From Bradyrhizobium monzae (lineage in GTDB: Bacteria > Pseudomonadota > Alphaproteobacteria > Rhizobiales > Xanthobacteraceae), in NCBI RefSeq assembly GCF_021458635.1, contig NZ_JAIRDQ010000004.1:1-64000 (forward strand): a stretch of DNA of 64,000 nt, given 5' to 3'. Made by a program: the position numbers and the translations under genes. The notes under the pieces are model-generated. The model was not told where the DNA came from. It saw only the letters and a program-made list of their open reading frames with translations, and searched no databases. Below, piece after piece: positions 1 through 64,000 of this stretch (its first letter is position 1; every line of letters begins with the position of its first letter).

Positions 1-6
1 TCAGGG

Positions 7-489
7 ATGAAAGAGCTCGTCGGCATTGCGGAACAGGTCGCGGCAAAACTGATCGCGCGCAAGCAGACCATTGCGGTCGCGGAATCCTCGACCGGAGGCC
101 TGATCGCGGCGAGCCTGCTCGCGGTGCCCGGTGCCTCCGCCTATTTCCTCGGCGGCGCGGTGGTCTACACCCGCGACGCCAGGCGCGTGCTGATGGATAT
201 TTCGGACGAAGGAATGAAGGCCTTTCGTTCCTCCTCGGAGCCCTACGCGAAACTTCTGGCCGAACAGATGCGCGGCCGCTTCAGCTCCGACTGGGGCCTG
301 TCCGAGACAGGCGCAGCCGGCCCGACCGGCAACCGCTATGGCGACGCTGCCGGCCATAGCTGCATGGCGGTTGCGGGGCCCGCGGCTGAGGTGATGACAC
401 TGGAGACGGGCAGCAGCGACCGATTCGCCAACATGCAGGTGTTCGCGGCGGCGGCGCTGAAATTGCTGCTGAGGAAGCTGGAGGGGTGA
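7..489 (+). CDS. CinA C-terminal domain family protein (nicotinamide-nucleotide amidase-like)
   Basis: A 160-residue protein, the usual length for a stand-alone CinA C-terminal (PncC-like) domain. It carries the family motif as AESSTGG at residues 25-31 (the common form is AESCTGG) and a TGAAGPTG stretch near residue 102 matching the family's conserved glycine-rich loop. Characterised members deamidate nicotinamide mononucleotide to nicotinate mononucleotide in pyridine nucleotide salvage. There is no N-terminal MoCF-like half. The start is six bases from the window edge, so the upstream region cannot be judged. The Cys-to-Ser change and the TGNRYG ending of the loop suggest a divergent subgroup, so the exact substrate is uncertain. 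Confidence 0.85.
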   Translation: MKELVGIAEQVAAKLIARKQTIAVAESSTGGLIAASLLAVPGASAYFLGGAVVYTRDARRVLMDISDEGMKAFRSSSEPYAKLLAEQMRGRFSSDWGLSETGAAGPTGNRYGDAAGHSCMAVAGPAAEVMTLETGSSDRFANMQVFAAAALKLLLRKLEG

Positions 490-511
490 GCTGCCTCTCG
501 CAGAGTGCTAG

Positions 512-533
512 ATCGCCCGCCTTCGCGGGCGAT
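512..533. terminator. Hairpin after the cinA-like gene
   Basis: Arms ATCGCCCGC (512-520) and GCGGGCGAT (525-533) are perfect complements around a CTTC loop, 23 bases after the cinA-like stop. No T-run follows on either strand. It could be a bidirectional transcript end between two convergent genes or a short intergenic palindrome. Confidence 0.45.
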
Positions 534-552
534 GACACCGATGTAAGTGGCC

Positions 553-828
553 TCACCTTCCCAAATGCCGCGTAAAGATCCGCACCACGTAGCCCTTGAA
601 TCGCGGCGCCTCGTCGTAGAGGTCCGAGGCCAGGCGCTCGATCGTCTCGCGCAGCGACATGAATTGCGCCTGGCGGGCGCTGCTCTCGGTACCCTGCATG
701 CCCGCAAGCTCGTCCATCGCGGCATCGCTGATCTGGCAATGCACGACGTCCTCGTCACTCGTCATGGTGAAGCGGAAAGCCAGACGTTCGAGGTCGTGGC
801 CGATGATCTTGTCGCGCGCCAGCGGCAT
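553..828 (-). CDS. DUF1488 domain-containing protein
   Basis: A 91-residue soluble protein resembling the small DUF1488 family of rhizobia, whose function is unknown. It has the family's compact N-terminal half (LAFRFTMTSDEDVVHCQIS) and a helical C-terminus ending RIFTRHLGR. The ATG at 828 is preferred. The longer frame runs back through a perfect palindrome and into the neighbouring TPR gene, giving residues that look non-coding. The start lies only two bases from that palindrome (831-864), so the ribosome-binding region is inside or beside a hairpin. It is convergent with the cinA-like gene. Family assignment is from recall of motif shape only. Confidence 0.7.
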   Translation of the reverse strand: MPLARDKIIGHDLERLAFRFTMTSDEDVVHCQISDAAMDELAGMQGTESSARQAQFMSLRETIERLASDLYDEAPRFKGYVVRIFTRHLGR

Positions 829-830
829 CC

Positions 831-864
831 CATTGTCCCGTTCGTACCCCCGAACGGGACAATG
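831..864. promoter_or_regulatory. Perfect 14-bp inverted repeat directly before the DUF1488 start
   Basis: CATTGTCCCGTTCG (831-844) and its exact reverse complement CGAACGGGACAATG (851-864) flank a 6-base spacer. The element ends two bases before the ATG at 828 and would place the ribosome-binding site in a stable hairpin, or act as an operator. The T-run on the minus strand lies before the hairpin, so it is not an ordinary terminator of the upstream TPR gene. Confidence 0.6.
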
Positions 865-914
865 CAAAAAATCCGGCGGCTTGTCACCTTGGCCGCAAGA
901 CCAGCCGCGGCCCC

Positions 915-1544
915 CTAATACGCGAGCGCAGTCCCGGTCGGCTTCTCCAGCGCCGCGGCCAACGATTTGTACTCCGCGCAATCCGTCCCGCAAATGGCTG
1001 CAATCCGGCCGAGATGAAACATCGCTTGCTCGCGATTGCCCTGTTCGAGCTGCCATAGACCATAATATTGCCAGGTCAACACGTGGTTTGGATCGATCTT
1101 CAGTGCGTGCTCGTACCAGACTTGCGACTGCTTGTAGTCACCGAGCTTGCGGTAGGAGTAACCGATCAGGTTCGCGACATTCGCATTGTCGTCATGACCA
1201 AGTGTCTTCAACTGCGCGATCGCGGTCGTGTAGTCGTTGCGCTCGTAGATGGTGTCATACGCCACGCGATAGCCTGCGGCAAAAGCCGGATCATCGATAC
1301 TCGACTGGTTGTTGGCCTTCTTGCCCTTCTGGGTGGCTTTGGTGCCGGAGCGGCTCGGGTAGGTCGGGGCCGGCGTGCTCTGGCTGGAAGAGGGGCGCGC
1401 GAAGGGGTCCATGCCGCCCCCACCGCCTCCGCCGCCTCCCCCACCACCTCCGCCTGCCGCCAAGACAGGTACAGATCCGGTTGCGGCAACGAACGCCGCA
1501 AGATACACGCCGCGAACGGCACGCCTGGTGATCGGACTGACCAT
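915..1544 (-). CDS. Secreted TPR-repeat protein with poly-glycine linker
   Basis: A 209-residue protein. Residues 1-30 form a signal peptide (basic start, hydrophobic AAFVAATGSVPVLA), followed by 14 consecutive glycines at about 31-44 and a Ser/Thr/Pro/Lys-rich low-complexity segment to about 82. The rest is helical and has two or three tetratricopeptide repeats (AHVLTWQYYGL-like signature, here NHVLTWQYYGLWQLEQGN). TPRs bind protein partners; the glycine and low-complexity stretch probably acts as a flexible spacer in the periplasm. CAGGAG lies 8-13 bases before the ATG. The gene stands alone between DUF1488 and amn, all on the minus strand. The partner and role are unknown. Confidence 0.8.
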   Translation of the reverse strand: MVSPITRRAVRGVYLAAFVAATGSVPVLAAGGGGGGGGGGGGGGMDPFARPSSSQSTPAPTYPSRSGTKATQKGKKANNQSSIDDPAFAAGYRVAYDTIYERNDYTTAIAQLKTLGHDDNANVANLIGYSYRKLGDYKQSQVWYEHALKIDPNHVLTWQYYGLWQLEQGNREQAMFHLGRIAAICGTDCAEYKSLAAALEKPTGTALAY

Positions 1545-1689
1545 TGTGTGGTCTCCTGATGTCTACGAAGACGCCCCGGACGAGATGATAACCCTGTCTC
1601 GGCCGGAATATTCCCGGGACACGCGCGCGAGCACATCAGGCACTCGGCACGACAGCTGTGCTGCCGTTGTTCAGGCAGCTTCGGCCGGC

Positions 1690-3159
1690 CTATTGGAACG
1701 CGACTTCGGCGAAGCTGCGGAGCTTGCGCGAATGCAACCGCTCCGATTCCTGCTGCTTGAGCCGCTCCAGCGCCTTGAGGCCTATCTCGAGATGCTGGCC
1801 GACGCGGCGGCGGTAGAATTCGCTGGCCATGCCGGCGAGCTTGATCTCGCCATGCAGCGGCTTGTCGGAGACGCAGAGCAAAGTGCCATAGGGCACGCGG
1901 AAGCGGTAACCGTTGGCGGCGATCGCGGCCGATTCCATGTCGAGCGCGACGGCGCGCGATTGCGACATGCGGCGAATGACCTCGGGCCCGGAGATCTCCC
2001 AATTGCGGTTGTCGACGCTGGCGACCGTGCCCGTGCGCATCAGGCGCTTGAGCTCGAAACCTTCCAGGCCGGTGACGTCCTCGACCGCCTGCTCCAGCGC
2101 GACCTGCATCTCGGCCAGCGCCGGGATCGGCACCCACAGCGGCAGCTCGCGATCGAGCACATGGTCCTCGCGTACATAGCCATGCGCGAGCACGTAGTCG
2201 CCGAGCCGCTGCGTGTTGCGCAAGCCGGCGCAATGCCCGAGCATCAGCCAGGCATGCGGCCGCAGCACCGCGACATGATCGGTGACGTTGCGCGCGTTGG
2301 ACGGACCGGTGCCGATATTGATCAGGGTGATGCCGCGATAGCCGGGCATGACCAGATGGAAGGCCGGCATCTGCGGAATACGCGCGGGCGTGTCGCCGAT
2401 CGTCGCGCCGCCGCTGCGCGTGATCACGTTGCCGGGCGCGACGAAAGCTTCGAGACCGGCCTCGCCGGACTGAAGCCGCTGCTGACACATCTGCGCGAAG
2501 GCGTCGACGTAGAACTGGTAGTTGGTGAAAATGACAAAGTTCTGGAAATGCTCGGGATCGGTGCCGGTGTAGTGATAGAGCCGGCGCAGCGAGTAGTCGA
2601 CGCGGGCCGCGCGAAACAGCGACAGCGGCTCGGGTACGCCCGCCTTAAGCTCGAACGTGCCGTCGGCGATCGCATCGTCCATGGTGGCGAGATCTGGCAC
2701 GTCGAACGCATCGCGCAGCGATCGCGTGACGGCCGAATTCTCGCTGGTGCTGATGGCGGCTTCGATGTTGATGTCGCGGCGATAGGCGAAGTGGATCGGG
2801 ATCGGCTCGGTGGACTCGCCGATCTCGACGGGTACGCCGTGGTTCTGGATCAGGAGGCCGATCTGCTCGGTGAGATAGGCGCGAAACAGATCCGGCCGCG
2901 TCACGCTGGTCTCGTGCACGCCGGGTCCAGCGACGAACCCATAGGCGAGACGCGAATCCAGCCGCGCATGCGTCGCGGTGGTGAGGCGGACGAAGGGATA
3001 ATAGGCCCGCACGCGCGTCGTGATCGCCTCACCTGTGACATAGGCTTCGAACCGGTCGCGCAGGAATTTGGTGTTGCGGTCGTAGATTTCTTCGAGACGG
3101 CCCACCGCGAGGCCCGCGTCGGTGAAGGATTTTGTGGCGATGGAGGGCAGGGTTTGCAT
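1690..3159 (-). CDS. amn: AMP nucleosidase
   Basis: Splits AMP into adenine and ribose 5-phosphate, a purine salvage and AMP-level control reaction in the cytoplasm. The protein matches AMP nucleosidase along its length: an N-terminal regulatory domain (RVRAYYPFVRLTT) and a C-terminal PNP/UDP phosphorylase-fold catalytic domain with NIGTGPSNAR, the LGHCAGLR loop and VALDMESAAIAANG, which holds the nucleoside-binding Met-Glu. The start at 3159 (MQTLPSIATKSF) gives 489 residues, close to the usual length. An in-frame ATG at 3222 would begin inside the 81-bp palindromic repeat and is rejected. No strong ribosome-binding site is visible at either start. Confidence 0.93.
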   Translation of the reverse strand: MQTLPSIATKSFTDAGLAVGRLEEIYDRNTKFLRDRFEAYVTGEAITTRVRAYYPFVRLTTATHARLDSRLAYGFVAGPGVHETSVTRPDLFRAYLTEQIGLLIQNHGVPVEIGESTEPIPIHFAYRRDINIEAAISTSENSAVTRSLRDAFDVPDLATMDDAIADGTFELKAGVPEPLSLFRAARVDYSLRRLYHYTGTDPEHFQNFVIFTNYQFYVDAFAQMCQQRLQSGEAGLEAFVAPGNVITRSGGATIGDTPARIPQMPAFHLVMPGYRGITLINIGTGPSNARNVTDHVAVLRPHAWLMLGHCAGLRNTQRLGDYVLAHGYVREDHVLDRELPLWVPIPALAEMQVALEQAVEDVTGLEGFELKRLMRTGTVASVDNRNWEISGPEVIRRMSQSRAVALDMESAAIAANGYRFRVPYGTLLCVSDKPLHGEIKLAGMASEFYRRRVGQHLEIGLKALERLKQQESERLHSRKLRSFAEVAFQ

Positions 3160-3216
3160 GGTTCGAACGCCGGGTTGCTGGGCTTGAGTCGAACTATAGC
3201 AAGAAACGAGTCTCTC

Positions 3217-3297
3217 CGTCATTGCGAGCGCAGCGAAGCAAACCAGAAATCCCGCCGCGGAGACAGACTGGATTGCTTCGCTGCGCTCGCAATGACG
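3217..3297. repeat. 81-bp intergenic palindromic repeat, copy 1
   Basis: An imperfect inverted repeat: CGTCATTGCGAGCGCAGCG on the left and CGCTGCGCTCGCAATGACG on the right, each followed inward by GAAGCAA / TTGCTTC and a TCCAG / CTGGA-like core. Two more copies of exactly 81 bp lie at 16322-16402 and 42401-42481. This copy sits between amn and the secretion adaptor gene. Confidence 0.9.
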
Positions 3298-3322
3298 GCG
3301 AAGGATGACGCCCTTTTACGCG

Positions 3323-4657
3323 TCACTTCTCGCGGAACGCCCGCATGAACTGGTCGTGCAGCGGTTTCAGGAGGTACGACAGCATGGTGCGGTCGCCGGT
3401 CTGGACGAACGCTTCCACCGGCATGCCGGGGATCAGCTTGGAGTCGCCGAGCTTGGCGACCTCTTCCGCCGACAGCGAGACGCGGATGGTGTAGTAGCTC
3501 TGGCCCGTGCGCTGGTCGGTGGTGACGTCGGGCGAGACGCGGCTGACGACGCCGGTGAGCTCGGGCGTGGTGCGCTGGTTGAAGGCGGAGAGGCGCAGCA
3601 GCGTCTTCTGGCCGATCTGCAGCTTGTCGATATCGACCGGATTGACCTTGGCCTCGACCTGGAGGTCGTCGGCCTGCGGCACGATCAGCATCAGCGCATC
3701 GCCGGCGGTGACGACGCCGCCGACGGTGTGCACCGTCGATTGCAGCACCATGCCGTCCTGCGGCGCGCGAATGTCGACGCGACGGAGCTGGTCCTCGGCC
3801 GCGACCTTGCGCTCGATCAGCTCGCCGCTCTTGTCGTTGGTCTCGCGCAAATCCTTGGAGACTTCGCTCACCATGTCCTTGTCGACCTGGATGATCTGAA
3901 GCTCGGTCTCGGTGATCTTGCCCTTGGCCTGCGCCCGCGAGGCAATGTACTGCGCGCGCTCGCCGTTGAGGCGGGCAGAGTCGCGCTCCAGCGTGGTCAG
4001 ACGCGAGATCTGCACCAGATGCTTGTCATAGAGATCGCGCACACCGATGAGCTCCTGCTGCACCAGCGCGATCTCCTTGTCCTTGGCTCTCTCCTGCGCG
4101 GAAAGACCCTCGATCTCCTCGTTGAGCTGCTGGATGCGCTCGCGCAGCTGCGCCTTCTGGCCGGCACGGCCGTTGACGCGGACGTCGAACAGCTTGGTTT
4201 CGGCAGAGAGCAGCACCTTGACGTCGGGATCGTCGCCGCGATCGAGCAGCGATGCCGGGAATTCAATCTTGTCGAGACCGCGCTGTTCGGCTTGCAGCCG
4301 TGCCGCACGCGCCTGCGCGGCGTCGAGATTCTTGGTGACGATGGCGAGATTGGCCTTGGTGACGGTGTCGTCGAGCCGCACCACGATATCGCCGGCCTTG
4401 ACCACGTCGCCGTCGCGTGCGCGCACCTCGCCGACCACGCCGCCGGTCGGGTGCTGCACCTTCTTGACGTTGGATTCGACCACGATCTGGCCCGGCGCGA
4501 TCAGCGCGCCGGAGATCAGCACCGTCGAGGCCCAGCCGCCGAGGCCGAGGCCGAGGACCAGCACGATCGAGATCCCGAGGATCAGGTGGAAGCGGATCGA
4601 CTCCTGTACGGTCCTGTTCGCGGCGGGCTTTGGGCCGCCAACCGTCATCGTGCTCAT
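3323..4657 (-). CDS. prsE: HlyD-family type I secretion adaptor (membrane fusion protein, PrsE-like)
   Basis: A 444-residue membrane fusion protein linking an inner-membrane ABC exporter to a TolC-type channel. It has a short cytoplasmic N-terminus, one membrane segment at about 24-45 (FHLILGISIVLVLGLGLGG), a lipoyl-like half (VKKVQHPTGGVVGEVRARDGDVVKAGD), a long coiled-coil hairpin at about 130-300 and a C-terminal beta domain ending in SYLLKPLHDQFMRAFREK, typical of PrsE/HlyD adaptors. Its start overlaps the ATPase stop by four bases, so the two are translationally coupled. No outer-membrane channel gene or substrate lies next to the pair; the nearest candidate substrate is the VCBS protein at 18750-24383. 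Confidence 0.92.
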   Translation of the reverse strand: MSTMTVGGPKPAANRTVQESIRFHLILGISIVLVLGLGLGGWASTVLISGALIAPGQIVVESNVKKVQHPTGGVVGEVRARDGDVVKAGDIVVRLDDTVTKANLAIVTKNLDAAQARAARLQAEQRGLDKIEFPASLLDRGDDPDVKVLLSAETKLFDVRVNGRAGQKAQLRERIQQLNEEIEGLSAQERAKDKEIALVQQELIGVRDLYDKHLVQISRLTTLERDSARLNGERAQYIASRAQAKGKITETELQIIQVDKDMVSEVSKDLRETNDKSGELIERKVAAEDQLRRVDIRAPQDGMVLQSTVHTVGGVVTAGDALMLIVPQADDLQVEAKVNPVDIDKLQIGQKTLLRLSAFNQRTTPELTGVVSRVSPDVTTDQRTGQSYYTIRVSLSAEEVAKLGDSKLIPGMPVEAFVQTGDRTMLSYLLKPLHDQFMRAFREK

Positions 4658-6402
4658 GGTTTGGCCACTCCGCCTTCGCTGACGATCTTGATCGGCGTCG
4701 GCGGCGCGACGCGGGGCTGCAGCACCTGGGCGAGCACCTGCTCCTTCGGACCGAAGGCCTGCATGCGGCCATCACGGAGCACCAGGATCTGGTCGACCGC
4801 CTCGACGCCGATGGGCCGGTGCGCCACCACGATGACGATGGCGCCGCGCTCGCGGGCGCTGCGGATCGCACGGGTCAGCGCCTCGTCGCCTTCGGTATCG
4901 AGATTGGAGTTCGGCTCGTCCAGCACGATCAGGAACGGATTGCCGTAGAGCGCGCGTGCCAGTGCCACGCGCTGGGCCTGGCCTGCGGAAAGCGACGTGC
5001 CCTGCTCGCCGACCTGCGTGTTGTAACCCTCGCGCATCTTGATGATCATCTCGTGCACGCCGGCTTCCTTGGCCGCGGAGATGATGGCGTCGGACGTCGC
5101 CTCCGGATCAAATCGGCTGATGTTCTGCGCGATGGTGCCGCCGAACAGCTCGACGTCCTGCGGCAGATAGCCGATGTAGCGGCCGAGCATGTCGGACGCC
5201 CATTGGTCGAGCGCCGCGCCGTCGAGCCGAACCTTGCCGCGGACCGGATACCAGACGCCGACCAGCGCGCGGATCAGCGAGGATTTGCCGGAGCCGCTCG
5301 GCCCGATCACGCCGAGGCCGTTGCCGGCTTCGAGCACAAAATTGACGTCCTGCACGATCAGGCGCTGGTCGCCCGGGGCCACCATGGCGACGCCTTCGAC
5401 CGAGAGCCGGCTGGTGGGCGCCTGTAACTGGGTCGGCGCCGCCTGCGCCGGCATCTGCTCAAGCAGGCGGCTGAGGCGGTGCCAGCTCTGGCGCGCCGCG
5501 ACGAAGGATTTCCAGTGCGCGATCGCGAGATCGACCGGCGCCAGTGCGCGGGCCGAGAGGATCGAGCCCGCAATGATGATGCCGGCGGTCGCCTCCTGGT
5601 GGATGACGAGATAGGCGCCGACCGCGAGCACCGCCGATTGCAGCATCATGCGCAGCACTTTGGCGATCGCGCCGAGGCCGCCGGCGACGTCGCTCGCACG
5701 CTGATTGCCGGCGAGGTATTTTTCGTTGGCCTCGCTCCAGCGCGCGTTCAGCCGGCCGGCCATGCCCATCGACACCAGCACTTCGGCATTGCGGCGGCTG
5801 GATTGGGCGAGATCGTTGCGCTGGGCAGCAAGGCCCATCGCCTCCTTCGCCGGCTGGCGGGACAGATATTCGGTGACCAGGGTCAGGCTGACCAGGATGA
5901 TCGCGCCAATCAGCGCGGTCACACCGATCATGACATGGAAGGCGAAACAGATGGCGAGATAGAGCGGCAGCCAGGGCAGGTCGAAGAACGCGCTCGGACC
6001 CATGCCGCCGAGGAACGAGCGGACATTGTCGAGGTCGCGCAGCGGCTGCAGCCCTTCGTTGCGGTTGCCGACCAAAAGCGGCAGGCGCACGATGGTGTCG
6101 AACACGCGCTTGTTCAGGGCCTCGTCGAGCGCGGTTCCGACCCGTCCCAGGATGCGGCTGCGGATCATGTCGAGCACGCCCTGTGCCACATAGAGACCGC
6201 CGGCGAGGACGATCAGGCCGACGAGTGTCGGGATGCTGCGGCTCGGCAGCACCCGGTCGTAGACCTCCAGCATGAAGATCGACCCGGTCAGATAGAGCAG
6301 GTTGATCATGCAGCTCATGAAGCCGACGCCGAGGAACGCTGTGCGGCAGGCACGCAGCGCGTCACCGAGCTCTGAACGGCGGAGGCCGGGAACGGCTGCC
6401 AT
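4654..6402 (-). CDS. prsD: Type I secretion system permease/ATPase (PrsD-like)
   Basis: A 582-residue ABC half-exporter energising one-step secretion across both membranes. The membrane domain spans about residues 20-310; the nucleotide-binding domain has Walker A GPSGSGKSS at 367-375, an LSAGQAQRVALARAL signature, Walker B FLIVLDEPNSNLD and the switch His in VVAHRP. This layout without a peptidase domain is that of PrsD/AprD-type exporters, which carry proteins with C-terminal uncleaved signals. AAAGAGAT precedes the ATG. It is first of a two-gene operon with the adaptor. Whether it exports EPS glycanases, RTX proteins or the VCBS protein in this window cannot be decided from sequence. Confidence 0.92.
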   Translation of the reverse strand: MAAVPGLRRSELGDALRACRTAFLGVGFMSCMINLLYLTGSIFMLEVYDRVLPSRSIPTLVGLIVLAGGLYVAQGVLDMIRSRILGRVGTALDEALNKRVFDTIVRLPLLVGNRNEGLQPLRDLDNVRSFLGGMGPSAFFDLPWLPLYLAICFAFHVMIGVTALIGAIILVSLTLVTEYLSRQPAKEAMGLAAQRNDLAQSSRRNAEVLVSMGMAGRLNARWSEANEKYLAGNQRASDVAGGLGAIAKVLRMMLQSAVLAVGAYLVIHQEATAGIIIAGSILSARALAPVDLAIAHWKSFVAARQSWHRLSRLLEQMPAQAAPTQLQAPTSRLSVEGVAMVAPGDQRLIVQDVNFVLEAGNGLGVIGPSGSGKSSLIRALVGVWYPVRGKVRLDGAALDQWASDMLGRYIGYLPQDVELFGGTIAQNISRFDPEATSDAIISAAKEAGVHEMIIKMREGYNTQVGEQGTSLSAGQAQRVALARALYGNPFLIVLDEPNSNLDTEGDEALTRAIRSARERGAIVIVVAHRPIGVEAVDQILVLRDGRMQAFGPKEQVLAQVLQPRVAPPTPIKIVSEGGVAKP

Positions 6403-6601
6403 CAGTCTGATCTCTTTCGGGTAAGGGGCAGAACCCCTGATAAAAAAGGCAAATCGAGGCGTACGCGCCCTGGATTAATATCGAGTTCTCCCCGCGTGCA
6501 ATGCAATCGAATTAATCCGGGCCCTTGCCACATCTACCCCGAACGGCCCGATCCGCAAGTCCGGTATTTCACAGTCTTTGCGGCTTTTTATAGCAAAGAC
6601 A

Positions 6602-6634
6602 AGCGCCTCGCCCCAAGTCACGGGGAGAGGCGCT
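6602..6634 (-). terminator. Rho-independent terminator after the GlsB-like gene
   Basis: On the minus strand the arms AGCGCCTC and GAGGCGCT (6627-6634 and 6602-6609), extended by four G-C pairs around a short loop, are followed by TTGTCTTT. It lies 22 bases past the stop of the GlsB-like gene and separates it from the secretion operon. Confidence 0.7.
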
Positions 6635-6656
6635 CGGTTCCGATCAATCGAACCCG

Positions 6657-6926
6657 CTAGAACCGGCCGCCGCCGCGCACTAGCCGCACCACCAGTAGCA
6701 GGATGACGGCGCCGATCGCGGAATAGACGATCTCCGAGACCAGCCCGGTGCCGATATGAATGCCGAGCTTCGGGAACAGGAAACTCGCGACAAAGGCGCC
6801 GGCGATGCCGATCACGATGTCACCGATGATGCCGAAACCGCTCCCCCGCACGACCTTCCCGGCAAGCCAGCCGGCCACCAGGCCGACGAAAAGGATGACG
6901 AGCAGGCCTTCATTCGAAATGTACAT
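6657..6926 (-). CDS. GlsB/YeaQ/YmgE family stress-response membrane protein
   Basis: An 89-residue protein of three hydrophobic segments (ILFVGLVAGWLAGKVV, IIGDIVIGIAGAFVASFLF, IVYSAIGAVILLLVVRLV) separated by glycine-rich turns, the usual size and shape of the transglycosylase-associated (GlsB/YeaQ) family. Members are inner-membrane proteins often induced by stress; their biochemical role is unclear. AAAGGAG lies about 13 bases before the ATG. A terminator follows, so it is probably a single-gene unit. Confidence 0.85.
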   Translation of the reverse strand: MYISNEGLLVILFVGLVAGWLAGKVVRGSGFGIIGDIVIGIAGAFVASFLFPKLGIHIGTGLVSEIVYSAIGAVILLLVVRLVRGGGRF

Positions 6927-7101
6927 GAGTCAGGTCCCTCTCCTTTAGCAGTCCGCATGGAACGGGAACCGGGATGAACGGGGTCTGAATGCGGTTCCCG
7001 CGATCGGGTTGCGCCTGCGCCGACAAAAAAAGTCGAAAACAACCCCATGCACAGTAGAACTGGCCCGGGCGCGGTGCGCGGGGTGGATTGAGCGCGCCGG
7101 T

Positions 7102-8076
7102 CTACGACGCGGTCACCGGCTCGGCCAGCACACACCTCGCCGCCCGACCGAGGCCGACTTCCACATTCGGCGGCAGCTGCTCGACACAGCGCGGCTCGGC
7201 GAGCTTGCAGCGGGGGGCGAAGGAGCAGTTGTGGGGCTTCTCGGACAACGACGGCGGGGTGCCGGGGATGGTCTCCAGCCGCTGCCCGCGCCTGGCGCCG
7301 TGGATGGTCGAGGCGAGCAGGCCTTTTGCGTAGGGGTGGACCGGGCTGCGGACGATGTCGCGCAGGCTGCCCTGCTCCACGATCTGGCCGGCATACATCA
7401 CCGCGACGCGGTCGCAGATCTCGGTGGCGACGCCGATATCGTGGGTGACGAAGATGACGGACATGCCGAACTCGCGTTGCAGCTCGCGCAGTAGCAGCAG
7501 GATCTGGATCTGCACGGTGGCATCGAGCGCGGTGGTCGGCTCGTCCGCGAGCAGGATTTTTGGCCGGCAGGCGAGCGCGAGCGCAATCATCGCGCGCTGG
7601 CGCATGCCGCCGGACATTTCGTGCGGATAGGCATCCAGCCGCCGCTTTGCGGACGGGATGCGCACGATTTCGAGCATCTCCAGCGCCCGCGCCCTGCCTT
7701 CCGCATATGATTTGCCTTCGTGGCGCACGACGCTTTCGGCGATCTGCGCGCCGATGGTGTAAACCGGGTCGAGCGCCAGTGCCGGCTCCTGAAAGATCAT
7801 CGAGACGGTTTGACCGCGGAACGACGACAGCTCTTCGTCGTTCATGGCGAGCACGTCGCGGCGCATGACGTTGACCGTCCCCGAAATCTGCGTGCGCTTC
7901 TTCGGCAGCAGCCGCATCAGCGCGCGCAGGGTCACGCTCTTGCCCGAACCGGACTCGCCGAGCAGGCCCAACACCTCGCCGTCACCGAGCGAGAGATTGA
8001 GATCGTTCACGGCATAGACCGTGCGCTCTCCGGTGAAGCGAATGTTGAGGCCTGAGATCTCGACGAGTTTTGTCAT
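7102..8076 (-). CDS. Peptide-type ABC transporter ATP-binding protein (DppD/OppD-like)
   Basis: A 324-residue ATPase of the dipeptide/oligopeptide/nickel importer family. Walker A GESGSGKS is at 40-47, the signature is [15 protein letters not shown], Walker [13 protein letters not shown], and the C-terminal oligopeptide extension carries Cys residues (CSFAPRC..C..C) typical of the iron-sulfur-like motif of this family. It is the last gene of the operon that starts with the binding protein at 14454. Its start overlaps the amidase stop by four bases, which couples amidase and ATPase translation. The transported compound is unknown; peptides, amides or opine-like molecules are all possible. Confidence 0.9.
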
Positions 8077-9488
8077 GACGGCAGTTTGGGTACCCGATCG
8101 TGATAATCGGTGACGCGCTGGAAGGCGGCGCCGATGGTCAGCAAGGTCGCTTCATCGAAGGAGCGACCGATCAGCTGCATGCCGATCGGCAGGCCGCTGC
8201 TGGTGAAGCCGGAGGGGACGGTGAGCGACGGCAGGCCCAGAAAATTCACCGGACGGGTGAACAGCGTCAGCCGCTGCAACAGCGCCGGTGCGTTCGGCCC
8301 GCCGCCGACGTCGCTCTCTTCAATCGTCGGCGCCGGCACAGGCGAGGCCGGTGCGATGATCGCGTCGACGCCTGCGGCGGCCGCATTGTGCGCGGCGAGC
8401 GCCGGGCCACGCCAGCGCATCGCCTCGAGGTAGGTGATGGCGGGAACGGCGAGGCCGTTCTGCAGCCGCATCAGCGTCTGCGAGCCATAGTCTTGCGGCC
8501 GCTCGATCATCCAGCGCTTGTGAAAGGCGGCAGCTTCAGCCGCGAGCACGAGCTGGCTTGCGGCGGACAATTGCCGCTGGTTCGGCAGCTCGACCGTGAG
8601 GATGTAGGCGCCCTCGCGCTTGAGCACCGCGATGGTCTCGTCCAGCACGCGCGCGACCTCGCTGTCGAGATCGTCGACATAGAACGACGCAGGCACGCCG
8701 ATCCTGAGGCCCTTGAGCGAGCCCTTGGTCGCCGCGACATAGTCCGACAACGGCTCATGGCTTGTGGTCGAATCCTCGGGGTCCGGACCGGCCATCAGCG
8801 CCAGCAGCAGCGCGCAGTCTTCCGCGGTGCGTGCGAGCGGGCCGACCGTGTCGAGCGATTGCGACAGCGGCATCGCGCCGGCGCGGCTGACGCGGCCTAC
8901 CGTGGTCTTCAATCCCGTGACCCCGCAGAAATGAGCGGGCATGCGGATCGAGCCGCCGGTGTCCGAGCCGAGCGCCGCATAAGTCAGCCGCGCCGCGACC
9001 GACGAGCCGGAGCCCGAGGACGAACCGCCGGTGATATGCGCGACGTTCCAGGGATTGCGCACCGGGCCGTAATGGGCGTTGTGGCCGGTCGGACCATAGG
9101 CGAATTCGGCCAGATGCAGCGTGCCGAGCCGGACCTGGCCGGCATCCTTCAAGCGCTGCAAGGCGGTGGATGTCACCGTCGGAACGAAATCGCGACGGAT
9201 CAGCGAGCCACAGGTCGCGACGTGGCCTGCGTCGTAATACATGTCCTTGTGCGCGAGCGGCACGCCGTGCAGCGGACCGCGCACCGCGCCCTTGGCGAGT
9301 TCGGCGTCGGCCGTATCTGCCGCCTTCAACGCAGCTTCCGACTCGATCGACATGAAAGCGTTGAGATGCGGCTGCCATTGCGCGATGCGATGCAGCAGCG
9401 CGCGCGTCACCTCATGCGAGGACACCTGCTTCATCGCGATCGCACGCGCGACCTCGGTGAGCGTCATCAGGGCAGGTTCGGTGCTCAT
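8073..9488 (-). CDS. Amidase signature enzyme, AtzE-like
   Basis: A 471-residue amidase signature hydrolase, cytoplasmic. The Ser-Ser-Lys triad is intact by spacing: Lys81 in LAHKDMYY, cis-Ser157 in GGSSSGSGSSVAARL and nucleophile Ser180 in GSDTGGSIRMPA. It lies immediately after a 65-residue DUF4089 protein and overlaps it by four bases, as in AtzG-AtzE pairs where the small protein is a partner of 1-carboxybiuret hydrolase. Its place between two ATPase genes of a peptide-type importer suggests it hydrolyses the imported compound. GatA, another family member, is less likely because gatB and gatC are absent. The substrate is inferred only from context. Confidence 0.88.
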   Translation of the reverse strand: MSTEPALMTLTEVARAIAMKQVSSHEVTRALLHRIAQWQPHLNAFMSIESEAALKAADTADAELAKGAVRGPLHGVPLAHKDMYYDAGHVATCGSLIRRDFVPTVTSTALQRLKDAGQVRLGTLHLAEFAYGPTGHNAHYGPVRNPWNVAHITGGSSSGSGSSVAARLTYAALGSDTGGSIRMPAHFCGVTGLKTTVGRVSRAGAMPLSQSLDTVGPLARTAEDCALLLALMAGPDPEDSTTSHEPLSDYVAATKGSLKGLRIGVPASFYVDDLDSEVARVLDETIAVLKREGAYILTVELPNQRQLSAASQLVLAAEAAAFHKRWMIERPQDYGSQTLMRLQNGLAVPAITYLEAMRWRGPALAAHNAAAAGVDAIIAPASPVPAPTIEESDVGGGPNAPALLQRLTLFTRPVNFLGLPSLTVPSGFTSSGLPIGMQLIGRSFDEATLLTIGAAFQRVTDYHDRVPKLPS

Positions 9489-9682
9489 TTCGACACCTTA
9501 TGCGTCTGCGCCAGCGGATAGAGCGCGGGCTCGAGGTCGAACGGCAGCGTGCCGGCGATGGCCGCAAAGCCTTCAAAGGCGGGCCCGATGGAATTGGAGA
9601 TGCGTGTCGCGATCTCCTCGTTCACGGGGACGCCGGCGACTTGCGCCGTCGCCTGGATTTCTTTTGTCGTTGGTCTCGTCAT
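9485..9682 (-). CDS. DUF4089 / AtzG-like small amidase partner
   Basis: A 65-residue protein starting MTRPTTKEIQAT. It has the small helical layout of DUF4089, whose characterised member AtzG forms a complex with the amidase AtzE. The ATG at 9682 lies 11 bases after the stop of the upstream ATPase gene, and GAGGAAA is just upstream. Its end overlaps the amidase start by four bases, supporting co-translation and complex formation. A longer frame from 9811 runs inside the ATPase gene and is rejected. Confidence 0.75.
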   Translation of the reverse strand: MTRPTTKEIQATAQVAGVPVNEEIATRISNSIGPAFEGFAAIAGTLPFDLEPALYPLAQTHKVSK

Positions 9683-9692
9683 GCGGTTTCCT

Positions 9693-10742
9693 CTATGGGC
9701 GCGAGCGGCTATGGCCTGAACCCGGAATGGCCATGTAGCACGCGGCCTCGTGGCCCATCTTATCCACGGCAGTGAGCTTTGGTGCAGCATTTGCGCAGAG
9801 CGGCTCCGCAAAGGCGCAACGCGTGTGGAAGCGGCAGCCCGGAGGCGGATCGATCGGATTGGGCGGATCGCCGGAGATCGGCGGCTTTTCGGTGCGGCGA
9901 TCCGGATCTGAAGACGGCATCGCAGCCAGCAGCGCGCGCGTATAGGGATGCGCGGGCTGGTCCCACACCTGGTCGACCGGGCCGAGCTCGACGACCTCGC
10001 CGAGATACATCACCAGCACGCGGTCCGAGATGTAGCGGACGACATTGAGGTCGTGGCTGATGAAGAGATAGGTCAGGCCGAACTCGCGCTTGAGATCGGC
10101 CAGCAGGTTGAGCACCTGCGCCTCGACGGATTTGTCGAGCGCGGAGACGGCTTCGTCCAAAATCACCAGCCGCGGCGACAGAGCGAGGGCCCGCGCGATG
10201 TTGACGCGCTGGCGCTGGCCGCCGGAAATCTCGTGCGGATAGCGGTTGGCGAAGTTTGCAGGCACCAGGCCGACCTTGCCGAGCAGCTCGCGCGCCAGCG
10301 CCCGCGCCGCGCTGTCGGCCATGCCGTGGACCTTCGGACCGAACGCAATTGATTCCTCGATTGTCAGGCGCGGATTGAGCGAGGCATAGGAATCCTGAAA
10401 CACCATCTGCATGCCGCGGCGCAGTTCGCGCAGCGACAGCGACTGCCCGATGGTCATGCCGTCATAGATGATGTCGCCGGTGTCGCGCGGCATCAGATGC
10501 ATCAGCAGGCGCGCGGTGGTGGACTTGCCGCAGCCGGACTCGCCGACAATGCCGACGGTCTCGCCCTTCGCAACGGAAAAGGAGACATTGTCGACCGCGC
10601 GCACGGTCCGCTTCGCGGCGAACAGCCCGCCACGCACCGGAAAATGCTTCGTCAGCCCGTTGACCTGGAGCAGCGGCTGCGCGACGCCGCCGAAGTCCTC
10701 GACCGGCTCCAGCATGGCAACGGAAGTGTTGGTCTCGCTCAT
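9693..10742 (-). CDS. Peptide-type ABC transporter ATP-binding protein (DppF/OppF-like)
   Basis: A 349-residue second ATPase of the importer. Walker A GESGCGKST is at 67-74, the signature is ISGGQRQRVNIARAL, Walker B LVILDEAVSALD, and a C-terminal oligopeptide domain (GCRFHTRCAFAEPLC) ends the fold. It follows the DppC-like permease by three bases and precedes the AtzG-like gene. The two ATPases are separated by the amidase pair, which is an uncommon order and ties the enzyme genes into the transport operon. Confidence 0.91.
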   Translation of the reverse strand: MSETNTSVAMLEPVEDFGGVAQPLLQVNGLTKHFPVRGGLFAAKRTVRAVDNVSFSVAKGETVGIVGESGCGKSTTARLLMHLMPRDTGDIIYDGMTIGQSLSLRELRRGMQMVFQDSYASLNPRLTIEESIAFGPKVHGMADSAARALARELLGKVGLVPANFANRYPHEISGGQRQRVNIARALALSPRLVILDEAVSALDKSVEAQVLNLLADLKREFGLTYLFISHDLNVVRYISDRVLVMYLGEVVELGPVDQVWDQPAHPYTRALLAAMPSSDPDRRTEKPPISGDPPNPIDPPPGCRFHTRCAFAEPLCANAAPKLTAVDKMGHEAACYMAIPGSGHSRSRP

Positions 10743-10745
10743 GGC

Positions 10746-11648
10746 CTAATTCCTGATGTCCATGGCGCTGCGCAGGCCGTCCGAGAGCAGGTTGAAGCAG
10801 ATCGAGACCGCAAAGATCATCGCGCCCGGCAATGCCGCGACCCAGGGATTGACGTAGATCGCGGTGCGAAGCGTGTTCAGCATCAGCCCCCATTCCGGTT
10901 CCGGCGGTTTTGTCCCCAGGCCCAGGAAGGAGAGACCGGCCGCCAAAATCATCGAGACCGAGATCAGGCTCGTCGCATAGACGAAGATCGAACCCAGCAC
11001 GTTGCCGAGGATGTGCACGCGCATGATGGTGAAGGGTCCGGCGCCGGAGGCGCGCGCGGCTTCGACGAAATCCATGTTGCGCACGCCGGTGGTGACGCTT
11101 TCGGCGACGCGGGTGATCTGCGGCACGAACACGACGGTCAGCGACACGATGGAATTGAGGATGCCGGCGCCGAGCGCGCCTGAGATTGCAATCGCCAGCA
11201 GCACGGACGGGAAAGCGTAGAATACGTCGATCGTGCGCATGATCGCGGTGTTGAGCTTGCCGCCGACATAGCCGGCGACGAGACCGAGCGAAGTGCCGAT
11301 GCAGAAGGCGAGGATGACGGGCAAAATGCCGATGACCAGCGACAACCGGCCGCCATAGATCAGCCGCGCCAGCATGTCGCGGCCGAGCTCGTCGGTGCCG
11401 AGCGGATAGCCTGCCGTGCCGATGTGGCGCAGGCGGCGGATCATCGAGCCCTTGTAGGGGTCTTCGAGACCCAGCCACGGCGCAAGGATCGCGGAGAGGA
11501 AGATCAGCAGCAGCACCAGCGCGCAGGCCATGCTGACCTTGTCGCGCAGGATACGCCGGCCAACGGTGGCCCAATAGCCGCGTGCCTTGGAGGCAGGCGC
11601 GGCCTGCAGCGCGGCGTCGGCGGTGGCGGACAACGGAAGCTCGCTCAT
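10746..11648 (-). CDS. Peptide-type ABC transporter permease (DppC-like)
   Basis: A 300-residue inner-membrane permease with an N-terminal extension, a first membrane segment at about 38-60 and the binding-protein-dependent transport domain from about residue 100. The EAA loop that contacts the ATPase is DFVEAARASGAGPFTIMRVH. GTDELGRDMLARLIYG is the conserved OppC N-terminal motif. It lies four bases after the DppB-like gene. Confidence 0.91.
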   Translation of the reverse strand: MSELPLSATADAALQAAPASKARGYWATVGRRILRDKVSMACALVLLLIFLSAILAPWLGLEDPYKGSMIRRLRHIGTAGYPLGTDELGRDMLARLIYGGRLSLVIGILPVILAFCIGTSLGLVAGYVGGKLNTAIMRTIDVFYAFPSVLLAIAISGALGAGILNSIVSLTVVFVPQITRVAESVTTGVRNMDFVEAARASGAGPFTIMRVHILGNVLGSIFVYATSLISVSMILAAGLSFLGLGTKPPEPEWGLMLNTLRTAIYVNPWVAALPGAMIFAVSICFNLLSDGLRSAMDIRN

Positions 11649-11652
11649 CCCG

Positions 11653-12606
11653 CTAGCCCCGCTTGATGCGCGGATCGATCGCGGCTTGCGCGATGTCGAC
11701 CAGCAGATTGAGGAAGACGAAGAACAGCGCCAGCACCAGGATCGTGCCCTGCAGCAGCGGCAGGTCGCGCTGGAAGATCGCGGAGTTGAGCAGGAAGCCC
11801 GAGCCCGGCCAGGAGAATACGGTCTCGATCAGGATCGAGCCGCCGAGCATGTAGCCGAGCTGAAGCCCCATCACCGCGAGCGCGGTCGGCGCGGCGTTCT
11901 TGATGACGTGACGGAACACGCCGGTTTCATGCAGGCCCTTGGCGCGCAACGCCTCGACGAAATCCTGCGAGAGAATATCGCCGGTGAGCGCGCGCACGGT
12001 GCGGGTGACGATGCCCATCGGGATCACCGACGTCGTAATCGCCGGCAACACGAGATATTTCAGGTGCGCCCAGTCCCAGGCCCAGGAGCTGGAGCCGTTT
12101 GGCCCGGCGCCGACCGCGGGCAGCCAGTTCAGCTCCACCGAGAAGATGATGACGAGCACCATGCCGAGCCAGTAATGCGGCACCGAGACGCCGGCGATGG
12201 CAAAGGAGGTCGCGAGCTTGTCGATCCAGGTCTCGCGGAAATAGCCGGCGATCAGGCCGAGCAGGATGCCCATGGTGAAGCCGATGATGGCGGCCGCAAT
12301 TGCCAGCGTAACGGTGTTGCCGACCGCGCGCATGACTTCCGCGAGTACGGGACGGCCCGTCGCAATGGAATTGCCGAGATCGCCATGCAGCGCGCGCAGC
12401 AGCCACAGGCCGAACTGCACCGGCAGCGGCCGGTCAAAACCATAGGCGGCGCGCAGCTGCGCCGCGAGCTCCTGCGAGGCATCGGCCGGCAGCACCGCGA
12501 CCAGCGGATCGCCCGGCGTGATGTGCACGAGCAGAAAGCACACCAGGGCCACGCTGATGACGATCGGGATGACGTAGACAATGCGTCTGGCGATGTAGGC
12601 GAGCAC
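11653..12606 (-). CDS. Peptide-type ABC transporter permease (DppB-like)
   Basis: A 317-residue permease with six predicted membrane segments. It starts MLAYIARRIVYVIPIVISV, the usual DppB/OppB opening, continues with the periplasmic FLLVHITPGDPL motif, and has an EAA loop at DFVEALRAKGLHETGVFRH. It is separated from the binding-protein gene by 189 bases that hold a long GC-rich inverted repeat; the rest of the operon is tightly packed. Confidence 0.91.
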   Translation of the reverse strand: MLAYIARRIVYVIPIVISVALVCFLLVHITPGDPLVAVLPADASQELAAQLRAAYGFDRPLPVQFGLWLLRALHGDLGNSIATGRPVLAEVMRAVGNTVTLAIAAAIIGFTMGILLGLIAGYFRETWIDKLATSFAIAGVSVPHYWLGMVLVIIFSVELNWLPAVGAGPNGSSSWAWDWAHLKYLVLPAITTSVIPMGIVTRTVRALTGDILSQDFVEALRAKGLHETGVFRHVIKNAAPTALAVMGLQLGYMLGGSILIETVFSWPGSGFLLNSAIFQRDLPLLQGTILVLALFFVFLNLLVDIAQAAIDPRIKRG

Positions 12607-12675
12607 TGACTTACCTGAAGTGAACTCACACGATGACGTGGCGGGCTACCGTAAGGAACGCACGCTGCGAAGGTT

Positions 12676-12778
12676 CCCTTCCCCCTTGCGGGGGAGGGTT
12701 AGGGAGAGGGGTAGCCACAGAGGGACCGCCCGTGTGAACCCCCTTCCCCAACCCTTCCCCGCAAGGGGGAGGGGAGCC
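12676..12778. repeat. Paired GC-rich hairpin element between binding-protein and permease genes
   Basis: Two local hairpins, one with loop TTGC (CCTTCCCCC / GGGGGAGGG, from 12677) and one with loop GCAA (CCCTTCCCC / GGGGGAGGGG, to about 12776), are also complementary to each other over about 34 bases, so the whole can fold as one long stem. Related elements occur at 30889-31029, 38411-38433, 46493-46616 and 57937-58101. Its position suggests a role in protecting the upstream mRNA or reducing downstream expression. Confidence 0.8.
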
Positions 12779-12795
12779 TTACCAGCGTGCCCGCC

Positions 12796-14454
12796 TTACG
12801 GCGTCATCGACACCAGCGAGAAGTCGATGAACCAGCTCTTCGGCTGGACGACGCCGGTGACTTTCGGGCTCATGGCGCGCGGGCCGACGTCGTGGGCGAC
12901 GTAAAGGAAGGCCGCGTCGTCGACGGAGGCCGCGTGCAGTTCGGCGAGCGCGGCATCGCGCGCGGCGGGGTCAAAGGTCTGCCGCGCCTTTTTCACCAGC
13001 TCGTCGAATTTGGGATTGTTGATAAAGCCCCAATTGTTCGAGACCGGCGGCGCCATGCTCGACTGCAGGAAGCGCACCAGCGCAAAGAACGGGTCCATCG
13101 CCGCATAGGTGACGTTGGTCGCGTTGGAGCCGTTGGCTGACGGATCCTTGGCACCGCGGCGCCAGTTGGTGAACAGCGTATTCCACTCGATGACGTCGAG
13201 CTGCACGTCGAAATAGCATTCGGCGAGCGCCTGCTGGAGATATTCGTTCATTGGCAGCGGCTGCATCTGGCCAGATCCTGATGCCGACGTCTGGACCTTC
13301 ACCGTCAGCTTCTTGTTCGGACCAAAACCTGCTTCCTGCATCAGCTTTTGGGCAGCCGGCTTGTCGTACTTGATCTCGAAGGTCGGCTTGCCGCGCCAGG
13401 GATGGCCGGGCTCGAACGTGCCGGTCGCGGGCACCATGAGCCCCGCAAGCAGTCCGTCCTTGAGACCTTCGCGATCGACGCAGAGGTTGGCGGCCTTGCG
13501 GACGCGGATGTCGTTCCAGGGTGAGCCTTCGACGCGTGAGAACTGCCAGGGCCAGACGTGCGGCTGCTCGTTGGCATAGAGCTTGAAGCCGCGTTGCTTC
13601 AGCTCGGGCAGTGCGTCCGGCGCCGGCGCCTCGACCCAGTCGACCTGTCCCGAGAGCAGCGCGGCGGTGCGCGCGTTGGCTTCCGGCATCGGCACGAGCA
13701 CCATCTTGTCGATCTTGGGCACGCGGGCCTTGTCCCAGTAATCCGCATTCTTGACCAGCTCGAGCCGCTCGCGCGGGGTGAAGCTCGCCATCTTCCACGG
13801 GCCGGTGCCCGCGGCGTCCTTGGCAAAGGAAGTCCAGGCGGCCTGCGATTTCGCCTTGGCGCCGGCGCCTTCCGCCTTGTCATAGAAGTGCTGCCACTTC
13901 GCCGGGCTCGCCATGAACAGGTTGGTGAGGTTGATCGGCAGGAAGCTGTCAGGCTCCTTGGTGGTGAGCTCGACCGTCATGTCGTCGATCTTCTTGGCGG
14001 AGGCCAGCGTCGGCATGCGCGATGCGGTGACGCCGACCTGGCTGGCGTCGAATTGTGGCGCGTCCTGCTTCAGGACCTTGTCGACGTTCCACACCACCGC
14101 GTCGGCATTGAACGGCGTGCCATCATGGAAGGTGACGCCGGGACGCAGCTTGAAGGTCCATTTGGTCTTGTCGGCATCGTCGACCTTCCACTCGGTGGCA
14201 AGGCCGGGGATCACCACGCTGGCCTTGTCGGCCGACGACAGATCCCATCCGGTCAGCGCGTCATACATGGTGACGCCCGTGAAGCGGTTGCCTTCAAAGC
14301 CCTGATCGGGCTGACCGAGCGTGCGCGGAATATCGGCAGCCGTCATGCCGATGCGCAACACGGATTCCGCGCTGGCCGCGCGCGGCCACGCAGCCGCAGT
14401 CGTCAGGGCCAGCGCCGCGATCAGTGCCGCGCGTGTTGTTGTCTTGATAAGCAT
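12796..14454 (-). CDS. ABC transporter substrate-binding protein, family 5
   Basis: A 552-residue periplasmic binding protein of the dipeptide/oligopeptide/nickel family. A signal peptide covers about residues 1-29 (MLIKTTTRAALIAALALTTAAAW...ASA). KTKWTFKLRPGVTFHDGTPFNADAVVWNVDKVL is split over the classic SBP_bac_5 signature region. The ATG at 14454 is preceded by AAAAGGAC; an in-frame ATG at 14508 lacks signal-peptide character at the right distance. It is the first gene of the minus-strand operon. It is clearly paralogous to the divergent gene at 14666, sharing the RIGMTAADIP / RYGISMADIP mature start. Ligand unknown. Confidence 0.92.
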   Translation of the reverse strand: MLIKTTTRAALIAALALTTAAAWPRAASAESVLRIGMTAADIPRTLGQPDQGFEGNRFTGVTMYDALTGWDLSSADKASVVIPGLATEWKVDDADKTKWTFKLRPGVTFHDGTPFNADAVVWNVDKVLKQDAPQFDASQVGVTASRMPTLASAKKIDDMTVELTTKEPDSFLPINLTNLFMASPAKWQHFYDKAEGAGAKAKSQAAWTSFAKDAAGTGPWKMASFTPRERLELVKNADYWDKARVPKIDKMVLVPMPEANARTAALLSGQVDWVEAPAPDALPELKQRGFKLYANEQPHVWPWQFSRVEGSPWNDIRVRKAANLCVDREGLKDGLLAGLMVPATGTFEPGHPWRGKPTFEIKYDKPAAQKLMQEAGFGPNKKLTVKVQTSASGSGQMQPLPMNEYLQQALAECYFDVQLDVIEWNTLFTNWRRGAKDPSANGSNATNVTYAAMDPFFALVRFLQSSMAPPVSNNWGFINNPKFDELVKKARQTFDPAARDAALAELHAASVDDAAFLYVAHDVGPRAMSPKVTGVVQPKSWFIDFSLVSMTP

Positions 14455-14493
14455 TACGTCTGTCCTTTTCCGGCTTTCGATGACTAATTTTGA

Positions 14494-14507
14494 TGCAAAC
14501 GTATGCA
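14494..14507. promoter_or_regulatory. Candidate operator between divergent binding-protein genes
   Basis: TGCAAACGTATGCA is a quasi-palindrome (12 of 14 positions symmetric, TGCA-w-ACGT-w-TGCA). It lies 40 bases before the minus-strand start and about 160 before the plus-strand start. The ACGT-centred form fits a dimeric repressor such as a GntR or LacI protein, but no regulator gene is adjacent. Confidence 0.4.
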
Positions 14508-14665
14508 ATGGCTATGCCAATGGGGAAACTTATTCTGCAAATTGCCCCTGCGACGACAAGTCCTTGTGATCGCGCGTGTGCTTAGGCATCGCGCTGCCTA
14601 TTCTGGCATCAAGATTGCAGGTTTGGCCCTGATTTTCGCTTGAGTTTTCTTGGGAGCTTTGGGCC

Positions 14666-16261
14666 ATGCGTATTCGACTATCGACCTGTCTCGCGGTGCT
14701 TGCGCTGGCGTCATTCGCAATCCCGGCGCGCGCTGAAACGGTGCTGCGCTACGGCATCTCCATGGCGGACATTCCGCTGACGACCGGCCAGCCCGATCGC
14801 GGCGCAGGCGCCTACCAGTTCACGGCCTATACGATCTACGATCCGCTGGTGGCGTGGGAAATGGACGTCGCCGATCGCCCGGGCAAGCTGGTGCCGGGCC
14901 TCGCCACCGATTGGAAGGTGGATGACACCGACAAGACCAAATGGCGCTTCAGCTTGCGCAAGGGCGTGAAGTTTCACGACGGCAGCGAGTTCAATGCCGA
15001 CGCAGTGATCTGGAATCTCGACAAGGTGCTCAACGACAAGGCGCCGCAATTCGACAAGCGGCAGAGCGCGCAGGTGAAGACCCGCCTGCCCTCGGTCGCG
15101 AGCTACGCCAAGATCGATGACTCCACTGTGGAGATCACGACCAAGACGGTGGACTCCTTCTTCCCCTATCAGATGCTGTGGTTCCTGGTGTCGAGCCCGA
15201 CGCAGTATGAAAAGCTCGGCAAGGACTGGGACAAGTTCGCAAGCCAGCCTTCGGGCACCGGCCCGTTCAAGCTGACAAAACTGGTGCCGCGCGAGCTCGC
15301 CGAGCTCAGCAAGAATCCGGACTATTGGAACGCCAAGCGTATTCCAAAGGTCGACAAGATCGTGCTGGTGCCGATGCCGGAGGCGCTGACGCGCACCAAT
15401 GCGCTGCTCGCCGGCCAGGTCGATCTGATCGAGACGCCGGCACCCGATGCCGTGCCGCAGCTGAAGGCCGCCGGCATGAAGATCGTCGACAACGTTACCC
15501 CGCATGTCTGGAATTATCATCTCAGCGTGCTGCCGGGCTCGCCCTGGACCGACATCCGGCTGCGCAAGGCGCTCAACCTCGCGATCAACCGCGACGAAGT
15601 CGTCGGCCTGATGAACGGCCTCGCCAAGCCCGCCAAGGGCCAGGTCGACCCGTCGAGCCCGTGGTTCGGCAAGCCGAGCTTCGACATCAAATATGATCTC
15701 GCCGCCGCCAAGAAGCTGGTCGAGGAGGCCGGCTACTCCAAGGCGAAGCCGCTGAAGGCCACCTTCATCATCGCGCAGGGCGGCACCGGCCAGATGCTGT
15801 CGCTGCCGATGAACGAATTCTTGCAGCAGAGTTTCAAGGAGATCGGCATCGACATCGACTTCAAGGTGGTCGAGCTCGAGACGCTTTATACACACTGGCG
15901 CAAGGGCGCGGCCGACGAGATGAACGCCGGCATCACCGCCAACAACATCGCCTATGTCACCTCCGACCCGCTCTACGCCATCGTCCGCTTCTTCGCCTCC
16001 GACCAGATCGCGCCGGTCGGCGTCAACTGGGGCGGCTACAAGAACCCGAAGGTCGACGCGTTGATCAACGAGGCCAAGCAGACCTTCGACACCGCCAAGC
16101 AGGACGATCTGATCGCGCAGGCGCATGCCCTGATCGTCGACGACGCCGCGCTGGTCTGGGTCGTCCACGACACCAACCCGCACGCGCTGTCGCCGAAGGT
16201 GAAGCAGTTCGTGCAGGCGCAGCACTGGTTCCAGGACCTGACGACGATCGGGGTGGAGTGA
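14666..16261 (+). CDS. ABC transporter substrate-binding protein, family 5 (paralogue)
   Basis: A 531-residue secreted binding protein with a signal peptide at 1-23 (MRIRLSTCLAVLALASFAIPARA) and the SBP_bac_5 core (TKWRFSLRKGVKFHDGSEFNADAVIWNLDKVL region). GGGAG precedes the ATG. It resembles the divergent protein at 12796-14454 throughout, including GLATDWKVDDTDKTKW, TGPFKLTKLVPRE and the ending DDAALVWVVHDTNPHALSPKV. No permease or ATPase gene follows, so it probably feeds the same membrane complex with a different or overlapping ligand. It ends before a palindromic repeat. Confidence 0.9.
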   Translation: MRIRLSTCLAVLALASFAIPARAETVLRYGISMADIPLTTGQPDRGAGAYQFTAYTIYDPLVAWEMDVADRPGKLVPGLATDWKVDDTDKTKWRFSLRKGVKFHDGSEFNADAVIWNLDKVLNDKAPQFDKRQSAQVKTRLPSVASYAKIDDSTVEITTKTVDSFFPYQMLWFLVSSPTQYEKLGKDWDKFASQPSGTGPFKLTKLVPRELAELSKNPDYWNAKRIPKVDKIVLVPMPEALTRTNALLAGQVDLIETPAPDAVPQLKAAGMKIVDNVTPHVWNYHLSVLPGSPWTDIRLRKALNLAINRDEVVGLMNGLAKPAKGQVDPSSPWFGKPSFDIKYDLAAAKKLVEEAGYSKAKPLKATFIIAQGGTGQMLSLPMNEFLQQSFKEIGIDIDFKVVELETLYTHWRKGAADEMNAGITANNIAYVTSDPLYAIVRFFASDQIAPVGVNWGGYKNPKVDALINEAKQTFDTAKQDDLIAQAHALIVDDAALVWVVHDTNPHALSPKVKQFVQAQHWFQDLTTIGVE

Positions 16262-16321
16262 GGGGCGACCTTCGCCGGGACGACCGCAGAGAACTATTGC
16301 ACGCAAACGCCTCAACAAACT

Positions 16322-16402
16322 CGTCATTGCGAGCGGAGCGAAGCAATCCAGAGTGTCTCCGCGGATGCATTTCTGGATTGCTTCGCTCCGCTCGCAATGA
16401 CG
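16322..16402. repeat. 81-bp intergenic palindromic repeat, copy 2
   Basis: Same ends and same length as the copies at 3217 and 42401: CGTCATTGCGAGCGGAGCG at left and CGCTCCGCTCGCAATGACG at right. The substitution C-to-G in the left arm is matched by G-to-C in the right arm, so pairing is maintained. It lies between convergent genes. Confidence 0.9.
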
Positions 16403-16441
16403 GAGTGTGTGGGCGACTGCGGAGCCCACCCGCTCATATGC

Positions 16442-18673
16442 CTACTTCGTCAGCAGCACATACGCGCCCGTCCACCCTTCCCCGGGCGGATTGACTTTGA
16501 ACTCCTTGATCCGCGCTTCGTACAGCTTGAACAGCTTGTCCAGCGTGTCGGCGTCCTCGCTGCGGCGGCCGCGTTCGATGGCATCGAGTGCGCCCTGCCA
16601 GTTGCGGTTGCGGTAGCAGCCGAGCATCTCGATGGTAATGTTGCGCAGGCGCTGGAACGCGGCCGACTGCATCACGTCCTCGCGGCCGGCGATGGCATAG
16701 ATTACCTCCGGCTCGCTCTTGCCCTTGACCATGATGAAGTCGAGCTCGAGGATCGCGAACTTGTCCTTGGCCGCGAGCGCCGTGTGGGAGCCGACGATGA
16801 TCGGAAAGCCGTATTCCTTGGTCTGGCCTTCCAGGCGTGACGCCAGGTTCACGCTGTCGCCGAGCACCGAATAATTCTTCTTCAGATCGGAGCCCATATT
16901 ACCGACCACGCCGATGCCGGTGTTGAGACCGATGCCGACATTGAGCGGGATATAGATATGGCCGCCATCGGCGGCTTCCTGCTCGCGCTCCTTGTTGACG
17001 ACGTCGATCTTCTCGAGCATCCGGACCGCGGCCTCGCAGGCGTTGACCTGGTGCTCGGCATCGTCGAGCGGCGCATTCCAGAACGCCATGATGGCGTCGC
17101 CCATGTACTTGTCGACGTAACCCTTCTCCTCGATGATCACGTCGGTAAGGGGCGTCAGGAAGCGGTTCATCAGCGTGATCAGGCCTTGCGGATCGTGCTT
17201 ATAGCTTTCCGAGATGGAGGTGAAGCCGCGCACGTCCGAGAACATGATCGTCAACTCGCGCTCCTCGCCGCCGAGCACGACTTTCTCCGGCGATTGCGCG
17301 AGCTGCTCGACCAGCACCGGCGACATATATTGCGCAAATATGCCGCGGATCTGTACGCGCTGCCGCTGCTCACGCACGAAGCTCGAGAAGATGAAGGTCA
17401 GGTAGATCGCGGTGGTCGACAGCAACGGATAGGTGAAGTCGATGAGGTAACGGTACTGCCAGTAGAAGAACCAGGACGTGCCTATCAGGACCGCGGCAAA
17501 CATCGCGCCCGCCAGCACCAGCCGGACGGGGCCGAGATTCGGCGTGAAGATGATGACGAGGATGCCGATGATGAGCGCGGCGAGCAGCTCGACGCCGAGC
17601 GCGTAGTTCGGCTGCGAGATCACCGCGCCGCTCAGCACGCTTTCGAGCACCTGGGCGTGGATCTCGACACCCGGCATGTTCGGGGACACCGGCGTGGTCT
17701 TGAGGTCGTTCAGCCCGGCGGCGGAGGTGCCGATCAGCACCAGCTTGCCGGCGACCTTGCCGGGCGGCACGGCATTGTCGAGCACGTCGGCGGCCGAAAC
17801 ATAGATCGAGGGATCGCGGCGGGCGTAATGCACCCAAAGCTGGCCGTTCTTGTCGGTCGGGATCTCGACGCCCTTGAGGCGGATGGCGCGGATGCCGGTC
17901 TTGTCGGTGCGAATCAGCAGCGTCGGCGTGCCCGTGACGACCCTCAGGATCTCGAGACTGAGCGAGGGCATGATGTTGCCCTGGGCGCGCATGATCATCG
18001 GCACGCGGCGGATCAAGCCGTCGCGCTCGGTCCGGATCGAGAACAAGCCGCGGCCGGCCGCGACCTGTTCGATGACGGGCACGTTGCGCAGCAGGCCGGG
18101 GAATTCGAACAGGAATTTTTCGGCGTTCTCCTCGCCGACCGTCGCCACGCCAGTGAAGGGCAACGTCTTGTCGAGCTCGGACCCGACCGCGGGCTGGCCG
18201 GTTTCGCCCAGCACCACGCGCGAGTGCTTGATCGCTTCCGAGAGGATCTGGTCGTTGCTCGGCAGCTCGCGCAGCTTCATCCGCGTGGCGTCGTCCAGAT
18301 AGCGCATCTGGTTGGCGACCAGATCCGGATTGAGCCGATCTGGTTCCGAGAACACGACGTCGAAGCCGATCGCCACCGCACCGCTATTGGTGAGGTTGAT
18401 AATCAGGTCCGCGATCCGCATGCGCGACCACGGCCATTGGCCGAACCTGGCGAGGCTCCTGTCGTCGATATCGACGATGGTGACCGGCCGCACCGTCTTG
18501 TGGCGGGGATCGATCAGCTGGAACAGGTCGAAGGTGCGCAGCCGCAATTCCTGCACCGGCGGCGGATCCCAGACGCGCAAGCCGGCGAAGACGACCAGCA
18601 GCGCAAGGCAGAGCAGCCGCGCAAGGCCGAACTTTCGCGTGAACCACCGACGCAGGATTCTGAGACGTTTCAT
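16442..18673 (-). CDS. CHASE2 domain adenylate/guanylate cyclase
   Basis: A 743-residue class III nucleotide cyclase in the inner membrane. One membrane segment at about 16-33 is followed by a periplasmic CHASE2 sensor domain (about 40-350), three membrane helices (about 358-432) and a cytoplasmic catalytic domain from about 470. Metal-binding aspartates are visible at Asp480 (IMFSDVRGFTS) and Asp526 (KYMGDAIMAF); Lys522 in DKYMGD is the usual adenine-selecting lysine, so cAMP is the likely product. GDSVNLASRLEG is also present. It lies 76 bases downstream of the VCBS protein gene on the same strand, so read-through or shared regulation is possible. The signal it senses is unknown. Confidence 0.92.
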   Translation of the reverse strand: MKRLRILRRWFTRKFGLARLLCLALLVVFAGLRVWDPPPVQELRLRTFDLFQLIDPRHKTVRPVTIVDIDDRSLARFGQWPWSRMRIADLIINLTNSGAVAIGFDVVFSEPDRLNPDLVANQMRYLDDATRMKLRELPSNDQILSEAIKHSRVVLGETGQPAVGSELDKTLPFTGVATVGEENAEKFLFEFPGLLRNVPVIEQVAAGRGLFSIRTERDGLIRRVPMIMRAQGNIMPSLSLEILRVVTGTPTLLIRTDKTGIRAIRLKGVEIPTDKNGQLWVHYARRDPSIYVSAADVLDNAVPPGKVAGKLVLIGTSAAGLNDLKTTPVSPNMPGVEIHAQVLESVLSGAVISQPNYALGVELLAALIIGILVIIFTPNLGPVRLVLAGAMFAAVLIGTSWFFYWQYRYLIDFTYPLLSTTAIYLTFIFSSFVREQRQRVQIRGIFAQYMSPVLVEQLAQSPEKVVLGGEERELTIMFSDVRGFTSISESYKHDPQGLITLMNRFLTPLTDVIIEEKGYVDKYMGDAIMAFWNAPLDDAEHQVNACEAAVRMLEKIDVVNKEREQEAADGGHIYIPLNVGIGLNTGIGVVGNMGSDLKKNYSVLGDSVNLASRLEGQTKEYGFPIIVGSHTALAAKDKFAILELDFIMVKGKSEPEVIYAIAGREDVMQSAAFQRLRNITIEMLGCYRNRNWQGALDAIERGRRSEDADTLDKLFKLYEARIKEFKVNPPGEGWTGAYVLLTK

Positions 18674-18749
18674 GTCGATTGAATATCACGCATTGCCGGT
18701 CAATGGCAGCGCCGAACGCACGTGCAGACGATCGGCGTCGTCCGAGCGG

Positions 18750-21700
18750 TTACCCGGGATGAACGATGAAGTCGCTCGCGTGGAGATTGAGGGCGTTGAC
18801 ACCCTTCAGGAGGATCGTGTCGGCGGCATCGATCGTGATCAGGGTATCCGCAGGATTGGTCGACGAAGCCGCCACGTGCTGCGCGATCCATGCAGCGTCG
18901 ATATCGGCCGCCACGACGCTGGTCAGGTCGATGTGGTCCTGATTGGGCGTGAAATTCACGATCATGTCGTGGTTCGAATTGGCCGCGAACACGAACTGTT
19001 CCTGATAGCCGGTCCCGAAGAACACGTCCTTGCCGGTCGTGCCGGTGAGGCTCTCGTGATCGTACGCGCTTTCGGCGAGATTGAAAATCAGGTTGACCGT
19101 ATCGGTCGCGCCGTGGCCGTCGGTCACTTTGAGCGTGACCTTATCCGTGGAAGGCTCTCCGCGGCCTTCGTTGTAGGTCACCGTCTGCAATGTCGAATTG
19201 ATGACGGCCAAAGAACCGGTCGCCGATGACGGGCTCACGTTGCTACTCGGATCCTCGGTGGCGGCAGCGATCGTGAACGTTTCATTGGCGTCGGCATCGG
19301 TAACCGAGAGGCCGTGCACGATCACCTGCTCGTCGCTGTTCTGCGTGACACTGATCTGGTCGACGTTGATCACCGGCGCGTCGTTGCTGCCGGCAATGTT
19401 GATCGTGACCACGCCATTGCCGGTGCCGGTCGCCGTGTGGCCGTCGTCAGGCACGATGGTGTATTGCAGCGACAGCGTATGCCCCGCGGCGAGGAAGTCG
19501 AAGGCCTGGCCGCCGGAATTGAAGTCCCATGAGAACTGCGCGTGCGTCGCGGTGCCGTCGAGAATGTCGCCCGACTGCACCTTGAGATAGTTCATCAGAT
19601 CGGAGGCCCACAATCCGTCGAACCCGTCCGCCTGCAAATTGCCGTCGAGCTTGACGGCGACGCCGGTGGCGGAGACCGTCACGTGATCGGTGGCATCGAC
19701 ATCCGACACCGTCAACGTACCGTGGCTGCTCAGCGCCGCGTTGGTTTCGGGCAGGTTGTCGCCGGCACTATCGCCCGCCTCGACCATGACCTTCGGCGCG
19801 TCGTTGGTGCCGGTGATCGTGACGGCAACGTCCTGAGTAACCGTGCCGCCGTGGTGATCGTCAAACGTGACCGTATAGATCTGAGTGATCGCCTGACCCT
19901 GGGCCAGCGATTGTAGCGTTGGGTTGGTGTTGTCGAGTGTGAAATGCCAGCCCAGCGTCGCACCGTTGCTGGTGTCGCTGCCGGATTCGGCCACCGAACT
20001 GTCGATGGTGAAAGTACCGATATGCGAACTACTGCCGAAGCCCGGCAGATCCGAGCTGACGGATGACGACTTGAACACCGCCTGCGCGGTGTGGGTGTCG
20101 ATCAGGTCGAGGTCTTGGACCGCCAGCGTGCCATCGGTCGAGAGCGTCGGCGTGGCGGCGTCCTCCGTCACGGCCCCCGCTGCCGCCGCGGCATCGCTCG
20201 TGATGGTCGGCGCGTCGTTGGCACCGTTGATCGTGACAGTGACGTCCTGCGAGACCGTTGCGCCGTGACTGTCGGTAAAGGTGACGGTGTAGACCTCGGT
20301 GATGGACTGACCTTGGGCCAGCGATTGCAGCACCGCATTACTGTTGTCGAGGCTGAAGTGCCAACCGAGCGCGGCACCATTGTTGGCGTCGGTGCTGAGC
20401 TCCGTCACCGCCGGATCGATCGTGAAGGTGCCGAGAGATGTGCCGTCGCTGAACCCCGGCAGGTGCGCGCTCGACGTCGACGATTTGAACACCGCTTGCG
20501 CCGTATGGGTGTCGATCAGATCCAGATCCTGGATCTCCAGCATGCCACCGATCGACAAAGTCGCGCTGGTATCCTCGGTCACTGTGCCCGATGCAGCCGC
20601 AGCATTGCTGGTCACCGTCGGCGCATCATTGGCCCCGTTGATGGTCACGGTAACGTCCTGCGAGACCGTTGCGCCGTGGTTGTCGGTAAAGGTGACGGTG
20701 TAGATTTCGGTGATGGACTGGCCCTGTGCCAGCGATTGCAGCACCGCATTGCTATTGTCGAGGCTGAAGTGCCAACCGAGCGTGGCACCGCTGTCGGTGT
20801 CGCTGTTGGACTCGGTCACCGACGAATCGATCGTGAAGGTGCCGAGAGATGTACCGTTGCTGAAACCGGGCAGATGCGCACTCGACGTCGATGACTTGAA
20901 CACCGCTTGCGCCGTGTGGTTATCGATCAGGTCGAGGTCCTCGATCGCCAGCATCCCACTGGTCGACAGCGTCGCACCCGCATCCTCGGTGACAGTTCCC
21001 GCAGCGGCTGCGGCATTGCTGGTGATGGTCGGCGCATCATTGGCGCCGTTGATCGTCACGGTGACGTCCTGCGAGACCGTTGCGCCATGATCGTCGGTGA
21101 AGGTGACGGTGTAGATTTCGGTGATGGACTGGCCCTGGGCCAGCGATTGCAGCACCGCATTACTGTTGTCGAGGCTGAAGTGCCAACCGAGCGTGGCACC
21201 GTTGTCGGTGTCGCTGTTGGACTCGGTCAGCGACGAATCGATCGTGAAGGTGCCGAGAGACGTACCGTCGCTGAAACCGGGCAGATGCGCATCCGACGTC
21301 GACGATTTGAACACCGCTTGCGCCGTATGGGTGTCGATCAGATCCAGATCCTGGATCTCCAGCGTGCCACAGATCGACAGCGTCGCGCTCGTATCCTCAG
21401 TCACCGCTCCAGAAGCCGCCGCAGCGGTGCTGGTAATGGTCGGCGCGTCGTTGGTGCCGTTGATCGTGACGGTGACGTCCTGCGAGACCGTTGCGCCGTG
21501 GTTGTCGGTAAAGGTGACGGTGTAGACCTGGGTGATGGTCTGGCCCTCGGCCAACGATTGCAGCACCGGGTCGTTGTCGTTGAGTACAAAATGCCAACCG
21601 AGCGTGGAACCGTTGTCGGTGTCGCTGTTGGACTCGGTCACCGACGAATCGATCGTGAAGGTGCCGAGAGCCGTACCGTCGCTGAAACCGGGCAGATGCG

Positions 21701-24383
21701 CGCTCGACACCGACGACTTGAACACCGCCTGCGCCGTGTGGGTGTCGATCAGGTCAAGGTCCTGGATCGCCAGCGTGCCGCCGGTCGACAGCGTCGGCGT
21801 CGCGGCATCCTCGGTGACCTTGCCCATCGCCGTAGCAGAACTGCTGGTGACGGTCGGCGCATCGTTGGTTCCGGTGATGACGACCGTCACATCCTGGGTG
21901 ACCGTTCCGCCGTGATGATCATCGACGGTGACGGTGTACACCTCGGTGAGGGTCTGGCCCTCGGCCAGCGATTGCAACACCGGGTCGTTGTCATCGAGCG
22001 TAAAGCTCCAGCCCACGGACCCGATCGTGCTGACGCCGGGACTCTCGCTCACCGCCGCGAGGGCGAAAGTGCCGATATGGGAGGTGCCGTCGCCAAAGCC
22101 GGGCAGATGCGCGCTCGACGTCGTCGACTTCAAGACGAAGCTCGCGGTGTGCGTGTCCGTGAGATCGGGATCGTTGAAGGTGATGGTGCCGCCAGCCGTC
22201 AGAGTCGCCGCAGCATCTTCCTTGATCGCACCGGTCGGGGTCGTCGACGCCGTAACGATCGTCGGCACGTCGTTGGTGCCCTCGACGCTGACGTCGGCGC
22301 CGTTGATGGACACGGTGATCGGCGTACTGACAACGCCGCCATGCCCGTCATCGACCTGGATCACATAATTGAGGACCAGCGTCTCGCCGTCGGCGAGGAA
22401 ATCGAACAAATGATCGGCAACGCTGTAGGTCCAGGTGGCCGAACCGTTGTTGCTGTTTGCGGCGCCCTGCACCACGGTCAACGGCACCTCGACGGCGGCG
22501 ACCGCGGCGAGTTGCTGCGGCGTCAACGATGCCGTGATATCGTGACCATGCGCATCGAGATATTTGAACGGCTGGGTGGTCGAGAGCGCCGCGCCGACGA
22601 TCGGCCGATCCGTCAGATCGACGTCGGTGAACGTGACCGTACCGGTCATGGTGTCTAGCGCGGTGTTGCCGGTCCCGACCTTCTCGATAACGGTGCCGCC
22701 CGACGTCACCACGGTGGGCTTGTCGTTGGTGCCTGTGATGGTGATGGTGATCGGGATGAACGCGGTTTCGGGGTTGACCGAGAAATTGTCGTCGATGCGG
22801 ACCATGTAGGTCAGCGTCAGCGTTTCGCCGGCCGCCAGGAAGTCGAAGACGTGGTCGGGAATCGTGTAGGTCCAGACTGCCGAACCGTTGTTGCTGTTGG
22901 CAGCTTCCGGGGCGACGCTGATCTGGATCTGCGTCGCCGCGATGTCCTGCTTCTGCAGCGCGGTGAGCGAGCCGGTGACGTCCTGCTGGCCCGCGTTCAC
23001 GTAGACGAAGTTCGGCGCTTGAGCGAGAGTCACCGAAACCGTCGGCCGGTCGCCGAGATTCTGATCGACGAAAGTGATCCGGCCGGACACCGTGTCAGCA
23101 TCGACGGTGCCGCCGGTCGTGTCCGCGCGGTCGGCGGTCGCATTCGCGTGCTCGGTCAGCTTGAACGCCGACGTGACGTTCCCGTTGAGATCGAGGCTCC
23201 GCGCCAGCGGCGGTCCGGGAATACGGTCAGCCGCCTTATCCCCTCCGCCTTGCCCCGAGCCGGCGCCATTGTTGACGGTGTGGGTAAAGGTCGCGGTCGC
23301 TGTGGCACCAGTGTCCGTCTTGATCAGGACGATGTTGCCGTTCTGCGTGATCGTGTCGGTGAAGTTGGTGGTGAGCTTGGTGTTGGTGTTGTTGTCGGTG
23401 AACTTCAGCGTGAACACGTCCGTGATCAGCTTCTGAACGTCCGGCGACAGCAGCCCATTGGTGATCGAGACGTTGCCGCCGCTGATCTGGATCATCTGGC
23501 CGGCCTGGTTGACCGTCGCGATCGGCAGCAGGGTCAGCTTGTCGAACAGGATATATGAGCCGGTGGTACCGTTCGGCTCGACCAGCACCTGGAAGTTGGC
23601 CTGCGGTTGCGGATCGCCGCCACCGGACGGAATGACGAAATTGATCTCCGTCAGCACCGCCGTGCCGCGGATGCCCATGGTGGCGACCGGCGTATCGATC
23701 TTCATGTCGCCGTGCTTGGCGGTTTCGCCGGCAACGAAGGTGATGGTGCCCGCGACCAGGCTGAGCAGCGAGGAATTGTTCGACCCGTTGGGGTCGTAAA
23801 CCATCTCGTTCAGCACCATCCGCGCGTTCGAAGACAGGCCGAACACGGTGCCGTCGATGAAGGTGACGCCAAGCGTCGAATCCGAACCGGTCGAGACCAC
23901 GTCGCCCTTCTCGACGTTGTCGCCGTTGTTCAGGATGACCGAGACGCCGTTGCGGATCGCGGTCGCGCTGCCGGTCAGCTTGGTGACATGGCCGATGACC
24001 TGCGCCGCGGCGGCACCGGGCGCGGCCTGCGCATACTGGACGTAACCCGTGAGCGCGCTGACGATGTCGCCGGTGAGATGGGCGCCGTCCGGCGAGGCGA
24101 TCGCCGCGCGCTTGTCGCCCCTGAAATAATCGTGAACGACGAACTCATGGCCGTCGTGCGACAGCACGAGATCAACACCCGTGCGCTTGAACTCGCCATT
24201 GAAGATCAGATTGGGGTCGGCAACGACGACCGCGCCTTCGGGCACGTGGCCATGCGCTTTGGCTATGAATGAATCGACATGGTGGCCATTCGATTGGCCA
24301 TCAAAAGAGAGCGCGGCGTCAAATTTGCCAGCGTAATTCAACCGGGCACCGTAAAAAGGGTTAAAATCTAAGTAAGTAGCCAC
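18750..24383 (-). CDS. Very large FecR/VCBS-repeat surface protein, probable type I secretion substrate
   Basis: A 1877-residue protein without a Sec signal peptide. Residues 1-118 form an unassigned N-terminal domain, followed by an Ala-rich link (about 119-128) and a FecR-like domain (about 129-245, GDVVSTGSDSTLGVTFIDGTVFGL split in the family core). From about 440 to 1720 it holds eight or more VCBS/cadherin-like Ig units, most opening with G(T/A)NDAPT; the central ones are about 137 residues long and nearly identical. The C-terminus (LTGTTGKDVFFGTGYQEQF, then acidic DxIxL strands ending ASDFIVHPG) resembles the uncleaved C-terminal export region of type I substrates. Likely role: surface attachment or matrix. 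It faces a LapG-like peptidase gene across a 577-base region. Confidence 0.9.
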   Translation of the reverse strand: MATYLDFNPFYGARLNYAGKFDAALSFDGQSNGHHVDSFIAKAHGHVPEGAVVVADPNLIFNGEFKRTGVDLVLSHDGHEFVVHDYFRGDKRAAIASPDGAHLTGDIVSALTGYVQYAQAAPGAAAAQVIGHVTKLTGSATAIRNGVSVILNNGDNVEKGDVVSTGSDSTLGVTFIDGTVFGLSSNARMVLNEMVYDPNGSNNSSLLSLVAGTITFVAGETAKHGDMKIDTPVATMGIRGTAVLTEINFVIPSGGGDPQPQANFQVLVEPNGTTGSYILFDKLTLLPIATVNQAGQMIQISGGNVSITNGLLSPDVQKLITDVFTLKFTDNNTNTKLTTNFTDTITQNGNIVLIKTDTGATATATFTHTVNNGAGSGQGGGDKAADRIPGPPLARSLDLNGNVTSAFKLTEHANATADRADTTGGTVDADTVSGRITFVDQNLGDRPTVSVTLAQAPNFVYVNAGQQDVTGSLTALQKQDIAATQIQISVAPEAANSNNGSAVWTYTIPDHVFDFLAAGETLTLTYMVRIDDNFSVNPETAFIPITITITGTNDKPTVVTSGGTVIEKVGTGNTALDTMTGTVTFTDVDLTDRPIVGAALSTTQPFKYLDAHGHDITASLTPQQLAAVAAVEVPLTVVQGAANSNNGSATWTYSVADHLFDFLADGETLVLNYVIQVDDGHGGVVSTPITVSINGADVSVEGTNDVPTIVTASTTPTGAIKEDAAATLTAGGTITFNDPDLTDTHTASFVLKSTTSSAHLPGFGDGTSHIGTFALAAVSESPGVSTIGSVGWSFTLDDNDPVLQSLAEGQTLTEVYTVTVDDHHGGTVTQDVTVVITGTNDAPTVTSSSATAMGKVTEDAATPTLSTGGTLAIQDLDLIDTHTAQAVFKSSVSSAHLPGFSDGTALGTFTIDSSVTESNSDTDNGSTLGWHFVLNDNDPVLQSLAEGQTITQVYTVTFTDNHGATVSQDVTVTINGTNDAPTITSTAAAASGAVTEDTSATLSICGTLEIQDLDLIDTHTAQAVFKSSTSDAHLPGFSDGTSLGTFTIDSSLTESNSDTDNGATLGWHFSLDNSNAVLQSLAQGQSITEIYTVTFTDDHGATVSQDVTVTINGANDAPTITSNAAAAAGTVTEDAGATLSTSGMLAIEDLDLIDNHTAQAVFKSSTSSAHLPGFSNGTSLGTFTIDSSVTESNSDTDSGATLGWHFSLDNSNAVLQSLAQGQSITEIYTVTFTDNHGATVSQDVTVTINGANDAPTVTSNAAAASGTVTEDTSATLSIGGMLEIQDLDLIDTHTAQAVFKSSTSSAHLPGFSDGTSLGTFTIDPAVTELSTDANNGAALGWHFSLDNSNAVLQSLAQGQSITEVYTVTFTDSHGATVSQDVTVTINGANDAPTITSDAAAAAGAVTEDAATPTLSTDGTLAVQDLDLIDTHTAQAVFKSSSVSSDLPGFGSSSHIGTFTIDSSVAESGSDTSNGATLGWHFTLDNTNPTLQSLAQGQAITQIYTVTFDDHHGGTVTQDVAVTITGTNDAPKVMVEAGDSAGDNLPETNAALSSHGTLTVSDVDATDHVTVSATGVAVKLDGNLQADGFDGLWASDLMNYLKVQSGDILDGTATHAQFSWDFNSGGQAFDFLAAGHTLSLQYTIVPDDGHTATGTGNGVVTINIAGSNDAPVINVDQISVTQNSDEQVIVHGLSVTDADANETFTIAAATEDPSSNVSPSSATGSLAVINSTLQTVTYNEGRGEPSTDKVTLKVTDGHGATDTVNLIFNLAESAYDHESLTGTTGKDVFFGTGYQEQFVFAANSNHDMIVNFTPNQDHIDLTSVVAADIDAAWIAQHVAASSTNPADTLITIDAADTILLKGVNALNLHASDFIVHPG
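19790..22260. repeat. Tandem about 413-bp coding repeats in the VCBS protein gene
   Basis: Equivalent points of successive units fall near 20199, 20611, 21027, 21436 and 21850, giving spacings of 409-416 bases. Long blocks such as the stretch around GACGTCCTGCGAGACCGTTG recur almost unchanged between units, which implies recent duplication or gene conversion. Outer units at either end are more diverged. Confidence 0.88.
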
Positions 24384-24960
24384 CGCCTAAGCTTGCATAG
24401 CATTACCGAGTCCTTAGCGAAACCGTCTATTGCTTGTGTGATTTCGCATCACTTGGCCGCGCACGACTATGCCTGCAGCGACATTCTTAGATAATCTGAG
24501 GTATTATTCTGAATATTTTGAAGTCGAATCCGGCTTATTGCGCACATTTCCAGTCATCCAAAGTATTCAGCCGTACTGATTTGACAGCAGATACTTGTGT
24601 CATCTTTTCTTCGCAGTGCCCCGGAACATCCTGCGGCAAATACGGAGTTAAATCTGTGACCCATTTAACAGAACTCGTGAAATAGCGGGTCGTTAGCCAT
24701 AGGCGAAGAATCGGCCTACCGACAACTTCTGCCCGTAGTTCGCTCGTTTTCGCGGCAGGCGAAGCTCGTCCCAACCGGCGAATCGTAAAATTTTACGCAA
24801 TTTGGCCGAGCCAGGTTCAGCCTGTCCCTCGGTTTCGGCGCCCCGCCCAAGCGCGTTAAGCAGAACAAAACGGCCCGTCTCGCACTATCTCCGCGAAAGC
24901 AACAAGCCCGGCACGTTGAGGTCGAGGGGGACCTGGCGAAGCCGGATAAGGGGATGTCAG
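24384..24960. other. Divergent intergenic region of the VCBS protein and BTLCP peptidase genes
   Basis: A 577-base stretch, visibly more AT-rich than its surroundings between about 24460 and 24680. It should contain the promoters of both divergent genes. No convincing operator palindrome was found. The open frames in it (including a 79-codon frame at 24535-24774 on the minus strand) show no family features. Confidence 0.5.
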
Positions 24961-25713
24961 ATGGAGACCGCTGCTCGCTCGCGCGCCTGGCGCGCTATCC
25001 TTGTCCTGTGCGGATTGATCCTGTTCGGATCGGCCGCCGACCTTCGTGCCGGCACATTGCTGTCGCCGGGCGCAGGCATGCTCGTGCGCAAATCGGCCGA
25101 GCCGTTCGGCGTGTTCGCCTTCGCCATTTCCACCGGTGGTTTGCGGCAGAAATGGTTCGCGCTGAAAGAGAAGCTCGACGACGACATGGTGCAGCTCGCG
25201 CTGTGCGACGGCGACCGCGACAATTGCGCCTCGCCCGCGGCGCTGAAACTGCTCGCCATCGTCGACCAGGCCCGCACCCGCGACGGCCGCGCACTGCTCG
25301 GCGAGACCAACCGTGCCATCAACCTCGCCATCCGCGCCGAAAATGACGGCGCCGAGGACGTCTGGAGCTCGCCGCTCGATACCTTTCAGCGTGGTGCCGG
25401 TGATTGCGAGGATTACGCCATTGCCAAGCTGGCCGCGTTGCGGCTTGCCGGTGTCGCCGCTGAGGACCTCCGCCTCGTCGTGCTGCGCGACACCCGCAAT
25501 GGCGAAGGTCATGCGGTTGCTTCGGCAAAGCTCGACGGCCACTGGCTGATGCTGGACAATCGCCGCATGGCCATGGTCGAGGATGACGACGCGCGCAACT
25601 ACCAGCCGCTCTACGTGCTCTACCAATCCGCCGTGCTGAAATATGCCGGCGAACCCGTGCGGGGCGAGAGCCAGCGGGTGTCCATGGTATCGGCCGAGGC
25701 CGAGGCGCGGTGA
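24961..25713 (+). CDS. BTLCP (transglutaminase-like) cysteine peptidase, LapG-related
   Basis: A 250-residue periplasmic protein. A hydrophobic signal segment at about 10-30 (AILVLCGLILFGSAADLRA) is followed by the BTLCP/DUF920 domain. The triad is visible as Cys149 in GAGDCEDYAIAK, His184 in GEGHAV and Asp199 in LMLDNR, and WSSPLDTFQRG matches the family's conserved segment before the Cys. The best-known member, LapG, cuts a large type I-secreted adhesin near its N-terminus and releases it from the cell. The ATG at 24961 is chosen since it starts the signal peptide; a frame from 24802 adds 53 residues of non-coding look. It is divergent from the VCBS adhesin-like gene. Confidence 0.88.
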   Translation: METAARSRAWRAILVLCGLILFGSAADLRAGTLLSPGAGMLVRKSAEPFGVFAFAISTGGLRQKWFALKEKLDDDMVQLALCDGDRDNCASPAALKLLAIVDQARTRDGRALLGETNRAINLAIRAENDGAEDVWSSPLDTFQRGAGDCEDYAIAKLAALRLAGVAAEDLRLVVLRDTRNGEGHAVASAKLDGHWLMLDNRRMAMVEDDDARNYQPLYVLYQSAVLKYAGEPVRGESQRVSMVSAEAEAR

Positions 25714-25805
25714 TCTTGGTGTAACCACCCGCCACAAATCCATATCGCCACGCGATCCGGGACGCTAGCATGGCCATGGCCACGGGCATGCTGGGGACAA
25801 TGGGA

Positions 25806-26948
25806 ATGCGGTTGATCGTGCTGACTGTGCTTGCGCTGCTGGCATTACCGGTAATGCTGGCATTACCGGCGGCATCGAGCTTCGCGCAATCCAGGGCATC
25901 CGACCGGTCCGTTGCCGACAGGCTGCCGCTGTTCGCCAGGAATAACTGCCAGCAGATCCGTGACCCCGGCAATCAATTGTTCTGCGGTGATCCCGAGCTG
26001 TCTGCCGCGGCCGAGAAACTCTCTACCGCCATCGAGGCGCGGCTTGCCCGCCTGCCCGATCGCCTGCCTGCCATCGAAGAGAACGCGATCTGGATCCGCC
26101 AGCGCAATCTCGGCTGCGGCATCGTTGGCCAGACCGCGATCCGCGCCGATGAGTTCGACCGTGTGAAGGCCTGCCTTCTCAAGGTGACCGAGGATCGCGC
26201 CACGATCGTGCGCGATCCGGATTTCGACTGTCTCGCGGCCAACACCGCGGCCGGCGCGCTGATCTGCGCAGACCCGGCGCTGGCGCTCACCGAGACCGAG
26301 CTGAACAGCCAGGTGCTCGGCCTGATCGGCAGACTGGACCCGACCGCCGCGCGCTTTGCCTTCGCCGAATACGGCCGCTGGACCCGAGAGCGCGATCGCA
26401 AGTGCAACCTGGTCGGCAAGGAGAACGTGCCGCCGCAGGAGCTCGGCCCCGCGGAGGATTGCCTCGCCGACCATCTGAAGCGCAGGAGCGACGAGATCGC
26501 GGCCGCCAAGGGCGATCCGAACAAGGTGTTCGGCCGGCAGGTCGCAGCCAAGGAGCCCGACACCGACGCCGTCGATTTCTGCGCCGCGCGCATCCACGCC
26601 GCCAATTCGTGCGGCAACTTCCTCCGCATCAACCGCGTCTACGCGCTCGACAGCCAGGTGACGGATCAGGAAGCGCAGGTCACCGGCGAGATCGAGATGG
26701 TCGTGCTGGCGCCGTTCACTGCCTGCAGCAAGGTCGCATCGACCTGCACCGGCACCTGCTGGGACCCCAGCACCGGCCGCCCGCAACCGGGAGCCGCCAA
26801 CAAGGAGCGCGCCGCGGCAGCCTTCAACGTCACCCGCCGCCTGCGAATCCAGCGGACCTTTGCTTTCGTGAAAGCCGCCGACGGCTGGCGCTGCCGCGAA
26901 GACGAGCTGGCGCCGGTGAACTCGGGTACCGCGGGCGGGGGATCTTGA
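25806..26948 (+). CDS. Secreted LprI/DUF1311-like cysteine-containing protein
   Basis: A 380-residue exported protein: signal peptide about 1-28 (MRLIVLTVLALLALPVM..SFAQS), then two related segments of the LprI/DUF1311 type, each with a CGDPxLS / CADPALALTE-like opening, a WIRQRNLGC / WTRERDRKC helix and a later Cys (residues about 50-220). The C-terminal 150 residues contain more cysteines and no family I recognise. DUF1311 proteins include lysozyme inhibitors, but many are uncharacterised. The ATG at 25806 has GGGGA eight bases upstream; upstream ATGs at 25770 and 25800 are alternatives. The signal region holds a perfect palindrome GCATTACCGGTAATGC. Confidence 0.72.
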   Translation: MRLIVLTVLALLALPVMLALPAASSFAQSRASDRSVADRLPLFARNNCQQIRDPGNQLFCGDPELSAAAEKLSTAIEARLARLPDRLPAIEENAIWIRQRNLGCGIVGQTAIRADEFDRVKACLLKVTEDRATIVRDPDFDCLAANTAAGALICADPALALTETELNSQVLGLIGRLDPTAARFAFAEYGRWTRERDRKCNLVGKENVPPQELGPAEDCLADHLKRRSDEIAAAKGDPNKVFGRQVAAKEPDTDAVDFCAARIHAANSCGNFLRINRVYALDSQVTDQEAQVTGEIEMVVLAPFTACSKVASTCTGTCWDPSTGRPQPGAANKERAAAAFNVTRRLRIQRTFAFVKAADGWRCREDELAPVNSGTAGGGS

Positions 26949-27076
26949 GCTCTCTTTACGGAACGCTGAGGCGCACCCATCTTTGAATGACCGCATTTGC
27001 AGCAGCGCTATTCACCGTGCCGAAACATCTTCGGGTCATGGTCGCGACCAATGCAAAACCGGATGGTGTGGCCGTC

Positions 27077-27826
27077 ATGAAGCCGGACAGCTCGGCGCTC
27101 GAAGTCCGAGGGTTAACCAAGCGTTTTGACCGTTTGGCGGTCGATAGCCTCGATCTCACCATCCATGCCGGCGAATTCTACGCGCTGGTCGGCCCCAATG
27201 GCGCCGGCAAGACCACCACTTTGCGCATGGTTGCAGGCCTGTTGCGGCCCGACGACGGCGGCGTTTCGATCTTCGGGATCGATGCGCTTCGAAATCCGGT
27301 CGCGGCCAAGCAGGTGATGGCGTGGGTCTCCGACGAGCCCATGATCTATGACAAGCTCACCCCGCTCGAATATCTCGAATTCGTCGCCGGCCTCTGGGGC
27401 ATCGCGCCGTCCACCTCGAAGCCGGTCGCCGAGGAACTCCTGAGCTCGCTCGGGCTCGAGCCGCACCGCCACGAACGCTGCGAAGGGTTCTCCAAGGGCA
27501 TGCGCCAGAAGGTGGCGCTTGCCGGTGCGCTGGTGCACGATCCCCGCCTCATCATTCTCGACGAGCCGCTGACGGGCCTCGACGCCGTCTCCGCCCGCCA
27601 TGTGAAGGGCCTGTTGAGCGAGCGCGTTCAGGCCGGCTGCACCATCATCATGACCACGCATATTCTCGAGGTGGCCGAGCGCATGGCCGACCGCATCGGC
27701 GTGATCGCCGCGGGTCGCCTGGTCGCCGAGGGCACGCTGACCGAGTTGCGCCAGCAGAACGGCCATGCCGACACCAGCCTGGAAGACCTCTTCATCGCTC
27801 TGGTGACGCTCCAGGAAGCCGCATGA
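27077..27826 (+). CDS. ABC-2 type transporter ATP-binding protein
   Basis: A 249-residue ATPase of an exporter or ABC-2 type permease system. Walker A is GPNGAGKTTTLRMV, the signature FSKGMRQKVALAGAL, Walker B LIILDEPLTGLD and the switch His in MTTHILEV. The domain begins at once (SALEVRGLTKRF), so the ATG at 27077 is the most economical start; 27038 and 26987 are in-frame alternatives, and none has a strong ribosome-binding site. Its stop overlaps the start of the permease gene by four bases. The substrate is unknown. Confidence 0.88.
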   Translation: MKPDSSALEVRGLTKRFDRLAVDSLDLTIHAGEFYALVGPNGAGKTTTLRMVAGLLRPDDGGVSIFGIDALRNPVAAKQVMAWVSDEPMIYDKLTPLEYLEFVAGLWGIAPSTSKPVAEELLSSLGLEPHRHERCEGFSKGMRQKVALAGALVHDPRLIILDEPLTGLDAVSARHVKGLLSERVQAGCTIIMTTHILEVAERMADRIGVIAAGRLVAEGTLTELRQQNGHADTSLEDLFIALVTLQEAA

Positions 27827-29349
27827 GCTCGGCGACCGCTCTTTCGTGGTTTGCCCGTCACGAGCTTCGGCTCGCCTGGCGCGAATGGTTCGCCATGATG
27901 ACGGGTGGCCGGCGCAGGCGCGCCCGCGTCGCAATGATCGGCCTGCTGTTCTTCGCCGCGCTGCTGCATGTGCCGGCCTGGGCGGTGATCGGCCGCTTCG
28001 CCAATCTGCAGCTGCCGCTGGACAAATCGTCGCTGATCGTGATCTCGGCGACGATCTTTCTCGCCTGGACCTTGATGCTGTCGCAAGCGATCGAATCGGT
28101 GACACGGGTATTTTACGCCCGCGCGGATCTCGATCTCATCATGTCCTCACCGGCGACGCTCGCCAATCTGTTCTCGGTGCGCATCGCCGCGATCGCGCTC
28201 ACCGTCACGGCGATGGCGCTGTTGTTCTCGACGCCCTTCATCGACGTGCTGGTGATCGGCGGCGGAGCGCGGTGGCTCGCCGCCTTCGGCGTCGTGATCG
28301 CGATGGGCCTGTCGGCCGCGGCGATCGCGATTGCCGTCACCATCCTGCTGTTTCGCCTGATCGGCCCGGCACGCACGCGCTTCGTGGCCCAGATCCTGGC
28401 TGCGATTATCGGCGCGGGCTTCGTCATCGCGCTCCAGGTCGCGGCGATCATCTCCTACGGCACCCTGTCGCGCTTCACCATCCTGACGTCAGGCACCCTC
28501 GCCGCCCACGCGCCCGACATCGACAGCATCTGGTGGTGGCCCGCGCGGGCGACCATGGGTGACAGCGAGGCGCTGCTATTGCTCCTCGCACTCGGGCTGG
28601 TGCTGCTCGGATGCGTGATGGCGATCTTCTCGGGCCGCTTCGCCGACACCGCGATCGACGCTGCGGCCTACGGCACATCCAGCCGCAGGCGCGCGAAGGA
28701 ACGCCCGTTTCGCGGCGGATCGCGGCAGCAGGCGCTGCGGCGCAAGGAGTTCGTGCTGCTCTGTCGCGATCCCTGGTTGATCTCGCAGACCCTGATGCAG
28801 CTGCTCTATCTGGTGCCGCCGGCGTTGCTGCTGTGGCGCAGCTTTGCCGATAGTTCTGCGGCGCTGACGCTGATCTCGCCCGTCATCGTGATGGCCGCAG
28901 GTCAGCTCGCAGGCGGGCTCGCCTGGCTGACGATCTCCGGCGAGGACGCTCCCGATCTGGTTGCAACCGCGCCGCTCGCTGCCACGAGCGTCATCCGCGC
29001 CAAGATCGAGGTGGTGCTGATCGCCATCGCCGTCATCTTCAGTCCGCTGGTTGCGGTGCTGGTTTTTGCCTCGCCGTTCCAGGCTGCGGTCACGGCCGCC
29101 ACGATCATCATCAGTGCGGCCTCGGCCACCGCGATCCAGCTCTGGTTCCGGGTCCAGGCCCGGCGCAGCCAATTCCGCCGCCGCCAGACCTCGTCGCGGC
29201 TTGCGACCTTCGCCGAAGCCTTCTCCTCGATCGGCTGGGCCGCGACCGCCGCACTGCTGCTGACGCTCCCGACCGCCGGTATCGTCAGCGGCCTGATCAC
29301 CGCGAGCCTGGTGGCGATGACCTGGAAGTTCAGCCCGCGCCGGGAGTGA
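27823..29349 (+). CDS. ABC transporter permease, ABC-2 type partner
   Basis: A 508-residue polytopic protein with about ten to twelve hydrophobic segments in two groups (about 45-245 and 320-505), separated by a basic stretch (SSRRRAKERPFRGGSRQQALRRKE shortened here to its basic character) likely to be cytoplasmic. It overlaps the ATPase gene by four bases, so the two make a two-gene exporter operon. The sequence does not point to a specific cargo. Confidence 0.82.
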   Translation: MSSATALSWFARHELRLAWREWFAMMTGGRRRRARVAMIGLLFFAALLHVPAWAVIGRFANLQLPLDKSSLIVISATIFLAWTLMLSQAIESVTRVFYARADLDLIMSSPATLANLFSVRIAAIALTVTAMALLFSTPFIDVLVIGGGARWLAAFGVVIAMGLSAAAIAIAVTILLFRLIGPARTRFVAQILAAIIGAGFVIALQVAAIISYGTLSRFTILTSGTLAAHAPDIDSIWWWPARATMGDSEALLLLLALGLVLLGCVMAIFSGRFADTAIDAAAYGTSSRRRAKERPFRGGSRQQALRRKEFVLLCRDPWLISQTLMQLLYLVPPALLLWRSFADSSAALTLISPVIVMAAGQLAGGLAWLTISGEDAPDLVATAPLAATSVIRAKIEVVLIAIAVIFSPLVAVLVFASPFQAAVTAATIIISAASATAIQLWFRVQARRSQFRRRQTSSRLATFAEAFSSIGWAATAALLLTLPTAGIVSGLITASLVAMTWKFSPRRE

Positions 29350-29440
29350 AGGTGCGACACTGACGCGCTGTTGATCGCGTCCTGTTGGCCACGCGCTGCA
29401 TTGCACGCTAGACTTCCTCTGAGGTCATCGGGGACTGGAT

Positions 29441-30256
29441 ATGTGGCGATTCATTTCAGCGGCATTTGCGCTATTAGGCGCGTGTCTCTCACCTGCCCTC
29501 GCCCAGCAGCCACCTCAACGCAGCGAATGCCTGGCGATGGCGAACGCTGCGCCCCGCACGATGCCGGTCGCATTCCGGCAGGCGACCGCCGCGGCCGAGG
29601 TCGAGATCACCTATGCCGGCCACTCCACCTATTTCATCGACACGCCGGGCGGGGTGCGCATCGCGACCGACTATAGCGGCGCCTATCAGGTCGGCCGGCT
29701 GCCTGACGTCGTCACCATGAACCGGGCGCACAGCACCCACTATTCGCTCAATCCCGACGAGCGCATTCCCCACGTGCTGCATGGCTGGGGCGAGGACGGC
29801 AAGCCGGCGATCGTGTCGGAACGGATCGGCGACACCTTCATCCGCAACGTCACGACCGACATCCGCCGCTACTTTGGTGACGATTCCGGCACCGACATGA
29901 TCCGCGACGGCAATTCGATCTTCATCTTCGAGGTCGCCGGCCTCTGCATCGGCCATCTCGGTCATCTCCATCACAAGCTCGACGACAGCCATTTCGCACA
30001 GATCGGGCGGCTCGACATCGTGATGGTGCCGATAGACGGCACCTACACCATGTCGCTCGACGGCGTCTCGGAGATCACCAGGCGCCTGCGTGCCTCCGTG
30101 GTGCTGCCGATGCACCGTTTCGCCACCCCGCTCGACGCGTTCATGCGCCGCATCGGCCAGCAGTTCGAGATCGACCGCCGCGCCGAGCGCTCCCTGCGAA
30201 TGTCGCGGGATACGCTGCCAACGACGCCGACGGTGATCATCCTCGACGGCGTCTGA
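29441..30256 (+). CDS. Exported MBL-fold (UlaG-like) metallo-hydrolase
   Basis: A 271-residue protein with a signal peptide (about 1-21, ending SPALAQ) and a metallo-beta-lactamase fold opening ITYAGHSTYFIDTPGGVRIATDY. The usual HxHxDH metal motif is replaced by NRAHSTHYS (His97 and His100), while GHLGHLHHKL and LPMHRF supply later histidines. This resembles UlaG-like lactonases more than true beta-lactamases. Activity may be altered by the missing Asp-His. It stands alone. Confidence 0.8.
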   Translation: MWRFISAAFALLGACLSPALAQQPPQRSECLAMANAAPRTMPVAFRQATAAAEVEITYAGHSTYFIDTPGGVRIATDYSGAYQVGRLPDVVTMNRAHSTHYSLNPDERIPHVLHGWGEDGKPAIVSERIGDTFIRNVTTDIRRYFGDDSGTDMIRDGNSIFIFEVAGLCIGHLGHLHHKLDDSHFAQIGRLDIVMVPIDGTYTMSLDGVSEITRRLRASVVLPMHRFATPLDAFMRRIGQQFEIDRRAERSLRMSRDTLPTTPTVIILDGV

Positions 30257-30321
30257 CGCGCAATTTTCTCCAAGTCGGCTGTCTGCCAATCGTGCTGATC
30301 TCTCGACGACAGGAGATCGAC

Positions 30322-30843
30322 ATGACCGACTTTGCGAGATTGCTTCACGCGGACGGGCCCAACCCCGAGCATGCGGCGGCGCTTCAGCTCTATGGCCGCT
30401 TCGTCGGCGACTGGGACGCCGAGATTACCGCCCACGGCACAGACGGAACGAAACACGCCGCACCCGGCGAGATTCACTTCGGCTGGGTGCTGGAAGGACG
30501 CGCGGTCCAGGACGTCTGGATCATTCCCCGCCCCGCGGGCGCGACCGCCTTTCCGATCGCCGGCAATTGGTACGGCACGACGCTGCGGGTCTATGATCCC
30601 TCCATTTCCGCGTGGCGGATTTCCTGGTTCGATCCGGCGCGCAGCGTGTTCCGTCAGCAGATCGGCCGTCCGCGCGGCGAGGACATCGTGCAGGAAGGCA
30701 CGACCGAAAGCGGCGAGCTCACGCGCTGGAGTTTCGTTGAAATCACAGACGATTCCTTTCACTGGCTCGGCGAGGTCAAGCCCACCGCCGCCGCTGATTG
30801 GCGGCTGGTGGTGGATGTGAGGGCGCAGCGGCGCAAGGGGTGA
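30322..30843 (+). CDS. Uncharacterised calycin/DUF1579-like protein
   Basis: A 173-residue soluble protein with alternating beta-strand character (FVGDWDAEITAHG, IHFGWVLEGRAVQDVWIIP, GTTLRVYDPSISAWRISWFDP), the pattern of calycin-like lipid or small-ligand binding proteins. AGGAG lies eight bases before the ATG. No catalytic residues are evident. Family placement is tentative. Confidence 0.65.
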   Translation: MTDFARLLHADGPNPEHAAALQLYGRFVGDWDAEITAHGTDGTKHAAPGEIHFGWVLEGRAVQDVWIIPRPAGATAFPIAGNWYGTTLRVYDPSISAWRISWFDPARSVFRQQIGRPRGEDIVQEGTTESGELTRWSFVEITDDSFHWLGEVKPTAAADWRLVVDVRAQRRKG

Positions 30844-30888
30844 GCCGAACTGATCTTGATTGGACAATCGGGCTCAGGATTCGCTGCA

Positions 30889-31029
30889 ACCTCTCCCGTT
30901 TGCGGGGGAGGTCGGCGCGAAGCGACGGGTGGGGGCTCTCTCCACGCTGGGGCATTCTCCGTAAACCTCAAACAATCCCGACGCGGAGACACCCACCCCA
31001 GCCCTCCCTCGCAAGCGGGAGAGGGAGCG
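30889..31029. repeat. Paired GC-rich hairpin element
   Basis: CCTCTCCCG-TTTG-CGGGGGAGG at the left and CCCTCCCTCGC-AAGCGGGAGAGGG at the right are each self-complementary and complementary to each other around a roughly 100-base middle with the inverted half-site GGGTGGGGGCTCTC / ACACCCACCCCAGCCC. It lies between two same-strand genes and belongs to the family seen at 12676, 46493 and 57937. Confidence 0.78.
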
Positions 31030-31132
31030 CACCTCCTCCGCCGCTGCCATGGTGCTCTGAGCAAGGCGCGCTGCTGCGTGACGCGATGAGATGTTAGGCT
31101 CCCGCGACAAAAAACAGAGGGAGCGAACGTCG

Positions 31133-32185
31133 ATGGCTGCAAGCGATCTGCCCGCCAACACCAGCGGGCTATTCGTCGAACCGCGCGAGGACTGGCTCGC
31201 GCAATATCAGGAGGAGATCCTCGATCCCGCGCGGCCGATCGTCGATCCGCATCATCATCTCTGGAATCGTGGCCATCGCTATCTGATCGAGGAGATGGCT
31301 GATGACATCGCTTCCGGCCACAACATCATCGCCACCGTCTATGTCGACTGCCGCTCGATGTATCGCGCACACGGGCCCGAGGCGTTCCGGCCCGTCGGTG
31401 AGGTCGAGTTCGCCAACGGCGTCGCCGCGATGAGCGCGAGCGGCGGCTACGGCAAGGCCGCGATCTGCGCCGGCATCGTCAGCCATGCAAACCTGCTGCT
31501 CGGTGATGCGGCCAAGCCGGTGCTGGAGGCGGAGATCGCCGCCGGCAACGGCCGCTTCCGCGGCATCCGGCATTCATCCGCCTGGGACCCGGATCCCGTC
31601 GTTGCCGGCATGTATGCGAACCGGCCGAAGGGATTGTTGCAGGATCCGACCTTCCGCAAAGGCTTTGCCTGCCTTGCACCCCTGAACCTCAGCTTCGATG
31701 CCTGGCTGTTTCATCCGCAGATCGGCGAGCTGACCGAGCTGGCGCACGCCTTTCCGAACACCAAAATCGTGCTCGATCATTGCGGCGGCCCGGCCGGCGT
31801 CGGTCGTTTTGCCGGACGGCGCGAAGAAGTGTTTCCGCAATGGCGCGCCTCGATCCAGGAGATCGCGAAATGCGAGAACGTGGTGGTGAAGCTCGGCGGC
31901 CTTGCGATGTGCCTGCTCGGCTACGACTTCCATCTCCGCGCCCAACCGCCGTCATCCGAGGAGCTGGCCGCGGCGTGGAAGCCTTATGTCGAAACCTGCA
32001 TCGAGGCGTTCGGCGTGAGACGCGCGATGTTCGAAAGCAATTTTCCGCCGGACAAGGGCCAGTGCAGCTACCAGGTGATCTTCAATGCCTTCAAGCGCAT
32101 TGCAGCACCAATGAGCGAAGCCGAGAAGACGGCGCTGTTCTCGCAGACGGCGACCGATGTCTACCGGCTCGAACTGCCGTCATGA
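31133..32185 (+). CDS. Amidohydrolase family protein (amidohydro-rel 2 type)
   Basis: A 350-residue TIM-barrel metal hydrolase. VDPHHHLWN near residue 40 gives the metal-binding histidines; GIRHSS, ILDHCGG-like VLDHCGGPAG and MFESNFPPDK near the C-terminus match the 2-pyrone-4,6-dicarboxylate lactonase-like branch, where the last Asp/Glu region closes the site. The ATG at 31133 follows AGAGGGAG by about ten bases. A catabolic lactonase or decarboxylase role is likely; the substrate is not clear from context. Confidence 0.85.
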   Translation: MAASDLPANTSGLFVEPREDWLAQYQEEILDPARPIVDPHHHLWNRGHRYLIEEMADDIASGHNIIATVYVDCRSMYRAHGPEAFRPVGEVEFANGVAAMSASGGYGKAAICAGIVSHANLLLGDAAKPVLEAEIAAGNGRFRGIRHSSAWDPDPVVAGMYANRPKGLLQDPTFRKGFACLAPLNLSFDAWLFHPQIGELTELAHAFPNTKIVLDHCGGPAGVGRFAGRREEVFPQWRASIQEIAKCENVVVKLGGLAMCLLGYDFHLRAQPPSSEELAAAWKPYVETCIEAFGVRRAMFESNFPPDKGQCSYQVIFNAFKRIAAPMSEAEKTALFSQTATDVYRLELPS

Positions 32186-32259
32186 CGCGAAAGAGGGGCC
32201 GGGATGTTGGTCCCGCCCCCTCTTCCGTCGTGGCCGCTGGGAAGCGTCCGTAAAAAGGA

Positions 32260-32715
32260 TTAGCCGGCACCCATCAGCGTCGCAGGACGGCGCTCGCCGG
32301 GCGAGAGGAACATCCGCTTGAGCTTGTTGACGACGCGGACCATGAAGCCGATGACGGCCGGGTTGGTCTTGCGGCAGAAGGCGATCTTCTTGACGTGGCC
32401 TTCGACATGCCATTTGGCATGCGCGCCATCGCGGAAGAAGATGACGTCGCCGACGCCGTAGCGCTTTGGCGGCATGCCGTCGCTTTCGAGCACGATCGAT
32501 CCTTCCAGGATCATGATGGTCTCGTCGAAATCATAGTACCAGTTGAAGCGACCTTCGGTGCAGGACCAGATGATGGTCGACGAAGTGCCGTCCGAGCTGG
32601 TCGACAGGATGTGGGAGCGCGAGACCGGGTTGCCCTCGATGATCCAGGTCGGCTCGATCGGCCGCAGCTCCAGATCCACGTTGCAACTACCAATTTCAAT
32701 CAATGCCCGCGACAT
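32260..32715 (-). CDS. Cupin domain-containing protein
   Basis: A 151-residue protein with a single beta-barrel cupin of the EutQ/DUF861 type: WSCTEGRFNWYYDFDETIMILEGSIVLE is split over motif 1, and YGVGDVIFFRDGAHAKWHVEG over motif 2. Motif 1 has Tyr/Asp in place of the usual His pair and has kept only the Glu, so metal binding may be weak. It ends in a basic tail. It is convergent with the amidohydrolase gene. Confidence 0.8.
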   Translation of the reverse strand: MSRALIEIGSCNVDLELRPIEPTWIIEGNPVSRSHILSTSSDGTSSTIIWSCTEGRFNWYYDFDETIMILEGSIVLESDGMPPKRYGVGDVIFFRDGAHAKWHVEGHVKKIAFCRKTNPAVIGFMVRVVNKLKRMFLSPGERRPATLMGAG

Positions 32716-32950
32716 CTGCTTCCCCAGAAGGTAGTATGATTAACCGGGCTTAATCCCGGATTGTTTCGAAAGATGTTGGGAACGCTAGTAGCCGGCTTTT
32801 AATTCTTCCTTACGCAGGCCCCGACAATCAGCCGCAAGTTGCAGATGCGAAGCGGTTAACGTCGAGATTTCCCTGCAAATTCGCGCACATGAACCCATCC
32901 TTTCCGGGGTGCGACAAAGTGCGCGGAACGACCTAGAAGGAGCCCTATCG

Positions 32951-33502
32951 ATGCCCCTGACCCCGGAGGTTCTGACAGCCCAAGGCGAGATCGTCGCCTG
33001 GCTCGGCAGCCTCGATGTCTCGTTCGCGCCGGACGAGGAGCGCTGGTTCACGATCGACGGCGTCGAAAGCCCCCGGCAGATCGGCACTGACGGCTCAGGC
33101 GGCGCCTTTGTGCTGCTGCCGTCGCAAAATGTGCTCTACGTCTCATCGGAAGGACGCGCAGGCGTTATCGCCGACAATTTCGACGCGTTCATCCAGCTCG
33201 TCGTCGCCCACCCCTATTGGCTCGACATCCTCAAATTCTCCGCCGGCGGCGATCTCCACGAGATGCGACGCGCGGCGGATGCGCTGGAGGCGACACGCGA
33301 CGAGGACGACATCAACGAGGCGAGAGAGGAAATCCGCATGCACCTCGACCTGCCGGACCCGGCCGATCCGGTCGGCGCGCTCTACGAGGCGGTCGCGGCT
33401 TCCGACGCCATCGTGCGGGCCACCGACGGCAGCCCGTCCACGACGCTGTTCAACCGCTTCAGCATCGACAACAATCCGATGCTGCGCGACGCGGCGGCTT
33501 AG
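32951..33502 (+). CDS. Uncharacterised protein, faint SUKH-like pattern
   Basis: A 183-residue acidic, soluble protein starting MPLTPEVLTAQGEIVAWLG. The run GAFVLLPSQNVLYVSSEGRAG followed by NFDAFIQLVVAHPYW resembles the ligand-binding strand and helix of SMI1/KNR4 (SUKH) folds, but the match is weak. The ATG at 32951 is taken because GAAGGAG lies about ten bases upstream. No toxin gene is adjacent that would suggest an immunity role. Confidence 0.65.
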   Translation: MPLTPEVLTAQGEIVAWLGSLDVSFAPDEERWFTIDGVESPRQIGTDGSGGAFVLLPSQNVLYVSSEGRAGVIADNFDAFIQLVVAHPYWLDILKFSAGGDLHEMRRAADALEATRDEDDINEAREEIRMHLDLPDPADPVGALYEAVAASDAIVRATDGSPSTTLFNRFSIDNNPMLRDAAA

Positions 33503-33512
33503 GAAGAGATAG

Positions 33513-34769
33513 TTACTTCGCCCACTCGCCCTTGCGGAACACGGGCACCTTGCTGCCGTCGGCCAGAATGCCGTCGATGTCGGTCTCGGCCGAGCCGATC
33601 ATCCAGTCGATATGGATCAGGCTCTGGTTGCCGCCTTGGGCTGCGATCTGCTGCGGGGTGAGCTGCGCGCCGTTGATGAAGCACTTCGAGTAGCACTGGC
33701 CGAGCGCGATGTGGGATGCTGCGTTCTCGTCGAAGAGCGTGTTGTAGAACAACAACCCGCTCTGCGAGATCGGCGAGGAATGCGGCACCAGCGCCACTTC
33801 GCCGAGCCGGCGTGCGCCCTCGTCGGTGTCGAGCACCTTGTTCAGCACCTCCGCGCCGCGCGAAGCCTTGGCATCGACGATCCTGCCGTCCTCGAAGCGC
33901 ACCGCGATGTTGTCGATCAGTGTGCCCTGGTAGGACAGCGGCTTCGAGCTCACGACGTGGCCGTAGACCCGCCGGCAATGCGGCGTGGTGAAGACCTCTT
34001 CGGTCGGGATGTTGGCATTGCAGCTGATGCCGTTCTTGGAGAGCGAGGCACCGCCCTCCCACTCGTGGCCATCAGCCAAGCCGATGGTGAGATCGGTGCC
34101 GGGTCCTGAATATTGCAGCGCGCGAAAACGCTGGCCGTTGAGCCAGTTGGTGCGCTCGCGCAGCACCGCATTGTGGCTTGCCCAATTGGCCGTCGCGTCT
34201 TCGCGATCGACGCGTGACGCCGCGAAAATCGCGTCCGCAAGCTTGCCGACCGCAACCTCCTCGGAATCGTTCGGAAACACCTGCTTCGCCCAGGATGGGC
34301 TCGGATAGGCGATGATGTTCCAGTTGGTGTCGAAATTAACGATCTTTTCCAGCGCCGGCTGATACGCCATGGAATTGGCCTTGCTGGCGCGCGCGACCTT
34401 GGACGCATCTTCGCCCGACAGCAGCATCGGATTGTCGCCGACGATGGCGAGACGCGCGGTGTTGTTGGAGAACGCCTTCGCCATGCCCTCGTAGAGCCAG
34501 TTGGCGGCGCGATCAAAGCTATTGTCGTGGCCGTGGCGATAGCGCGCCAGCGTCATCTCCTCGTCGGAGAGGATCGGCGTCACGATGCCGGCACCGGCCT
34601 TGTAGGCGTGCGCAGCGATCCGGCGAACCAGCGGCAGCGCGATCGCAGGCGCCGTCAAGAGAAGGTCCTGTCCCGGCCGCAAGCCCAGTCCCACCTTCAC
34701 CGCCACCTCGGCCAGCCGATCGAGTTTTACGGGATCGATGGGAGTGGCGGAATTGCGTTGATCGGTCAT
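33513..34769 (-). CDS. M29 family metallo-aminopeptidase (AmpS/aminopeptidase T-like)
   Basis: A 418-residue cytoplasmic aminopeptidase. NIPTEEVFTTP carries the first metal-binding Glu, HIALGQCY and SLIHIDWMIGS the histidines and Asp of the two-metal centre found in thermophilic M29 aminopeptidases. Length matches the family (about 410). It is convergent with the preceding gene with ten bases between stops. It is expected to remove N-terminal residues from short peptides. Confidence 0.92.
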   Translation of the reverse strand: MTDQRNSATPIDPVKLDRLAEVAVKVGLGLRPGQDLLLTAPAIALPLVRRIAAHAYKAGAGIVTPILSDEEMTLARYRHGHDNSFDRAANWLYEGMAKAFSNNTARLAIVGDNPMLLSGEDASKVARASKANSMAYQPALEKIVNFDTNWNIIAYPSPSWAKQVFPNDSEEVAVGKLADAIFAASRVDREDATANWASHNAVLRERTNWLNGQRFRALQYSGPGTDLTIGLADGHEWEGGASLSKNGISCNANIPTEEVFTTPHCRRVYGHVVSSKPLSYQGTLIDNIAVRFEDGRIVDAKASRGAEVLNKVLDTDEGARRLGEVALVPHSSPISQSGLLFYNTLFDENAASHIALGQCYSKCFINGAQLTPQQIAAQGGNQSLIHIDWMIGSAETDIDGILADGSKVPVFRKGEWAK

Positions 34770-34881
34770 GCCGGGCCCTCTGTCGGAATCTCTCGTTCAA
34801 TCTAAGTCTAGCATCACCAGACACAAGTGTGCGAGCGTCTTGCGAGACGTGAAAGATACGGGATTTCACGCAGTTTGGTTT

Positions 34882-36243
34882 TCAACGCGTTGCCGATTTC
34901 AGCACCCGATCGACCATATCAGGCGCAAGGCCAAGGTAATTTTTCGGTGAGGTGAGGGCCTCGATGGTCGCGCGATCGATTCGGGCGGTGACGCGCGGAT
35001 CGGCCGACAGCGCGTCGGCGAGGCTGATGCCCCTCTCGTTGGCGATCCGGCAGGCGTCGTAGACCACGTCGTGCGCATCCTGCCGACCCATCTGTGGCGC
35101 CAGTCCCATCATGACCGCTTCGGCCACAATCAGACCGCGGCTAAGGGCGAGGTTGTCGTTCATCTTTGTCTCGTCCACGATGAGACCGGCGAGCGCAAAC
35201 TTCGCCTGATGAAGCGCACCGGCGGTCAGCACGAAGCTTTCCGGGATCGCCATCCATTCGGCGTGCCACGGACCGGTGGCGCGCTCGAAATCTTGCACCA
35301 TGGCGTCGAGCATCAGGCCTGCGTGCTGGCGCACCGCCTTGCTTGCTGCGAGCATCAGCTCGGAGGAGATCGGGTTGCGCTTCTGCGGCATGGTCGAGGA
35401 GGCGCCGCGGCCCTTGACGAAAGGCTCGTAGACCTCGGCGAATTCGGTCGAGGCCATGATCATGATGTCGAGCGCGACCTTGCCGAGCGAGCCGGTGACG
35501 AGCGCGAGGAAATTCACGGCTTCGGCAAAGCCGTCGCGCGCGACGTGCCAGGTCGAGGCGGGAACGCCGAGCTTCAGCTCGGCGCAGAGCGCCTCCTGCA
35601 CCTCGAACCCCTTGTCGCCGAGCGAGGCCAGCGTGCCGGCGGCGCCGGCAAACTGGCCGACGAGAACCCGCGGCTTCAATTGCTCAAGGCGCTCGGCGTG
35701 GCGGTCGAACATCGCGAGCCAGATCGCGGTCTTGTAGCCGAAGGTCACGGGCAGTGCCTGCTGGAGGTGGGTGCGGCCGGCCATCGGCGTATCGCGATGA
35801 CGCCGCGAGAGCTCGGCAAGGATTTTTCGGAGCTCTGCGATATCGCGTTCGATGATCTCGAATGCGGCGCACAACTGAAGGACCACGGCGGTGTCCATGA
35901 TGTCCTGCGTGGTCGCGCCCCAATGCACGTAGCGGCCAGCTTCGCCGCATTGCTTCACCATCTGATGCACCAAAGGGAGGATCGGATAGCCGACGATGTC
36001 GGTTTCCTGCCGCAGCAGACCGAAGTCGAGTGCCGTGACATCCGTCCGCGCCGCGATCTCATCGGCGGCCTCATGCGGAATCACGCCGCATCGCGCCTCC
36101 GCCTTTGCCAGCGCCACCTCGACCTCGGCATAGCGCGCAACCAGCGCGATGTCAGAAAACACCTCGCGCATCGCGGGCGTGCCGAAGGCATCGCGAAACA
36201 GCATGGAGTCGAGCACGGTGGTCGCGGCGGGAAAGGCGGGCAT
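34882..36243 (-). CDS. Fumarase/aspartase superfamily lyase (PcaB / adenylosuccinate lyase-like)
   Basis: A 453-residue enzyme with the superfamily signature GASSTMPQKRNP. It also has the conserved GATTQDIMDTA and GRTHLQQALPVTFGYK blocks of the 3-carboxy-cis,cis-muconate cycloisomerase branch. The ATG at 36243 (MPAFPAATTV) has a GAAAC context and gives normal length; an in-frame ATG at 36426 is too early. No other protocatechuate genes are nearby, so the true substrate may differ; it is not likely to be the housekeeping PurB. Confidence 0.85.
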   Translation of the reverse strand: MPAFPAATTVLDSMLFRDAFGTPAMREVFSDIALVARYAEVEVALAKAEARCGVIPHEAADEIAARTDVTALDFGLLRQETDIVGYPILPLVHQMVKQCGEAGRYVHWGATTQDIMDTAVVLQLCAAFEIIERDIAELRKILAELSRRHRDTPMAGRTHLQQALPVTFGYKTAIWLAMFDRHAERLEQLKPRVLVGQFAGAAGTLASLGDKGFEVQEALCAELKLGVPASTWHVARDGFAEAVNFLALVTGSLGKVALDIMIMASTEFAEVYEPFVKGRGASSTMPQKRNPISSELMLAASKAVRQHAGLMLDAMVQDFERATGPWHAEWMAIPESFVLTAGALHQAKFALAGLIVDETKMNDNLALSRGLIVAEAVMMGLAPQMGRQDAHDVVYDACRIANERGISLADALSADPRVTARIDRATIEALTSPKNYLGLAPDMVDRVLKSATR

Positions 36244-36469
36244 GGGCGTTTCTTTGCGGCTGTTATTTTGTGTGGAGTAGCTTACGCGGGCAGCAGTGTT
36301 CGGCAATGGACATTCGCCGTTCGTCACAAGTTCGATGTGTGTGCGATGGCTTCGGCGCCTCAGGATGACGGCGATAAATTCCTGTCCAAACTTTAATTCA
36401 GCGCGCTGCTCCGACTGCACTATCACTTGTCACGCGGCCCGGGAGCGGCCGCATGACGGCGAGACCACA

Positions 36470-36613
36470 ATGTTGAAATCGTTTCGCGTCGTTGCTGGAG
36501 CTTGACCGCCGCCGGAAGGCGACGCGCAGTACTGCATGCAGCGCTGCAAATCCTACAATCCGAACACGGGCATGTATCTCGGCAACGACGGCCGGCGCCA
36601 TCCCTGCCCGTGA
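36470..36613 (+). pseudogene. BA14K-like small protein interrupted by an in-frame TGA
   Basis: An ATG at 36470 opens MLKSFRVVAGA, which looks like the start of a signal peptide, then TGA at 36503. Without any frame change the next 35 codons read PPPEGDAQYCMQRCKSYNP and end GRRHPCP, the typical C-terminus of BA14K-type proteins (YC-x-R-x-x-SY-x-P, GxDGRRHPC). The middle of the usual protein is missing. This points to a remnant with a large internal deletion and a nonsense codon rather than a functional gene. A selenocysteine reading is unlikely as no SECIS-like hairpin was noted. Confidence 0.6.
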
Positions 36614-36826
36614 TGCTCAGCCGCGGCATCCGGATCGCCCGGGTGCCGCGACAATCGGAACCAAAACTGTCTAACTCAGGATGCATTCCTCCGCGCAAAT
36701 CACATAGCAGCCATCCGGCAGCTGCAATGAACCAAGCAGACCCTCCCGCGGACTCACAGACTTCGAGGCGAAATCCATTTTGATTTCATCATTGCCTGAA
36801 GTTGTTGCGAGGCCCGAGTTTTCGAC

Positions 36827-38392
36827 GTGCAGTTTCTGTTCCGGGACCACCTTCTCGACACCGACTTGCGCGAGCTCAGCCGCGAGCAGGTTCCCGTTTC
36901 CGTGGAACCGCAGGTCTTCGACCTCGTCGTCCATCTGATGGAGAACCGCGACCGGGTCGTCAGCAAGGACGAGCTGATCGACAAGATCTGGCACGGCCGC
37001 AGCGTGTCGGAATCGACATTGACCAGCCGGATCAATGCCGCGCGCAAGGCGATCGGCGACAGCGGCGCGAACCAGGCCTTGATCCGCACTATCGCGCGAA
37101 AAGGCTTTCGCTTCGTCGGCGATGTCGAAACCAAGTCCGCCAGGGCAACGGCAACGGTGGAACCGCGCCGCAGCGTCACAACGTCGCACGCAACGCCTGC
37201 GCTGCCCGACCGCCCGGCGATCGCCGTGCTGCCCTTTACCAATATGAGCGGCGACCGCGAGCAGGACTATTTCTCCGACGGGATCAGCGAAGACATCATT
37301 ACCGCATTGTCGAAGCTGCGCTGGTTCTTCGTCGTCGCGCGCAACTCCTCCTTCGTCTACAAGGGCCGCGCCGTCCACCTCCACGAGATCGCGCGCGAAC
37401 TCGGCGTTCGCTATGTGCTCGAGGGCAGCGTGCGGCGAAGCGGCGATCGCGTGCGCATCTCCGCCCAGCTCAACGACGTCTCGACCGGCGGCCATCTCTG
37501 GGCCGAGCGCTACGACCGCGAGCTTGCCGACATCTTCGCCGTGCAGGATGAGATCACCGAAGCCATCGTCGCCGCGATCGAACCGCAGCTCTACGCCGCC
37601 GAAAATTTTCGCGCCCAGCAGAAGCCGCCGGGCAGTCTCGATGCCTGGGACTTCGTGATGCGCGCGCTGTCGCATTACTGGCATATCACGCGCGAGGACA
37701 ATGCGTCGGCGCAGGCACTGCTGGAGCAGGCGATCGCCATCGACCCCGCCTATGGCAAGGCGCTGGGCCTGCTCGCGACCAGCCACATTTTTGGTGCGCA
37801 TATGGGCTGGGCCGATATGGCCGCGACTGTCCCGGTTGCCGAACGCGCAGCACTTGCCGCGGTGGAGGCCGATCGCGACGACGCCTGGGCCCATCACGGT
37901 CTCGCTTATACCTATCTGTTCCGGCGCCGCTTCGACGACGCGCTGGCGGAGTTCGAGCTGGCCCTGAAGCTCAATCCGAATTTCGCGATGGCGCACGCGT
38001 TCTACGGCGTCACGCTGTGCTATACCGGACGATGGCAGGACGGCGATGCGGCTGCACGCCGCGCGCTGCAGCTCAGCCCGCGCGATCCGCTCGCGGCGAT
38101 CTATTGCGGCGTCGCCGGCTACGCCCAGTTCATCGGCCGCAATTACGAAGACGCCATGCAGATGGCACGGGAATCGATGCGGCAGCGCGCCGATTTCGTC
38201 GGCGCGCATCGCGTGCTCACGGCGGCCGCCGGCATGTCCGGCGATCCCGCACTTGCCGCTTCCGCGCTCGAAGGATTGCGCCGGACCCAGCCCGGCATCT
38301 CGCTTGCCTGGCTCATGCGCGAGCTGCCGATGCTGCGCGAAGAGGACCGGGCGCATTATCTCGAAGGATTTCGGCGCGCGGGGATGAGGTAA
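36827..38392 (+). CDS. Winged-helix TPR regulator, paralogue 1
   Basis: A 521-residue protein with GTG start (VQFLFRDHLLD). An OmpR-type winged helix at about 1-100 (VVSKDELIDKIW, SRINAARKAIGD, RKGFRFVGDV), an adenylate-cyclase-associated TolB-like domain at about 130-255 (FTNMSGD, YFSDGISEDI, VRYVLEGSVRR) and TPR repeats at about 285-490 follow. There is no receiver domain and no catalytic cyclase domain. This architecture is common in Bradyrhizobium; the proteins are presumed regulators reacting to a protein or ligand through the TPRs. It is paralogous to the gene at 39899 and convergent with the GFA gene. Confidence 0.88.
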   Translation: MQFLFRDHLLDTDLRELSREQVPVSVEPQVFDLVVHLMENRDRVVSKDELIDKIWHGRSVSESTLTSRINAARKAIGDSGANQALIRTIARKGFRFVGDVETKSARATATVEPRRSVTTSHATPALPDRPAIAVLPFTNMSGDREQDYFSDGISEDIITALSKLRWFFVVARNSSFVYKGRAVHLHEIARELGVRYVLEGSVRRSGDRVRISAQLNDVSTGGHLWAERYDRELADIFAVQDEITEAIVAAIEPQLYAAENFRAQQKPPGSLDAWDFVMRALSHYWHITREDNASAQALLEQAIAIDPAYGKALGLLATSHIFGAHMGWADMAATVPVAERAALAAVEADRDDAWAHHGLAYTYLFRRRFDDALAEFELALKLNPNFAMAHAFYGVTLCYTGRWQDGDAAARRALQLSPRDPLAAIYCGVAGYAQFIGRNYEDAMQMARESMRQRADFVGAHRVLTAAAGMSGDPALAASALEGLRRTQPGISLAWLMRELPMLREEDRAHYLEGFRRAGMR

Positions 38393-38410
38393 CGCCGCAT
38401 TGTCGGTGCA

Positions 38411-38433
38411 CCCTCTCCCACAAGGGGAGAGGG
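38411..38433. terminator. Hairpin between convergent genes
   Basis: CCCTCTCCC (38411-38419) and GGGGAGAGGG (38424-38433) pair around an ACAA loop, 18 bases after the winged-helix gene stop and just before the end of the convergent GFA gene. It belongs to the same GC-rich hairpin family as 12676 and 46493 but is single. It probably ends transcripts in both directions. Confidence 0.5.
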
Positions 38434-38447
38434 AAGAGCAGCGCACC

Positions 38448-38870
38448 CTACTCCTGCATCATCTCGCCGCTGCCGCCGAACTCGGCGGGAAAATCCTTCA
38501 GCTTGGGCAGGCCGTCGCGCATCGGCAGCACCGTCTCGGAATAGTTGACGTGGACGCCGGGGCTGAAGGCGAGCGTCGGGATAGTCGCCGTGAAGACGTC
38601 GATCAAGTTGAGCGGCGGGTGATTGGTCATGACATGACCGCCGCACTTCTTGCAGTATTTGCGCTGGCTGAGCGGCGTCTTGACGAAGGTCTCGACGTTC
38701 TGCCCGCCTTCGCTGATGCGCACGGCTTCCGGCTTCCACAGGCTGAAGGCGTTGACCGGCCCGCCCGACCACGATCGGCAGGAACGGCAGTGGCAATAGC
38801 CCATCGCCGCGGGTTCGCCCGTGACCTCGATCGTGACCGCGCCGCAAAAGCAGTGTCCGACATGTTTCAT
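38448..38870 (-). CDS. GFA family protein (glutathione-dependent formaldehyde-activating fold)
   Basis: A 140-residue zinc protein. Cysteines at 7, 9, 26, 28, 31, 73 and 76 (HCFCG, YCHCRSCR, YCKKCGG) match the two zinc sites of the Gfa/CENP-V fold. Members bind glutathione, but most have no proven formaldehyde activity. CAGGAGAC lies 8-15 bases before the ATG at 38870. It is on the same strand as and 106 bases downstream of the MddA-like gene. Confidence 0.9.
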   Translation of the reverse strand: MKHVGHCFCGAVTIEVTGEPAAMGYCHCRSCRSWSGGPVNAFSLWKPEAVRISEGGQNVETFVKTPLSQRKYCKKCGGHVMTNHPPLNLIDVFTATIPTLAFSPGVHVNYSETVLPMRDGLPKLKDFPAEFGGSGEMMQE

Positions 38871-38976
38871 CTTGGTTGTCTCCTGAGATGGAAATTGGGA
38901 TTGAAATCCTTGGATTGCAAATAAAGTCCCGTCGCGCGTCCTCCGATTGGCGGACGCGCGACGGAGCGCGCTGCGG

Positions 38977-39765
38977 CTAGACTGACCGGCGCCAGGGAAT
39001 AAGCATCGACACCCGTTGTTTGTATTGCCGGTAATCGTCGCCAAAGAGATCGACGAGATCGTGCTCCTCCAGCGCGATACCGACGAAGATGTAGGCCGTG
39101 GTCACGGCCGCAAACAGCAGATGGCCTGCGGTCATGGTCGGGGCCGCCCAAAAGGCGATGATGAAGCCGAGATAGATCGGATGACGGACGAATTTGTAGA
39201 GCAGCGGCGTCTTGAACCGCGGCGGCGCGGCCTCCTTGCCGACGAGATGGTTGGTCACCTGATGCAATCCGAACAATTCGAAATGATTGATGATGAAGGT
39301 CGAGGTGAACACCAGCACCCAGCCCGCGAGCGACAGCGTGACCAGCGTCACGGCAAGATCCGGATTGGCGACGTCCCATATGACCGACGGCAACGGACGC
39401 CACTGCCAGAACAGGAGGAGCAATGACAGGCTCGCGAACAGCACATAGGTCGAGCGCTCGACCGGCTTGGGGACGAATTGCGTCCACCACGCCTTGAAGC
39501 GCTGGCGCGCCATCACGCTGTGTTGAACGGCGAACAGCGTCATCAGCAGCAGATTGATGACCACCGCTTCGGCGGTCGGTGTGTCCGGCCCGGTGTCGAT
39601 GGTCTTCGGCACGACCAGACCCATCACGAAGCCGATCGCGTAGACAATCGTAACGAAAAAAACGAGATACGCCGCAATTCCGTAAAGAAAGGCGATGAAC
39701 TTGAAAACACGTGAGCCCGCAATCTCCGGGCCGATGGAATGAACCTGATGATCGAGTTGGGTCAT
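38977..39765 (-). CDS. mddA: Methanethiol S-methyltransferase (MddA-like, ICMT/NnrU superfamily)
   Basis: A 262-residue inner-membrane methyltransferase with five or six hydrophobic segments and the isoprenylcysteine methyltransferase-type C-terminus: KFVRHPIYLGFIIAFW and EEHDLVDLFGDDYRQYKQRV, which bind S-adenosylmethionine. MddA methylates methanethiol to dimethyl sulfide. The ATG at 39765 follows CGGAG; a frame from 39921 would overlap the divergent winged-helix gene. The MddA identity is by recall of overall sequence and is not proven; related NnrU-type proteins are the alternative. Confidence 0.8.
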   Translation of the reverse strand: MTQLDHQVHSIGPEIAGSRVFKFIAFLYGIAAYLVFFVTIVYAIGFVMGLVVPKTIDTGPDTPTAEAVVINLLLMTLFAVQHSVMARQRFKAWWTQFVPKPVERSTYVLFASLSLLLLFWQWRPLPSVIWDVANPDLAVTLVTLSLAGWVLVFTSTFIINHFELFGLHQVTNHLVGKEAAPPRFKTPLLYKFVRHPIYLGFIIAFWAAPTMTAGHLLFAAVTTAYIFVGIALEEHDLVDLFGDDYRQYKQRVSMLIPWRRSV

Positions 39766-39860
39766 AGAAAGCTCCGTTGTGCCGAGGCATCGGCACTGTT
39801 TGGTCTCCGCACCATGCCGGACCGGACGACGGAAGACTTTCACGGACGGTTTATTTTCGC

Positions 39861-39892
39861 CTGAGACGACTTTGATTTTTGCTTGAGACGAC
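39861..39892. promoter_or_regulatory. Direct repeats before winged-helix paralogue 2
   Basis: CTGAGACGAC (39861-39870) and TTGAGACGAC (39883-39892) are direct repeats with starts 22 bases apart, two helical turns, ending seven bases before the GTG at 39899. Direct repeats of this spacing are typical of OmpR/PhoB-type winged-helix binding. They may mediate autoregulation and control of divergent mddA. Confidence 0.4.
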
Positions 39893-39898
39893 AGAAAC

Positions 39899-41464
39899 GT
39901 GCGATTCCTCTTTGAAAACAACGTGCTCGACGGCGATCTGCGCGAGCTGACCTGCGCCGGGACGACCGTGCCGCTGCAGCCGCAGGTGTTCGATCTGCTG
40001 CTCTACCTCGTCGCGGAACGCGCCCGCGTCGTCAGCAAGGACGATCTGATCAGCGAGATCTGGAGCGACCGCATCGTGTCGGATTCCGCGCTGAACAGCC
40101 GGATCAACGCCGCGCGCAAGGCGCTCGGCGACGACGGCGCGACGCAGCGGCTGATCAAGACGATACCGCGCAAGGGCTTTCGTTTCGTGGGTGAAGTCCG
40201 GGAAGAAGTGGCAGAAAAGCCTGTTCCGGCCAGCCCTGTGCCGGCCGAGGTCGCACCGGGTTCCCCGCGCGTCGCGGCCGACCGTCCGGGTATCGCCGTG
40301 CTCGCCTTCGAGAACATGAGCGGCGATCCCGCCCAGGAATATTTCGGCGACGGGATCAGCGAGGACATTCTCACCGCGTTGTCGAAGCAGCGCTGGTTCG
40401 TCGTGATCGCCCGCAACTCGTCCTTCACCTACAAGGGGCGCGCGGTCCACCTCAAGCAGATCGCCGAGGAGCTCGGCGTCCGCTACATCGTCGAGGGCAG
40501 CGTGCGCAAGGTGAACAACCGCGTCCGCATCACCGCACAGCTCAACGACGCCACCACCGGCGGCCATCTCTGGGCCGAGCGCTACGACCGCGATCTGGTC
40601 GACGTCTTCGCCGTGCAGGACGAGATCACCGAGCGGATCGTCGCAGCGATCGAGCCGCAGATCCATGCCGCGGAGAATTTTCGTACGCATCGCAAGCTAC
40701 CATCGAGCCTGGATGCCTGGGACCTGCTGATGCAGGCGCTGTCGCATTACTGGCGGATCACGCCGCAGGACCACGCCGCAGCACAGAATCTGCTCGAACG
40801 CGCGATCGCGATCGATCCGGATTATGGCCAGGCGCTGGCGGTGCTGGCGGCAAGCCACATGTTCGGCGTGCATCTGGGCTGGGCGGAGCTCGCAACGACG
40901 GCGCCGATCGCGGAGAATGCCGCGCTCGCCGCGATGCGCTGCGACCATGAGAATGCCTGGGCCCATGCCGCCCTCGGCAGCGTCTGCTTCTCGACCAGCC
41001 GGCTTGCGGACGCGCTGTCCGAGTTCGAGCAGGCGCTCGCGCTCAACCCGAACTTCTCGCTGGCACAGGGCTATTACGCGCTGGCGCTGTCCTATGCCGG
41101 ACGACCCGGCGATTCGTTCGAGGCAGCGCAAAAGGCGATCAGGCTCTCGCCGCGCGATCCGTCGCTGGCGATCTATTACGGCATCGCCGGCTACGCGCGC
41201 TTCACTGAGCGGCAGTACGACGAGGCCATCGCGCTAGCGCGTGAGGCGATCCGCCATCGCGGCGATCTCACCGGCGCCTATCGCGTGCTCGCCGTCTCCG
41301 CCGGCATGACTGGCAACGGCGCGCTTGCGGATATGGCGCTGGGAGAGCTGCGCCGCACCCAGCCCAATATCTCACTGGACTGGATCGCAACGCAGCTGCC
41401 GTGGGCCAATAACGCGGACCGCGAGCACTATCTGGAAGGATTTCGTCGCGCGGGACTGAACTGA
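39899..41464 (+). CDS. Winged-helix TPR regulator, paralogue 2
   Basis: A 521-residue GTG-started protein with the same domain order and length as the one at 36827: winged helix (VVSKDDLISEIW, SRINAARKALGDDGA, RKGFRFVGEV), TolB-like domain (FENMSGDPAQEYFGDGISEDI, split here) and C-terminal TPRs ending HYLEGFRRAGLN. The two are similar from end to end. It is divergent from mddA with 133 bases between the starts, so it is a candidate regulator of the mddA-GFA pair. The small gap and direct repeats support this but do not prove it. Confidence 0.88.
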   Translation: MRFLFENNVLDGDLRELTCAGTTVPLQPQVFDLLLYLVAERARVVSKDDLISEIWSDRIVSDSALNSRINAARKALGDDGATQRLIKTIPRKGFRFVGEVREEVAEKPVPASPVPAEVAPGSPRVAADRPGIAVLAFENMSGDPAQEYFGDGISEDILTALSKQRWFVVIARNSSFTYKGRAVHLKQIAEELGVRYIVEGSVRKVNNRVRITAQLNDATTGGHLWAERYDRDLVDVFAVQDEITERIVAAIEPQIHAAENFRTHRKLPSSLDAWDLLMQALSHYWRITPQDHAAAQNLLERAIAIDPDYGQALAVLAASHMFGVHLGWAELATTAPIAENAALAAMRCDHENAWAHAALGSVCFSTSRLADALSEFEQALALNPNFSLAQGYYALALSYAGRPGDSFEAAQKAIRLSPRDPSLAIYYGIAGYARFTERQYDEAIALAREAIRHRGDLTGAYRVLAVSAGMTGNGALADMALGELRRTQPNISLDWIATQLPWANNADREHYLEGFRRAGLN

Positions 41465-41470
41465 GGACGG

Positions 41471-42310
41471 TCACGCACCCGACGCAAATGCGTCGAGCAG
41501 CGCGTTGAAGGGCTCCGGCTTCTCCCATTGCGTGGAGTGGCCGGCGCCGTCGACGACCTGCACCGCACCGCGCCACAGGGTCGGCGCAGCCAGGCGCTGC
41601 AGCCAGCCGAGATCGACGATCTGCTCTTCCGCGCCCTGCACGATCGCCAGCGGAATCTTCAGATTGCGCACGATCTCGGTTTCGTCGGCGAGGCCGCCGC
41701 TTTGCGCGACGGCGCCGAGACAGGCGCGCGCATTGCCGTCGGTCCTGCGGAAATCGTCCTGCATGAAACCGGGGATCGGCGCGTAGCCCGGCGCAAAGGC
41801 CGTATGCATCCACTCCTCGATCTCTGGTTCGGTCGGCGCGGCCGTGAACGCGGTGGGCGACAAGTTCTTGAAGCCGGCAAAGCCCGCAGGCCCGTGGCCT
41901 ACCGGTGGCGTCCCGAAGATCATCAGCCCGGCCGCCATCGGCAGCGACGCAGCCGCGTTCAGCACCGCATGGCCTCCGAGGCTCCAGCCGACGATGATTG
42001 CGTTCGTGAGATCGAGCGCGCGGGCAGCAGCCGTGATCGCCGCGGCATAGCCATGGCCGGAATAATCCTTCTCCGGATGGGCCGGCGGCGACGAGGCGCC
42101 ATGGCCGGGCAGATCGATCGCGATCACGCGGTATTTGGCGCCGAGCGGCCCCTGCAACTGCTTCTGCCAGATCCTGGACGAGGAGGAATTGCCATGGATC
42201 AGCAGAATCGGGCGTCCCGTGCCCGCGCTTTCAAATCCCGCAATGGTCTGCGCGCCCAGCTGCAGACGCAACGGACGCAGGTCCGGACCTGGAAATGGCT
42301 GATCGCTCAT
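41471..42310 (-). CDS. Alpha/beta hydrolase
   Basis: A 279-residue hydrolase with oxyanion region LLIHGNSSSS, nucleophile elbow VGWSLGGHAV, an acidic residue in VQGAEEQIVD and catalytic His in DGAGHSTQWEKP. The ATG at 42310 (MSDQPFPGPDL) is used; a frame from 42406 begins inside the 81-bp repeat. The family includes esterases, lactonases and haloperoxidase-like proteins; there is no context for a substrate. It is convergent with the winged-helix gene, six bases apart. Confidence 0.87.
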   Translation of the reverse strand: MSDQPFPGPDLRPLRLQLGAQTIAGFESAGTGRPILLIHGNSSSSRIWQKQLQGPLGAKYRVIAIDLPGHGASSPPAHPEKDYSGHGYAAAITAAARALDLTNAIIVGWSLGGHAVLNAAASLPMAAGLMIFGTPPVGHGPAGFAGFKNLSPTAFTAAPTEPEIEEWMHTAFAPGYAPIPGFMQDDFRRTDGNARACLGAVAQSGGLADETEIVRNLKIPLAIVQGAEEQIVDLGWLQRLAAPTLWRGAVQVVDGAGHSTQWEKPEPFNALLDAFASGA

Positions 42311-42400
42311 ACTGCCCCACTCTGGTTCTCGATCGTGATCGCGAGCAATCTGCCACGCCGCGCAAGACGACGCCACCGTTGCGCACAGCTGTCTCCACCT

Positions 42401-42481
42401 CGTCATTGCGAGCGCAGCGAAGCAATCCAGAATCCCGCCGCGGGAAGACGCTGGATTGCTTCGCTACGCTCAGCAATGACG
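42401..42481. repeat. 81-bp intergenic palindromic repeat, copy 3
   Basis: CGTCATTGCGAGCGCAGCG at the left and CGCTACGCTCAGCAATGACG-like right end; the right arm has a small change (CTCAGCAATGACG for CTCGCAATGACG) but total length is still 81 bases. It lies between the alpha/beta hydrolase and DUF2147 genes. Confidence 0.88.
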
Positions 42482-42534
42482 GAATTCGCGGCGACGACGC
42501 GGGACACATCATCGACCTGGCGAAGGGCGCCTCC

Positions 42535-43104
42535 CTACTTCGCCTTGGCCTGAATCGGCTTCGGCGGCGACACTTGCGCCCATTCCTTGTCGGCACGGGG
42601 ACCATTGAGATCGCCGGTGAGGCCGATCAGCTGGCCGGGCTGAGCGTCGAGGGTCTGCTGCCAGGTCTGGGTCTGGCACAACAGCTTGATCAGACATCCC
42701 TTGAGCTTGAGGCGGTCGGCGGATTCGCGCCACAGCGAGACCGAATAGAACTTGCCGTCCTCGGCATTGTAGATGTCGCCGGCGAACCGGCCATCGGACG
42801 TCGCCTGCAGGCCCATGATCAACTGGTGGCCGAGCAGCGTGCGGGCGCGCTTGTCGGGGTCGGGATTTTCCTTGTCGCGATAAGGCTGGCCGCGCTTGTC
42901 GGCCGGCTCCCTCATCCAGACGATGAAGCCACAGATGCGGTCGCGCGACGGGCCGCAACGCTCGAGCCTGATGCGGGCGCGGCCATCCTCGACCAGCCAA
43001 GTACCGCTGGGATCGTTGGGCGTGACGGCGCCGACGCGACCGCCAAGGACCATCATCACGATGGTGACGGCGACGCGCAGCACGAAGCGAACGAGAAAAT
43101 TCAT
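42535..43104 (-). CDS. DUF2147 domain-containing secreted protein
   Basis: A 189-residue protein with a signal peptide (about 1-26, MNFLVRFVLRVAVTIVMMVLG) and the DUF2147 lipocalin-like core: PSGTWLVEDGRARIRLERCG, GFIVWMREP, IYNAEDGKFYSVSLW and LKLKGCLIKLLCQTQTW. Such proteins are periplasmic with unknown function. It is downstream of the DUF3313 gene on the same strand with 32 bases between. Confidence 0.85.
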   Translation of the reverse strand: MNFLVRFVLRVAVTIVMMVLGGRVGAVTPNDPSGTWLVEDGRARIRLERCGPSRDRICGFIVWMREPADKRGQPYRDKENPDPDKRARTLLGHQLIMGLQATSDGRFAGDIYNAEDGKFYSVSLWRESADRLKLKGCLIKLLCQTQTWQQTLDAQPGQLIGLTGDLNGPRADKEWAQVSPPKPIQAKAK

Positions 43105-43136
43105 CAGCGGCACCTTTCGTTGAGAGGATCGCGGCG

Positions 43137-43799
43137 TCAGTTCAATTGCGCCATCAGCGCATCGGCGCCCTTGTCGATACCGGCATTGGCAGCCGCGAGC
43201 GCGCCAACGCTGGCTTTGATGTCGTAGGCACCCGGGTATTGCTTGGTGACGTAGGCCGACAGCAGGCGTGAGGTCGACGCGTCGAAGATTTCGACGCCAT
43301 AGATGACCGAGCCGGTCAGTGCGCCCTCGCCGTCGCGCGCGGCCTGGACGCCGTTGTAGACGGCGCCCGCCATGTCGAAGCGGGAGAGCGTTCCGAGCAC
43401 CGGCGTGTTGGTGACGGCGCCGGTGAGCGTCAGCCTGATCCGCAGCGTCTGCGGTCCACGCTCGCGCACGAGAGCGAAGCGACCGCGCAGCCGCTCGGCG
43501 AAACGGGTCTGCATATAGGCGGCGAGCGTCGCCTTGTCCTTGTCGGACATCTCGCCAAACTGGTGGTCCTTGCCGCGGTAGACCACGACGGGCTCGATGA
43601 TCACCTTGTTAAAGGCGCGCCAGTCGACCGGCGTGGAATAGCGATAGGGCACGCGGCCAGAGGCATCCGACTTGTCGGGCGCCATGTAGGCGGACGACGC
43701 CAGCTCCGAATAGGGCACGGGCGCGACCGAGGCGCAGCCGGCCACGGCCGTGCCAAGCATCAGCGTTCCCAGACCGCGCAGGGCGATCGAGCGATCCAT
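43137..43799 (-). CDS. DUF3313 lipoprotein
   Basis: A 220-residue lipoprotein: the lipobox is LGTAVAGC with Cys22 as the lipidated residue. The remainder matches DUF3313 (YSTPVDWRAFNKVIIEPVVVY, RFALVRERGPQTLRIRLTLTG, GSVIYGVEIFDASTSRLLSAYV), a periplasmic family related in fold to TolB-N-like domains. It is probably co-transcribed with the DUF2147 gene. A TetR-type palindrome lies about 170 bases upstream. Confidence 0.85.
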   Translation of the reverse strand: MDRSIALRGLGTLMLGTAVAGCASVAPVPYSELASSAYMAPDKSDASGRVPYRYSTPVDWRAFNKVIIEPVVVYRGKDHQFGEMSDKDKATLAAYMQTRFAERLRGRFALVRERGPQTLRIRLTLTGAVTNTPVLGTLSRFDMAGAVYNGVQAARDGEGALTGSVIYGVEIFDASTSRLLSAYVTKQYPGAYDIKASVGALAAANAGIDKGADALMAQLN

Positions 43800-43854
43800 T
43801 CCAGACTCCTCTAGCGGCTTTTCAAAAGGCCATTTTTAGGAAAGGCGATGGGGA

Positions 43855-43888
43855 CCGCAGCCGTGTTCGGGACCAAACACGGCTGCGG
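43855..43888. terminator. Strong hairpin downstream of the TetR gene
   Basis: CCGCAGCCGTGTT (43855-43867) and AACACGGCTGCGG (43876-43888) pair perfectly over 13 bases with an 8-base loop. It lies between the TetR gene end (44068) and the DUF3313 start (43799) on the same strand. The following minus-strand sequence is not a clear T-run, so it may be a weak terminator or an mRNA leader structure. Confidence 0.5.
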
Positions 43889-43965
43889 CGCTCACCATCG
43901 CCGGCCCATGGCTTCGTCCGGGGCCAATTCGGAAACCTCGGGCCGTCCCAGTGTTTCGATTTATA

Positions 43966-43983
43966 AAACCGACCGGACGGTTT
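43966..43983. promoter_or_regulatory. TetR-type operator palindrome
   Basis: AAACCGACCGGACGGTTT has arms AAACCG and CGGTTT and a near-symmetric centre; with one mismatch pair it equals the AAACCGnCCGGnCGGTTT form common for TetR-family operators. It sits in the AT-rich part of the region upstream of the DUF3313-DUF2147 pair and just downstream of a TetR gene. Confidence 0.55.
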
Positions 43984-44067
43984 GTAAAGTGCGAAAACGG
44001 CGAGCTGACCCATTTGGCCGCAGGCGCGGCCTTAGGCGGCGATCAGCAGGAATTCGCTAACGATGAA

Positions 44068-44700
44068 TCAGGCGCGCTTGCGCGGGCTTGCAGCCTTCGC
44101 CGCCGATGGACCAACCTTCGCGCCACGCGATCCCGGCTTTTCCAGCGCCCGCCACTGGCTGTCGTCGAGCAGGCGCACGAACAGACGCTCGCGCTCCGCC
44201 TTGGCCAGCGGCGACATGCCGAACAGCTCGCCGAGCAGGAGGCCACGTGCCGCAGCCCAGCGCAGCATAGCGAGATCCGGATCCTTGGCCTCGGCCTTGA
44301 TCGCCGCGATCGTCTTCTCGTCGCTCGCGCGCGGCATCGCCATCAGGTCCGGATTCTCGACCATCGCGGCCAGCAGCGCGAGCGCTGCCGAATTCGGCGT
44401 ATTGGTAGCCTCCCGCACCGTCGCGATCTCGGTGGCGAGCTCCGGGTTTTCGGACTCCGCGCGTGCCTTCGCGCGATAAGGCGTCGAGAACTGCTCGAAA
44501 TGCGCCATCTGCCGCTCGAGCAGCGCCTTCAGCACCGCCTCCTTGGTGCGGAACTGGTGCATCACGCCGCCCTTGCTCAGGCCGCTCTCGCGCGCGATCG
44601 CATCAAGCGTCAACCGGCCGGGTCCGTCACGCGCGATGATGGCGAACGCGGCATCGAGCGCAGCATTGCGGGATCGTTCGGAGCGTGTGGCGTTGTCCAT
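44068..44700 (-). CDS. TetR/AcrR family transcriptional regulator
   Basis: A 210-residue repressor. The N-terminal helix-turn-helix (about 8-55) reads ALDAAFAIIARDGPGRLTLD, then ESGLSKGGVMHQF; the C-terminal ligand domain is the TetR_C type with an Arg/Lys tail. The ATG at 44700 starts the protein; the open frame extends upstream antisense to the transport operon and is not coding. It is divergent from the peptide ABC operon at 44917 and carries a palindrome in its leader, so autoregulation and control of the transporter are likely. The ligand is unknown. Confidence 0.9.
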   Translation of the reverse strand: MDNATRSERSRNAALDAAFAIIARDGPGRLTLDAIARESGLSKGGVMHQFRTKEAVLKALLERQMAHFEQFSTPYRAKARAESENPELATEIATVREATNTPNSAALALLAAMVENPDLMAMPRASDEKTIAAIKAEAKDPDLAMLRWAAARGLLLGELFGMSPLAKAERERLFVRLLDDSQWRALEKPGSRGAKVGPSAAKAASPRKRA

Positions 44701-44706
44701 GGCCGA

Positions 44707-44723
44707 CTTGTCTCCGTGACAAG
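44707..44723. promoter_or_regulatory. Palindrome in the TetR leader
   Basis: CTTGTC-TCCGT-GACAAG, a perfect 6-base inverted repeat with a 5-base spacer, lies six bases before the TetR start in the region shared with the divergent ABC operon. The size and place fit an autoregulatory TetR operator. Its sequence differs from the AAACCG palindrome at 43966, so the two cannot both be assigned to this protein without tests. Confidence 0.45.
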
Positions 44724-44916
44724 ACAATGAATCAAGTGAAAACAGGACGCGCTGTACATTTTTTGTGCGAACACTGTCGAGACTTTCATCTTGCGGCGCG
44801 GAATGAGACTGTGTGAGCCTCGATGGTGGATGGGGACTGGGATGGGGCAGCCGTCGCTTTGCGCGCGAGGACGTTGCAGAGCGGTGACGGCTGGTCTCGC
44901 TTGAGAAAGATACGAG

Positions 44917-46467
44917 ATGTCGAAACGAGTGTTGCTTGGTCTCCTCCTGGCTTGCGGCCTCACGGCCTCGGCACTGGCGCAAGAGCCAAAGACGGGGGGT
45001 GTCATCAATGCAGTGATCCAGCCCGAGCCGCCCGGCCTGATGCTTGCGATGATCCAGAACGGTCCGACCCAGATGGTGTCGGGCAACATCTTCGAAGGCC
45101 TGCTGCGCTATAGCCCCAAGCTCGAGCCGCTTCCGGAACTCGCCGAGAGCTGGAGCGTCAGCGAAGACGCCAAGACCTACACCTTCAAGCTCAGAAAGGG
45201 CGTCACCTGGCATGACGGCAAGCCCTTCACCGCGGCCGACGTGCTGTTCTCGGTCGAGATGCTGAAGCAGACGCACGCGCGCGCCCGCAACAACCTCGCC
45301 CAAGTCGACAAGGTCGAGGCGCCCGACGATTACACCGTTGTCTTCACGCTGAAGCAGCCATTCGGCCCGTTCCTCGGCATCTTCGAGGTCGGCTCGATGC
45401 CGATGGTGCCAAAACATCTCTATGACGGCACCGACTGGAAGACCAATCCCTACAACAACGCGCCGGTTGGCACCGGCCCCTTCATGTTCAAGGAATGGCA
45501 GAAGGGCTCGTTCATTCGGCTGGTCAAGAACCCGAATTATTACGAGAAGGGCAAGCCCTATATCGACGAGATCTACTGGCAGATCATCCCCGACGCCGCC
45601 GCGCGTTCGGTGGCCTACGAGACCGGCAAGGTCGACGTGCTGCCCGGCGGCTCGGTCGAGAATTTCGACGTGCCGCGGCTGTCCAAGCTGAAGGACACTT
45701 GTGTCACCGGTGCGGGCTGGGAATTCTTCTCGCCGCTGGCCTGGCTGTGGCTGAACAACCGCCAGGGGCCGCTGGCCGACAAGCGCGTGCGTCAGGCGAT
45801 CATGTACGCAATCGACCGCGATTTCGCCAAGGACGTGATCTGGAACGGGCTCGGCAAGGTCGCGACCGGTCCCTCGGCCTCGACCATCAAGTACTACACC
45901 GACGACGTGCCGAAATACGCCTACGACCCTGCCAAGGCCAAGGCGCTGCTGAAGGAGGCCGGCTACAAGGGCGAGAAGATCCGCCTGCTGCCGCTCGCCT
46001 ATGGCGAGACCTGGCAGCGCTGGGGTGAAGCCGTGAAGCAGAACCTCATGGACGTCGGCATGAACATCGAGACGATCTCGACCGACGTTGCCGGCGGCAA
46101 CCAGAAGATCGGCGACTGGGATTACGACATCGCCTTCACCTATCTCTACCAGTACGGCGATCCCGCGCTCGGTGTCGGCCGCAACTACGTCTCCAGCGCG
46201 ATCGCCAAGGGACAGGTGTTCAACAATGTCGAGGGCTACTCCAACCCCGAGATCGACAAGCTGTTCGCCGACGGCGCGGTCGCAACGCCCGACTCCAAGC
46301 GCAAGGAAATCTACGCGAAGGCGCAGAAGATCCTGGTCGAGGACGTGCCGGTGGCCTGGATGCTCGAGCTGCAATTCCCGACCATCACCCGCTGCAAGGT
46401 CAAGAACCTGATCACCACCGGCATCGGGGTCAATGACGGCTTCAAGGATGCATGGCTCGACAAGTGA
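44917..46467 (+). CDS. ABC transporter substrate-binding protein, family 5
   Basis: A 516-residue periplasmic binding protein with signal peptide at about 1-21 (MSKRVLLGLLLACGLTASALA) and an SBP_bac_5 core (TYTFKLRKGVTWHDGKPFTA, YAIDRDFAKDVI). It is first gene of a four-gene peptide-type importer operon and is only distantly similar to the two binding proteins near 12-16 kb. It is followed by a GC-rich hairpin pair before the permease gene. Ligand unknown. Confidence 0.92.
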   Translation: MSKRVLLGLLLACGLTASALAQEPKTGGVINAVIQPEPPGLMLAMIQNGPTQMVSGNIFEGLLRYSPKLEPLPELAESWSVSEDAKTYTFKLRKGVTWHDGKPFTAADVLFSVEMLKQTHARARNNLAQVDKVEAPDDYTVVFTLKQPFGPFLGIFEVGSMPMVPKHLYDGTDWKTNPYNNAPVGTGPFMFKEWQKGSFIRLVKNPNYYEKGKPYIDEIYWQIIPDAAARSVAYETGKVDVLPGGSVENFDVPRLSKLKDTCVTGAGWEFFSPLAWLWLNNRQGPLADKRVRQAIMYAIDRDFAKDVIWNGLGKVATGPSASTIKYYTDDVPKYAYDPAKAKALLKEAGYKGEKIRLLPLAYGETWQRWGEAVKQNLMDVGMNIETISTDVAGGNQKIGDWDYDIAFTYLYQYGDPALGVGRNYVSSAIAKGQVFNNVEGYSNPEIDKLFADGAVATPDSKRKEIYAKAQKILVEDVPVAWMLELQFPTITRCKVKNLITTGIGVNDGFKDAWLDK

Positions 46468-46492
46468 GTGCAGGCGCCCCGAACTCCACTTA

Positions 46493-46616
46493 CCTCTCCC
46501 GCTTGCGGGAGAGGTCGCTACGTGCGAAGCGCGTAGCGGGTGAGGGCTCTCTCCTCTTGGCGTCCTCTTTGCGGAAATACCCTCTCCCCTGCCCTCTCCC
46601 GCAAGCGGGAGAGGGA
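46493..46616. repeat. Paired GC-rich hairpin element between binding-protein and permease genes
   Basis: Left hairpin CCTCTCCCGC-TT-GCGGGAGAGG and right hairpin CCCTCTCCCGC-AA-GCGGGAGAGGG flank a middle with further inverted matches; the two hairpins also pair with each other. It lies 26 bases after the binding-protein stop and about 50 before the permease start, the same relative place as the element at 12676 in the other peptide operon. Confidence 0.82.
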
Positions 46617-46665
46617 GCGCATCGTGATTGTCGCTGCGTTCAACCTGATCTGATCGCCTCCTAAG

Positions 46666-47637
46666 ATGCTCTCCTTCGTCGCTCAGCGTGTCGTGAAGGG
46701 CGTGATCGTCCTGCTTGCGATCATCGTTCTCAATTTCTTCCTGATCCGGCTTGCGCCCGGCGACCCCGCTGTCGTGATGGCGGGCGAGGCCGGAGCGAGC
46801 GACCAGGTCTTCGTTAAGCAGCTCCGGGAGAAATTCGGGCTCGACAAGCCGCTGCCCGAACAGCTCTTCATCTATGTCAAGGGCATCGCGACGCTCGACC
46901 TCGGCTTCTCCTTCCGCCAGCAGGCGCCGGTGTCGAAATTGATCCTCGAACGGCTGCCGGCAACGCTGTTGTTGACACTGACCGCCTTCGCGATCTCGCT
47001 CGCACTCGGGGTTCTGTTCGGCACCTTCGCCGCCCGCTTCGCCGGAACCTTCCTCGACACCGCCATCACCATCTTCGCGTTGATCTTCTACGCCATGCCG
47101 ATCTTCTGGGTGGCGCTGATGGGAATCCTGCTGTTCTCGGTCACGGTCGACTGGCTGCCGAGCTTCGGTTACGAGACGGTCGGCGCCAACCTCACCGGCC
47201 TTGCCCATGTGGTCGACGTCGCAAGGCACCTGATCATGCCGGCGATGACGCTCGGCCTGTTCTTCATGGCGACCTACACCCGCATGACGCGTGCCTCGAT
47301 GCTGGAGGTGAAGCGGCTCGACTTCGTCAAGACCGCGCGCGCCAAGGGCCTGTCCGACGCGGTGATCCAGCGCCGCCATGTGCTGCGCAACGCGCTGTTG
47401 CCCGTCGTGACGCTCGCCGGCGTGCATGCGGGCACGCTGATCGGCGGCGCCGTCATCACCGAGACCGTGTTCGCCTGGCCCGGCATCGGGCGGCTGATGT
47501 ACGACGCGCTGCTGCAGCGCGACTACAACCTGCTGCTCGGCGTCTTCGTGACCTGCTCGGTCATGGTGCTGATCTTCAACCTCATTACAGACCTCGTCTA
47601 TCGCCTGGTCGACCCACGCATCGAATTCGCCGCATGA
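46666..47637 (+). CDS. Peptide-type ABC transporter permease (DppB-like)
   Basis: A 323-residue permease with the DppB opening (MLSFVAQRVVKGVIVLLAIIV), FFLIRLAPGDPAVVMAG, and an EAA loop at DFVKTARAKGLSDAVIQRRH. Six membrane segments are visible. Its stop overlaps the next permease start by four bases. Confidence 0.92.
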   Translation: MLSFVAQRVVKGVIVLLAIIVLNFFLIRLAPGDPAVVMAGEAGASDQVFVKQLREKFGLDKPLPEQLFIYVKGIATLDLGFSFRQQAPVSKLILERLPATLLLTLTAFAISLALGVLFGTFAARFAGTFLDTAITIFALIFYAMPIFWVALMGILLFSVTVDWLPSFGYETVGANLTGLAHVVDVARHLIMPAMTLGLFFMATYTRMTRASMLEVKRLDFVKTARAKGLSDAVIQRRHVLRNALLPVVTLAGVHAGTLIGGAVITETVFAWPGIGRLMYDALLQRDYNLLLGVFVTCSVMVLIFNLITDLVYRLVDPRIEFAA

Positions 47638-48473
47638 AACAGTTCTGGACATCGATGCTGAAGAGCCCGAGCGGCGTCGCCGGGCTCGTCATCCTTCTGC
47701 TTGCCGTCTCGGTTGCGGTGTTCGGGCCGTTGCTGTTCCCGAACTCGCCCTGGCGCATGGTGCAGCGGCCGTTCCTGCCGCCCTTCACGCTCTCGACCGT
47801 GCCGCTCGGCACCGACGCGCTCGGCCGCGACGTGTTCGCCGGCATGATCTTTGGCGCACGCGTGTCCCTGCTGGTCGGTCTCGTCTCGACGCTGGTCGCG
47901 CTGGTCGTCGGCGTTCCCATCGGCGCCATGGCCGGCTATTTCGGCGGCAAGGTCGACGACGCGCTGATGCGCTTCACCGAATTCTTCCAGACCATTCCAA
48001 GCTTCGCGCTCGCGATCGTGCTGGTCGCGATCCTGCAGCCGTCGATCTACTCGATCGTGGCCTCGATCGCCGTGGTGAGCTGGCCGCCGGTCGCGCGCCT
48101 CGTCCGCGGCGAGGTGCTGTCGCTGCGCACGCGCGAATATGTCCAGGCCGCCGTCGTCACCGGACAGAGCAACACCTGGATCATCCTGCGCGAGATCCTG
48201 CCCAACGCGCTGTCGCCGGTGATCGTGCTGGCCTCGCTGATGGTGGCGACCGCAATCCTCCTGGAATCCTCGCTGTCCTTCCTTGGGCTGGGCGATCCCA
48301 ACCTGATCTCCTGGGGCTACATGGTCGGCGCCGGGCGCACCGTGATCCGGCAGGCCTGGTGGATCACGGTGTTTCCCGGCGTCGCGATCCTGATCTCGGT
48401 GCTCGGGCTCAACCTGATCGGCGAAGGCCTCAACGACGCGCTCAATCCGCGCCTGTCGCGGGAAGGACGCTGA
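47634..48473 (+). CDS. Peptide-type ABC transporter permease (DppC-like)
   Basis: A 279-residue permease with the OppC motif GTDALGRDVFAGMIFGARVS and EAA loop EYVQAAVVTGQSNTWIILRE, where the usual Glu-Ala-Ala is VQAA. Its stop codon overlaps the ATG of the following ATPase gene by one base. Confidence 0.92.
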   Translation: MKQFWTSMLKSPSGVAGLVILLLAVSVAVFGPLLFPNSPWRMVQRPFLPPFTLSTVPLGTDALGRDVFAGMIFGARVSLLVGLVSTLVALVVGVPIGAMAGYFGGKVDDALMRFTEFFQTIPSFALAIVLVAILQPSIYSIVASIAVVSWPPVARLVRGEVLSLRTREYVQAAVVTGQSNTWIILREILPNALSPVIVLASLMVATAILLESSLSFLGLGDPNLISWGYMVGAGRTVIRQAWWITVFPGVAILISVLGLNLIGEGLNDALNPRLSREGR

Positions 48474-50095
48474 TGATGACCGCCCCGCCCGCCGTCTCCA
48501 TCAGGAACTTGCGGATCGCGCTGCCCAAGGGAGCCGAGCGTCCGTTCGCCGTCGACGGCGTGTCGCTCGATTTGCGGCCCGGCAAGATCGTCTGCGTCGT
48601 CGGCGAATCCGGCTCCGGCAAGTCGATGTGCGCCCATGCGCTGATGGGTCTCCTGCCGGATACGGTGAGCGTCACCTCGGGCGAGATCCACTTCGAGGGC
48701 CGCGACCTGCTCAAGCTCGATGATGACGGCTGGCGCGATTTGCGCGGCCGCCGCTTCGCGATGATCTTCCAGGAGCCGATGACCGCGCTCAATCCGTTGA
48801 TGCGGATCGGCGACCAGATGGCGGAGATGTTCGAGGCCCACGGCCTGCTCTCGCCAAGAGAGCGACGTGCAAAGGCCTTGTCGCTGGCGCGCGAAGTCGG
48901 CCTGCCCGACCCCGAGCGCATCGTGCGCGCCTATCCGCACCAGCTTTCGGGCGGTCAGCGCCAGCGCGCCATGATCGCGATGGCGCTCGCGCTCGAGCCC
49001 GGCGTGCTGGTCGCGGACGAACCGACCACCGCGCTCGACGTCACCACGCAGGCGCAGATCCTGAAATTGATCCGCAACCTCCAGCGCAATCGCAACATGG
49101 CGGTGATGTTCATCACCCATGATTTTGGCGTCGTCGCCGACATCGCCGACCAGGTCGTGGTGCTCCGGCACGGCAAAGTCGTCGAGGAAGGCCCTGCCGC
49201 GACCGTCTTCAACGAACCACAGCACGATTACACCAAGGCGCTGCTTGCGGCCGTGCCGTCGATGCACCCGCCCGCCCGCGCCGCCCTCGACGATCAGGCC
49301 AGAGCCGTCGAGGTGATCGGGCTGGACAAGACCTACGTCACATCGGGCGGCTGGTTTCGCGAGGACCGTCGCGTCGAGGCCGCGCGCGCGGTGAACTTCA
49401 ATATCCTCAAAGGAGAGACGCTCGGCCTCGTCGGCGAGTCCGGCTCCGGCAAATCGTCGGTGGCGCGACTCGTCATGCGGCTGATCGAGGCCGATCGCGG
49501 TACGGTGCGGATCGGCGACACCGATCTCACGCAGCTTTCCGGCAAGGCGCTGCGCGCCGAACGCCATCGCATCCAGATGATTTTTCAGGATCCGTTCGCC
49601 TCGCTCAATCCGCGCCGCAAGATCGGCCACATCATTGCCGACGGCCCGATCGCGGCCGGCACTGATCCGAAGGTCGCATTCGCCCGCGCCCGCGATCTCC
49701 TCAAGATGGTCGGCTTGGACGCCGGCGCACTCGAGCGCTATCCGCATGAATTCTCCGGCGGCCAACGCCAGCGCATCGGCATTGCGCGCGCGCTCGCGCT
49801 CGAGCCCGAAATCATCGTCGCCGATGAAGCCGTCTCCGCGCTCGACGTCTCCGTGCAGGCGCAGGTGCTGCGGCTGCTCGAAGACCTCAAGGCGCGCCTC
49901 GGCCTCTCGATGCTGTTCATCACCCACGATCTGCGCGTGGCCGCCCAGATCTGCGACCGCATCGCGGTGATGCAGCGTGGCGCCATCGTCGAGCTGAAGT
50001 CGACCGCGCAGCTCTTCGCCGCACCGGAACATCCCTATACGCGCGAGTTGCTCGCGGCCGTGCCGGGACAGAAGGAACGTGCGCCGGCGGCGTGA
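48473..50095 (+). CDS. Fused dual ATPase of the peptide-type ABC transporter (DppD-DppF-like)
   Basis: A 540-residue protein with two complete ATPase domains in one chain. Domain 1 (about 5-270) has Walker [14 protein letters not shown] and signature LSGGQRQRAMIAMAL; domain 2 (about 285-535) has [14 protein letters not shown] and FSGGQRQRIGIARAL. Each has its own Walker B ([22 protein letters not shown]). The fused layout contrasts with the separate ATPases of the importer at 7-15 kb. Two ATG codons in a row, at 48473 and 48476, could both serve. Confidence 0.92.
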   Translation: MMTAPPAVSIRNLRIALPKGAERPFAVDGVSLDLRPGKIVCVVGESGSGKSMCAHALMGLLPDTVSVTSGEIHFEGRDLLKLDDDGWRDLRGRRFAMIFQEPMTALNPLMRIGDQMAEMFEAHGLLSPRERRAKALSLAREVGLPDPERIVRAYPHQLSGGQRQRAMIAMALALEPGVLVADEPTTALDVTTQAQILKLIRNLQRNRNMAVMFITHDFGVVADIADQVVVLRHGKVVEEGPAATVFNEPQHDYTKALLAAVPSMHPPARAALDDQARAVEVIGLDKTYVTSGGWFREDRRVEAARAVNFNILKGETLGLVGESGSGKSSVARLVMRLIEADRGTVRIGDTDLTQLSGKALRAERHRIQMIFQDPFASLNPRRKIGHIIADGPIAAGTDPKVAFARARDLLKMVGLDAGALERYPHEFSGGQRQRIGIARALALEPEIIVADEAVSALDVSVQAQVLRLLEDLKARLGLSMLFITHDLRVAAQICDRIAVMQRGAIVELKSTAQLFAAPEHPYTRELLAAVPGQKERAPAA

Positions 50096-50113
50096 GGCGA
50101 CCGATCGCGGTTG

Positions 50114-50386
50114 CTACTTGGCCGGCGGGTTGGTGTTGTTCCAGGTCGGGACCGAGTTTGTCACACCGACCGATGGCCGGTTGTAGGATCCGATCGATGG
50201 AGCCGTAACGGTCCCGACGGTCTGTCCCGAACTTCCATAAGTCGTGCTGCCTTGCGTTGCTGGCGCCCCGGAACGTCCGCTCGTGTTCGGTGTGCCCGCC
50301 GCGGACGTCTGCGCGCTTGCAGCGAATGGCGCTGCCACCAATCCGAGTGCAATGACGGCGGCAATGCAGGTTCTTATTCTTTTCAT
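50114..50386 (-). CDS. Small secreted protein A with YGSSGQTVGTVTAPSIG motif
   Basis: A 90-residue protein with a signal peptide (about 1-25, MKRIRTCIAAVIALGLVAAP, cleavage near ASA-QT). The mature part is low in charge and rich in Gly, Ser, Thr, Asn. Residues from YGSSGQTVGTVTAPSIGSYN through PSVGVTNSVPTWNNTNP are nearly identical to protein B at 51178-51465. GAAGGA lies before the ATG. No domain known to me fits. It may bind the cell surface or act as a structural peptide. Confidence 0.75.
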   Translation of the reverse strand: MKRIRTCIAAVIALGLVAAPFAASAQTSAAGTPNTSGRSGAPATQGSTTYGSSGQTVGTVTAPSIGSYNRPSVGVTNSVPTWNNTNPPAK

Positions 50387-50712
50387 GGCTGATCCTTCCT
50401 GGGTCGGTCCCTCAGCCGCCTCGGCCGTTCACTCCTCGAACCGCTCGTGCACTGAGCAACCTTAAAAACGCCACGCGCGCCAAAATGTGCCGCAACACCA
50501 TCCCATTGCGGCGCTCAACACTTCGCGAAGCGAGGTTGCAAAGGTCGGCCCATCGCTTCGGTATGCCGATCCGCCCCGGGGAACAGGCCAGTCACGGGCT
50601 TTTTATCCCTCGTGACCGCCCGCACAGCTGCAAAGCTGAAGCCGGCACACCATATCCGGATTGAATGATTGCCATCATCTGATGGTGGATTTGCCGATCT
50701 TTGGAGGCCGAC
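50387..50712. other. Intergenic region of two divergent small genes
   Basis: A 326-base stretch upstream of both secreted protein A (minus strand) and the 57-residue protein (plus strand). A TCACGGG / CCCTCGTGA imperfect inverted repeat around CTTTTTAT lies near 50592-50616. No further gene or operator is clear. Confidence 0.4.
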
Positions 50713-50886
50713 ATGGGCCAGATTATTCAGTTTGTTTCGAAATCCGAGCGCGAGCGCATTCGCCTGATTCAGGAGGCCCGCGCGATCTACGACAGCATTT
50801 TCCCGCCGGCCGATCCGGCCAGCGAGCAGCAGGACACGGCGACGATCAGCCGTGCGGCTGGCAGCGATGTGGGGAATCTGGCGTGA
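50713..50886 (+). CDS. Small hypothetical protein (57 residues)
   Basis: MGQIIQFVSKSERERIRLIQ opens a short, highly charged helical protein; the C-terminal half is Asp/Ala/Ser-rich. GGAGG lies six bases before the ATG, a strong ribosome-binding site. It overlaps the start of the next gene by four bases (GTGA), which supports it as a real, coupled gene. No known domain. Confidence 0.65.
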   Translation: MGQIIQFVSKSERERIRLIQEARAIYDSIFPPADPASEQQDTATISRAAGSDVGNLA

Positions 50887-51092
50887 TCAAGATCATCGCA
50901 GTGCTCTGCAGTCTCTCGACTCCCGGAAATTGCCACGAGCAGATCGTCACGACGTCGGACTTCGCCGAGGTCTCGATGCAGTCCTGCATGATGGGCGCGC
51001 CGCAGCTTGCCGAATGGATGAACCAGCATCCGGCCGAGCGGCTGGCGGCATGGCGCTGCGTGATCGGCCAGCAGGGCCGCCGGGGCGCGTGA
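50883..51092 (+). CDS. Small hypothetical protein with conserved Cys (69 residues)
   Basis: A GTG-started 69-residue protein (VIKIIAVLCSLSTPGNCHEQ) with a hydrophobic start, Cys residues at 9, 17, 39 and 62, and ...QLAEWMNQHPAERLAAWRCVIG, a helix ending in Cys. The hydrophobic N-terminus may be a weak signal segment. It overlaps the previous gene by four bases, so both are made from one message. It looks like a family seen across Bradyrhizobium, function unknown. Confidence 0.65.
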   Translation: MIKIIAVLCSLSTPGNCHEQIVTTSDFAEVSMQSCMMGAPQLAEWMNQHPAERLAAWRCVIGQQGRRGA

Positions 51093-51177
51093 GGCCACCA
51101 GCGACACAACGACGACCTGCCTCGTGTTTCCGATCGGCGGCGCGGAAGCCTGACGCGCAGCGCAGCGGCGCTTGATC

Positions 51178-51465
51178 TCACTTGGGATTGGTATTGCTCC
51201 AAGTCGGAACCGAATTGGTCACGCCGACCGACGGCCAATTATATGTTCCGATCGACGGCGCCGTGACCGTGCCGACCGTCTGTCCTGATGACCCGTAAGT
51301 CGGCCTCGGCGAGGTCGCGGTCACGCCGGAGCTTCCATAGGCTGGAGCCATCACGTCGGTCGTGTAATGCCGGCCGGATCTGTGCTTCTTCGCTTCAGCT
51401 GCAAAAGGAGCGGAAAGCAGGGCAATCGTGATGAGTGCGGCAATGGCAGGTTTGATGCTTGTCAT
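51178..51465 (-). CDS. Small secreted protein B with YGSSGQTVGTVTAPSIG motif
   Basis: A 95-residue paralogue of protein A. Signal peptide about 1-23 (MTSIKPAIAALITIALLSAP), then a Lys/Arg/His-rich stretch (KKHRSGRHYTTD) missing in A, and a C-terminal half with the shared YGSSGQTVGTVTAPSIGTYN and PSVGVTNSVPTWSNTNPK. YGSSG occurs twice, hinting at an internal repeat. The ATG at 51465 follows GAAGGGA; the longer frame from 51825 has no coding signs. The upstream 45 bases also resemble those of gene A. Confidence 0.72.
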   Translation of the reverse strand: MTSIKPAIAALITIALLSAPFAAEAKKHRSGRHYTTDVMAPAYGSSGVTATSPRPTYGSSGQTVGTVTAPSIGTYNWPSVGVTNSVPTWSNTNPK

Positions 51466-51661
51466 GGCAGGTCCCTTCGTCGCTGCGGTCCCACAGTGCA
51501 TCTGTTCATTCATCGAAAAATGTCCATAGGCTCCCGGCCATAACAGGTTGCGCGCGAAGGTGCCCCGGCGACACGTCCTCGCGAGCGCGATCTCCGCCTT
51601 CGGATGGACCCGAATCAGCGCTACTGCATTGCTTTCACTGCCTTCCGTGGACGCAGACAGC

Positions 51662-51982
51662 ATGACCGGCCCCGAACTGAAGCAACTCCGCGCCGACCTC
51701 TCCGACGCCATCGCGCGCAAGCTCACCGCGGCCGACATGGCGAAACTCTGTGCCCTGCCGGAGAAGGGCGGTGCCGACACGATCCGGCGCTGGGAGGTGA
51801 GCGGGCCGACGCTGGCCGCGACCAAGGTGCTGCGCGTGCTCGCGATGGCGAGCGAGCGCTACCCGATCCTGGAAAAGTTCGACGTCTTCGATCGCCACGA
51901 CGTGCGCGTGGAGGACCGGCCAGCGAAGCGCACGGCCTTCCGTGCGCAGATGCGCAACGAGGTGTTGCGGCGTCTTGGTTAA
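51662..51982 (+). CDS. Small helical DNA-binding-like protein
   Basis: A 106-residue, charged protein starting MTGPELKQLRADLSDAIARK. The first 55 residues (ELKQLRADLSDAIARKLTAA and PEKGGADTIRRWEVSGPTLA) look like an XRE/MerR-type helix-turn-helix as found in small putative regulators that recognise DNA with the RRWE helix. The ending VRVEDRPAKRTAFRAQMRNE is basic. No partner gene is visible. Assignment is tentative. Confidence 0.6.
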   Translation: MTGPELKQLRADLSDAIARKLTAADMAKLCALPEKGGADTIRRWEVSGPTLAATKVLRVLAMASERYPILEKFDVFDRHDVRVEDRPAKRTAFRAQMRNEVLRRLG

Positions 51983-52068
51983 CGAGAGGCGCGCGCAGGT
52001 TACCGCAACGCGCGAGTTAAGCCTTCCTTCAGCACTTCTTAAGCCGACATTAAGCACGAAAATCATTT

Positions 52069-52095
52069 GGCGCCCAATAAGTTAGGTTGGGCGCC
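52069..52095. promoter_or_regulatory. Inverted repeat upstream of the porin gene
   Basis: GGCGCCCAA (52069-52077) and TTGGGCGCC (52087-52095) pair perfectly over nine bases around a 9-base spacer, 109 bases before the porin ATG. It could be an operator, or the transcript end of the preceding small gene; no T-run follows. Confidence 0.45.
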
Positions 52096-52203
52096 GCTGT
52101 GCCACGGATGTGACAGCATTTTCGTCAAAAGCGAGCTATCTGCAAAACCAACGCGGCGCGGACAGCGCGCCTGCCGGGGACCTTAGTGTTGGAGTTCGAG
52201 ACT

Positions 52204-52926
52204 ATGAAGAAGATTCTGTTTGCGACCGTTGCGCTGCTCGCGGTGAGCGCGGCTGCCCCGGCCCTTGGTGCCGATCTCGGCGCCCGCCCCTATTACAACA
52301 AGGCACCGGCCTACGCCGCGCCGATCTACAACTGGACCGGCTTCTACATCGGCGCGCATCTCGGCGGCGCGTTCTCGAGCGACAACAATTTCAACGGCCT
52401 CTCCACCGGCAACAACGGCAACGGCCGTTTCCTCGGCGGTCTGCAGGCTGGTGCGGACTGGCAGTTCAACCCGAACTTCGTGGTCGGTGCCGAAGCTCAG
52501 TATTCCTGGCTCTCCGGCAGCGTCGGCGCGGTGTTTCCGGGCGGCGTGGCCTACACCAACGACCAGCGCGGCCTCGGCTCGATCACCGGTCGCGTCGGCT
52601 ACACCTGGGGCCCGGGCCTGCTCTACGTGAAGGGCGGCTACGCTTATTCCGACAACAACGAGAAGGTGACGGTGGGCGGCGTTCCGACCGGCTTCATCAT
52701 CGCCGGCGATCACCGCAACGGCTACACCGTCGGCGCCGGCCTCGAATACATGTTCGCGCCGAACTGGTCGGCCAAGGCCGAGTACCAGTACTACAATTTC
52801 GGCGACGCGCACTTCACCGCGGGTCCGCTGGTCGGCACCGGCAACTTCACCACCGACGACCACACCTTCAAGGCGGGCGTCAACTATCGCTTCAACTGGG
52901 CGAGCCCGATGGTCGCGCGCTACTGA
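52204..52926 (+). CDS. Outer membrane beta-barrel protein (Omp25/Omp31-like)
   Basis: A 240-residue protein with a signal peptide (MKKILFATVALLAVSAAAPA, cleavage near ALG-AD) and eight beta-strands: IYNWTGFYIGAHLGGAFS is the typical first strand after the proline-rich leader, and the protein ends in the strand DHTFKAGVNYRFNW before a short tail. It is like the Omp25/31 porins of Rhizobiales, which link the envelope to the cell wall. GAGTTCGAG lies before the ATG; a terminator follows. Confidence 0.9.
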   Translation: MKKILFATVALLAVSAAAPALGADLGARPYYNKAPAYAAPIYNWTGFYIGAHLGGAFSSDNNFNGLSTGNNGNGRFLGGLQAGADWQFNPNFVVGAEAQYSWLSGSVGAVFPGGVAYTNDQRGLGSITGRVGYTWGPGLLYVKGGYAYSDNNEKVTVGGVPTGFIIAGDHRNGYTVGAGLEYMFAPNWSAKAEYQYYNFGDAHFTAGPLVGTGNFTTDDHTFKAGVNYRFNWASPMVARY

Positions 52927-52966
52927 TCGCGCCCGACAATCCCTTCGAAATCCGTTTCGCTATCAT

Positions 52967-52998
52967 GGGCCGGCAGCACTGCCGGCCCTTTCCTTTTT
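52967..52998 (+). terminator. Rho-independent terminator after the porin gene
   Basis: GGGCCGGCA (52967-52975) and TGCCGGCCC (52980-52988) form a tight nine-pair stem with a GCAC loop, followed by TTTCCTTTTT. It starts 41 bases past the porin stop. Confidence 0.85.
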
Positions 52999-53103
52999 CG
53001 CTCTGCGGAACTTGCCAAGCAATTGTGCAACTTGCGATTTTTTAACCCGCGCCAAGGATACTCGGCTGCGAAAATATAAGATTACGGGTGTGGGGGAATT
53101 TCG

Positions 53104-55245
53104 ATGGCGATCCGTCTCAGCGTTGGCCGTTTCAAACCTCGTTTCAAAATGCCGAAATGGGGCCTGCGCGGCAGCCTGTTGGCGGCATTCGCCGTGATCG
53201 CGGGCATGGGCCTCCTGATCGCAGCCGGCGCCGGCTTCGTGTTCAACCATCTGGGCTCGACCATGATGGATTTGAGCGGCCGCGACATCCCGCGCCTCTC
53301 CGCCAGCCTTCAGCTTGCCTCGCAGAGTGCGACGCTCGCAGCACAGGGCCCGGGTTTGCTCGCTTCACCCAGTGATGATGCGCTGAAGGAGCGCACCAAG
53401 AGCGTGAAGGACATCCAGCAGCTCGCCATGGCCAAGCTCGGCGAGATCATCGAGCTCGGTGCCGACCAACAGACTGCGAACGCGCTCCGCGACACCGCCA
53501 AGAGCATCGACGAAGCCACGCAGAGCCTGGTCTCGGCGGCCCGCGAACGGCTCGATACCGGCGCGCTGCACGACAAGCAGTATGAAGCGCTGCGCAAGGC
53601 CCAGCTCGCTTTCGTCGGCGCTGCCGGCCCGGCAATGCTGGATGCGCAAACCCGCCTCAACGCCATCCTTGGTGCCGCGGAAGTGTCGGCCGATGATGCG
53701 ACCGAAGCTGCCCGCACCGTCTCCCAGGTCTCAACCGTCTCCGCCAATGGCAATCTGATGGCCGCCGACATGATGGCTGCGCTCTCCGCCAACAGCAGCG
53801 ATACGCTCGAGGCGATCGAGAAGGAATTCAAGACGACCCGCGACCGCGTCAAGTCGAACCTCGAGGACCTCCCGAACATTCCCTCGACGCAGGCCGTGCG
53901 CGACGCCGTGCAGAAGCTGTTCGCCTTCGGCGAGGGCAAGACCGGCGTGTTCAAGATCCGCCAGAAGGAGCTCGATTCCATCGACTACGGCCAGACCATC
54001 CTGGACGAGACCCGCAAGCTCAATGTCGGACTCGGCATCAGCGTGCAGCAGCTCGTCGACGGCGTGCAGAAAGAGACTAACGCGTCGACCTTCCAGGCGC
54101 GCCAGGAGATCTCGCTTGCCACCACCGCAATGCTGGCTCTGGGCGGGCTTACCTTGATCGGCTCGGCGCTGTTCGTCTGGCTCTATGTCGGCCGCAACAT
54201 CCTGCGCCGCATCCGTGAGCTTCAGCGCGCCATGCAGCTGCTCTCGGCCGGAGACCTCGACACCGAGATCGTCCGCTCCCGTCAGAACGACGAGATCGGC
54301 GCGATGAAGGAAACGCTCACGGTGTTCCGCGACAGCATGATCGAAGCCCGGGCGCTTGCGGGCGAGCAGGACAAGGATCGTGTCGTCAAGGCCGAACGTG
54401 CCGCGCAGATGGAGGCGAAGATCGCCGAGTTCGAGGGCACGGTGCGTTCCGCGCTCGACAATCTCGCGCAATCGGCCAATTCGATGCAGTCGACCGCGCA
54501 GAGCATGTCGACGACAGCCGATCAGTCCAACGCGCTGGTCAACGCGGTCGCCTCGGCCGCCGAAGAGACCTCGGTGAACGTGCAGACCGTGTCGTCGGGC
54601 ACCGAGCAGCTCTCGTCCTCGATCGAGGAGATCAGCAAGCAGGTCGTTACCTCGGCGGCGATCGCCAAGAAGGCGGTCGAAGAGGCAGGTGCCACCGACG
54701 CCACGGTGCAGAGCCTTGCCGACAGCGCAAGCCGCATCAGCGTCGTGGTCGACCTGATCCAGACCATCGCGTCGCAGACCAATCTGCTCGCGCTCAACGC
54801 CACCATCGAGGCCGCGCGCGCGGGCGAAGCCGGCCGCGGCTTTGCGGTGGTTGCCTCCGAGGTGAAGAGCCTCGCCAGCCAGACCGCGAAGGCGACGGAA
54901 GAGATCCGCACCCAGATCGCCAGCATGCAGCAGGTCACGACCTCGGCCGTCGGCGCCATCCAGGGCATCGGCCGGATCATCGGCGAGATCGACAACGTCA
55001 CCACCACGATCGCAGCTGCGGTCGAGGAGCAGGGCGCGGCGACTCGCGAGATCGCCCGCAACATCCAGCATGCGGCCGGCGGCACCAGCGAGGTCTCCAG
55101 CAACATCGTCGGCGTCTCCACCGCGTCGGCCGAGGCCGGTGCGGCAGCGACCGAAGTGCTGAGTGCATCGGATGCCCTCCGTCGCGAGGCCGACATGCTG
55201 CGCGGAGAGATCGACGCGTTCCTCAACAACATGCGGGCGGCATAA
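53104..55245 (+). CDS. Methyl-accepting chemotaxis protein
   Basis: A 713-residue transmembrane chemoreceptor. TM1 at about 21-47, a periplasmic all-helical domain (about 50-340), TM2 at about 340-362, HAMP ([20 protein letters not shown]) and a cytoplasmic signalling domain from about 430. The hairpin tip reads [20 protein letters not shown] and continues [15 protein letters not shown], the site that meets CheA/CheW. GGGGGA lies just before the ATG. No che genes are nearby; its ligand is unknown. Confidence 0.93.
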
Positions 55246-55256
55246 GGACGCCGTCC

Positions 55257-55294
55257 CGTAGCCCGGATCGAGCGAAGCGTAATCCGGGCTACGG
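55257..55294. repeat. REP-like palindrome
   Basis: CGTAGCCCGGAT and ATCCGGGCTACG flank CGAGCGAAGCGTA, the GTAGCCCGGAT-type intergenic palindrome found in many Proteobacteria. It lies 12 bases after the chemoreceptor gene. Confidence 0.75.
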
Positions 55295-55382
55295 AAAAAC
55301 TACGCGGAATGACCGCCATGCAGGCGCGCCGCGTGTTCTTTTTCGGCTGGCGCCCCGCCCGCGCTGGGTTTAAGCCGGTAGC

Positions 55383-56444
55383 ATGAACGCAAAAATCGAC
55401 ACCGTGCAGTCCTCCGCGGAGGCGCTCCGCTATCCTTGGGAACAGCATCCCGGCCCCGAAGAGGTGGTCGAGGTCAGGCCCGGCGTGTTGTGGGCGCGGC
55501 TGAAGCTGCCGTTCCGCCTCAACCATGTGAACATATATCTGCTCGCCGACGGCGACGGCTATGCGATGGTCGATGCCGGCTTCGGCAACGAGGAGACGAT
55601 CGAGGCCTGGACAAAACTGTTCGAGGGCCCGCTGAAGGGCGTCAACATCACGCGCCTCATCGTCACCCACTCGCACCCCGATCATGTCGGCCTTGCCGGG
55701 TGGATCGTCGAGCGGTTCAACTGTCCGCTGGTGATGTCGCAGGTGGAATATCTGCAATCGGTCTATCACCAGAATCGCGGCACCGAAGAGCGGCGCGAAG
55801 CGCAGCGGCTGTTCTTCCGCCGCCACGGCATGGACGAGTCGCTCACCGAAAAGCTGCTCGGCCGCGGCCAGGATTATCTCAAGCGGGTCTCGGTACTGCC
55901 GCCGTCCTACCGCCGCATCTCGCATGGCGACGAGGTCGTGATCGGCACGCGCCGCTTCAAGGTGATCACAGGCGGCGGGCATGCGCTCGACCAGGTGATG
56001 CTGTATTGCGCCGACGACAAGCTGTTCCTCTCCGCCGACCAGGTGCTGAGCAAGATCTCGCCGAACGTCAGCGTGTGGGCAGTCGAGCCCGACCAGAACT
56101 CGCTCGGCGAATATCTCGCCTCGCTCGCGAGCCTCACCACCACCCTGCCCTATGACTTGCTGGTGCTGCCCGGTCACGGCGTGCCGTTCTACGGACTGAA
56201 GACGCGTATCAAGCAGCTCGCCGACCACCATGAGGAGCGTTGCCGCCTGATCGCGGAAGCCTGCCGCGAGGTGCCGCAGACCTCGCGCGCGCTGGTGCCA
56301 GTCGTGTTCAACAAGCACGTGCTCGACGAGCACCAGATGGGCTTTGCCGCCGGCGAGCTCGTTGCCCACGTCAACTACATGATCGTCGAGGGCAGGCTGA
56401 CCGCCGACACCAAGGACGGCGTGCTCCAGTTCAGGACGACCTGA
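55383..56444 (+). CDS. MBL-fold metallo-hydrolase
   Basis: A 353-residue cytoplasmic hydrolase. THSHPDH (HSHPDH at 96-101) is the metal motif; GGGHALDQVMLY supplies a later His, and LPGHGVPFYG closes the site. The C-terminal extension of about 90 residues (ELVAHVNYMIVEGRL) is the lactonase/beta-lactamase-like helical part common in quorum-quenching and glyoxalase-II-like enzymes. The ATG at 55383 begins the fold. Substrate unknown. Confidence 0.88.
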   Translation: MNAKIDTVQSSAEALRYPWEQHPGPEEVVEVRPGVLWARLKLPFRLNHVNIYLLADGDGYAMVDAGFGNEETIEAWTKLFEGPLKGVNITRLIVTHSHPDHVGLAGWIVERFNCPLVMSQVEYLQSVYHQNRGTEERREAQRLFFRRHGMDESLTEKLLGRGQDYLKRVSVLPPSYRRISHGDEVVIGTRRFKVITGGGHALDQVMLYCADDKLFLSADQVLSKISPNVSVWAVEPDQNSLGEYLASLASLTTTLPYDLLVLPGHGVPFYGLKTRIKQLADHHEERCRLIAEACREVPQTSRALVPVVFNKHVLDEHQMGFAAGELVAHVNYMIVEGRLTADTKDGVLQFRTT

Positions 56445-56511
56445 GGGCAAGTACCGGCTAACATCGGCATTTCGGCGGATGCTGCAGGGCAGCATCAGAG
56501 GTCGCGCGGAC

Positions 56512-56525
56512 TTGATCGGGATCAA
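56512..56525. promoter_or_regulatory. FixK/FNR-type binding site before hemA
   Basis: TTGATCGGGATCAA is a perfect match to the TTGAT-N4-ATCAA box recognised by FNR/FixK proteins. Its centre lies 142 bases before the hemA start. If transcription began about 41 bases downstream of the centre, the usual class II arrangement, the leader would be about 100 bases long. This agrees with low-oxygen control of haem synthesis. Confidence 0.7.
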
Positions 56526-56660
56526 GTGTCAAATCGCACGGTAGGGCATTTTGCCCAAATGCCCCTCACGCCCAAATGTGGGATAGCGCATAGACATTGG
56601 AGCTGGAAAAGCTCTAAGGATATGCGCTCTTTTTGGTCAGTTCCGTCTCAGGTTGCACCG

Positions 56661-57890
56661 ATGGATTACGCCCAGTTTTTCAATTCCGCCCTCGATCGCC
56701 TCCACACCGAGCGCCGCTATCGCGTGTTCGCCGATCTGGAGCGCACGGCCGGCCGGTTCCCGCATGCGGTCTGGCATTCACCGAAGGGCAAACGCGACGT
56801 CGTGATCTGGTGCTCCAACGATTACCTCGGCATGGGCCAGCACCCGAAGGTGGTCGGCGCCATGGTCGAGACCGCAACCCGCGTCGGCACCGGCGCAGGC
56901 GGCACCCGCAACATCGCCGGCACGCATCATCCGCTGGTGCAGCTCGAGGCCGAGCTCGCCGACCTCCACGGCAAGGAAGCGGCGCTGCTGTTCACCTCGG
57001 GCTATGTCTCGAACCAGACCGGCATCGCCACCATCGCAAAGCTCATTCCGAACTGCCTGATCCTGTCGGACGAGCTCAACCACAATTCGATGATCGAGGG
57101 CATCCGCCAGTCCGGCTGCGAACGGCAAGTGTTCCGCCACAACGATCTCGCCGATCTCGAAGCGCTGTTGAAGGAGGCGGGTGCGAACCGGCCCAAGCTG
57201 ATCGCCTGCGAGAGCCTTTATTCCATGGACGGCGACGTCGCCCCGCTCGCCAAAATCTGCGATCTCGCCGAAAAATATAACGCGATGACCTATGTCGACG
57301 AGGTTCATGCCGTCGGCATGTACGGCCCGCGCGGCGGCGGTATCGCCGAGCGTGACGGCGTCATGCATCGCATCGACATTCTCGAGGGCACGCTGGCCAA
57401 GGCGTTCGGCTGCCTCGGCGGCTACATCGCCGCCAACGGCCAGATCATCGACGCCGTGCGTTCCTACGCGCCGGGCTTCATCTTCACCACTGCGCTGCCG
57501 CCGGCGATCTGCTCGGCCGCGACCGCCGCGATCAAGCACCTTAAGAGCTCGAGCTGGGAGCGCGAGCGCCACCAGGACCGCGCCGCCCGCGTCAAGGCAA
57601 TCCTCAACGCCGCCGGCCTGCCCGTGATGTCGAACGACACCCACATCGTGCCGCTGTTCGTCGGCAATCCCGAGAAGTGCAAGCAGGCCTCGGATATGCT
57701 GCTCGAGGATCACGGCATCTACATCCAGCCGATCAACTATCCGACCGTCGCCAAGGGCACCGAGCGCCTGCGCATCACGCCTTCGCCCTATCACGACGAC
57801 GGCCTGATCGATCAGCTCGCCGAAGCGCTGTTGCAGGTGTGGGACCGCCTCGGCCTGCCGCTCAGCGAGAAGTCGCTGGCGGCGGAGTAG
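56661..57890 (+). CDS. hemA: 5-aminolevulinate synthase
   Basis: Condenses glycine and succinyl-CoA to 5-aminolevulinate, first step of haem synthesis by the Shemin route used in alphaproteobacteria. A 409-residue PLP enzyme, standard length. [20 protein letters not shown] and [15 protein letters not shown] are conserved, and the PLP lysine is Lys247 in [14 protein letters not shown]. The ATG at 56661 ([15 protein letters not shown]) is the usual start. An upstream GTG at 56526 overlaps the FixK box and is rejected. Regulation by oxygen is suggested by that box. Confidence 0.96.
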
Positions 57891-57936
57891 GCTGTTCGCC
57901 TCTTCTTCGAACCAACTTTCTATCGAGCCCGGAGCT

Positions 57937-58101
57937 ACCCCCCTCCCCAACTCTCCCCCGCAAGGGGGGAGGGAGCGAGACAGGTGTGCCCGTCTCACGT
58001 TGACCTGCCTCCCAACTCTGTCTTGTCTCCGCCGCAACAATCGACACTCTCTCCGTTCCCTCCCCCCTTGTGGGGGAGGGTCAGGGAGGGGGGTGCCACA
58101 C
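57937..58101. repeat. Paired GC-rich hairpin element between hemA and the hybrid kinase
   Basis: The 390-base gap between hemA and the next gene is largely this element: hairpin CTCTCCCCC-GCAA-GGGGGGAG at the left, CCTCCCCCC-TTGT-GGGGGAGGG at the right, and inverted outer blocks CCCCCCTCCCC / GGGAGGGGGGT; the two halves pair with each other. The rest of the gap shows no gene. Confidence 0.75.
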
Positions 58102-58280
58102 GGGGACTCCTCGGGGAGCAACGCACCTTAACGACAACCCCAGTTCCCGCCCGCATCCGGCATTTCGCTGTCGCCTCGCCCCGGCCAACGCGCTAGATTT
58201 GCAGGGAAAATGAGAGCGGGCGCGATCCTCGCGCTTAGGAAGATCGGGCGCTGCCGCGCCATGGGAGAAGCACGCTCGCC

Positions 58281-61200
58281 ATGTTGCACGATTGGGGCGT
58301 GATCGCTGCCGCCTTCGGCTATATCGGCTTCCTGTTCCTGGTGGCGAGCCACGGCGATCGCCGCTCGCCGGCCGGACGCGGCCGCGCGTCCGGGCTGATC
58401 TATCCGCTGTCGCTGGCGATCTACTGCACCTCCTGGACCTTCTTCGGCTCGGTCGGCTTCGCCACCCGCACCTCGACCGACTTCCTCGCGATCTATGTCG
58501 GCCCGATCCTGATGATCGGCCTTGGCGCCGGCGTGCTCCGCCGCGTGATCCAGCTTGCGAAAGCCCACAACATCACCTCGATCGCCGACTTCATCGGCGC
58601 ACGCTACGGCAAGAGCCAGGCGGTGGCGGCAACCGTGGCGCTGATCGCGATCATCGGCTCGGTGCCCTACATCGCCCTCCAGCTCAAGGCGGTCGCCTCC
58701 TCGCTCGAAGTCATCCTGAGCGAGGACCAGGCGTTCTCCCACATCCCGATCCTCGGCGACATGGCGCTGATGGTGACGCTGGCGATGGCCGCCTTCGCCG
58801 TGCTGTTCGGCACCCGGCAGACCGACGCCACCGAGCATCAGCACGGCCTGATGCTGGCGGTCGCGACCGAATCCATTATCAAGCTGGTCGCCTTCCTCAC
58901 CGCCGGCATCTTCGTCACCTTCTGGATGTTCTCGCCGCACGAATTGATCGAGCGCGCGATGAAGACGCCGGAAGCGGTGCGCGCCATCGACTATTCGCCG
59001 TCGATCGGCAATTTTCTCACCATGACGCTGCTGTCGCTGTGCGCGATCATGCTGCTGCCGCGCCAGTTTCATGTCAGCGTGGTCGAGAATTCCTCGGACG
59101 CCGAGGTCAGCCGCGCGCGCTGGCTGTTCCCGCTCTATCTCGTCGCCATCAACGTGTTCGTGATCCCGATCGCGCTCGCCGGCCTCGTCAGCTTCCCGTT
59201 CGGCGCGGTCGACCCCGACATGTACGTGCTGGCCCTGCCGATGGAGGGCGGCGCGGGACTGCTCAGCGTCGCCGTGTTCGTCGGCGGCCTGTCGGCCGCG
59301 ACCGCGATGGTGATCGTCGAATGCGTCGCGCTCTCCATCATGGTGTCCAACGACCTCGTGGTGCCGCTGGTGCTGCAACGACGGCCCGAGGGCCGCACGG
59401 GGGCCACCGATTTCGGCGACTTCCTGCTGCGCTCGCGGCGGCTTGCGATCTTCGCCATCATGGTGATGGCCTATTTCTACTATCGCGCGCTCGGCAACAC
59501 CCAGCTCGCAGCGATCGGGCTGTTGTCCTTTGCCGCCATCGCGCAGCTCGCGCCCGCCTTCTTCGGTGGCCTGTTGTGGCGGCGCGCCACCGCGCGCGGC
59601 GCCATCGGCGGCATGATGGTCGGTTTCGCCGTATGGCTCTACACGTTGTTCGTCCCGAGCTTCATGGATTCCTCGACCGCAGGGATAATGTTGCTCCAGC
59701 ACGGCCCGTTCGGCATCGAGGCGCTGCGGCCGCAGGCGCTGTTCGGCGCCGACCTGCCGCCGCTGATGCATGGCGTGGTCTGGTCGCTCTCGCTCAACAT
59801 CCTCACTTACGTGCTGCTGTCGCTGGCGCGGCGGCCCTCGTCCATCGAGCTGGTGCAGGCCGATCTGTTCGTACCGAACACGCTCGCGCCCATCGCTCCG
59901 AATTTCCGGCGCTGGCGCACCACCATCACGGTGCAGGACATCCAGACCACAGTCGCGCAATATCTCGGGCCCGATCGTGCCCGGCATTCGTTCGAGGCGT
60001 TCTCGGCACGGCGCAACATGCGGCTGGAGTCGGGAGCCCCCGCCGATTTCGAGCTGCTGCAGCACGCCGAGCACCTGATCGCCTCGTCGATCGGGGCTGC
60101 GTCCTCGCGCCTCGTGATGTCGCTGCTGCTGCGCAAGCGAACCGTGTCTGCGAGGGCCGCGCTGAAACTGCTCGACGATTCCCACGCAGCACTGCATTTC
60201 AACCGCGAGATCCTCCAGACCGCGCTCAACCATGTGCGCCAGGGCATCGCGGTGTTCGACGTCGATCTGCAGCTGATCTGCTCCAACCGGCAGTTCGGCG
60301 ATCTCCTCAACGTGCCCCCGCATTTCATCCAGTTCGGCACCCCGCTCCGCGAGATCCTGGAGTTCATGGGCGTCAGCGATCCCGCGGATCAGGCTGACCG
60401 CGAGGCGATGATCGAGCAGCGGCTCGTGGCCTACACCACCGACAGCGAGCCCTATCTCGAACGCCTGCCGGAACGCCACATGGTGATCGAGGTGCTCACC
60501 AACCGCATGCCCGGCGGCGGCTTCGTCATCACCTTCACCGATGTCACGCCGACCTTCGAGGCTGCGGAAGCGCTGGAGCGCGCCAATGCGACGCTGGAGA
60601 AGCGGGTGCGCGACCGCACCGAGGAGCTGACCCGGCTGAACTCCGAGCTGGCGCTGGCCAAGAGCAGCGCGGAGGACGCCAGCATCTCCAAGACGCGCTT
60701 CCTCGCGGCCGCCAGCCACGACATTCTCCAGCCGCTGAACGCGGCCCGGCTCTATGTCACGAGCCTGGTCGAGCGCCAGCACAGCGGCGAGGAGACACGG
60801 CTGGTCGAGAATATCGACGAATCGCTGCAAGCCATCGAGGAAATCCTCGGCGCGCTGCTCGACATCTCCAGGCTCGATGCTGGCGCGATGACGACCTCGA
60901 TCTCGAGCTTCAAGATGGCCGATCTGATGCGCTCGCTGGAGATCGAGTTCGCGCCGATCGCGCGCGCCAAGGGCCTCGACCTCACCTTCGTGCCCTGCTC
61001 GCTGCCGGTCGAGTCCGACCGGCTGCTGCTGCGGCGTCTGCTGCAGAACCTGATCTCGAACGCGATCAAATATACGCCGCGCGGGCGCGTGCTGGTCGGC
61101 TGCCGCCGCCAAGACCCCTCGCTCAGGATCTGCGTCTACGACACCGGCGTCGGCATCCCCACGGTCAAGCGCGCCGAGATCTTCAAGGAATTCCACCGCC

Positions 61201-61787
61201 TCGAGCAGGGCGCGCGGATCGCGCGCGGGCTGGGGCTGGGTCTCTCGATCGTCGAGCGGCTGGCGCGCGTGCTCAAGCATGACATCGCCATCGACGCCAA
61301 TGCCAGCGGCGGCTCGCTGTTCTCCGTCACGGTCCCGACGGCGAAAGCCGTGACGCTCACGGCGGCGGTGACCAGCGCAACGCCGCTGGCGCGTACGCCG
61401 ATCTCCGGCGCGCTGATCGTCTGCATCGAGAACGACGCCGCGATCCTCGACGGCATGCGGACGCTGTTGAAGGCCTGGGACGCCGAGGTGATCGCGGTCG
61501 CCGATCCCGAAGGCGCCATCGCCGCAATCGAGGCCGTCGGCAAACGCGTGACCGGCTTGCTCGTCGACTATCACCTCGACCGCGGCAACGGCATCGCCGC
61601 CATCCGCGACATCCGCCGCCGCTTCGGCGACATCCCCGCGATCCTGATCACCGCCGACCGCAGCCCTGCCGTGCAGAGTGCTGCGCGCGACGAGAAGATC
61701 GCGGTGCTGAACAAGCCGGTGAAGCCGGCGTCGCTGCGCGCCTTGCTCGGGCAATGGCGGACGCAGCAGATGGTCGCGGCGGAGTGA
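58281..61787 (+). CDS. Sodium/solute symporter-linked hybrid histidine kinase
   Basis: A 1168-residue fusion. Residues about 1-500 form a sodium:solute symporter-type membrane domain (13 segments; starts WGVIAAAFGYIGFLFLVASH). Then come a PAS-like domain (about 640-760), a coiled coil, a histidine kinase with the phospho-acceptor at about His813 (FLAAASHDILQPLNAARLYV), an N-box (LLQNLISNAIKYTPRG), G-boxes (DTGVGIP, GLGLGLSIVERLA) and a C-terminal receiver with Asp1096 (LLVDYHLDRGNG). Proteins of this layout sense or take up a small solute and signal to unlinked regulators. No response-regulator gene is adjacent. Confidence 0.93.
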   Translation: MLHDWGVIAAAFGYIGFLFLVASHGDRRSPAGRGRASGLIYPLSLAIYCTSWTFFGSVGFATRTSTDFLAIYVGPILMIGLGAGVLRRVIQLAKAHNITSIADFIGARYGKSQAVAATVALIAIIGSVPYIALQLKAVASSLEVILSEDQAFSHIPILGDMALMVTLAMAAFAVLFGTRQTDATEHQHGLMLAVATESIIKLVAFLTAGIFVTFWMFSPHELIERAMKTPEAVRAIDYSPSIGNFLTMTLLSLCAIMLLPRQFHVSVVENSSDAEVSRARWLFPLYLVAINVFVIPIALAGLVSFPFGAVDPDMYVLALPMEGGAGLLSVAVFVGGLSAATAMVIVECVALSIMVSNDLVVPLVLQRRPEGRTGATDFGDFLLRSRRLAIFAIMVMAYFYYRALGNTQLAAIGLLSFAAIAQLAPAFFGGLLWRRATARGAIGGMMVGFAVWLYTLFVPSFMDSSTAGIMLLQHGPFGIEALRPQALFGADLPPLMHGVVWSLSLNILTYVLLSLARRPSSIELVQADLFVPNTLAPIAPNFRRWRTTITVQDIQTTVAQYLGPDRARHSFEAFSARRNMRLESGAPADFELLQHAEHLIASSIGAASSRLVMSLLLRKRTVSARAALKLLDDSHAALHFNREILQTALNHVRQGIAVFDVDLQLICSNRQFGDLLNVPPHFIQFGTPLREILEFMGVSDPADQADREAMIEQRLVAYTTDSEPYLERLPERHMVIEVLTNRMPGGGFVITFTDVTPTFEAAEALERANATLEKRVRDRTEELTRLNSELALAKSSAEDASISKTRFLAAASHDILQPLNAARLYVTSLVERQHSGEETRLVENIDESLQAIEEILGALLDISRLDAGAMTTSISSFKMADLMRSLEIEFAPIARAKGLDLTFVPCSLPVESDRLLLRRLLQNLISNAIKYTPRGRVLVGCRRQDPSLRICVYDTGVGIPTVKRAEIFKEFHRLEQGARIARGLGLGLSIVERLARVLKHDIAIDANASGGSLFSVTVPTAKAVTLTAAVTSATPLARTPISGALIVCIENDAAILDGMRTLLKAWDAEVIAVADPEGAIAAIEAVGKRVTGLLVDYHLDRGNGIAAIRDIRRRFGDIPAILITADRSPAVQSAARDEKIAVLNKPVKPASLRALLGQWRTQQMVAAE

Positions 61788-61826
61788 AGCGGCGTTGCCA
61801 GCGAAGGCCGGGTGCGTCTTCCCAAC

Positions 61827-62381
61827 TTAGGGCGCAAGCCGCGTGAAGACGTAATCATGGCCCTTCGCGCGGGCCTCATGGCAGGCAAAGCAGGTGCGGT
61901 GCTGCGCCTCGTTCACCGGCTTGCCGTTGATGAAGCGGCCGAAGCCCCAGCCGCCGGTCGCGGCATACTTTTTCGAATCCTTGACCATGACCTGGACCGT
62001 GGTGGCAGTGCCGGGAATGGTCGCAGAGGCGAAGTCGGGCGATTGCGTGCGCTTCCAGGCGCGCTTCACCAGAATGGTGCCGTCGGGGAATGGCAGCTTG
62101 CCGTCCTGATAGGCATCGATTGCGGTCTGGTTGCCGACGACGGCACGCAGCTCATTCAGGGGTGCGGCCTCCTCGGCCGGCGCGATCAGCTCCCACTGCT
62201 TGTAGTTCACAGGAATCGTGACGCCGAAGATTGGCGACGCATCTGTCACCACAGGTCCTTCCGCCAGCGCGATCGAGGCCAGGTACGGCACGCACGTGAG
62301 CAGAGCGACGAGCAGGAGCACGGCCAGCGTGATGACCGTGGCGTAGGAGAACTTTTTCTTTTCAGGTTCAATTGACGGCAT
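61827..62381 (-). CDS. Cytochrome P460 family protein
   Basis: A 184-residue periplasmic c-type haem protein. The N-terminal hydrophobic segment (about 13-36) acts as a signal or anchor; TCFACHEA near residue 165 is the CxxCH haem site; GGWGFGRFINGKPVNEAQH is typical of the P460 fold. True P460 enzymes oxidise hydroxylamine through a Lys-linked haem; related proteins act on other small molecules. The gene is convergent with the hybrid kinase. Confidence 0.85.
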   Translation of the reverse strand: MPSIEPEKKKFSYATVITLAVLLLVALLTCVPYLASIALAEGPVVTDASPIFGVTIPVNYKQWELIAPAEEAAPLNELRAVVGNQTAIDAYQDGKLPFPDGTILVKRAWKRTQSPDFASATIPGTATTVQVMVKDSKKYAATGGWGFGRFINGKPVNEAQHRTCFACHEARAKGHDYVFTRLAP

Positions 62382-62455
62382 GGCACTTCTTCAAGCTGGG
62401 ATCGCGGTGCATCCTCGGTCCGGCCAGCGCCGGACCGAGGCATTGAACGAGCAGC

Positions 62456-63487
62456 TCAGGCGCCGCCGTCGGCATCGATGACGGCCTTGGCAAAGGCTTG
62501 CGGTGCCTCCTGCGGCAAATTGTGGCCGATGCCGCCGGTGATCAGGCGATAGTCGTAGCGGCCGGAGAATCTCTTGGCGTAGGCGCTGGGATCGGGGTGC
62601 GGCGCGCCGTTCGCGTCGCCTTCCATCGTGATGGTCGGCACGCTGATGATGGGAGTAGCCGCTAGCTTCTTCTCGATCTCCTCGTACTTCGTCTCGCCCT
62701 TGGCGAGCCCGAGCCGCCAGCGGTAGTTGTGGATCGTGATCGCGACATGATCCTTGTTCTCGAAGGCCTTCGCACTGCGATCGAAGGTGGCGTCGTCGAA
62801 CTTCCACTGCGGCGAGGCCAGCTTCCAGATCAGCTTTGCGAAATCATGCGTGTACTTCTCGTAGCCGGCGCGGCCGCGCTCGGTCGCGAAATAGAACTGG
62901 TACCACCATTGCAGCTCGGCCGCCGGCGGCAGCGGCGCGTTGCCCGATGCCTGACTGGAAATCAGATAGCCGCTCACCGACACCAGCGCGCGACAGCGCT
63001 CCGGCCACAACGCCGCGATGATGTCGGCGGTGCGCGCGCCCCAGTCGAAACCGGCAAGGACGGCCTTCTTGATGTCGAGTGCATCCATCAGCGCGATGAT
63101 GTCGGAGGCCAGCGCGCCCGGCTCGCCGTTGCGCAACGTCTCGCTGGAGAGGAAGTGCGTCGAGCCATAGCCGCGCAGATAGGGGATGATGACGCGATAG
63201 CCGGCCTGCGCCAGGATCGGCGCGACATCGACGAAGCTGTGAATGTCGTAGGGCCAGCCGTGGAGCAGGATCGCCACCGGGCCGGTCGCGGGGCCGGCTT
63301 CGGCATAGCCGACATTCAGCACGCCGGCATTGATCTGTTTGATCGTGCCGAACGATGCGTTGGTTGCGGCAGGCCGCGGCGTCTCGGTTTCGGCGCGCGC
63401 GAGCTCGATCACGCTGAGGCCGACGGCGACGGTCCCAACTGCGACACCGAGGAACTGGCGGCGATGCTGGTCGATAATCTGTGTCAT
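62456..63487 (-). CDS. Exported alpha/beta hydrolase, epoxide hydrolase-like
   Basis: A 343-residue hydrolase with a twin-arginine-type leader (QHRRQFLGVAVGTVAVGLSV). HGWP at 76-79, nucleophile Asp148 in GFDWGARTADI and a late His in GGIGHNLPQEAP are those of epoxide hydrolases and haloalkane dehalogenases. Because Asp rather than Ser is the nucleophile, an epoxide or ester-forming mechanism is expected. It is on the same strand as the cytochrome P460 and ohr genes, with 74 and 33 base gaps. Confidence 0.86.
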   Translation of the reverse strand: MTQIIDQHRRQFLGVAVGTVAVGLSVIELARAETETPRPAATNASFGTIKQINAGVLNVGYAEAGPATGPVAILLHGWPYDIHSFVDVAPILAQAGYRVIIPYLRGYGSTHFLSSETLRNGEPGALASDIIALMDALDIKKAVLAGFDWGARTADIIAALWPERCRALVSVSGYLISSQASGNAPLPPAAELQWWYQFYFATERGRAGYEKYTHDFAKLIWKLASPQWKFDDATFDRSAKAFENKDHVAITIHNYRWRLGLAKGETKYEEIEKKLAATPIISVPTITMEGDANGAPHPDPSAYAKRFSGRYDYRLITGGIGHNLPQEAPQAFAKAVIDADGGA

Positions 63488-63520
63488 GATCTCTTGCCTC
63501 GTTGATGGTTGTCGGAATCG

Positions 63521-63940
63521 TCAGATCAGGTCGACGGTGACGTCGATGTTGCCGCGAACGGCCTTGGAATAGGGACAGGTCTGGTGCGCCTCATTGATGA
63601 GGTCGCGCGCGACATCGCGATCGAGGCCGGGCAGGCTGACACCGAGGCGCGCTCGGAGCGCGTAGGCGCCCGCGTCGAGGACGAGATCGATTTCCGCGTC
63701 GATCGCGCTTTTGCTTGGAAGCACGATTTTCCGCTTACGGGCTGCGATCTCCATCGCGCCTTCGAAACATGCAGACCAGCCGGCCGCGAATAATTGCTCG
63801 GGATTGGTGCCGATGCCCGCGCCGCTCGGCGGCGACAGCCGCACGTCGAGGCGGCCATCCGAGCTGCGGGACATACCTTCGTGACGTCCCCCGGCGGTGT
63901 GGGTTCGGGCCGTGTAGAGCAATTTTTCAGTTTGGCTCAT
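63521..63940 (-). CDS. ohr: Organic hydroperoxide resistance protein (Ohr)
   Basis: A 139-residue OsmC/Ohr family thiol peroxidase: peroxidatic Cys58 in AAGWSACFEGAM and resolving Cys122 in HQTCPYSKAV. YTARTHTAGGRHEGMSRSSDG opens the fold. It reduces organic hydroperoxides in the cytoplasm. The ATG at 63940 follows a GGAGACTC; an in-frame ATG at 63982 gives a longer, less likely start. No ohrR is inside the window; it may lie beyond 64000. Confidence 0.92.
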   Translation of the reverse strand: MSQTEKLLYTARTHTAGGRHEGMSRSSDGRLDVRLSPPSGAGIGTNPEQLFAAGWSACFEGAMEIAARKRKIVLPSKSAIDAEIDLVLDAGAYALRARLGVSLPGLDRDVARDLINEAHQTCPYSKAVRGNIDVTVDLI

Positions 63941-64000
63941 GAGAGTCTCCTTGCCGTCACGAAACTGACTATCAGCGCCCACGCCGGGATACCCGTTTAG

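Follow-up and report, generated by a model that had tools for sequence, protein, structure and literature searches.

A putative Lap-like adhesin module of Bradyrhizobium monzae, with an exporter of the PrtD type and a CHASE2 cyclase replacing LapD

Five genes in the window, that is, the whole 64,000-nucleotide stretch of Bradyrhizobium monzae DNA analysed here (contig NZ_JAIRDQ010000004.1, positions 1 to 64,000), on balance appear to form a two-step adhesin module resembling the Lap systems, with a PrtD-type exporter and with a CHASE2 cyclase in the place of LapD. Bradyrhizobium is a genus of legume symbionts, and the five genes encode a VCBS/FecR adhesin, a LapG-like cysteine peptidase, the transport proteins PrsD and PrsE, and the cyclase. 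The identities of these genes, their conserved linkage and the folds of the models are established by the comparisons described below.

Results

The adhesin gene lies on the minus strand with its stop at 18750, and its product carries a FecR domain (34.4 bits, cut-off 24) and nine VCBS stretches according to Pfam and NCBIfam profiles. The initial annotation had described a FecR/VCBS protein of 1877 residues; the domains are as it stated, but the length is probably 1863 residues, with the start at TTG 24341 (18750..24341) rather than at GTG 24383. When the first codon was compared across 80 relatives, the codon aligned with it was TTG in 63 and GTG in 16, 79 in all, and the first in-frame event within 90 nt upstream of the aligned start is a stop in 68 of the 80; in the remaining 12, and also in the window, a start codon is met first. 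An AGGAG-type ribosome site was found ahead of the gene in none of the 80 relatives, and the TTG start is therefore likely rather than proven. It would place the Ala-rich link, previously numbered 121-128, at residues 107-114. An ortholog search showed the open frame to be very variable in length, and in a sample of the same order the adhesin match is missing in 2 of 19 genomes of the family (G221, G452). Secretion by a type I route is probable; an ortholog from another genus (L263) matches Peptidase_M10_C, and the signal peptide and C-terminal region of the window adhesin were judged by eye alone.

The peptidase gene (24961..25713, plus strand, 250 residues) starts at ATG 24961, with an apparent signal peptide by eye, and diverges from the adhesin gene across an intergenic region of 619 bp (24342..24960). 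Its product exceeds the Peptidase_C93 cut-off (55 bits versus 27) and has the Cys149, His184 and Asp199 expected of the BTLCP cysteine peptidase first proposed. The motifs GDCED[YF]AI, xHA[VIL] and LDN[RQ] occur in 68, 65 and 67 of 70 relatives, respectively, and the Cys-His-Asp columns are invariant across 50 aligned sequences, as are the acidic residues around the cysteine (DCED), considered here with respect to calcium dependence. With the LapG equivalog model (NF045674) the peptidase scores 54.2 bits, the cut-off of 320 not being reached; by sequence and by predicted fold, both of which match LapG structures in the PDB, it is a LapG homologue.

The head-to-head arrangement of the two genes is conserved. 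Of the 143 genus genomes whose peptidase is among the matches listed (145 have a peptidase match), 133 show it, where gaps were measured between match ends rather than start codons and the ten non-adjacent genomes include some with a weaker adhesin match beyond those listed, or with contigs that possibly end early. The pair is also present in 74 of 80 named loci, so that the adjacency put forward as a check in the initial annotation is borne out in related genomes. Neighbouring genes vary: at E 1e-20, LprI is near in 37 of the 70 loci with room, and 7 of 67 loci have the ABC gene nearby. The pair itself is retained, and it is found as well in records that bear the names Tardiphaga, Afipia and Rhodopseudomonas. 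Boxes with the consensus of the cAMP-receptor (Clr) type were found in 1, 1 and 0 of 75 divergent regions for three forms of the box, with no excess over shuffles. A GTGA-N7-TCAC palindrome is present in 28 of these 75 regions, from related loci, versus 0.95 in mononucleotide shuffles.

The pair prsD (4654..6402) and prsE (3323..4657), both on the minus strand and 12.3 kb from the 3' end of the adhesin gene, is confirmed by profiles. PrsD is a type I secretion ATPase of the PrtD type (TIGR01842, 731.9 bits versus 510), PrsE is a periplasmic adaptor of the HlyD family (387.7 bits versus 209), and the LssB model gives 359.4 bits on PrsD, its cut-off of 693 not being reached. In 108 of 138 genomes prsD lies on the adhesin's side and strand at most 40 kb from the peptidase, and it is far off in 6 of the 114 genomes that carry prsD on the peptidase's contig; for one genome (G089) the second-best of two PrsD matches entered the count, the best being on another contig, and the gene is not linked either way. 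Two loci from other genera of the same family (L263, L264) read peptidase / adhesin-prsD-prsE-cyclase with no gene in between, and two from the genus (L265, L266), which lack the window's peptide-transporter genes, read peptidase / adhesin-cyclase-prsD-prsE. The direct succession of adhesin and prsDE at L263 and L264, together with the linkage in the 108 genomes, supports the earlier guess that PrsDE serves the adhesin, of which it is likely the exporter.

The cyclase reported beside the adhesin is likewise confirmed, as a CHASE2 class III nucleotide cyclase of 743 residues (16442..18673, minus strand; profile match) encoded 76 bp after the adhesin gene. Of 20 genus loci fetched, 16 include the adhesin end, and in all 16 the cyclase comes next on the same strand; the same holds at 8 of 11 such loci from other families (18 fetched). 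The stretches retrieved from those 18 other-family genomes, out of 19 with a full adhesin N-terminus, contain no peptidase gene adjoining the adhesin, and the adhesin-cyclase link is thus independent of the peptidase. Judged by gene order, the cyclase is part of the module and the most widely kept of the partners tested. All 34 aligned cyclases, some of them encoded in one and the same genome, keep six positions taken as metal, substrate and catalytic residues, and the enzyme is predicted to make cAMP. Across a sample of the order, a FecR gene lies no more than 12 kb from the CHASE2 gene in 31 of 58 cases, versus 0.8 expected; the window module, too, has a FecR-domain gene beside a CHASE2 receptor gene. 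LapD, held to be absent in the initial annotation, was indeed not found by profile search in this one genome, whose single LapD_MoxY_N (PF16448) match is a histidine kinase; a very divergent LapD could escape such a search.

The AlphaFold2 models of the adhesin reach a mean pLDDT of 64 at best, the other four ranging from 47 to 54. The N-terminal domain (residues 30-100; 24042..24254, minus strand), conserved in relatives, is modelled in blocks of pLDDT 75-86, and a fold search that barely probes this part returned weak rows alone (Z about 4, RTX block V). The Ala/Gly-rich link (residues 107-114; 24000..24023, minus strand) overlaps a stretch of pLDDT below 50 (residues 101-110) and leads into the FecR-like module (residues 115-308; 23418..23999, minus strand). 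The FecR region matches PDB 5ix9 by sequence (E 4.7e-5), and its model matches the same structure by Foldseek (E 6.6e-3, 0.8 A over 62 columns) and by fold search (Z 8.2 over 74 residues), and PupR with Z 14.9 over 139 residues. As modelled, the region folds like a solved domain for cell-surface anchoring and, more completely, like FecR/PupR signalling domains. An anchoring-type fold near the adhesin N-terminus, as in Lap systems, is seen through the match to 5ix9, LapA itself lying outside the comparison. The retention_LapA profile (NF033682) does not list the window adhesin at E 0.1 and matches the L263 ortholog at E 1.3e-5 with 25.5 bits, under the cut-off of 50. A helix predicted at residues 300-314 (23400..23444, minus strand), in the model and in the alignment of relatives, is followed by NP in many relatives, not all, the window reading NTNTK there; by analogy, the helix and NP are a possible counterpart of the targeting helix and DP of LapA.

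Discussion

The initial annotation placed a classical LapG-style cut in the Ala-rich link, which would free the adhesin and leave the 100-residue N-terminal domain as a plug. The link is predicted to be disordered, comes after a short helix (91-97) and, with the corrected start, lies near residue 108; [TAP]AA occurs in 59 links versus 48.5 in shuffles of these related sequences, 3 of 2000 shuffles reaching 59. Additionally, at a second locus of the same genome (C12) a paralogous peptidase adjoins an adhesin whose PAAG, near residue 122, comes behind a different N-terminal domain, and PAAG is present in 7 of 7 C12-type adhesins with a visible N-terminus, this one included (loci L249, L252 and L255 end before it). 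However, no homology between the N-terminal domains of the window and C12-type adhesins was detected, hhalign giving E 0.057 over 12 columns. Among 106 links, 84 contain AA, versus 80.9 +/- 3.0 after shuffling the letters of each link, 22 lack it, and the LapG consensus [T/A/P]AAG (PMC13090378) occurs in 4 (117 distinct but related sequences, 11 being dropped with no link readable). The position argues against a LapA-like site as well, as the link precedes the anchoring fold and known LapG sites follow such a fold. Since AA is no commoner than composition predicts and the link lies before that fold, the link is a weak candidate, and a cut there seems rather doubtful. Alternatively, the peptidase might cut behind the FecR module, just past helix 300-314, at the equivalent of the LapA site and with a changed specificity for which Ala-Ala is unneeded. 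The order would be that given for LapA and DvhA (PMC13090378), namely a beta-rich module, a helix, a DP-like turn and an unstructured stretch, and the helix and the residues next to it are well conserved in 63 aligned sequences (of 79, the 16 without the exact helix motif being left out). Yet of the 63 relatives only 4 have [T/A/P]AA[G/V], and 22 an AA of any kind, in the stretch behind module and helix, and NP is missing in some sequences, also in the window. We know of no LapG with a differing site, and this cut is best seen as a tentative possibility, well short of an even chance. A second alanine site, KAADR near residue 370, was discarded, being unconserved in 20 aligned sequences.

Other readings separate the peptidase from surface release. 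Adhesin and cyclase might be a FecR-CHASE2 signalling pair, the peptidase serving the signalling or degrading misplaced adhesin. The adhesin is linked more widely to the cyclase than to the peptidase, CHASE2 genes often have FecR neighbours in the order, and a Burkholderia biofilm operon joins FecR to a CHASE2 kinase (PMC5192318); the VCBS repeats, the variable frame length and the kinship of the peptidase with LapG, however, fit attachment and release better, and this reading is unlikely. It is quite improbable that nothing beyond inherited gene order or a common promoter region keeps the two genes together, with the peptidase acting on another substrate: the evidence comes mostly from one genus, and there are paralogous peptidases away from this adhesin, some of which branch among the pair-linked peptidases of the tree, but the other neighbours change while the pair persists, also in the three further genera named above.

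In the Lap-like two-step module that we favour, the VCBS adhesin would be exported by PrsDE with an unlinked TolC-type channel, and the FecR-like module would fold in the periplasm and serve as the adhesin's outer-membrane anchor. The divergently encoded BTLCP peptidase would reach the periplasm by secretion and cut near the FecR module there, and the adhesin would be released or trimmed. The role of the c-di-GMP receptor LapD would fall to the CHASE2 class III cyclase, predicted to be an adenylate cyclase; the periplasmic domain of the cyclase may be placed to sense the FecR module of the adhesin or its cleavage, reported as cAMP. It is conceivable, if on the improbable side, that the FecR/PupR-type domain is outer-membrane anchor and CHASE2 ligand at once, so that attachment, tension or cleavage would shift cAMP and the peptidase, acting at a non-Ala-Ala site, would be the off switch; cAMP would then tell the cell how its own adhesin stands, in the direction opposite to LapD. 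Of the initial interpretation, the conserved pair, the likely PrsDE exporter, the LapG homologue, the lack of a detected LapD and the cyclase in the module are supported, and the LapA-like cleavage in the Ala-rich link is not.

Lap-type control of adhesins is known mainly via c-di-GMP, and the module described here suggests a different control of attachment. It joins the question of how rhizobia hold and release surface adhesins to that of what CHASE2 cyclases sense, and each of its five named genes is open to single deletion.

With LapA/LapG/LapD of Pseudomonas fluorescens the module shares a large adhesin beside a BTLCP peptidase of the LapG family and an N-terminal anchoring-type fold. Lap systems use an exporter of the LssB/LapB type, whereas the linked exporter in the window is of the PrtD type; the window further differs in that the N-terminal 430 residues of its adhesin showed no [T/A/P]AAG site, in that no LapD was found, and in its extra adhesin N-terminal domain and CHASE2 cyclase. 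DvhA/DvhG/DvhD of Desulfovibrio vulgaris (PMC13090378) follows a Lap-like logic with another receptor replacing LapD; that receptor is, however, a PAS/HD-GYP protein that binds c-di-GMP, unlike the candidate CHASE2 cyclase, and Dvh cleavage falls at the di-alanine of the AAG consensus. In the T1SS/BTLCP clusters of Bradyrhizobium that include DDxP proteins (PMC7730722), a giant adhesin likewise has a BTLCP peptidase of this family as its neighbour, and the C12 locus is perhaps one of them; its ABC protein is of the LssB/LapB type, it carries a TolC-like gene of its own and its adhesin has PAAG, whereas the window module has none of these.

A gene for a periplasmic FecR domain beside or near a CHASE2 receptor gene is likewise described for the Burkholderia operon (PMC5192318) and for cyaD1/smc02177 of S. 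meliloti, where the FecR gene smc02177 is dispensable for plant-signal perception (PMC5498481), a point against the favoured reading. In the window, by contrast, FecR is part of a large adhesin, and the Burkholderia receptor is a histidine kinase. In the open-licence PMC literature we found no description of CHASE2 with adenylate cyclase and adhesin, or of FecR with adhesin, type I secretion and retention, and, among those listed, no title or abstract opening describing this module. Finally, Rhizobium leguminosarum is reported to have a PrsD/PrsE-type exporter of cadherin-like surface proteins; in the window, by contrast, such a pair is linked with genes for a BTLCP peptidase and for a cyclase of the CHASE2 type.

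Conservation of the peptidase-adhesin pair

The BTLCP cysteine peptidase (24961-25713, plus strand) and the VCBS/FecR adhesin (minus strand, stop at 18750) belong to a conserved Lap-like module that represents a new variant, with observed linkage and domain identities and putative retention, cleavage, cut site and signalling step. Of 146 genus genomes, sampled out of a larger group, 145 carry the peptidase and likewise 145 the adhesin N-terminus. Among the matches listed, the adhesin stands head to head in 133 of the 143 genomes with a peptidase (gap 413-821 bp, median 594), and the pair is retained in 74 of 80 named loci, which bears out the adjacency in relatives that the initial annotation had put forward as a check. 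Two of the six pairless loci (L168 and L239) run out near the adhesin start on the peptidase side, and no peptidase was seen within the stretches of the others (L236, L237, L238 and L244). Records titled Tardiphaga, Afipia and Rhodopseudomonas also carry the pair and, among the loci examined, the link is seen only in the host family. The other neighbours are not retained: at E 1e-20, an LprI gene lies nearby in 37/70 loci having room and an ABC gene in 7/67.

L168 and L239 come from records titled Frankia and Mucilaginibacter with Bradyrhizobium/Tardiphaga-like adhesin genes, probably through contamination or mislabelling. The peptidase genes of three genomes (G139, G089 and G043) read as split across two frames or as carrying one internal stop, reflecting decay or sequencing error. 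Additionally, a palindrome GTGA-N7-TCAC within the divergent intergenic region (24342-24960) occurs in 28 of 75 related regions.

Identity of the peptidase and layout of the adhesin

The peptidase family profile matches LapG of a Pseudomonas (PDB 4u65, E 7e-17; presumably P. fluorescens) and L. pneumophila LapG (4fgo, E 2e-10), the same two entries being the best structural matches of the predicted peptidase (mean pLDDT 85.5); its score lies below the NCBI LapG equivalog cut-off (54 vs 320 bits). A quickly built tree, whose branches are long, has one branch separating 23 pair-linked peptidases from three second-cluster peptidases, and the paralogs L103, L104, L105 and L262, which are not beside a window-type adhesin, group among the pair-linked ones. 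At one of these loci (L103:9667-11322, genome G063), the paralogous BTLCP gene (53% identical) adjoins a FecR-only protein and diverges from a gene of 1243 codons; this is perhaps another peptidase-FecR pairing.

The adhesin start in the initial annotation is probably wrong, as judged from start codons across 80 named relatives. At the aligned start, 63 of them have TTG and 16 have GTG; reading upstream from there for up to 90 nt, a stop comes first in frame in 68 relatives and a start codon in 12, as in the window, and an AGGAG-type ribosome site ahead of the aligned start was found in none of the 80. With the revised start, the adhesin would probably have 1863 residues and its Ala-rich link would fall at 107-114. 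Open frames of the genus matches span 252 codons (at a contig end) to 6088, so that the repeats are variable and the N-terminus constant.

The best N-terminal model (mean pLDDT 64; the remaining four 47-54) predicts a small domain at 30-100, a disordered link at 101-110, a beta-rich FecR module at about 111-295 and a helix at 300-314. For the FecR module, a match is found to 5ix9 both by sequence (E 4.7e-5) and by structure (0.8 A over 62 columns in one search, Z 8.2 over 74 residues in another); this entry is presumably from Marinomonas and is labelled an antifreeze protein in the sequence search and a cell surface anchoring domain in structure searches. The FecR-like PupR signalling domain is a fuller match (Z 14.9 over 139 residues).

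Cleavage site and second cluster

In studied systems, according to the available accounts, the retention domain is followed by a targeting helix and then DP, and the LapG cut lies behind these at [T/A/P]AAG (PMC13090378, PMC6890996). The proposal that the Ala-rich link is cut as in LapA is not supported: the link precedes the FecR module, AA occurs in 84/106 links vs 80.9 +/- 3.0 in shuffled ones (reached by 415/2000 shuffles), and [TAP]AAG in only 4/106. [TAP]AA is somewhat commoner than in shuffled links (59 vs 48.5; 3/2000 shuffles), the sequences being related. Behind the FecR module a helix is conserved, often with NP next; [T/A/P]AA[G/V] follows in 4/63 and any AA in 22/63.

A second Lap-type cluster, of classical appearance, is present on contig 12 of the window genome (L099/L246, about 51-69 kb). 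It comprises a TolC-like protein, an LssB/LapB-type ABC protein, an adaptor, a BTLCP peptidase 47% identical to that of the window and, in convergent orientation, a giant adhesin whose PAAG lies near residue 122. DQSVLPAAG is invariant in 7/7 second-cluster-type adhesins with a visible N-terminus, own genome's included; a LapG consensus can thus be maintained in the host lineage, and none is seen in the window adhesin.

Exporter and cyclase linkage

Of 138 genomes compared, 108 have a PrsD ortholog (window prsD, 4654-6402; prsE, 3323-4657; both minus strand) on the same side and strand as the adhesin and no more than 40 kb from the peptidase; in 24 it is on a different contig and in 6 it lies elsewhere on the same contig. 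The order is adhesin-prsD-prsE-cyclase in two other genera of the host family (L263, L264), successive genes being separated or overlapping by a few to roughly 120 bases, and adhesin-cyclase-prsD-prsE in two genus genomes (L265, L266), where the peptide-transporter genes that separate cyclase from prsDE in the window are absent between them. In the window, peptide-transporter and amidase genes occupy 7102-16261, an arrangement not found in L265 and L266; in four loci (L267-L270) the amidase stands without the other intervening genes.

Directly before the adhesin, 7 of 18 other-family stretches have an LssB/LapB-type exporter. In L276-L281 and L283, from other families, the same adhesin type stands behind that exporter and not beside a PrtD-type one, an exchange of exporter inside one adhesin family.

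The CHASE2 cyclase (16442-18673, minus strand) that had been noted beside the adhesin lies 76 bp behind it and is its same-strand successor in all 16 genus loci, out of 20 retrieved, that show where the adhesin ends, at 63-194 bp in 14 and at 668 and 1343 bp in two. Its six catalytic positions, whose lysine and aspartate we take to be adenylate-type, are retained in 34/34 aligned sequences. The adhesin end is visible in 11 of the 18 other-family loci, and a cyclase follows at 16-139 bp in 8 of the 11; none was found at L284 and L285, and at L282, with only 65 bp beyond the adhesin end, it lies upstream on the opposite strand. No BTLCP gene lies in these 18 stretches, and a C93 match occurs somewhere in 32/32 genomes searched, the 18 among them. 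Since a cyclase stands behind the adhesin in other families, with no BTLCP in their stretches, the adhesin-cyclase link is wider than the peptidase link and perhaps older.

Elsewhere in the window, two equal-length regulators (36827-38392 and 39899-41464) carry TPR repeats behind a Trans_reg_C domain.

Comparison with known systems

In line with the reported absence of LapD, none was found in the window genome, whose sole LapD/MoxY match is a histidine kinase. Across 41 genomes of the order, a FecR domain lies within 12 kb of 31/58 CHASE2 genes (0.8 expected) and within 5 kb of 27/58 (0.4 expected); in the window genome, three of four CHASE2 genes have such a neighbour. In this regard, the accessible text on a Burkholderia biofilm operon describes FecR with a CHASE2 kinase (PMC5192318), and that on S. 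meliloti a FecR gene near cyaD1 (PMC5498481); CHASE2 cyclases are also described as responding to a plant protein via an outer-membrane protein. Given this neighbourhood and these published cases, it is plausible that the CHASE2 domain has the adhesin's FecR module as its partner; in S. meliloti, though, the FecR gene was dispensable for perception. The contig 12 cluster, in turn, perhaps corresponds to the DDxP clusters described in the available part of PMC7730722.
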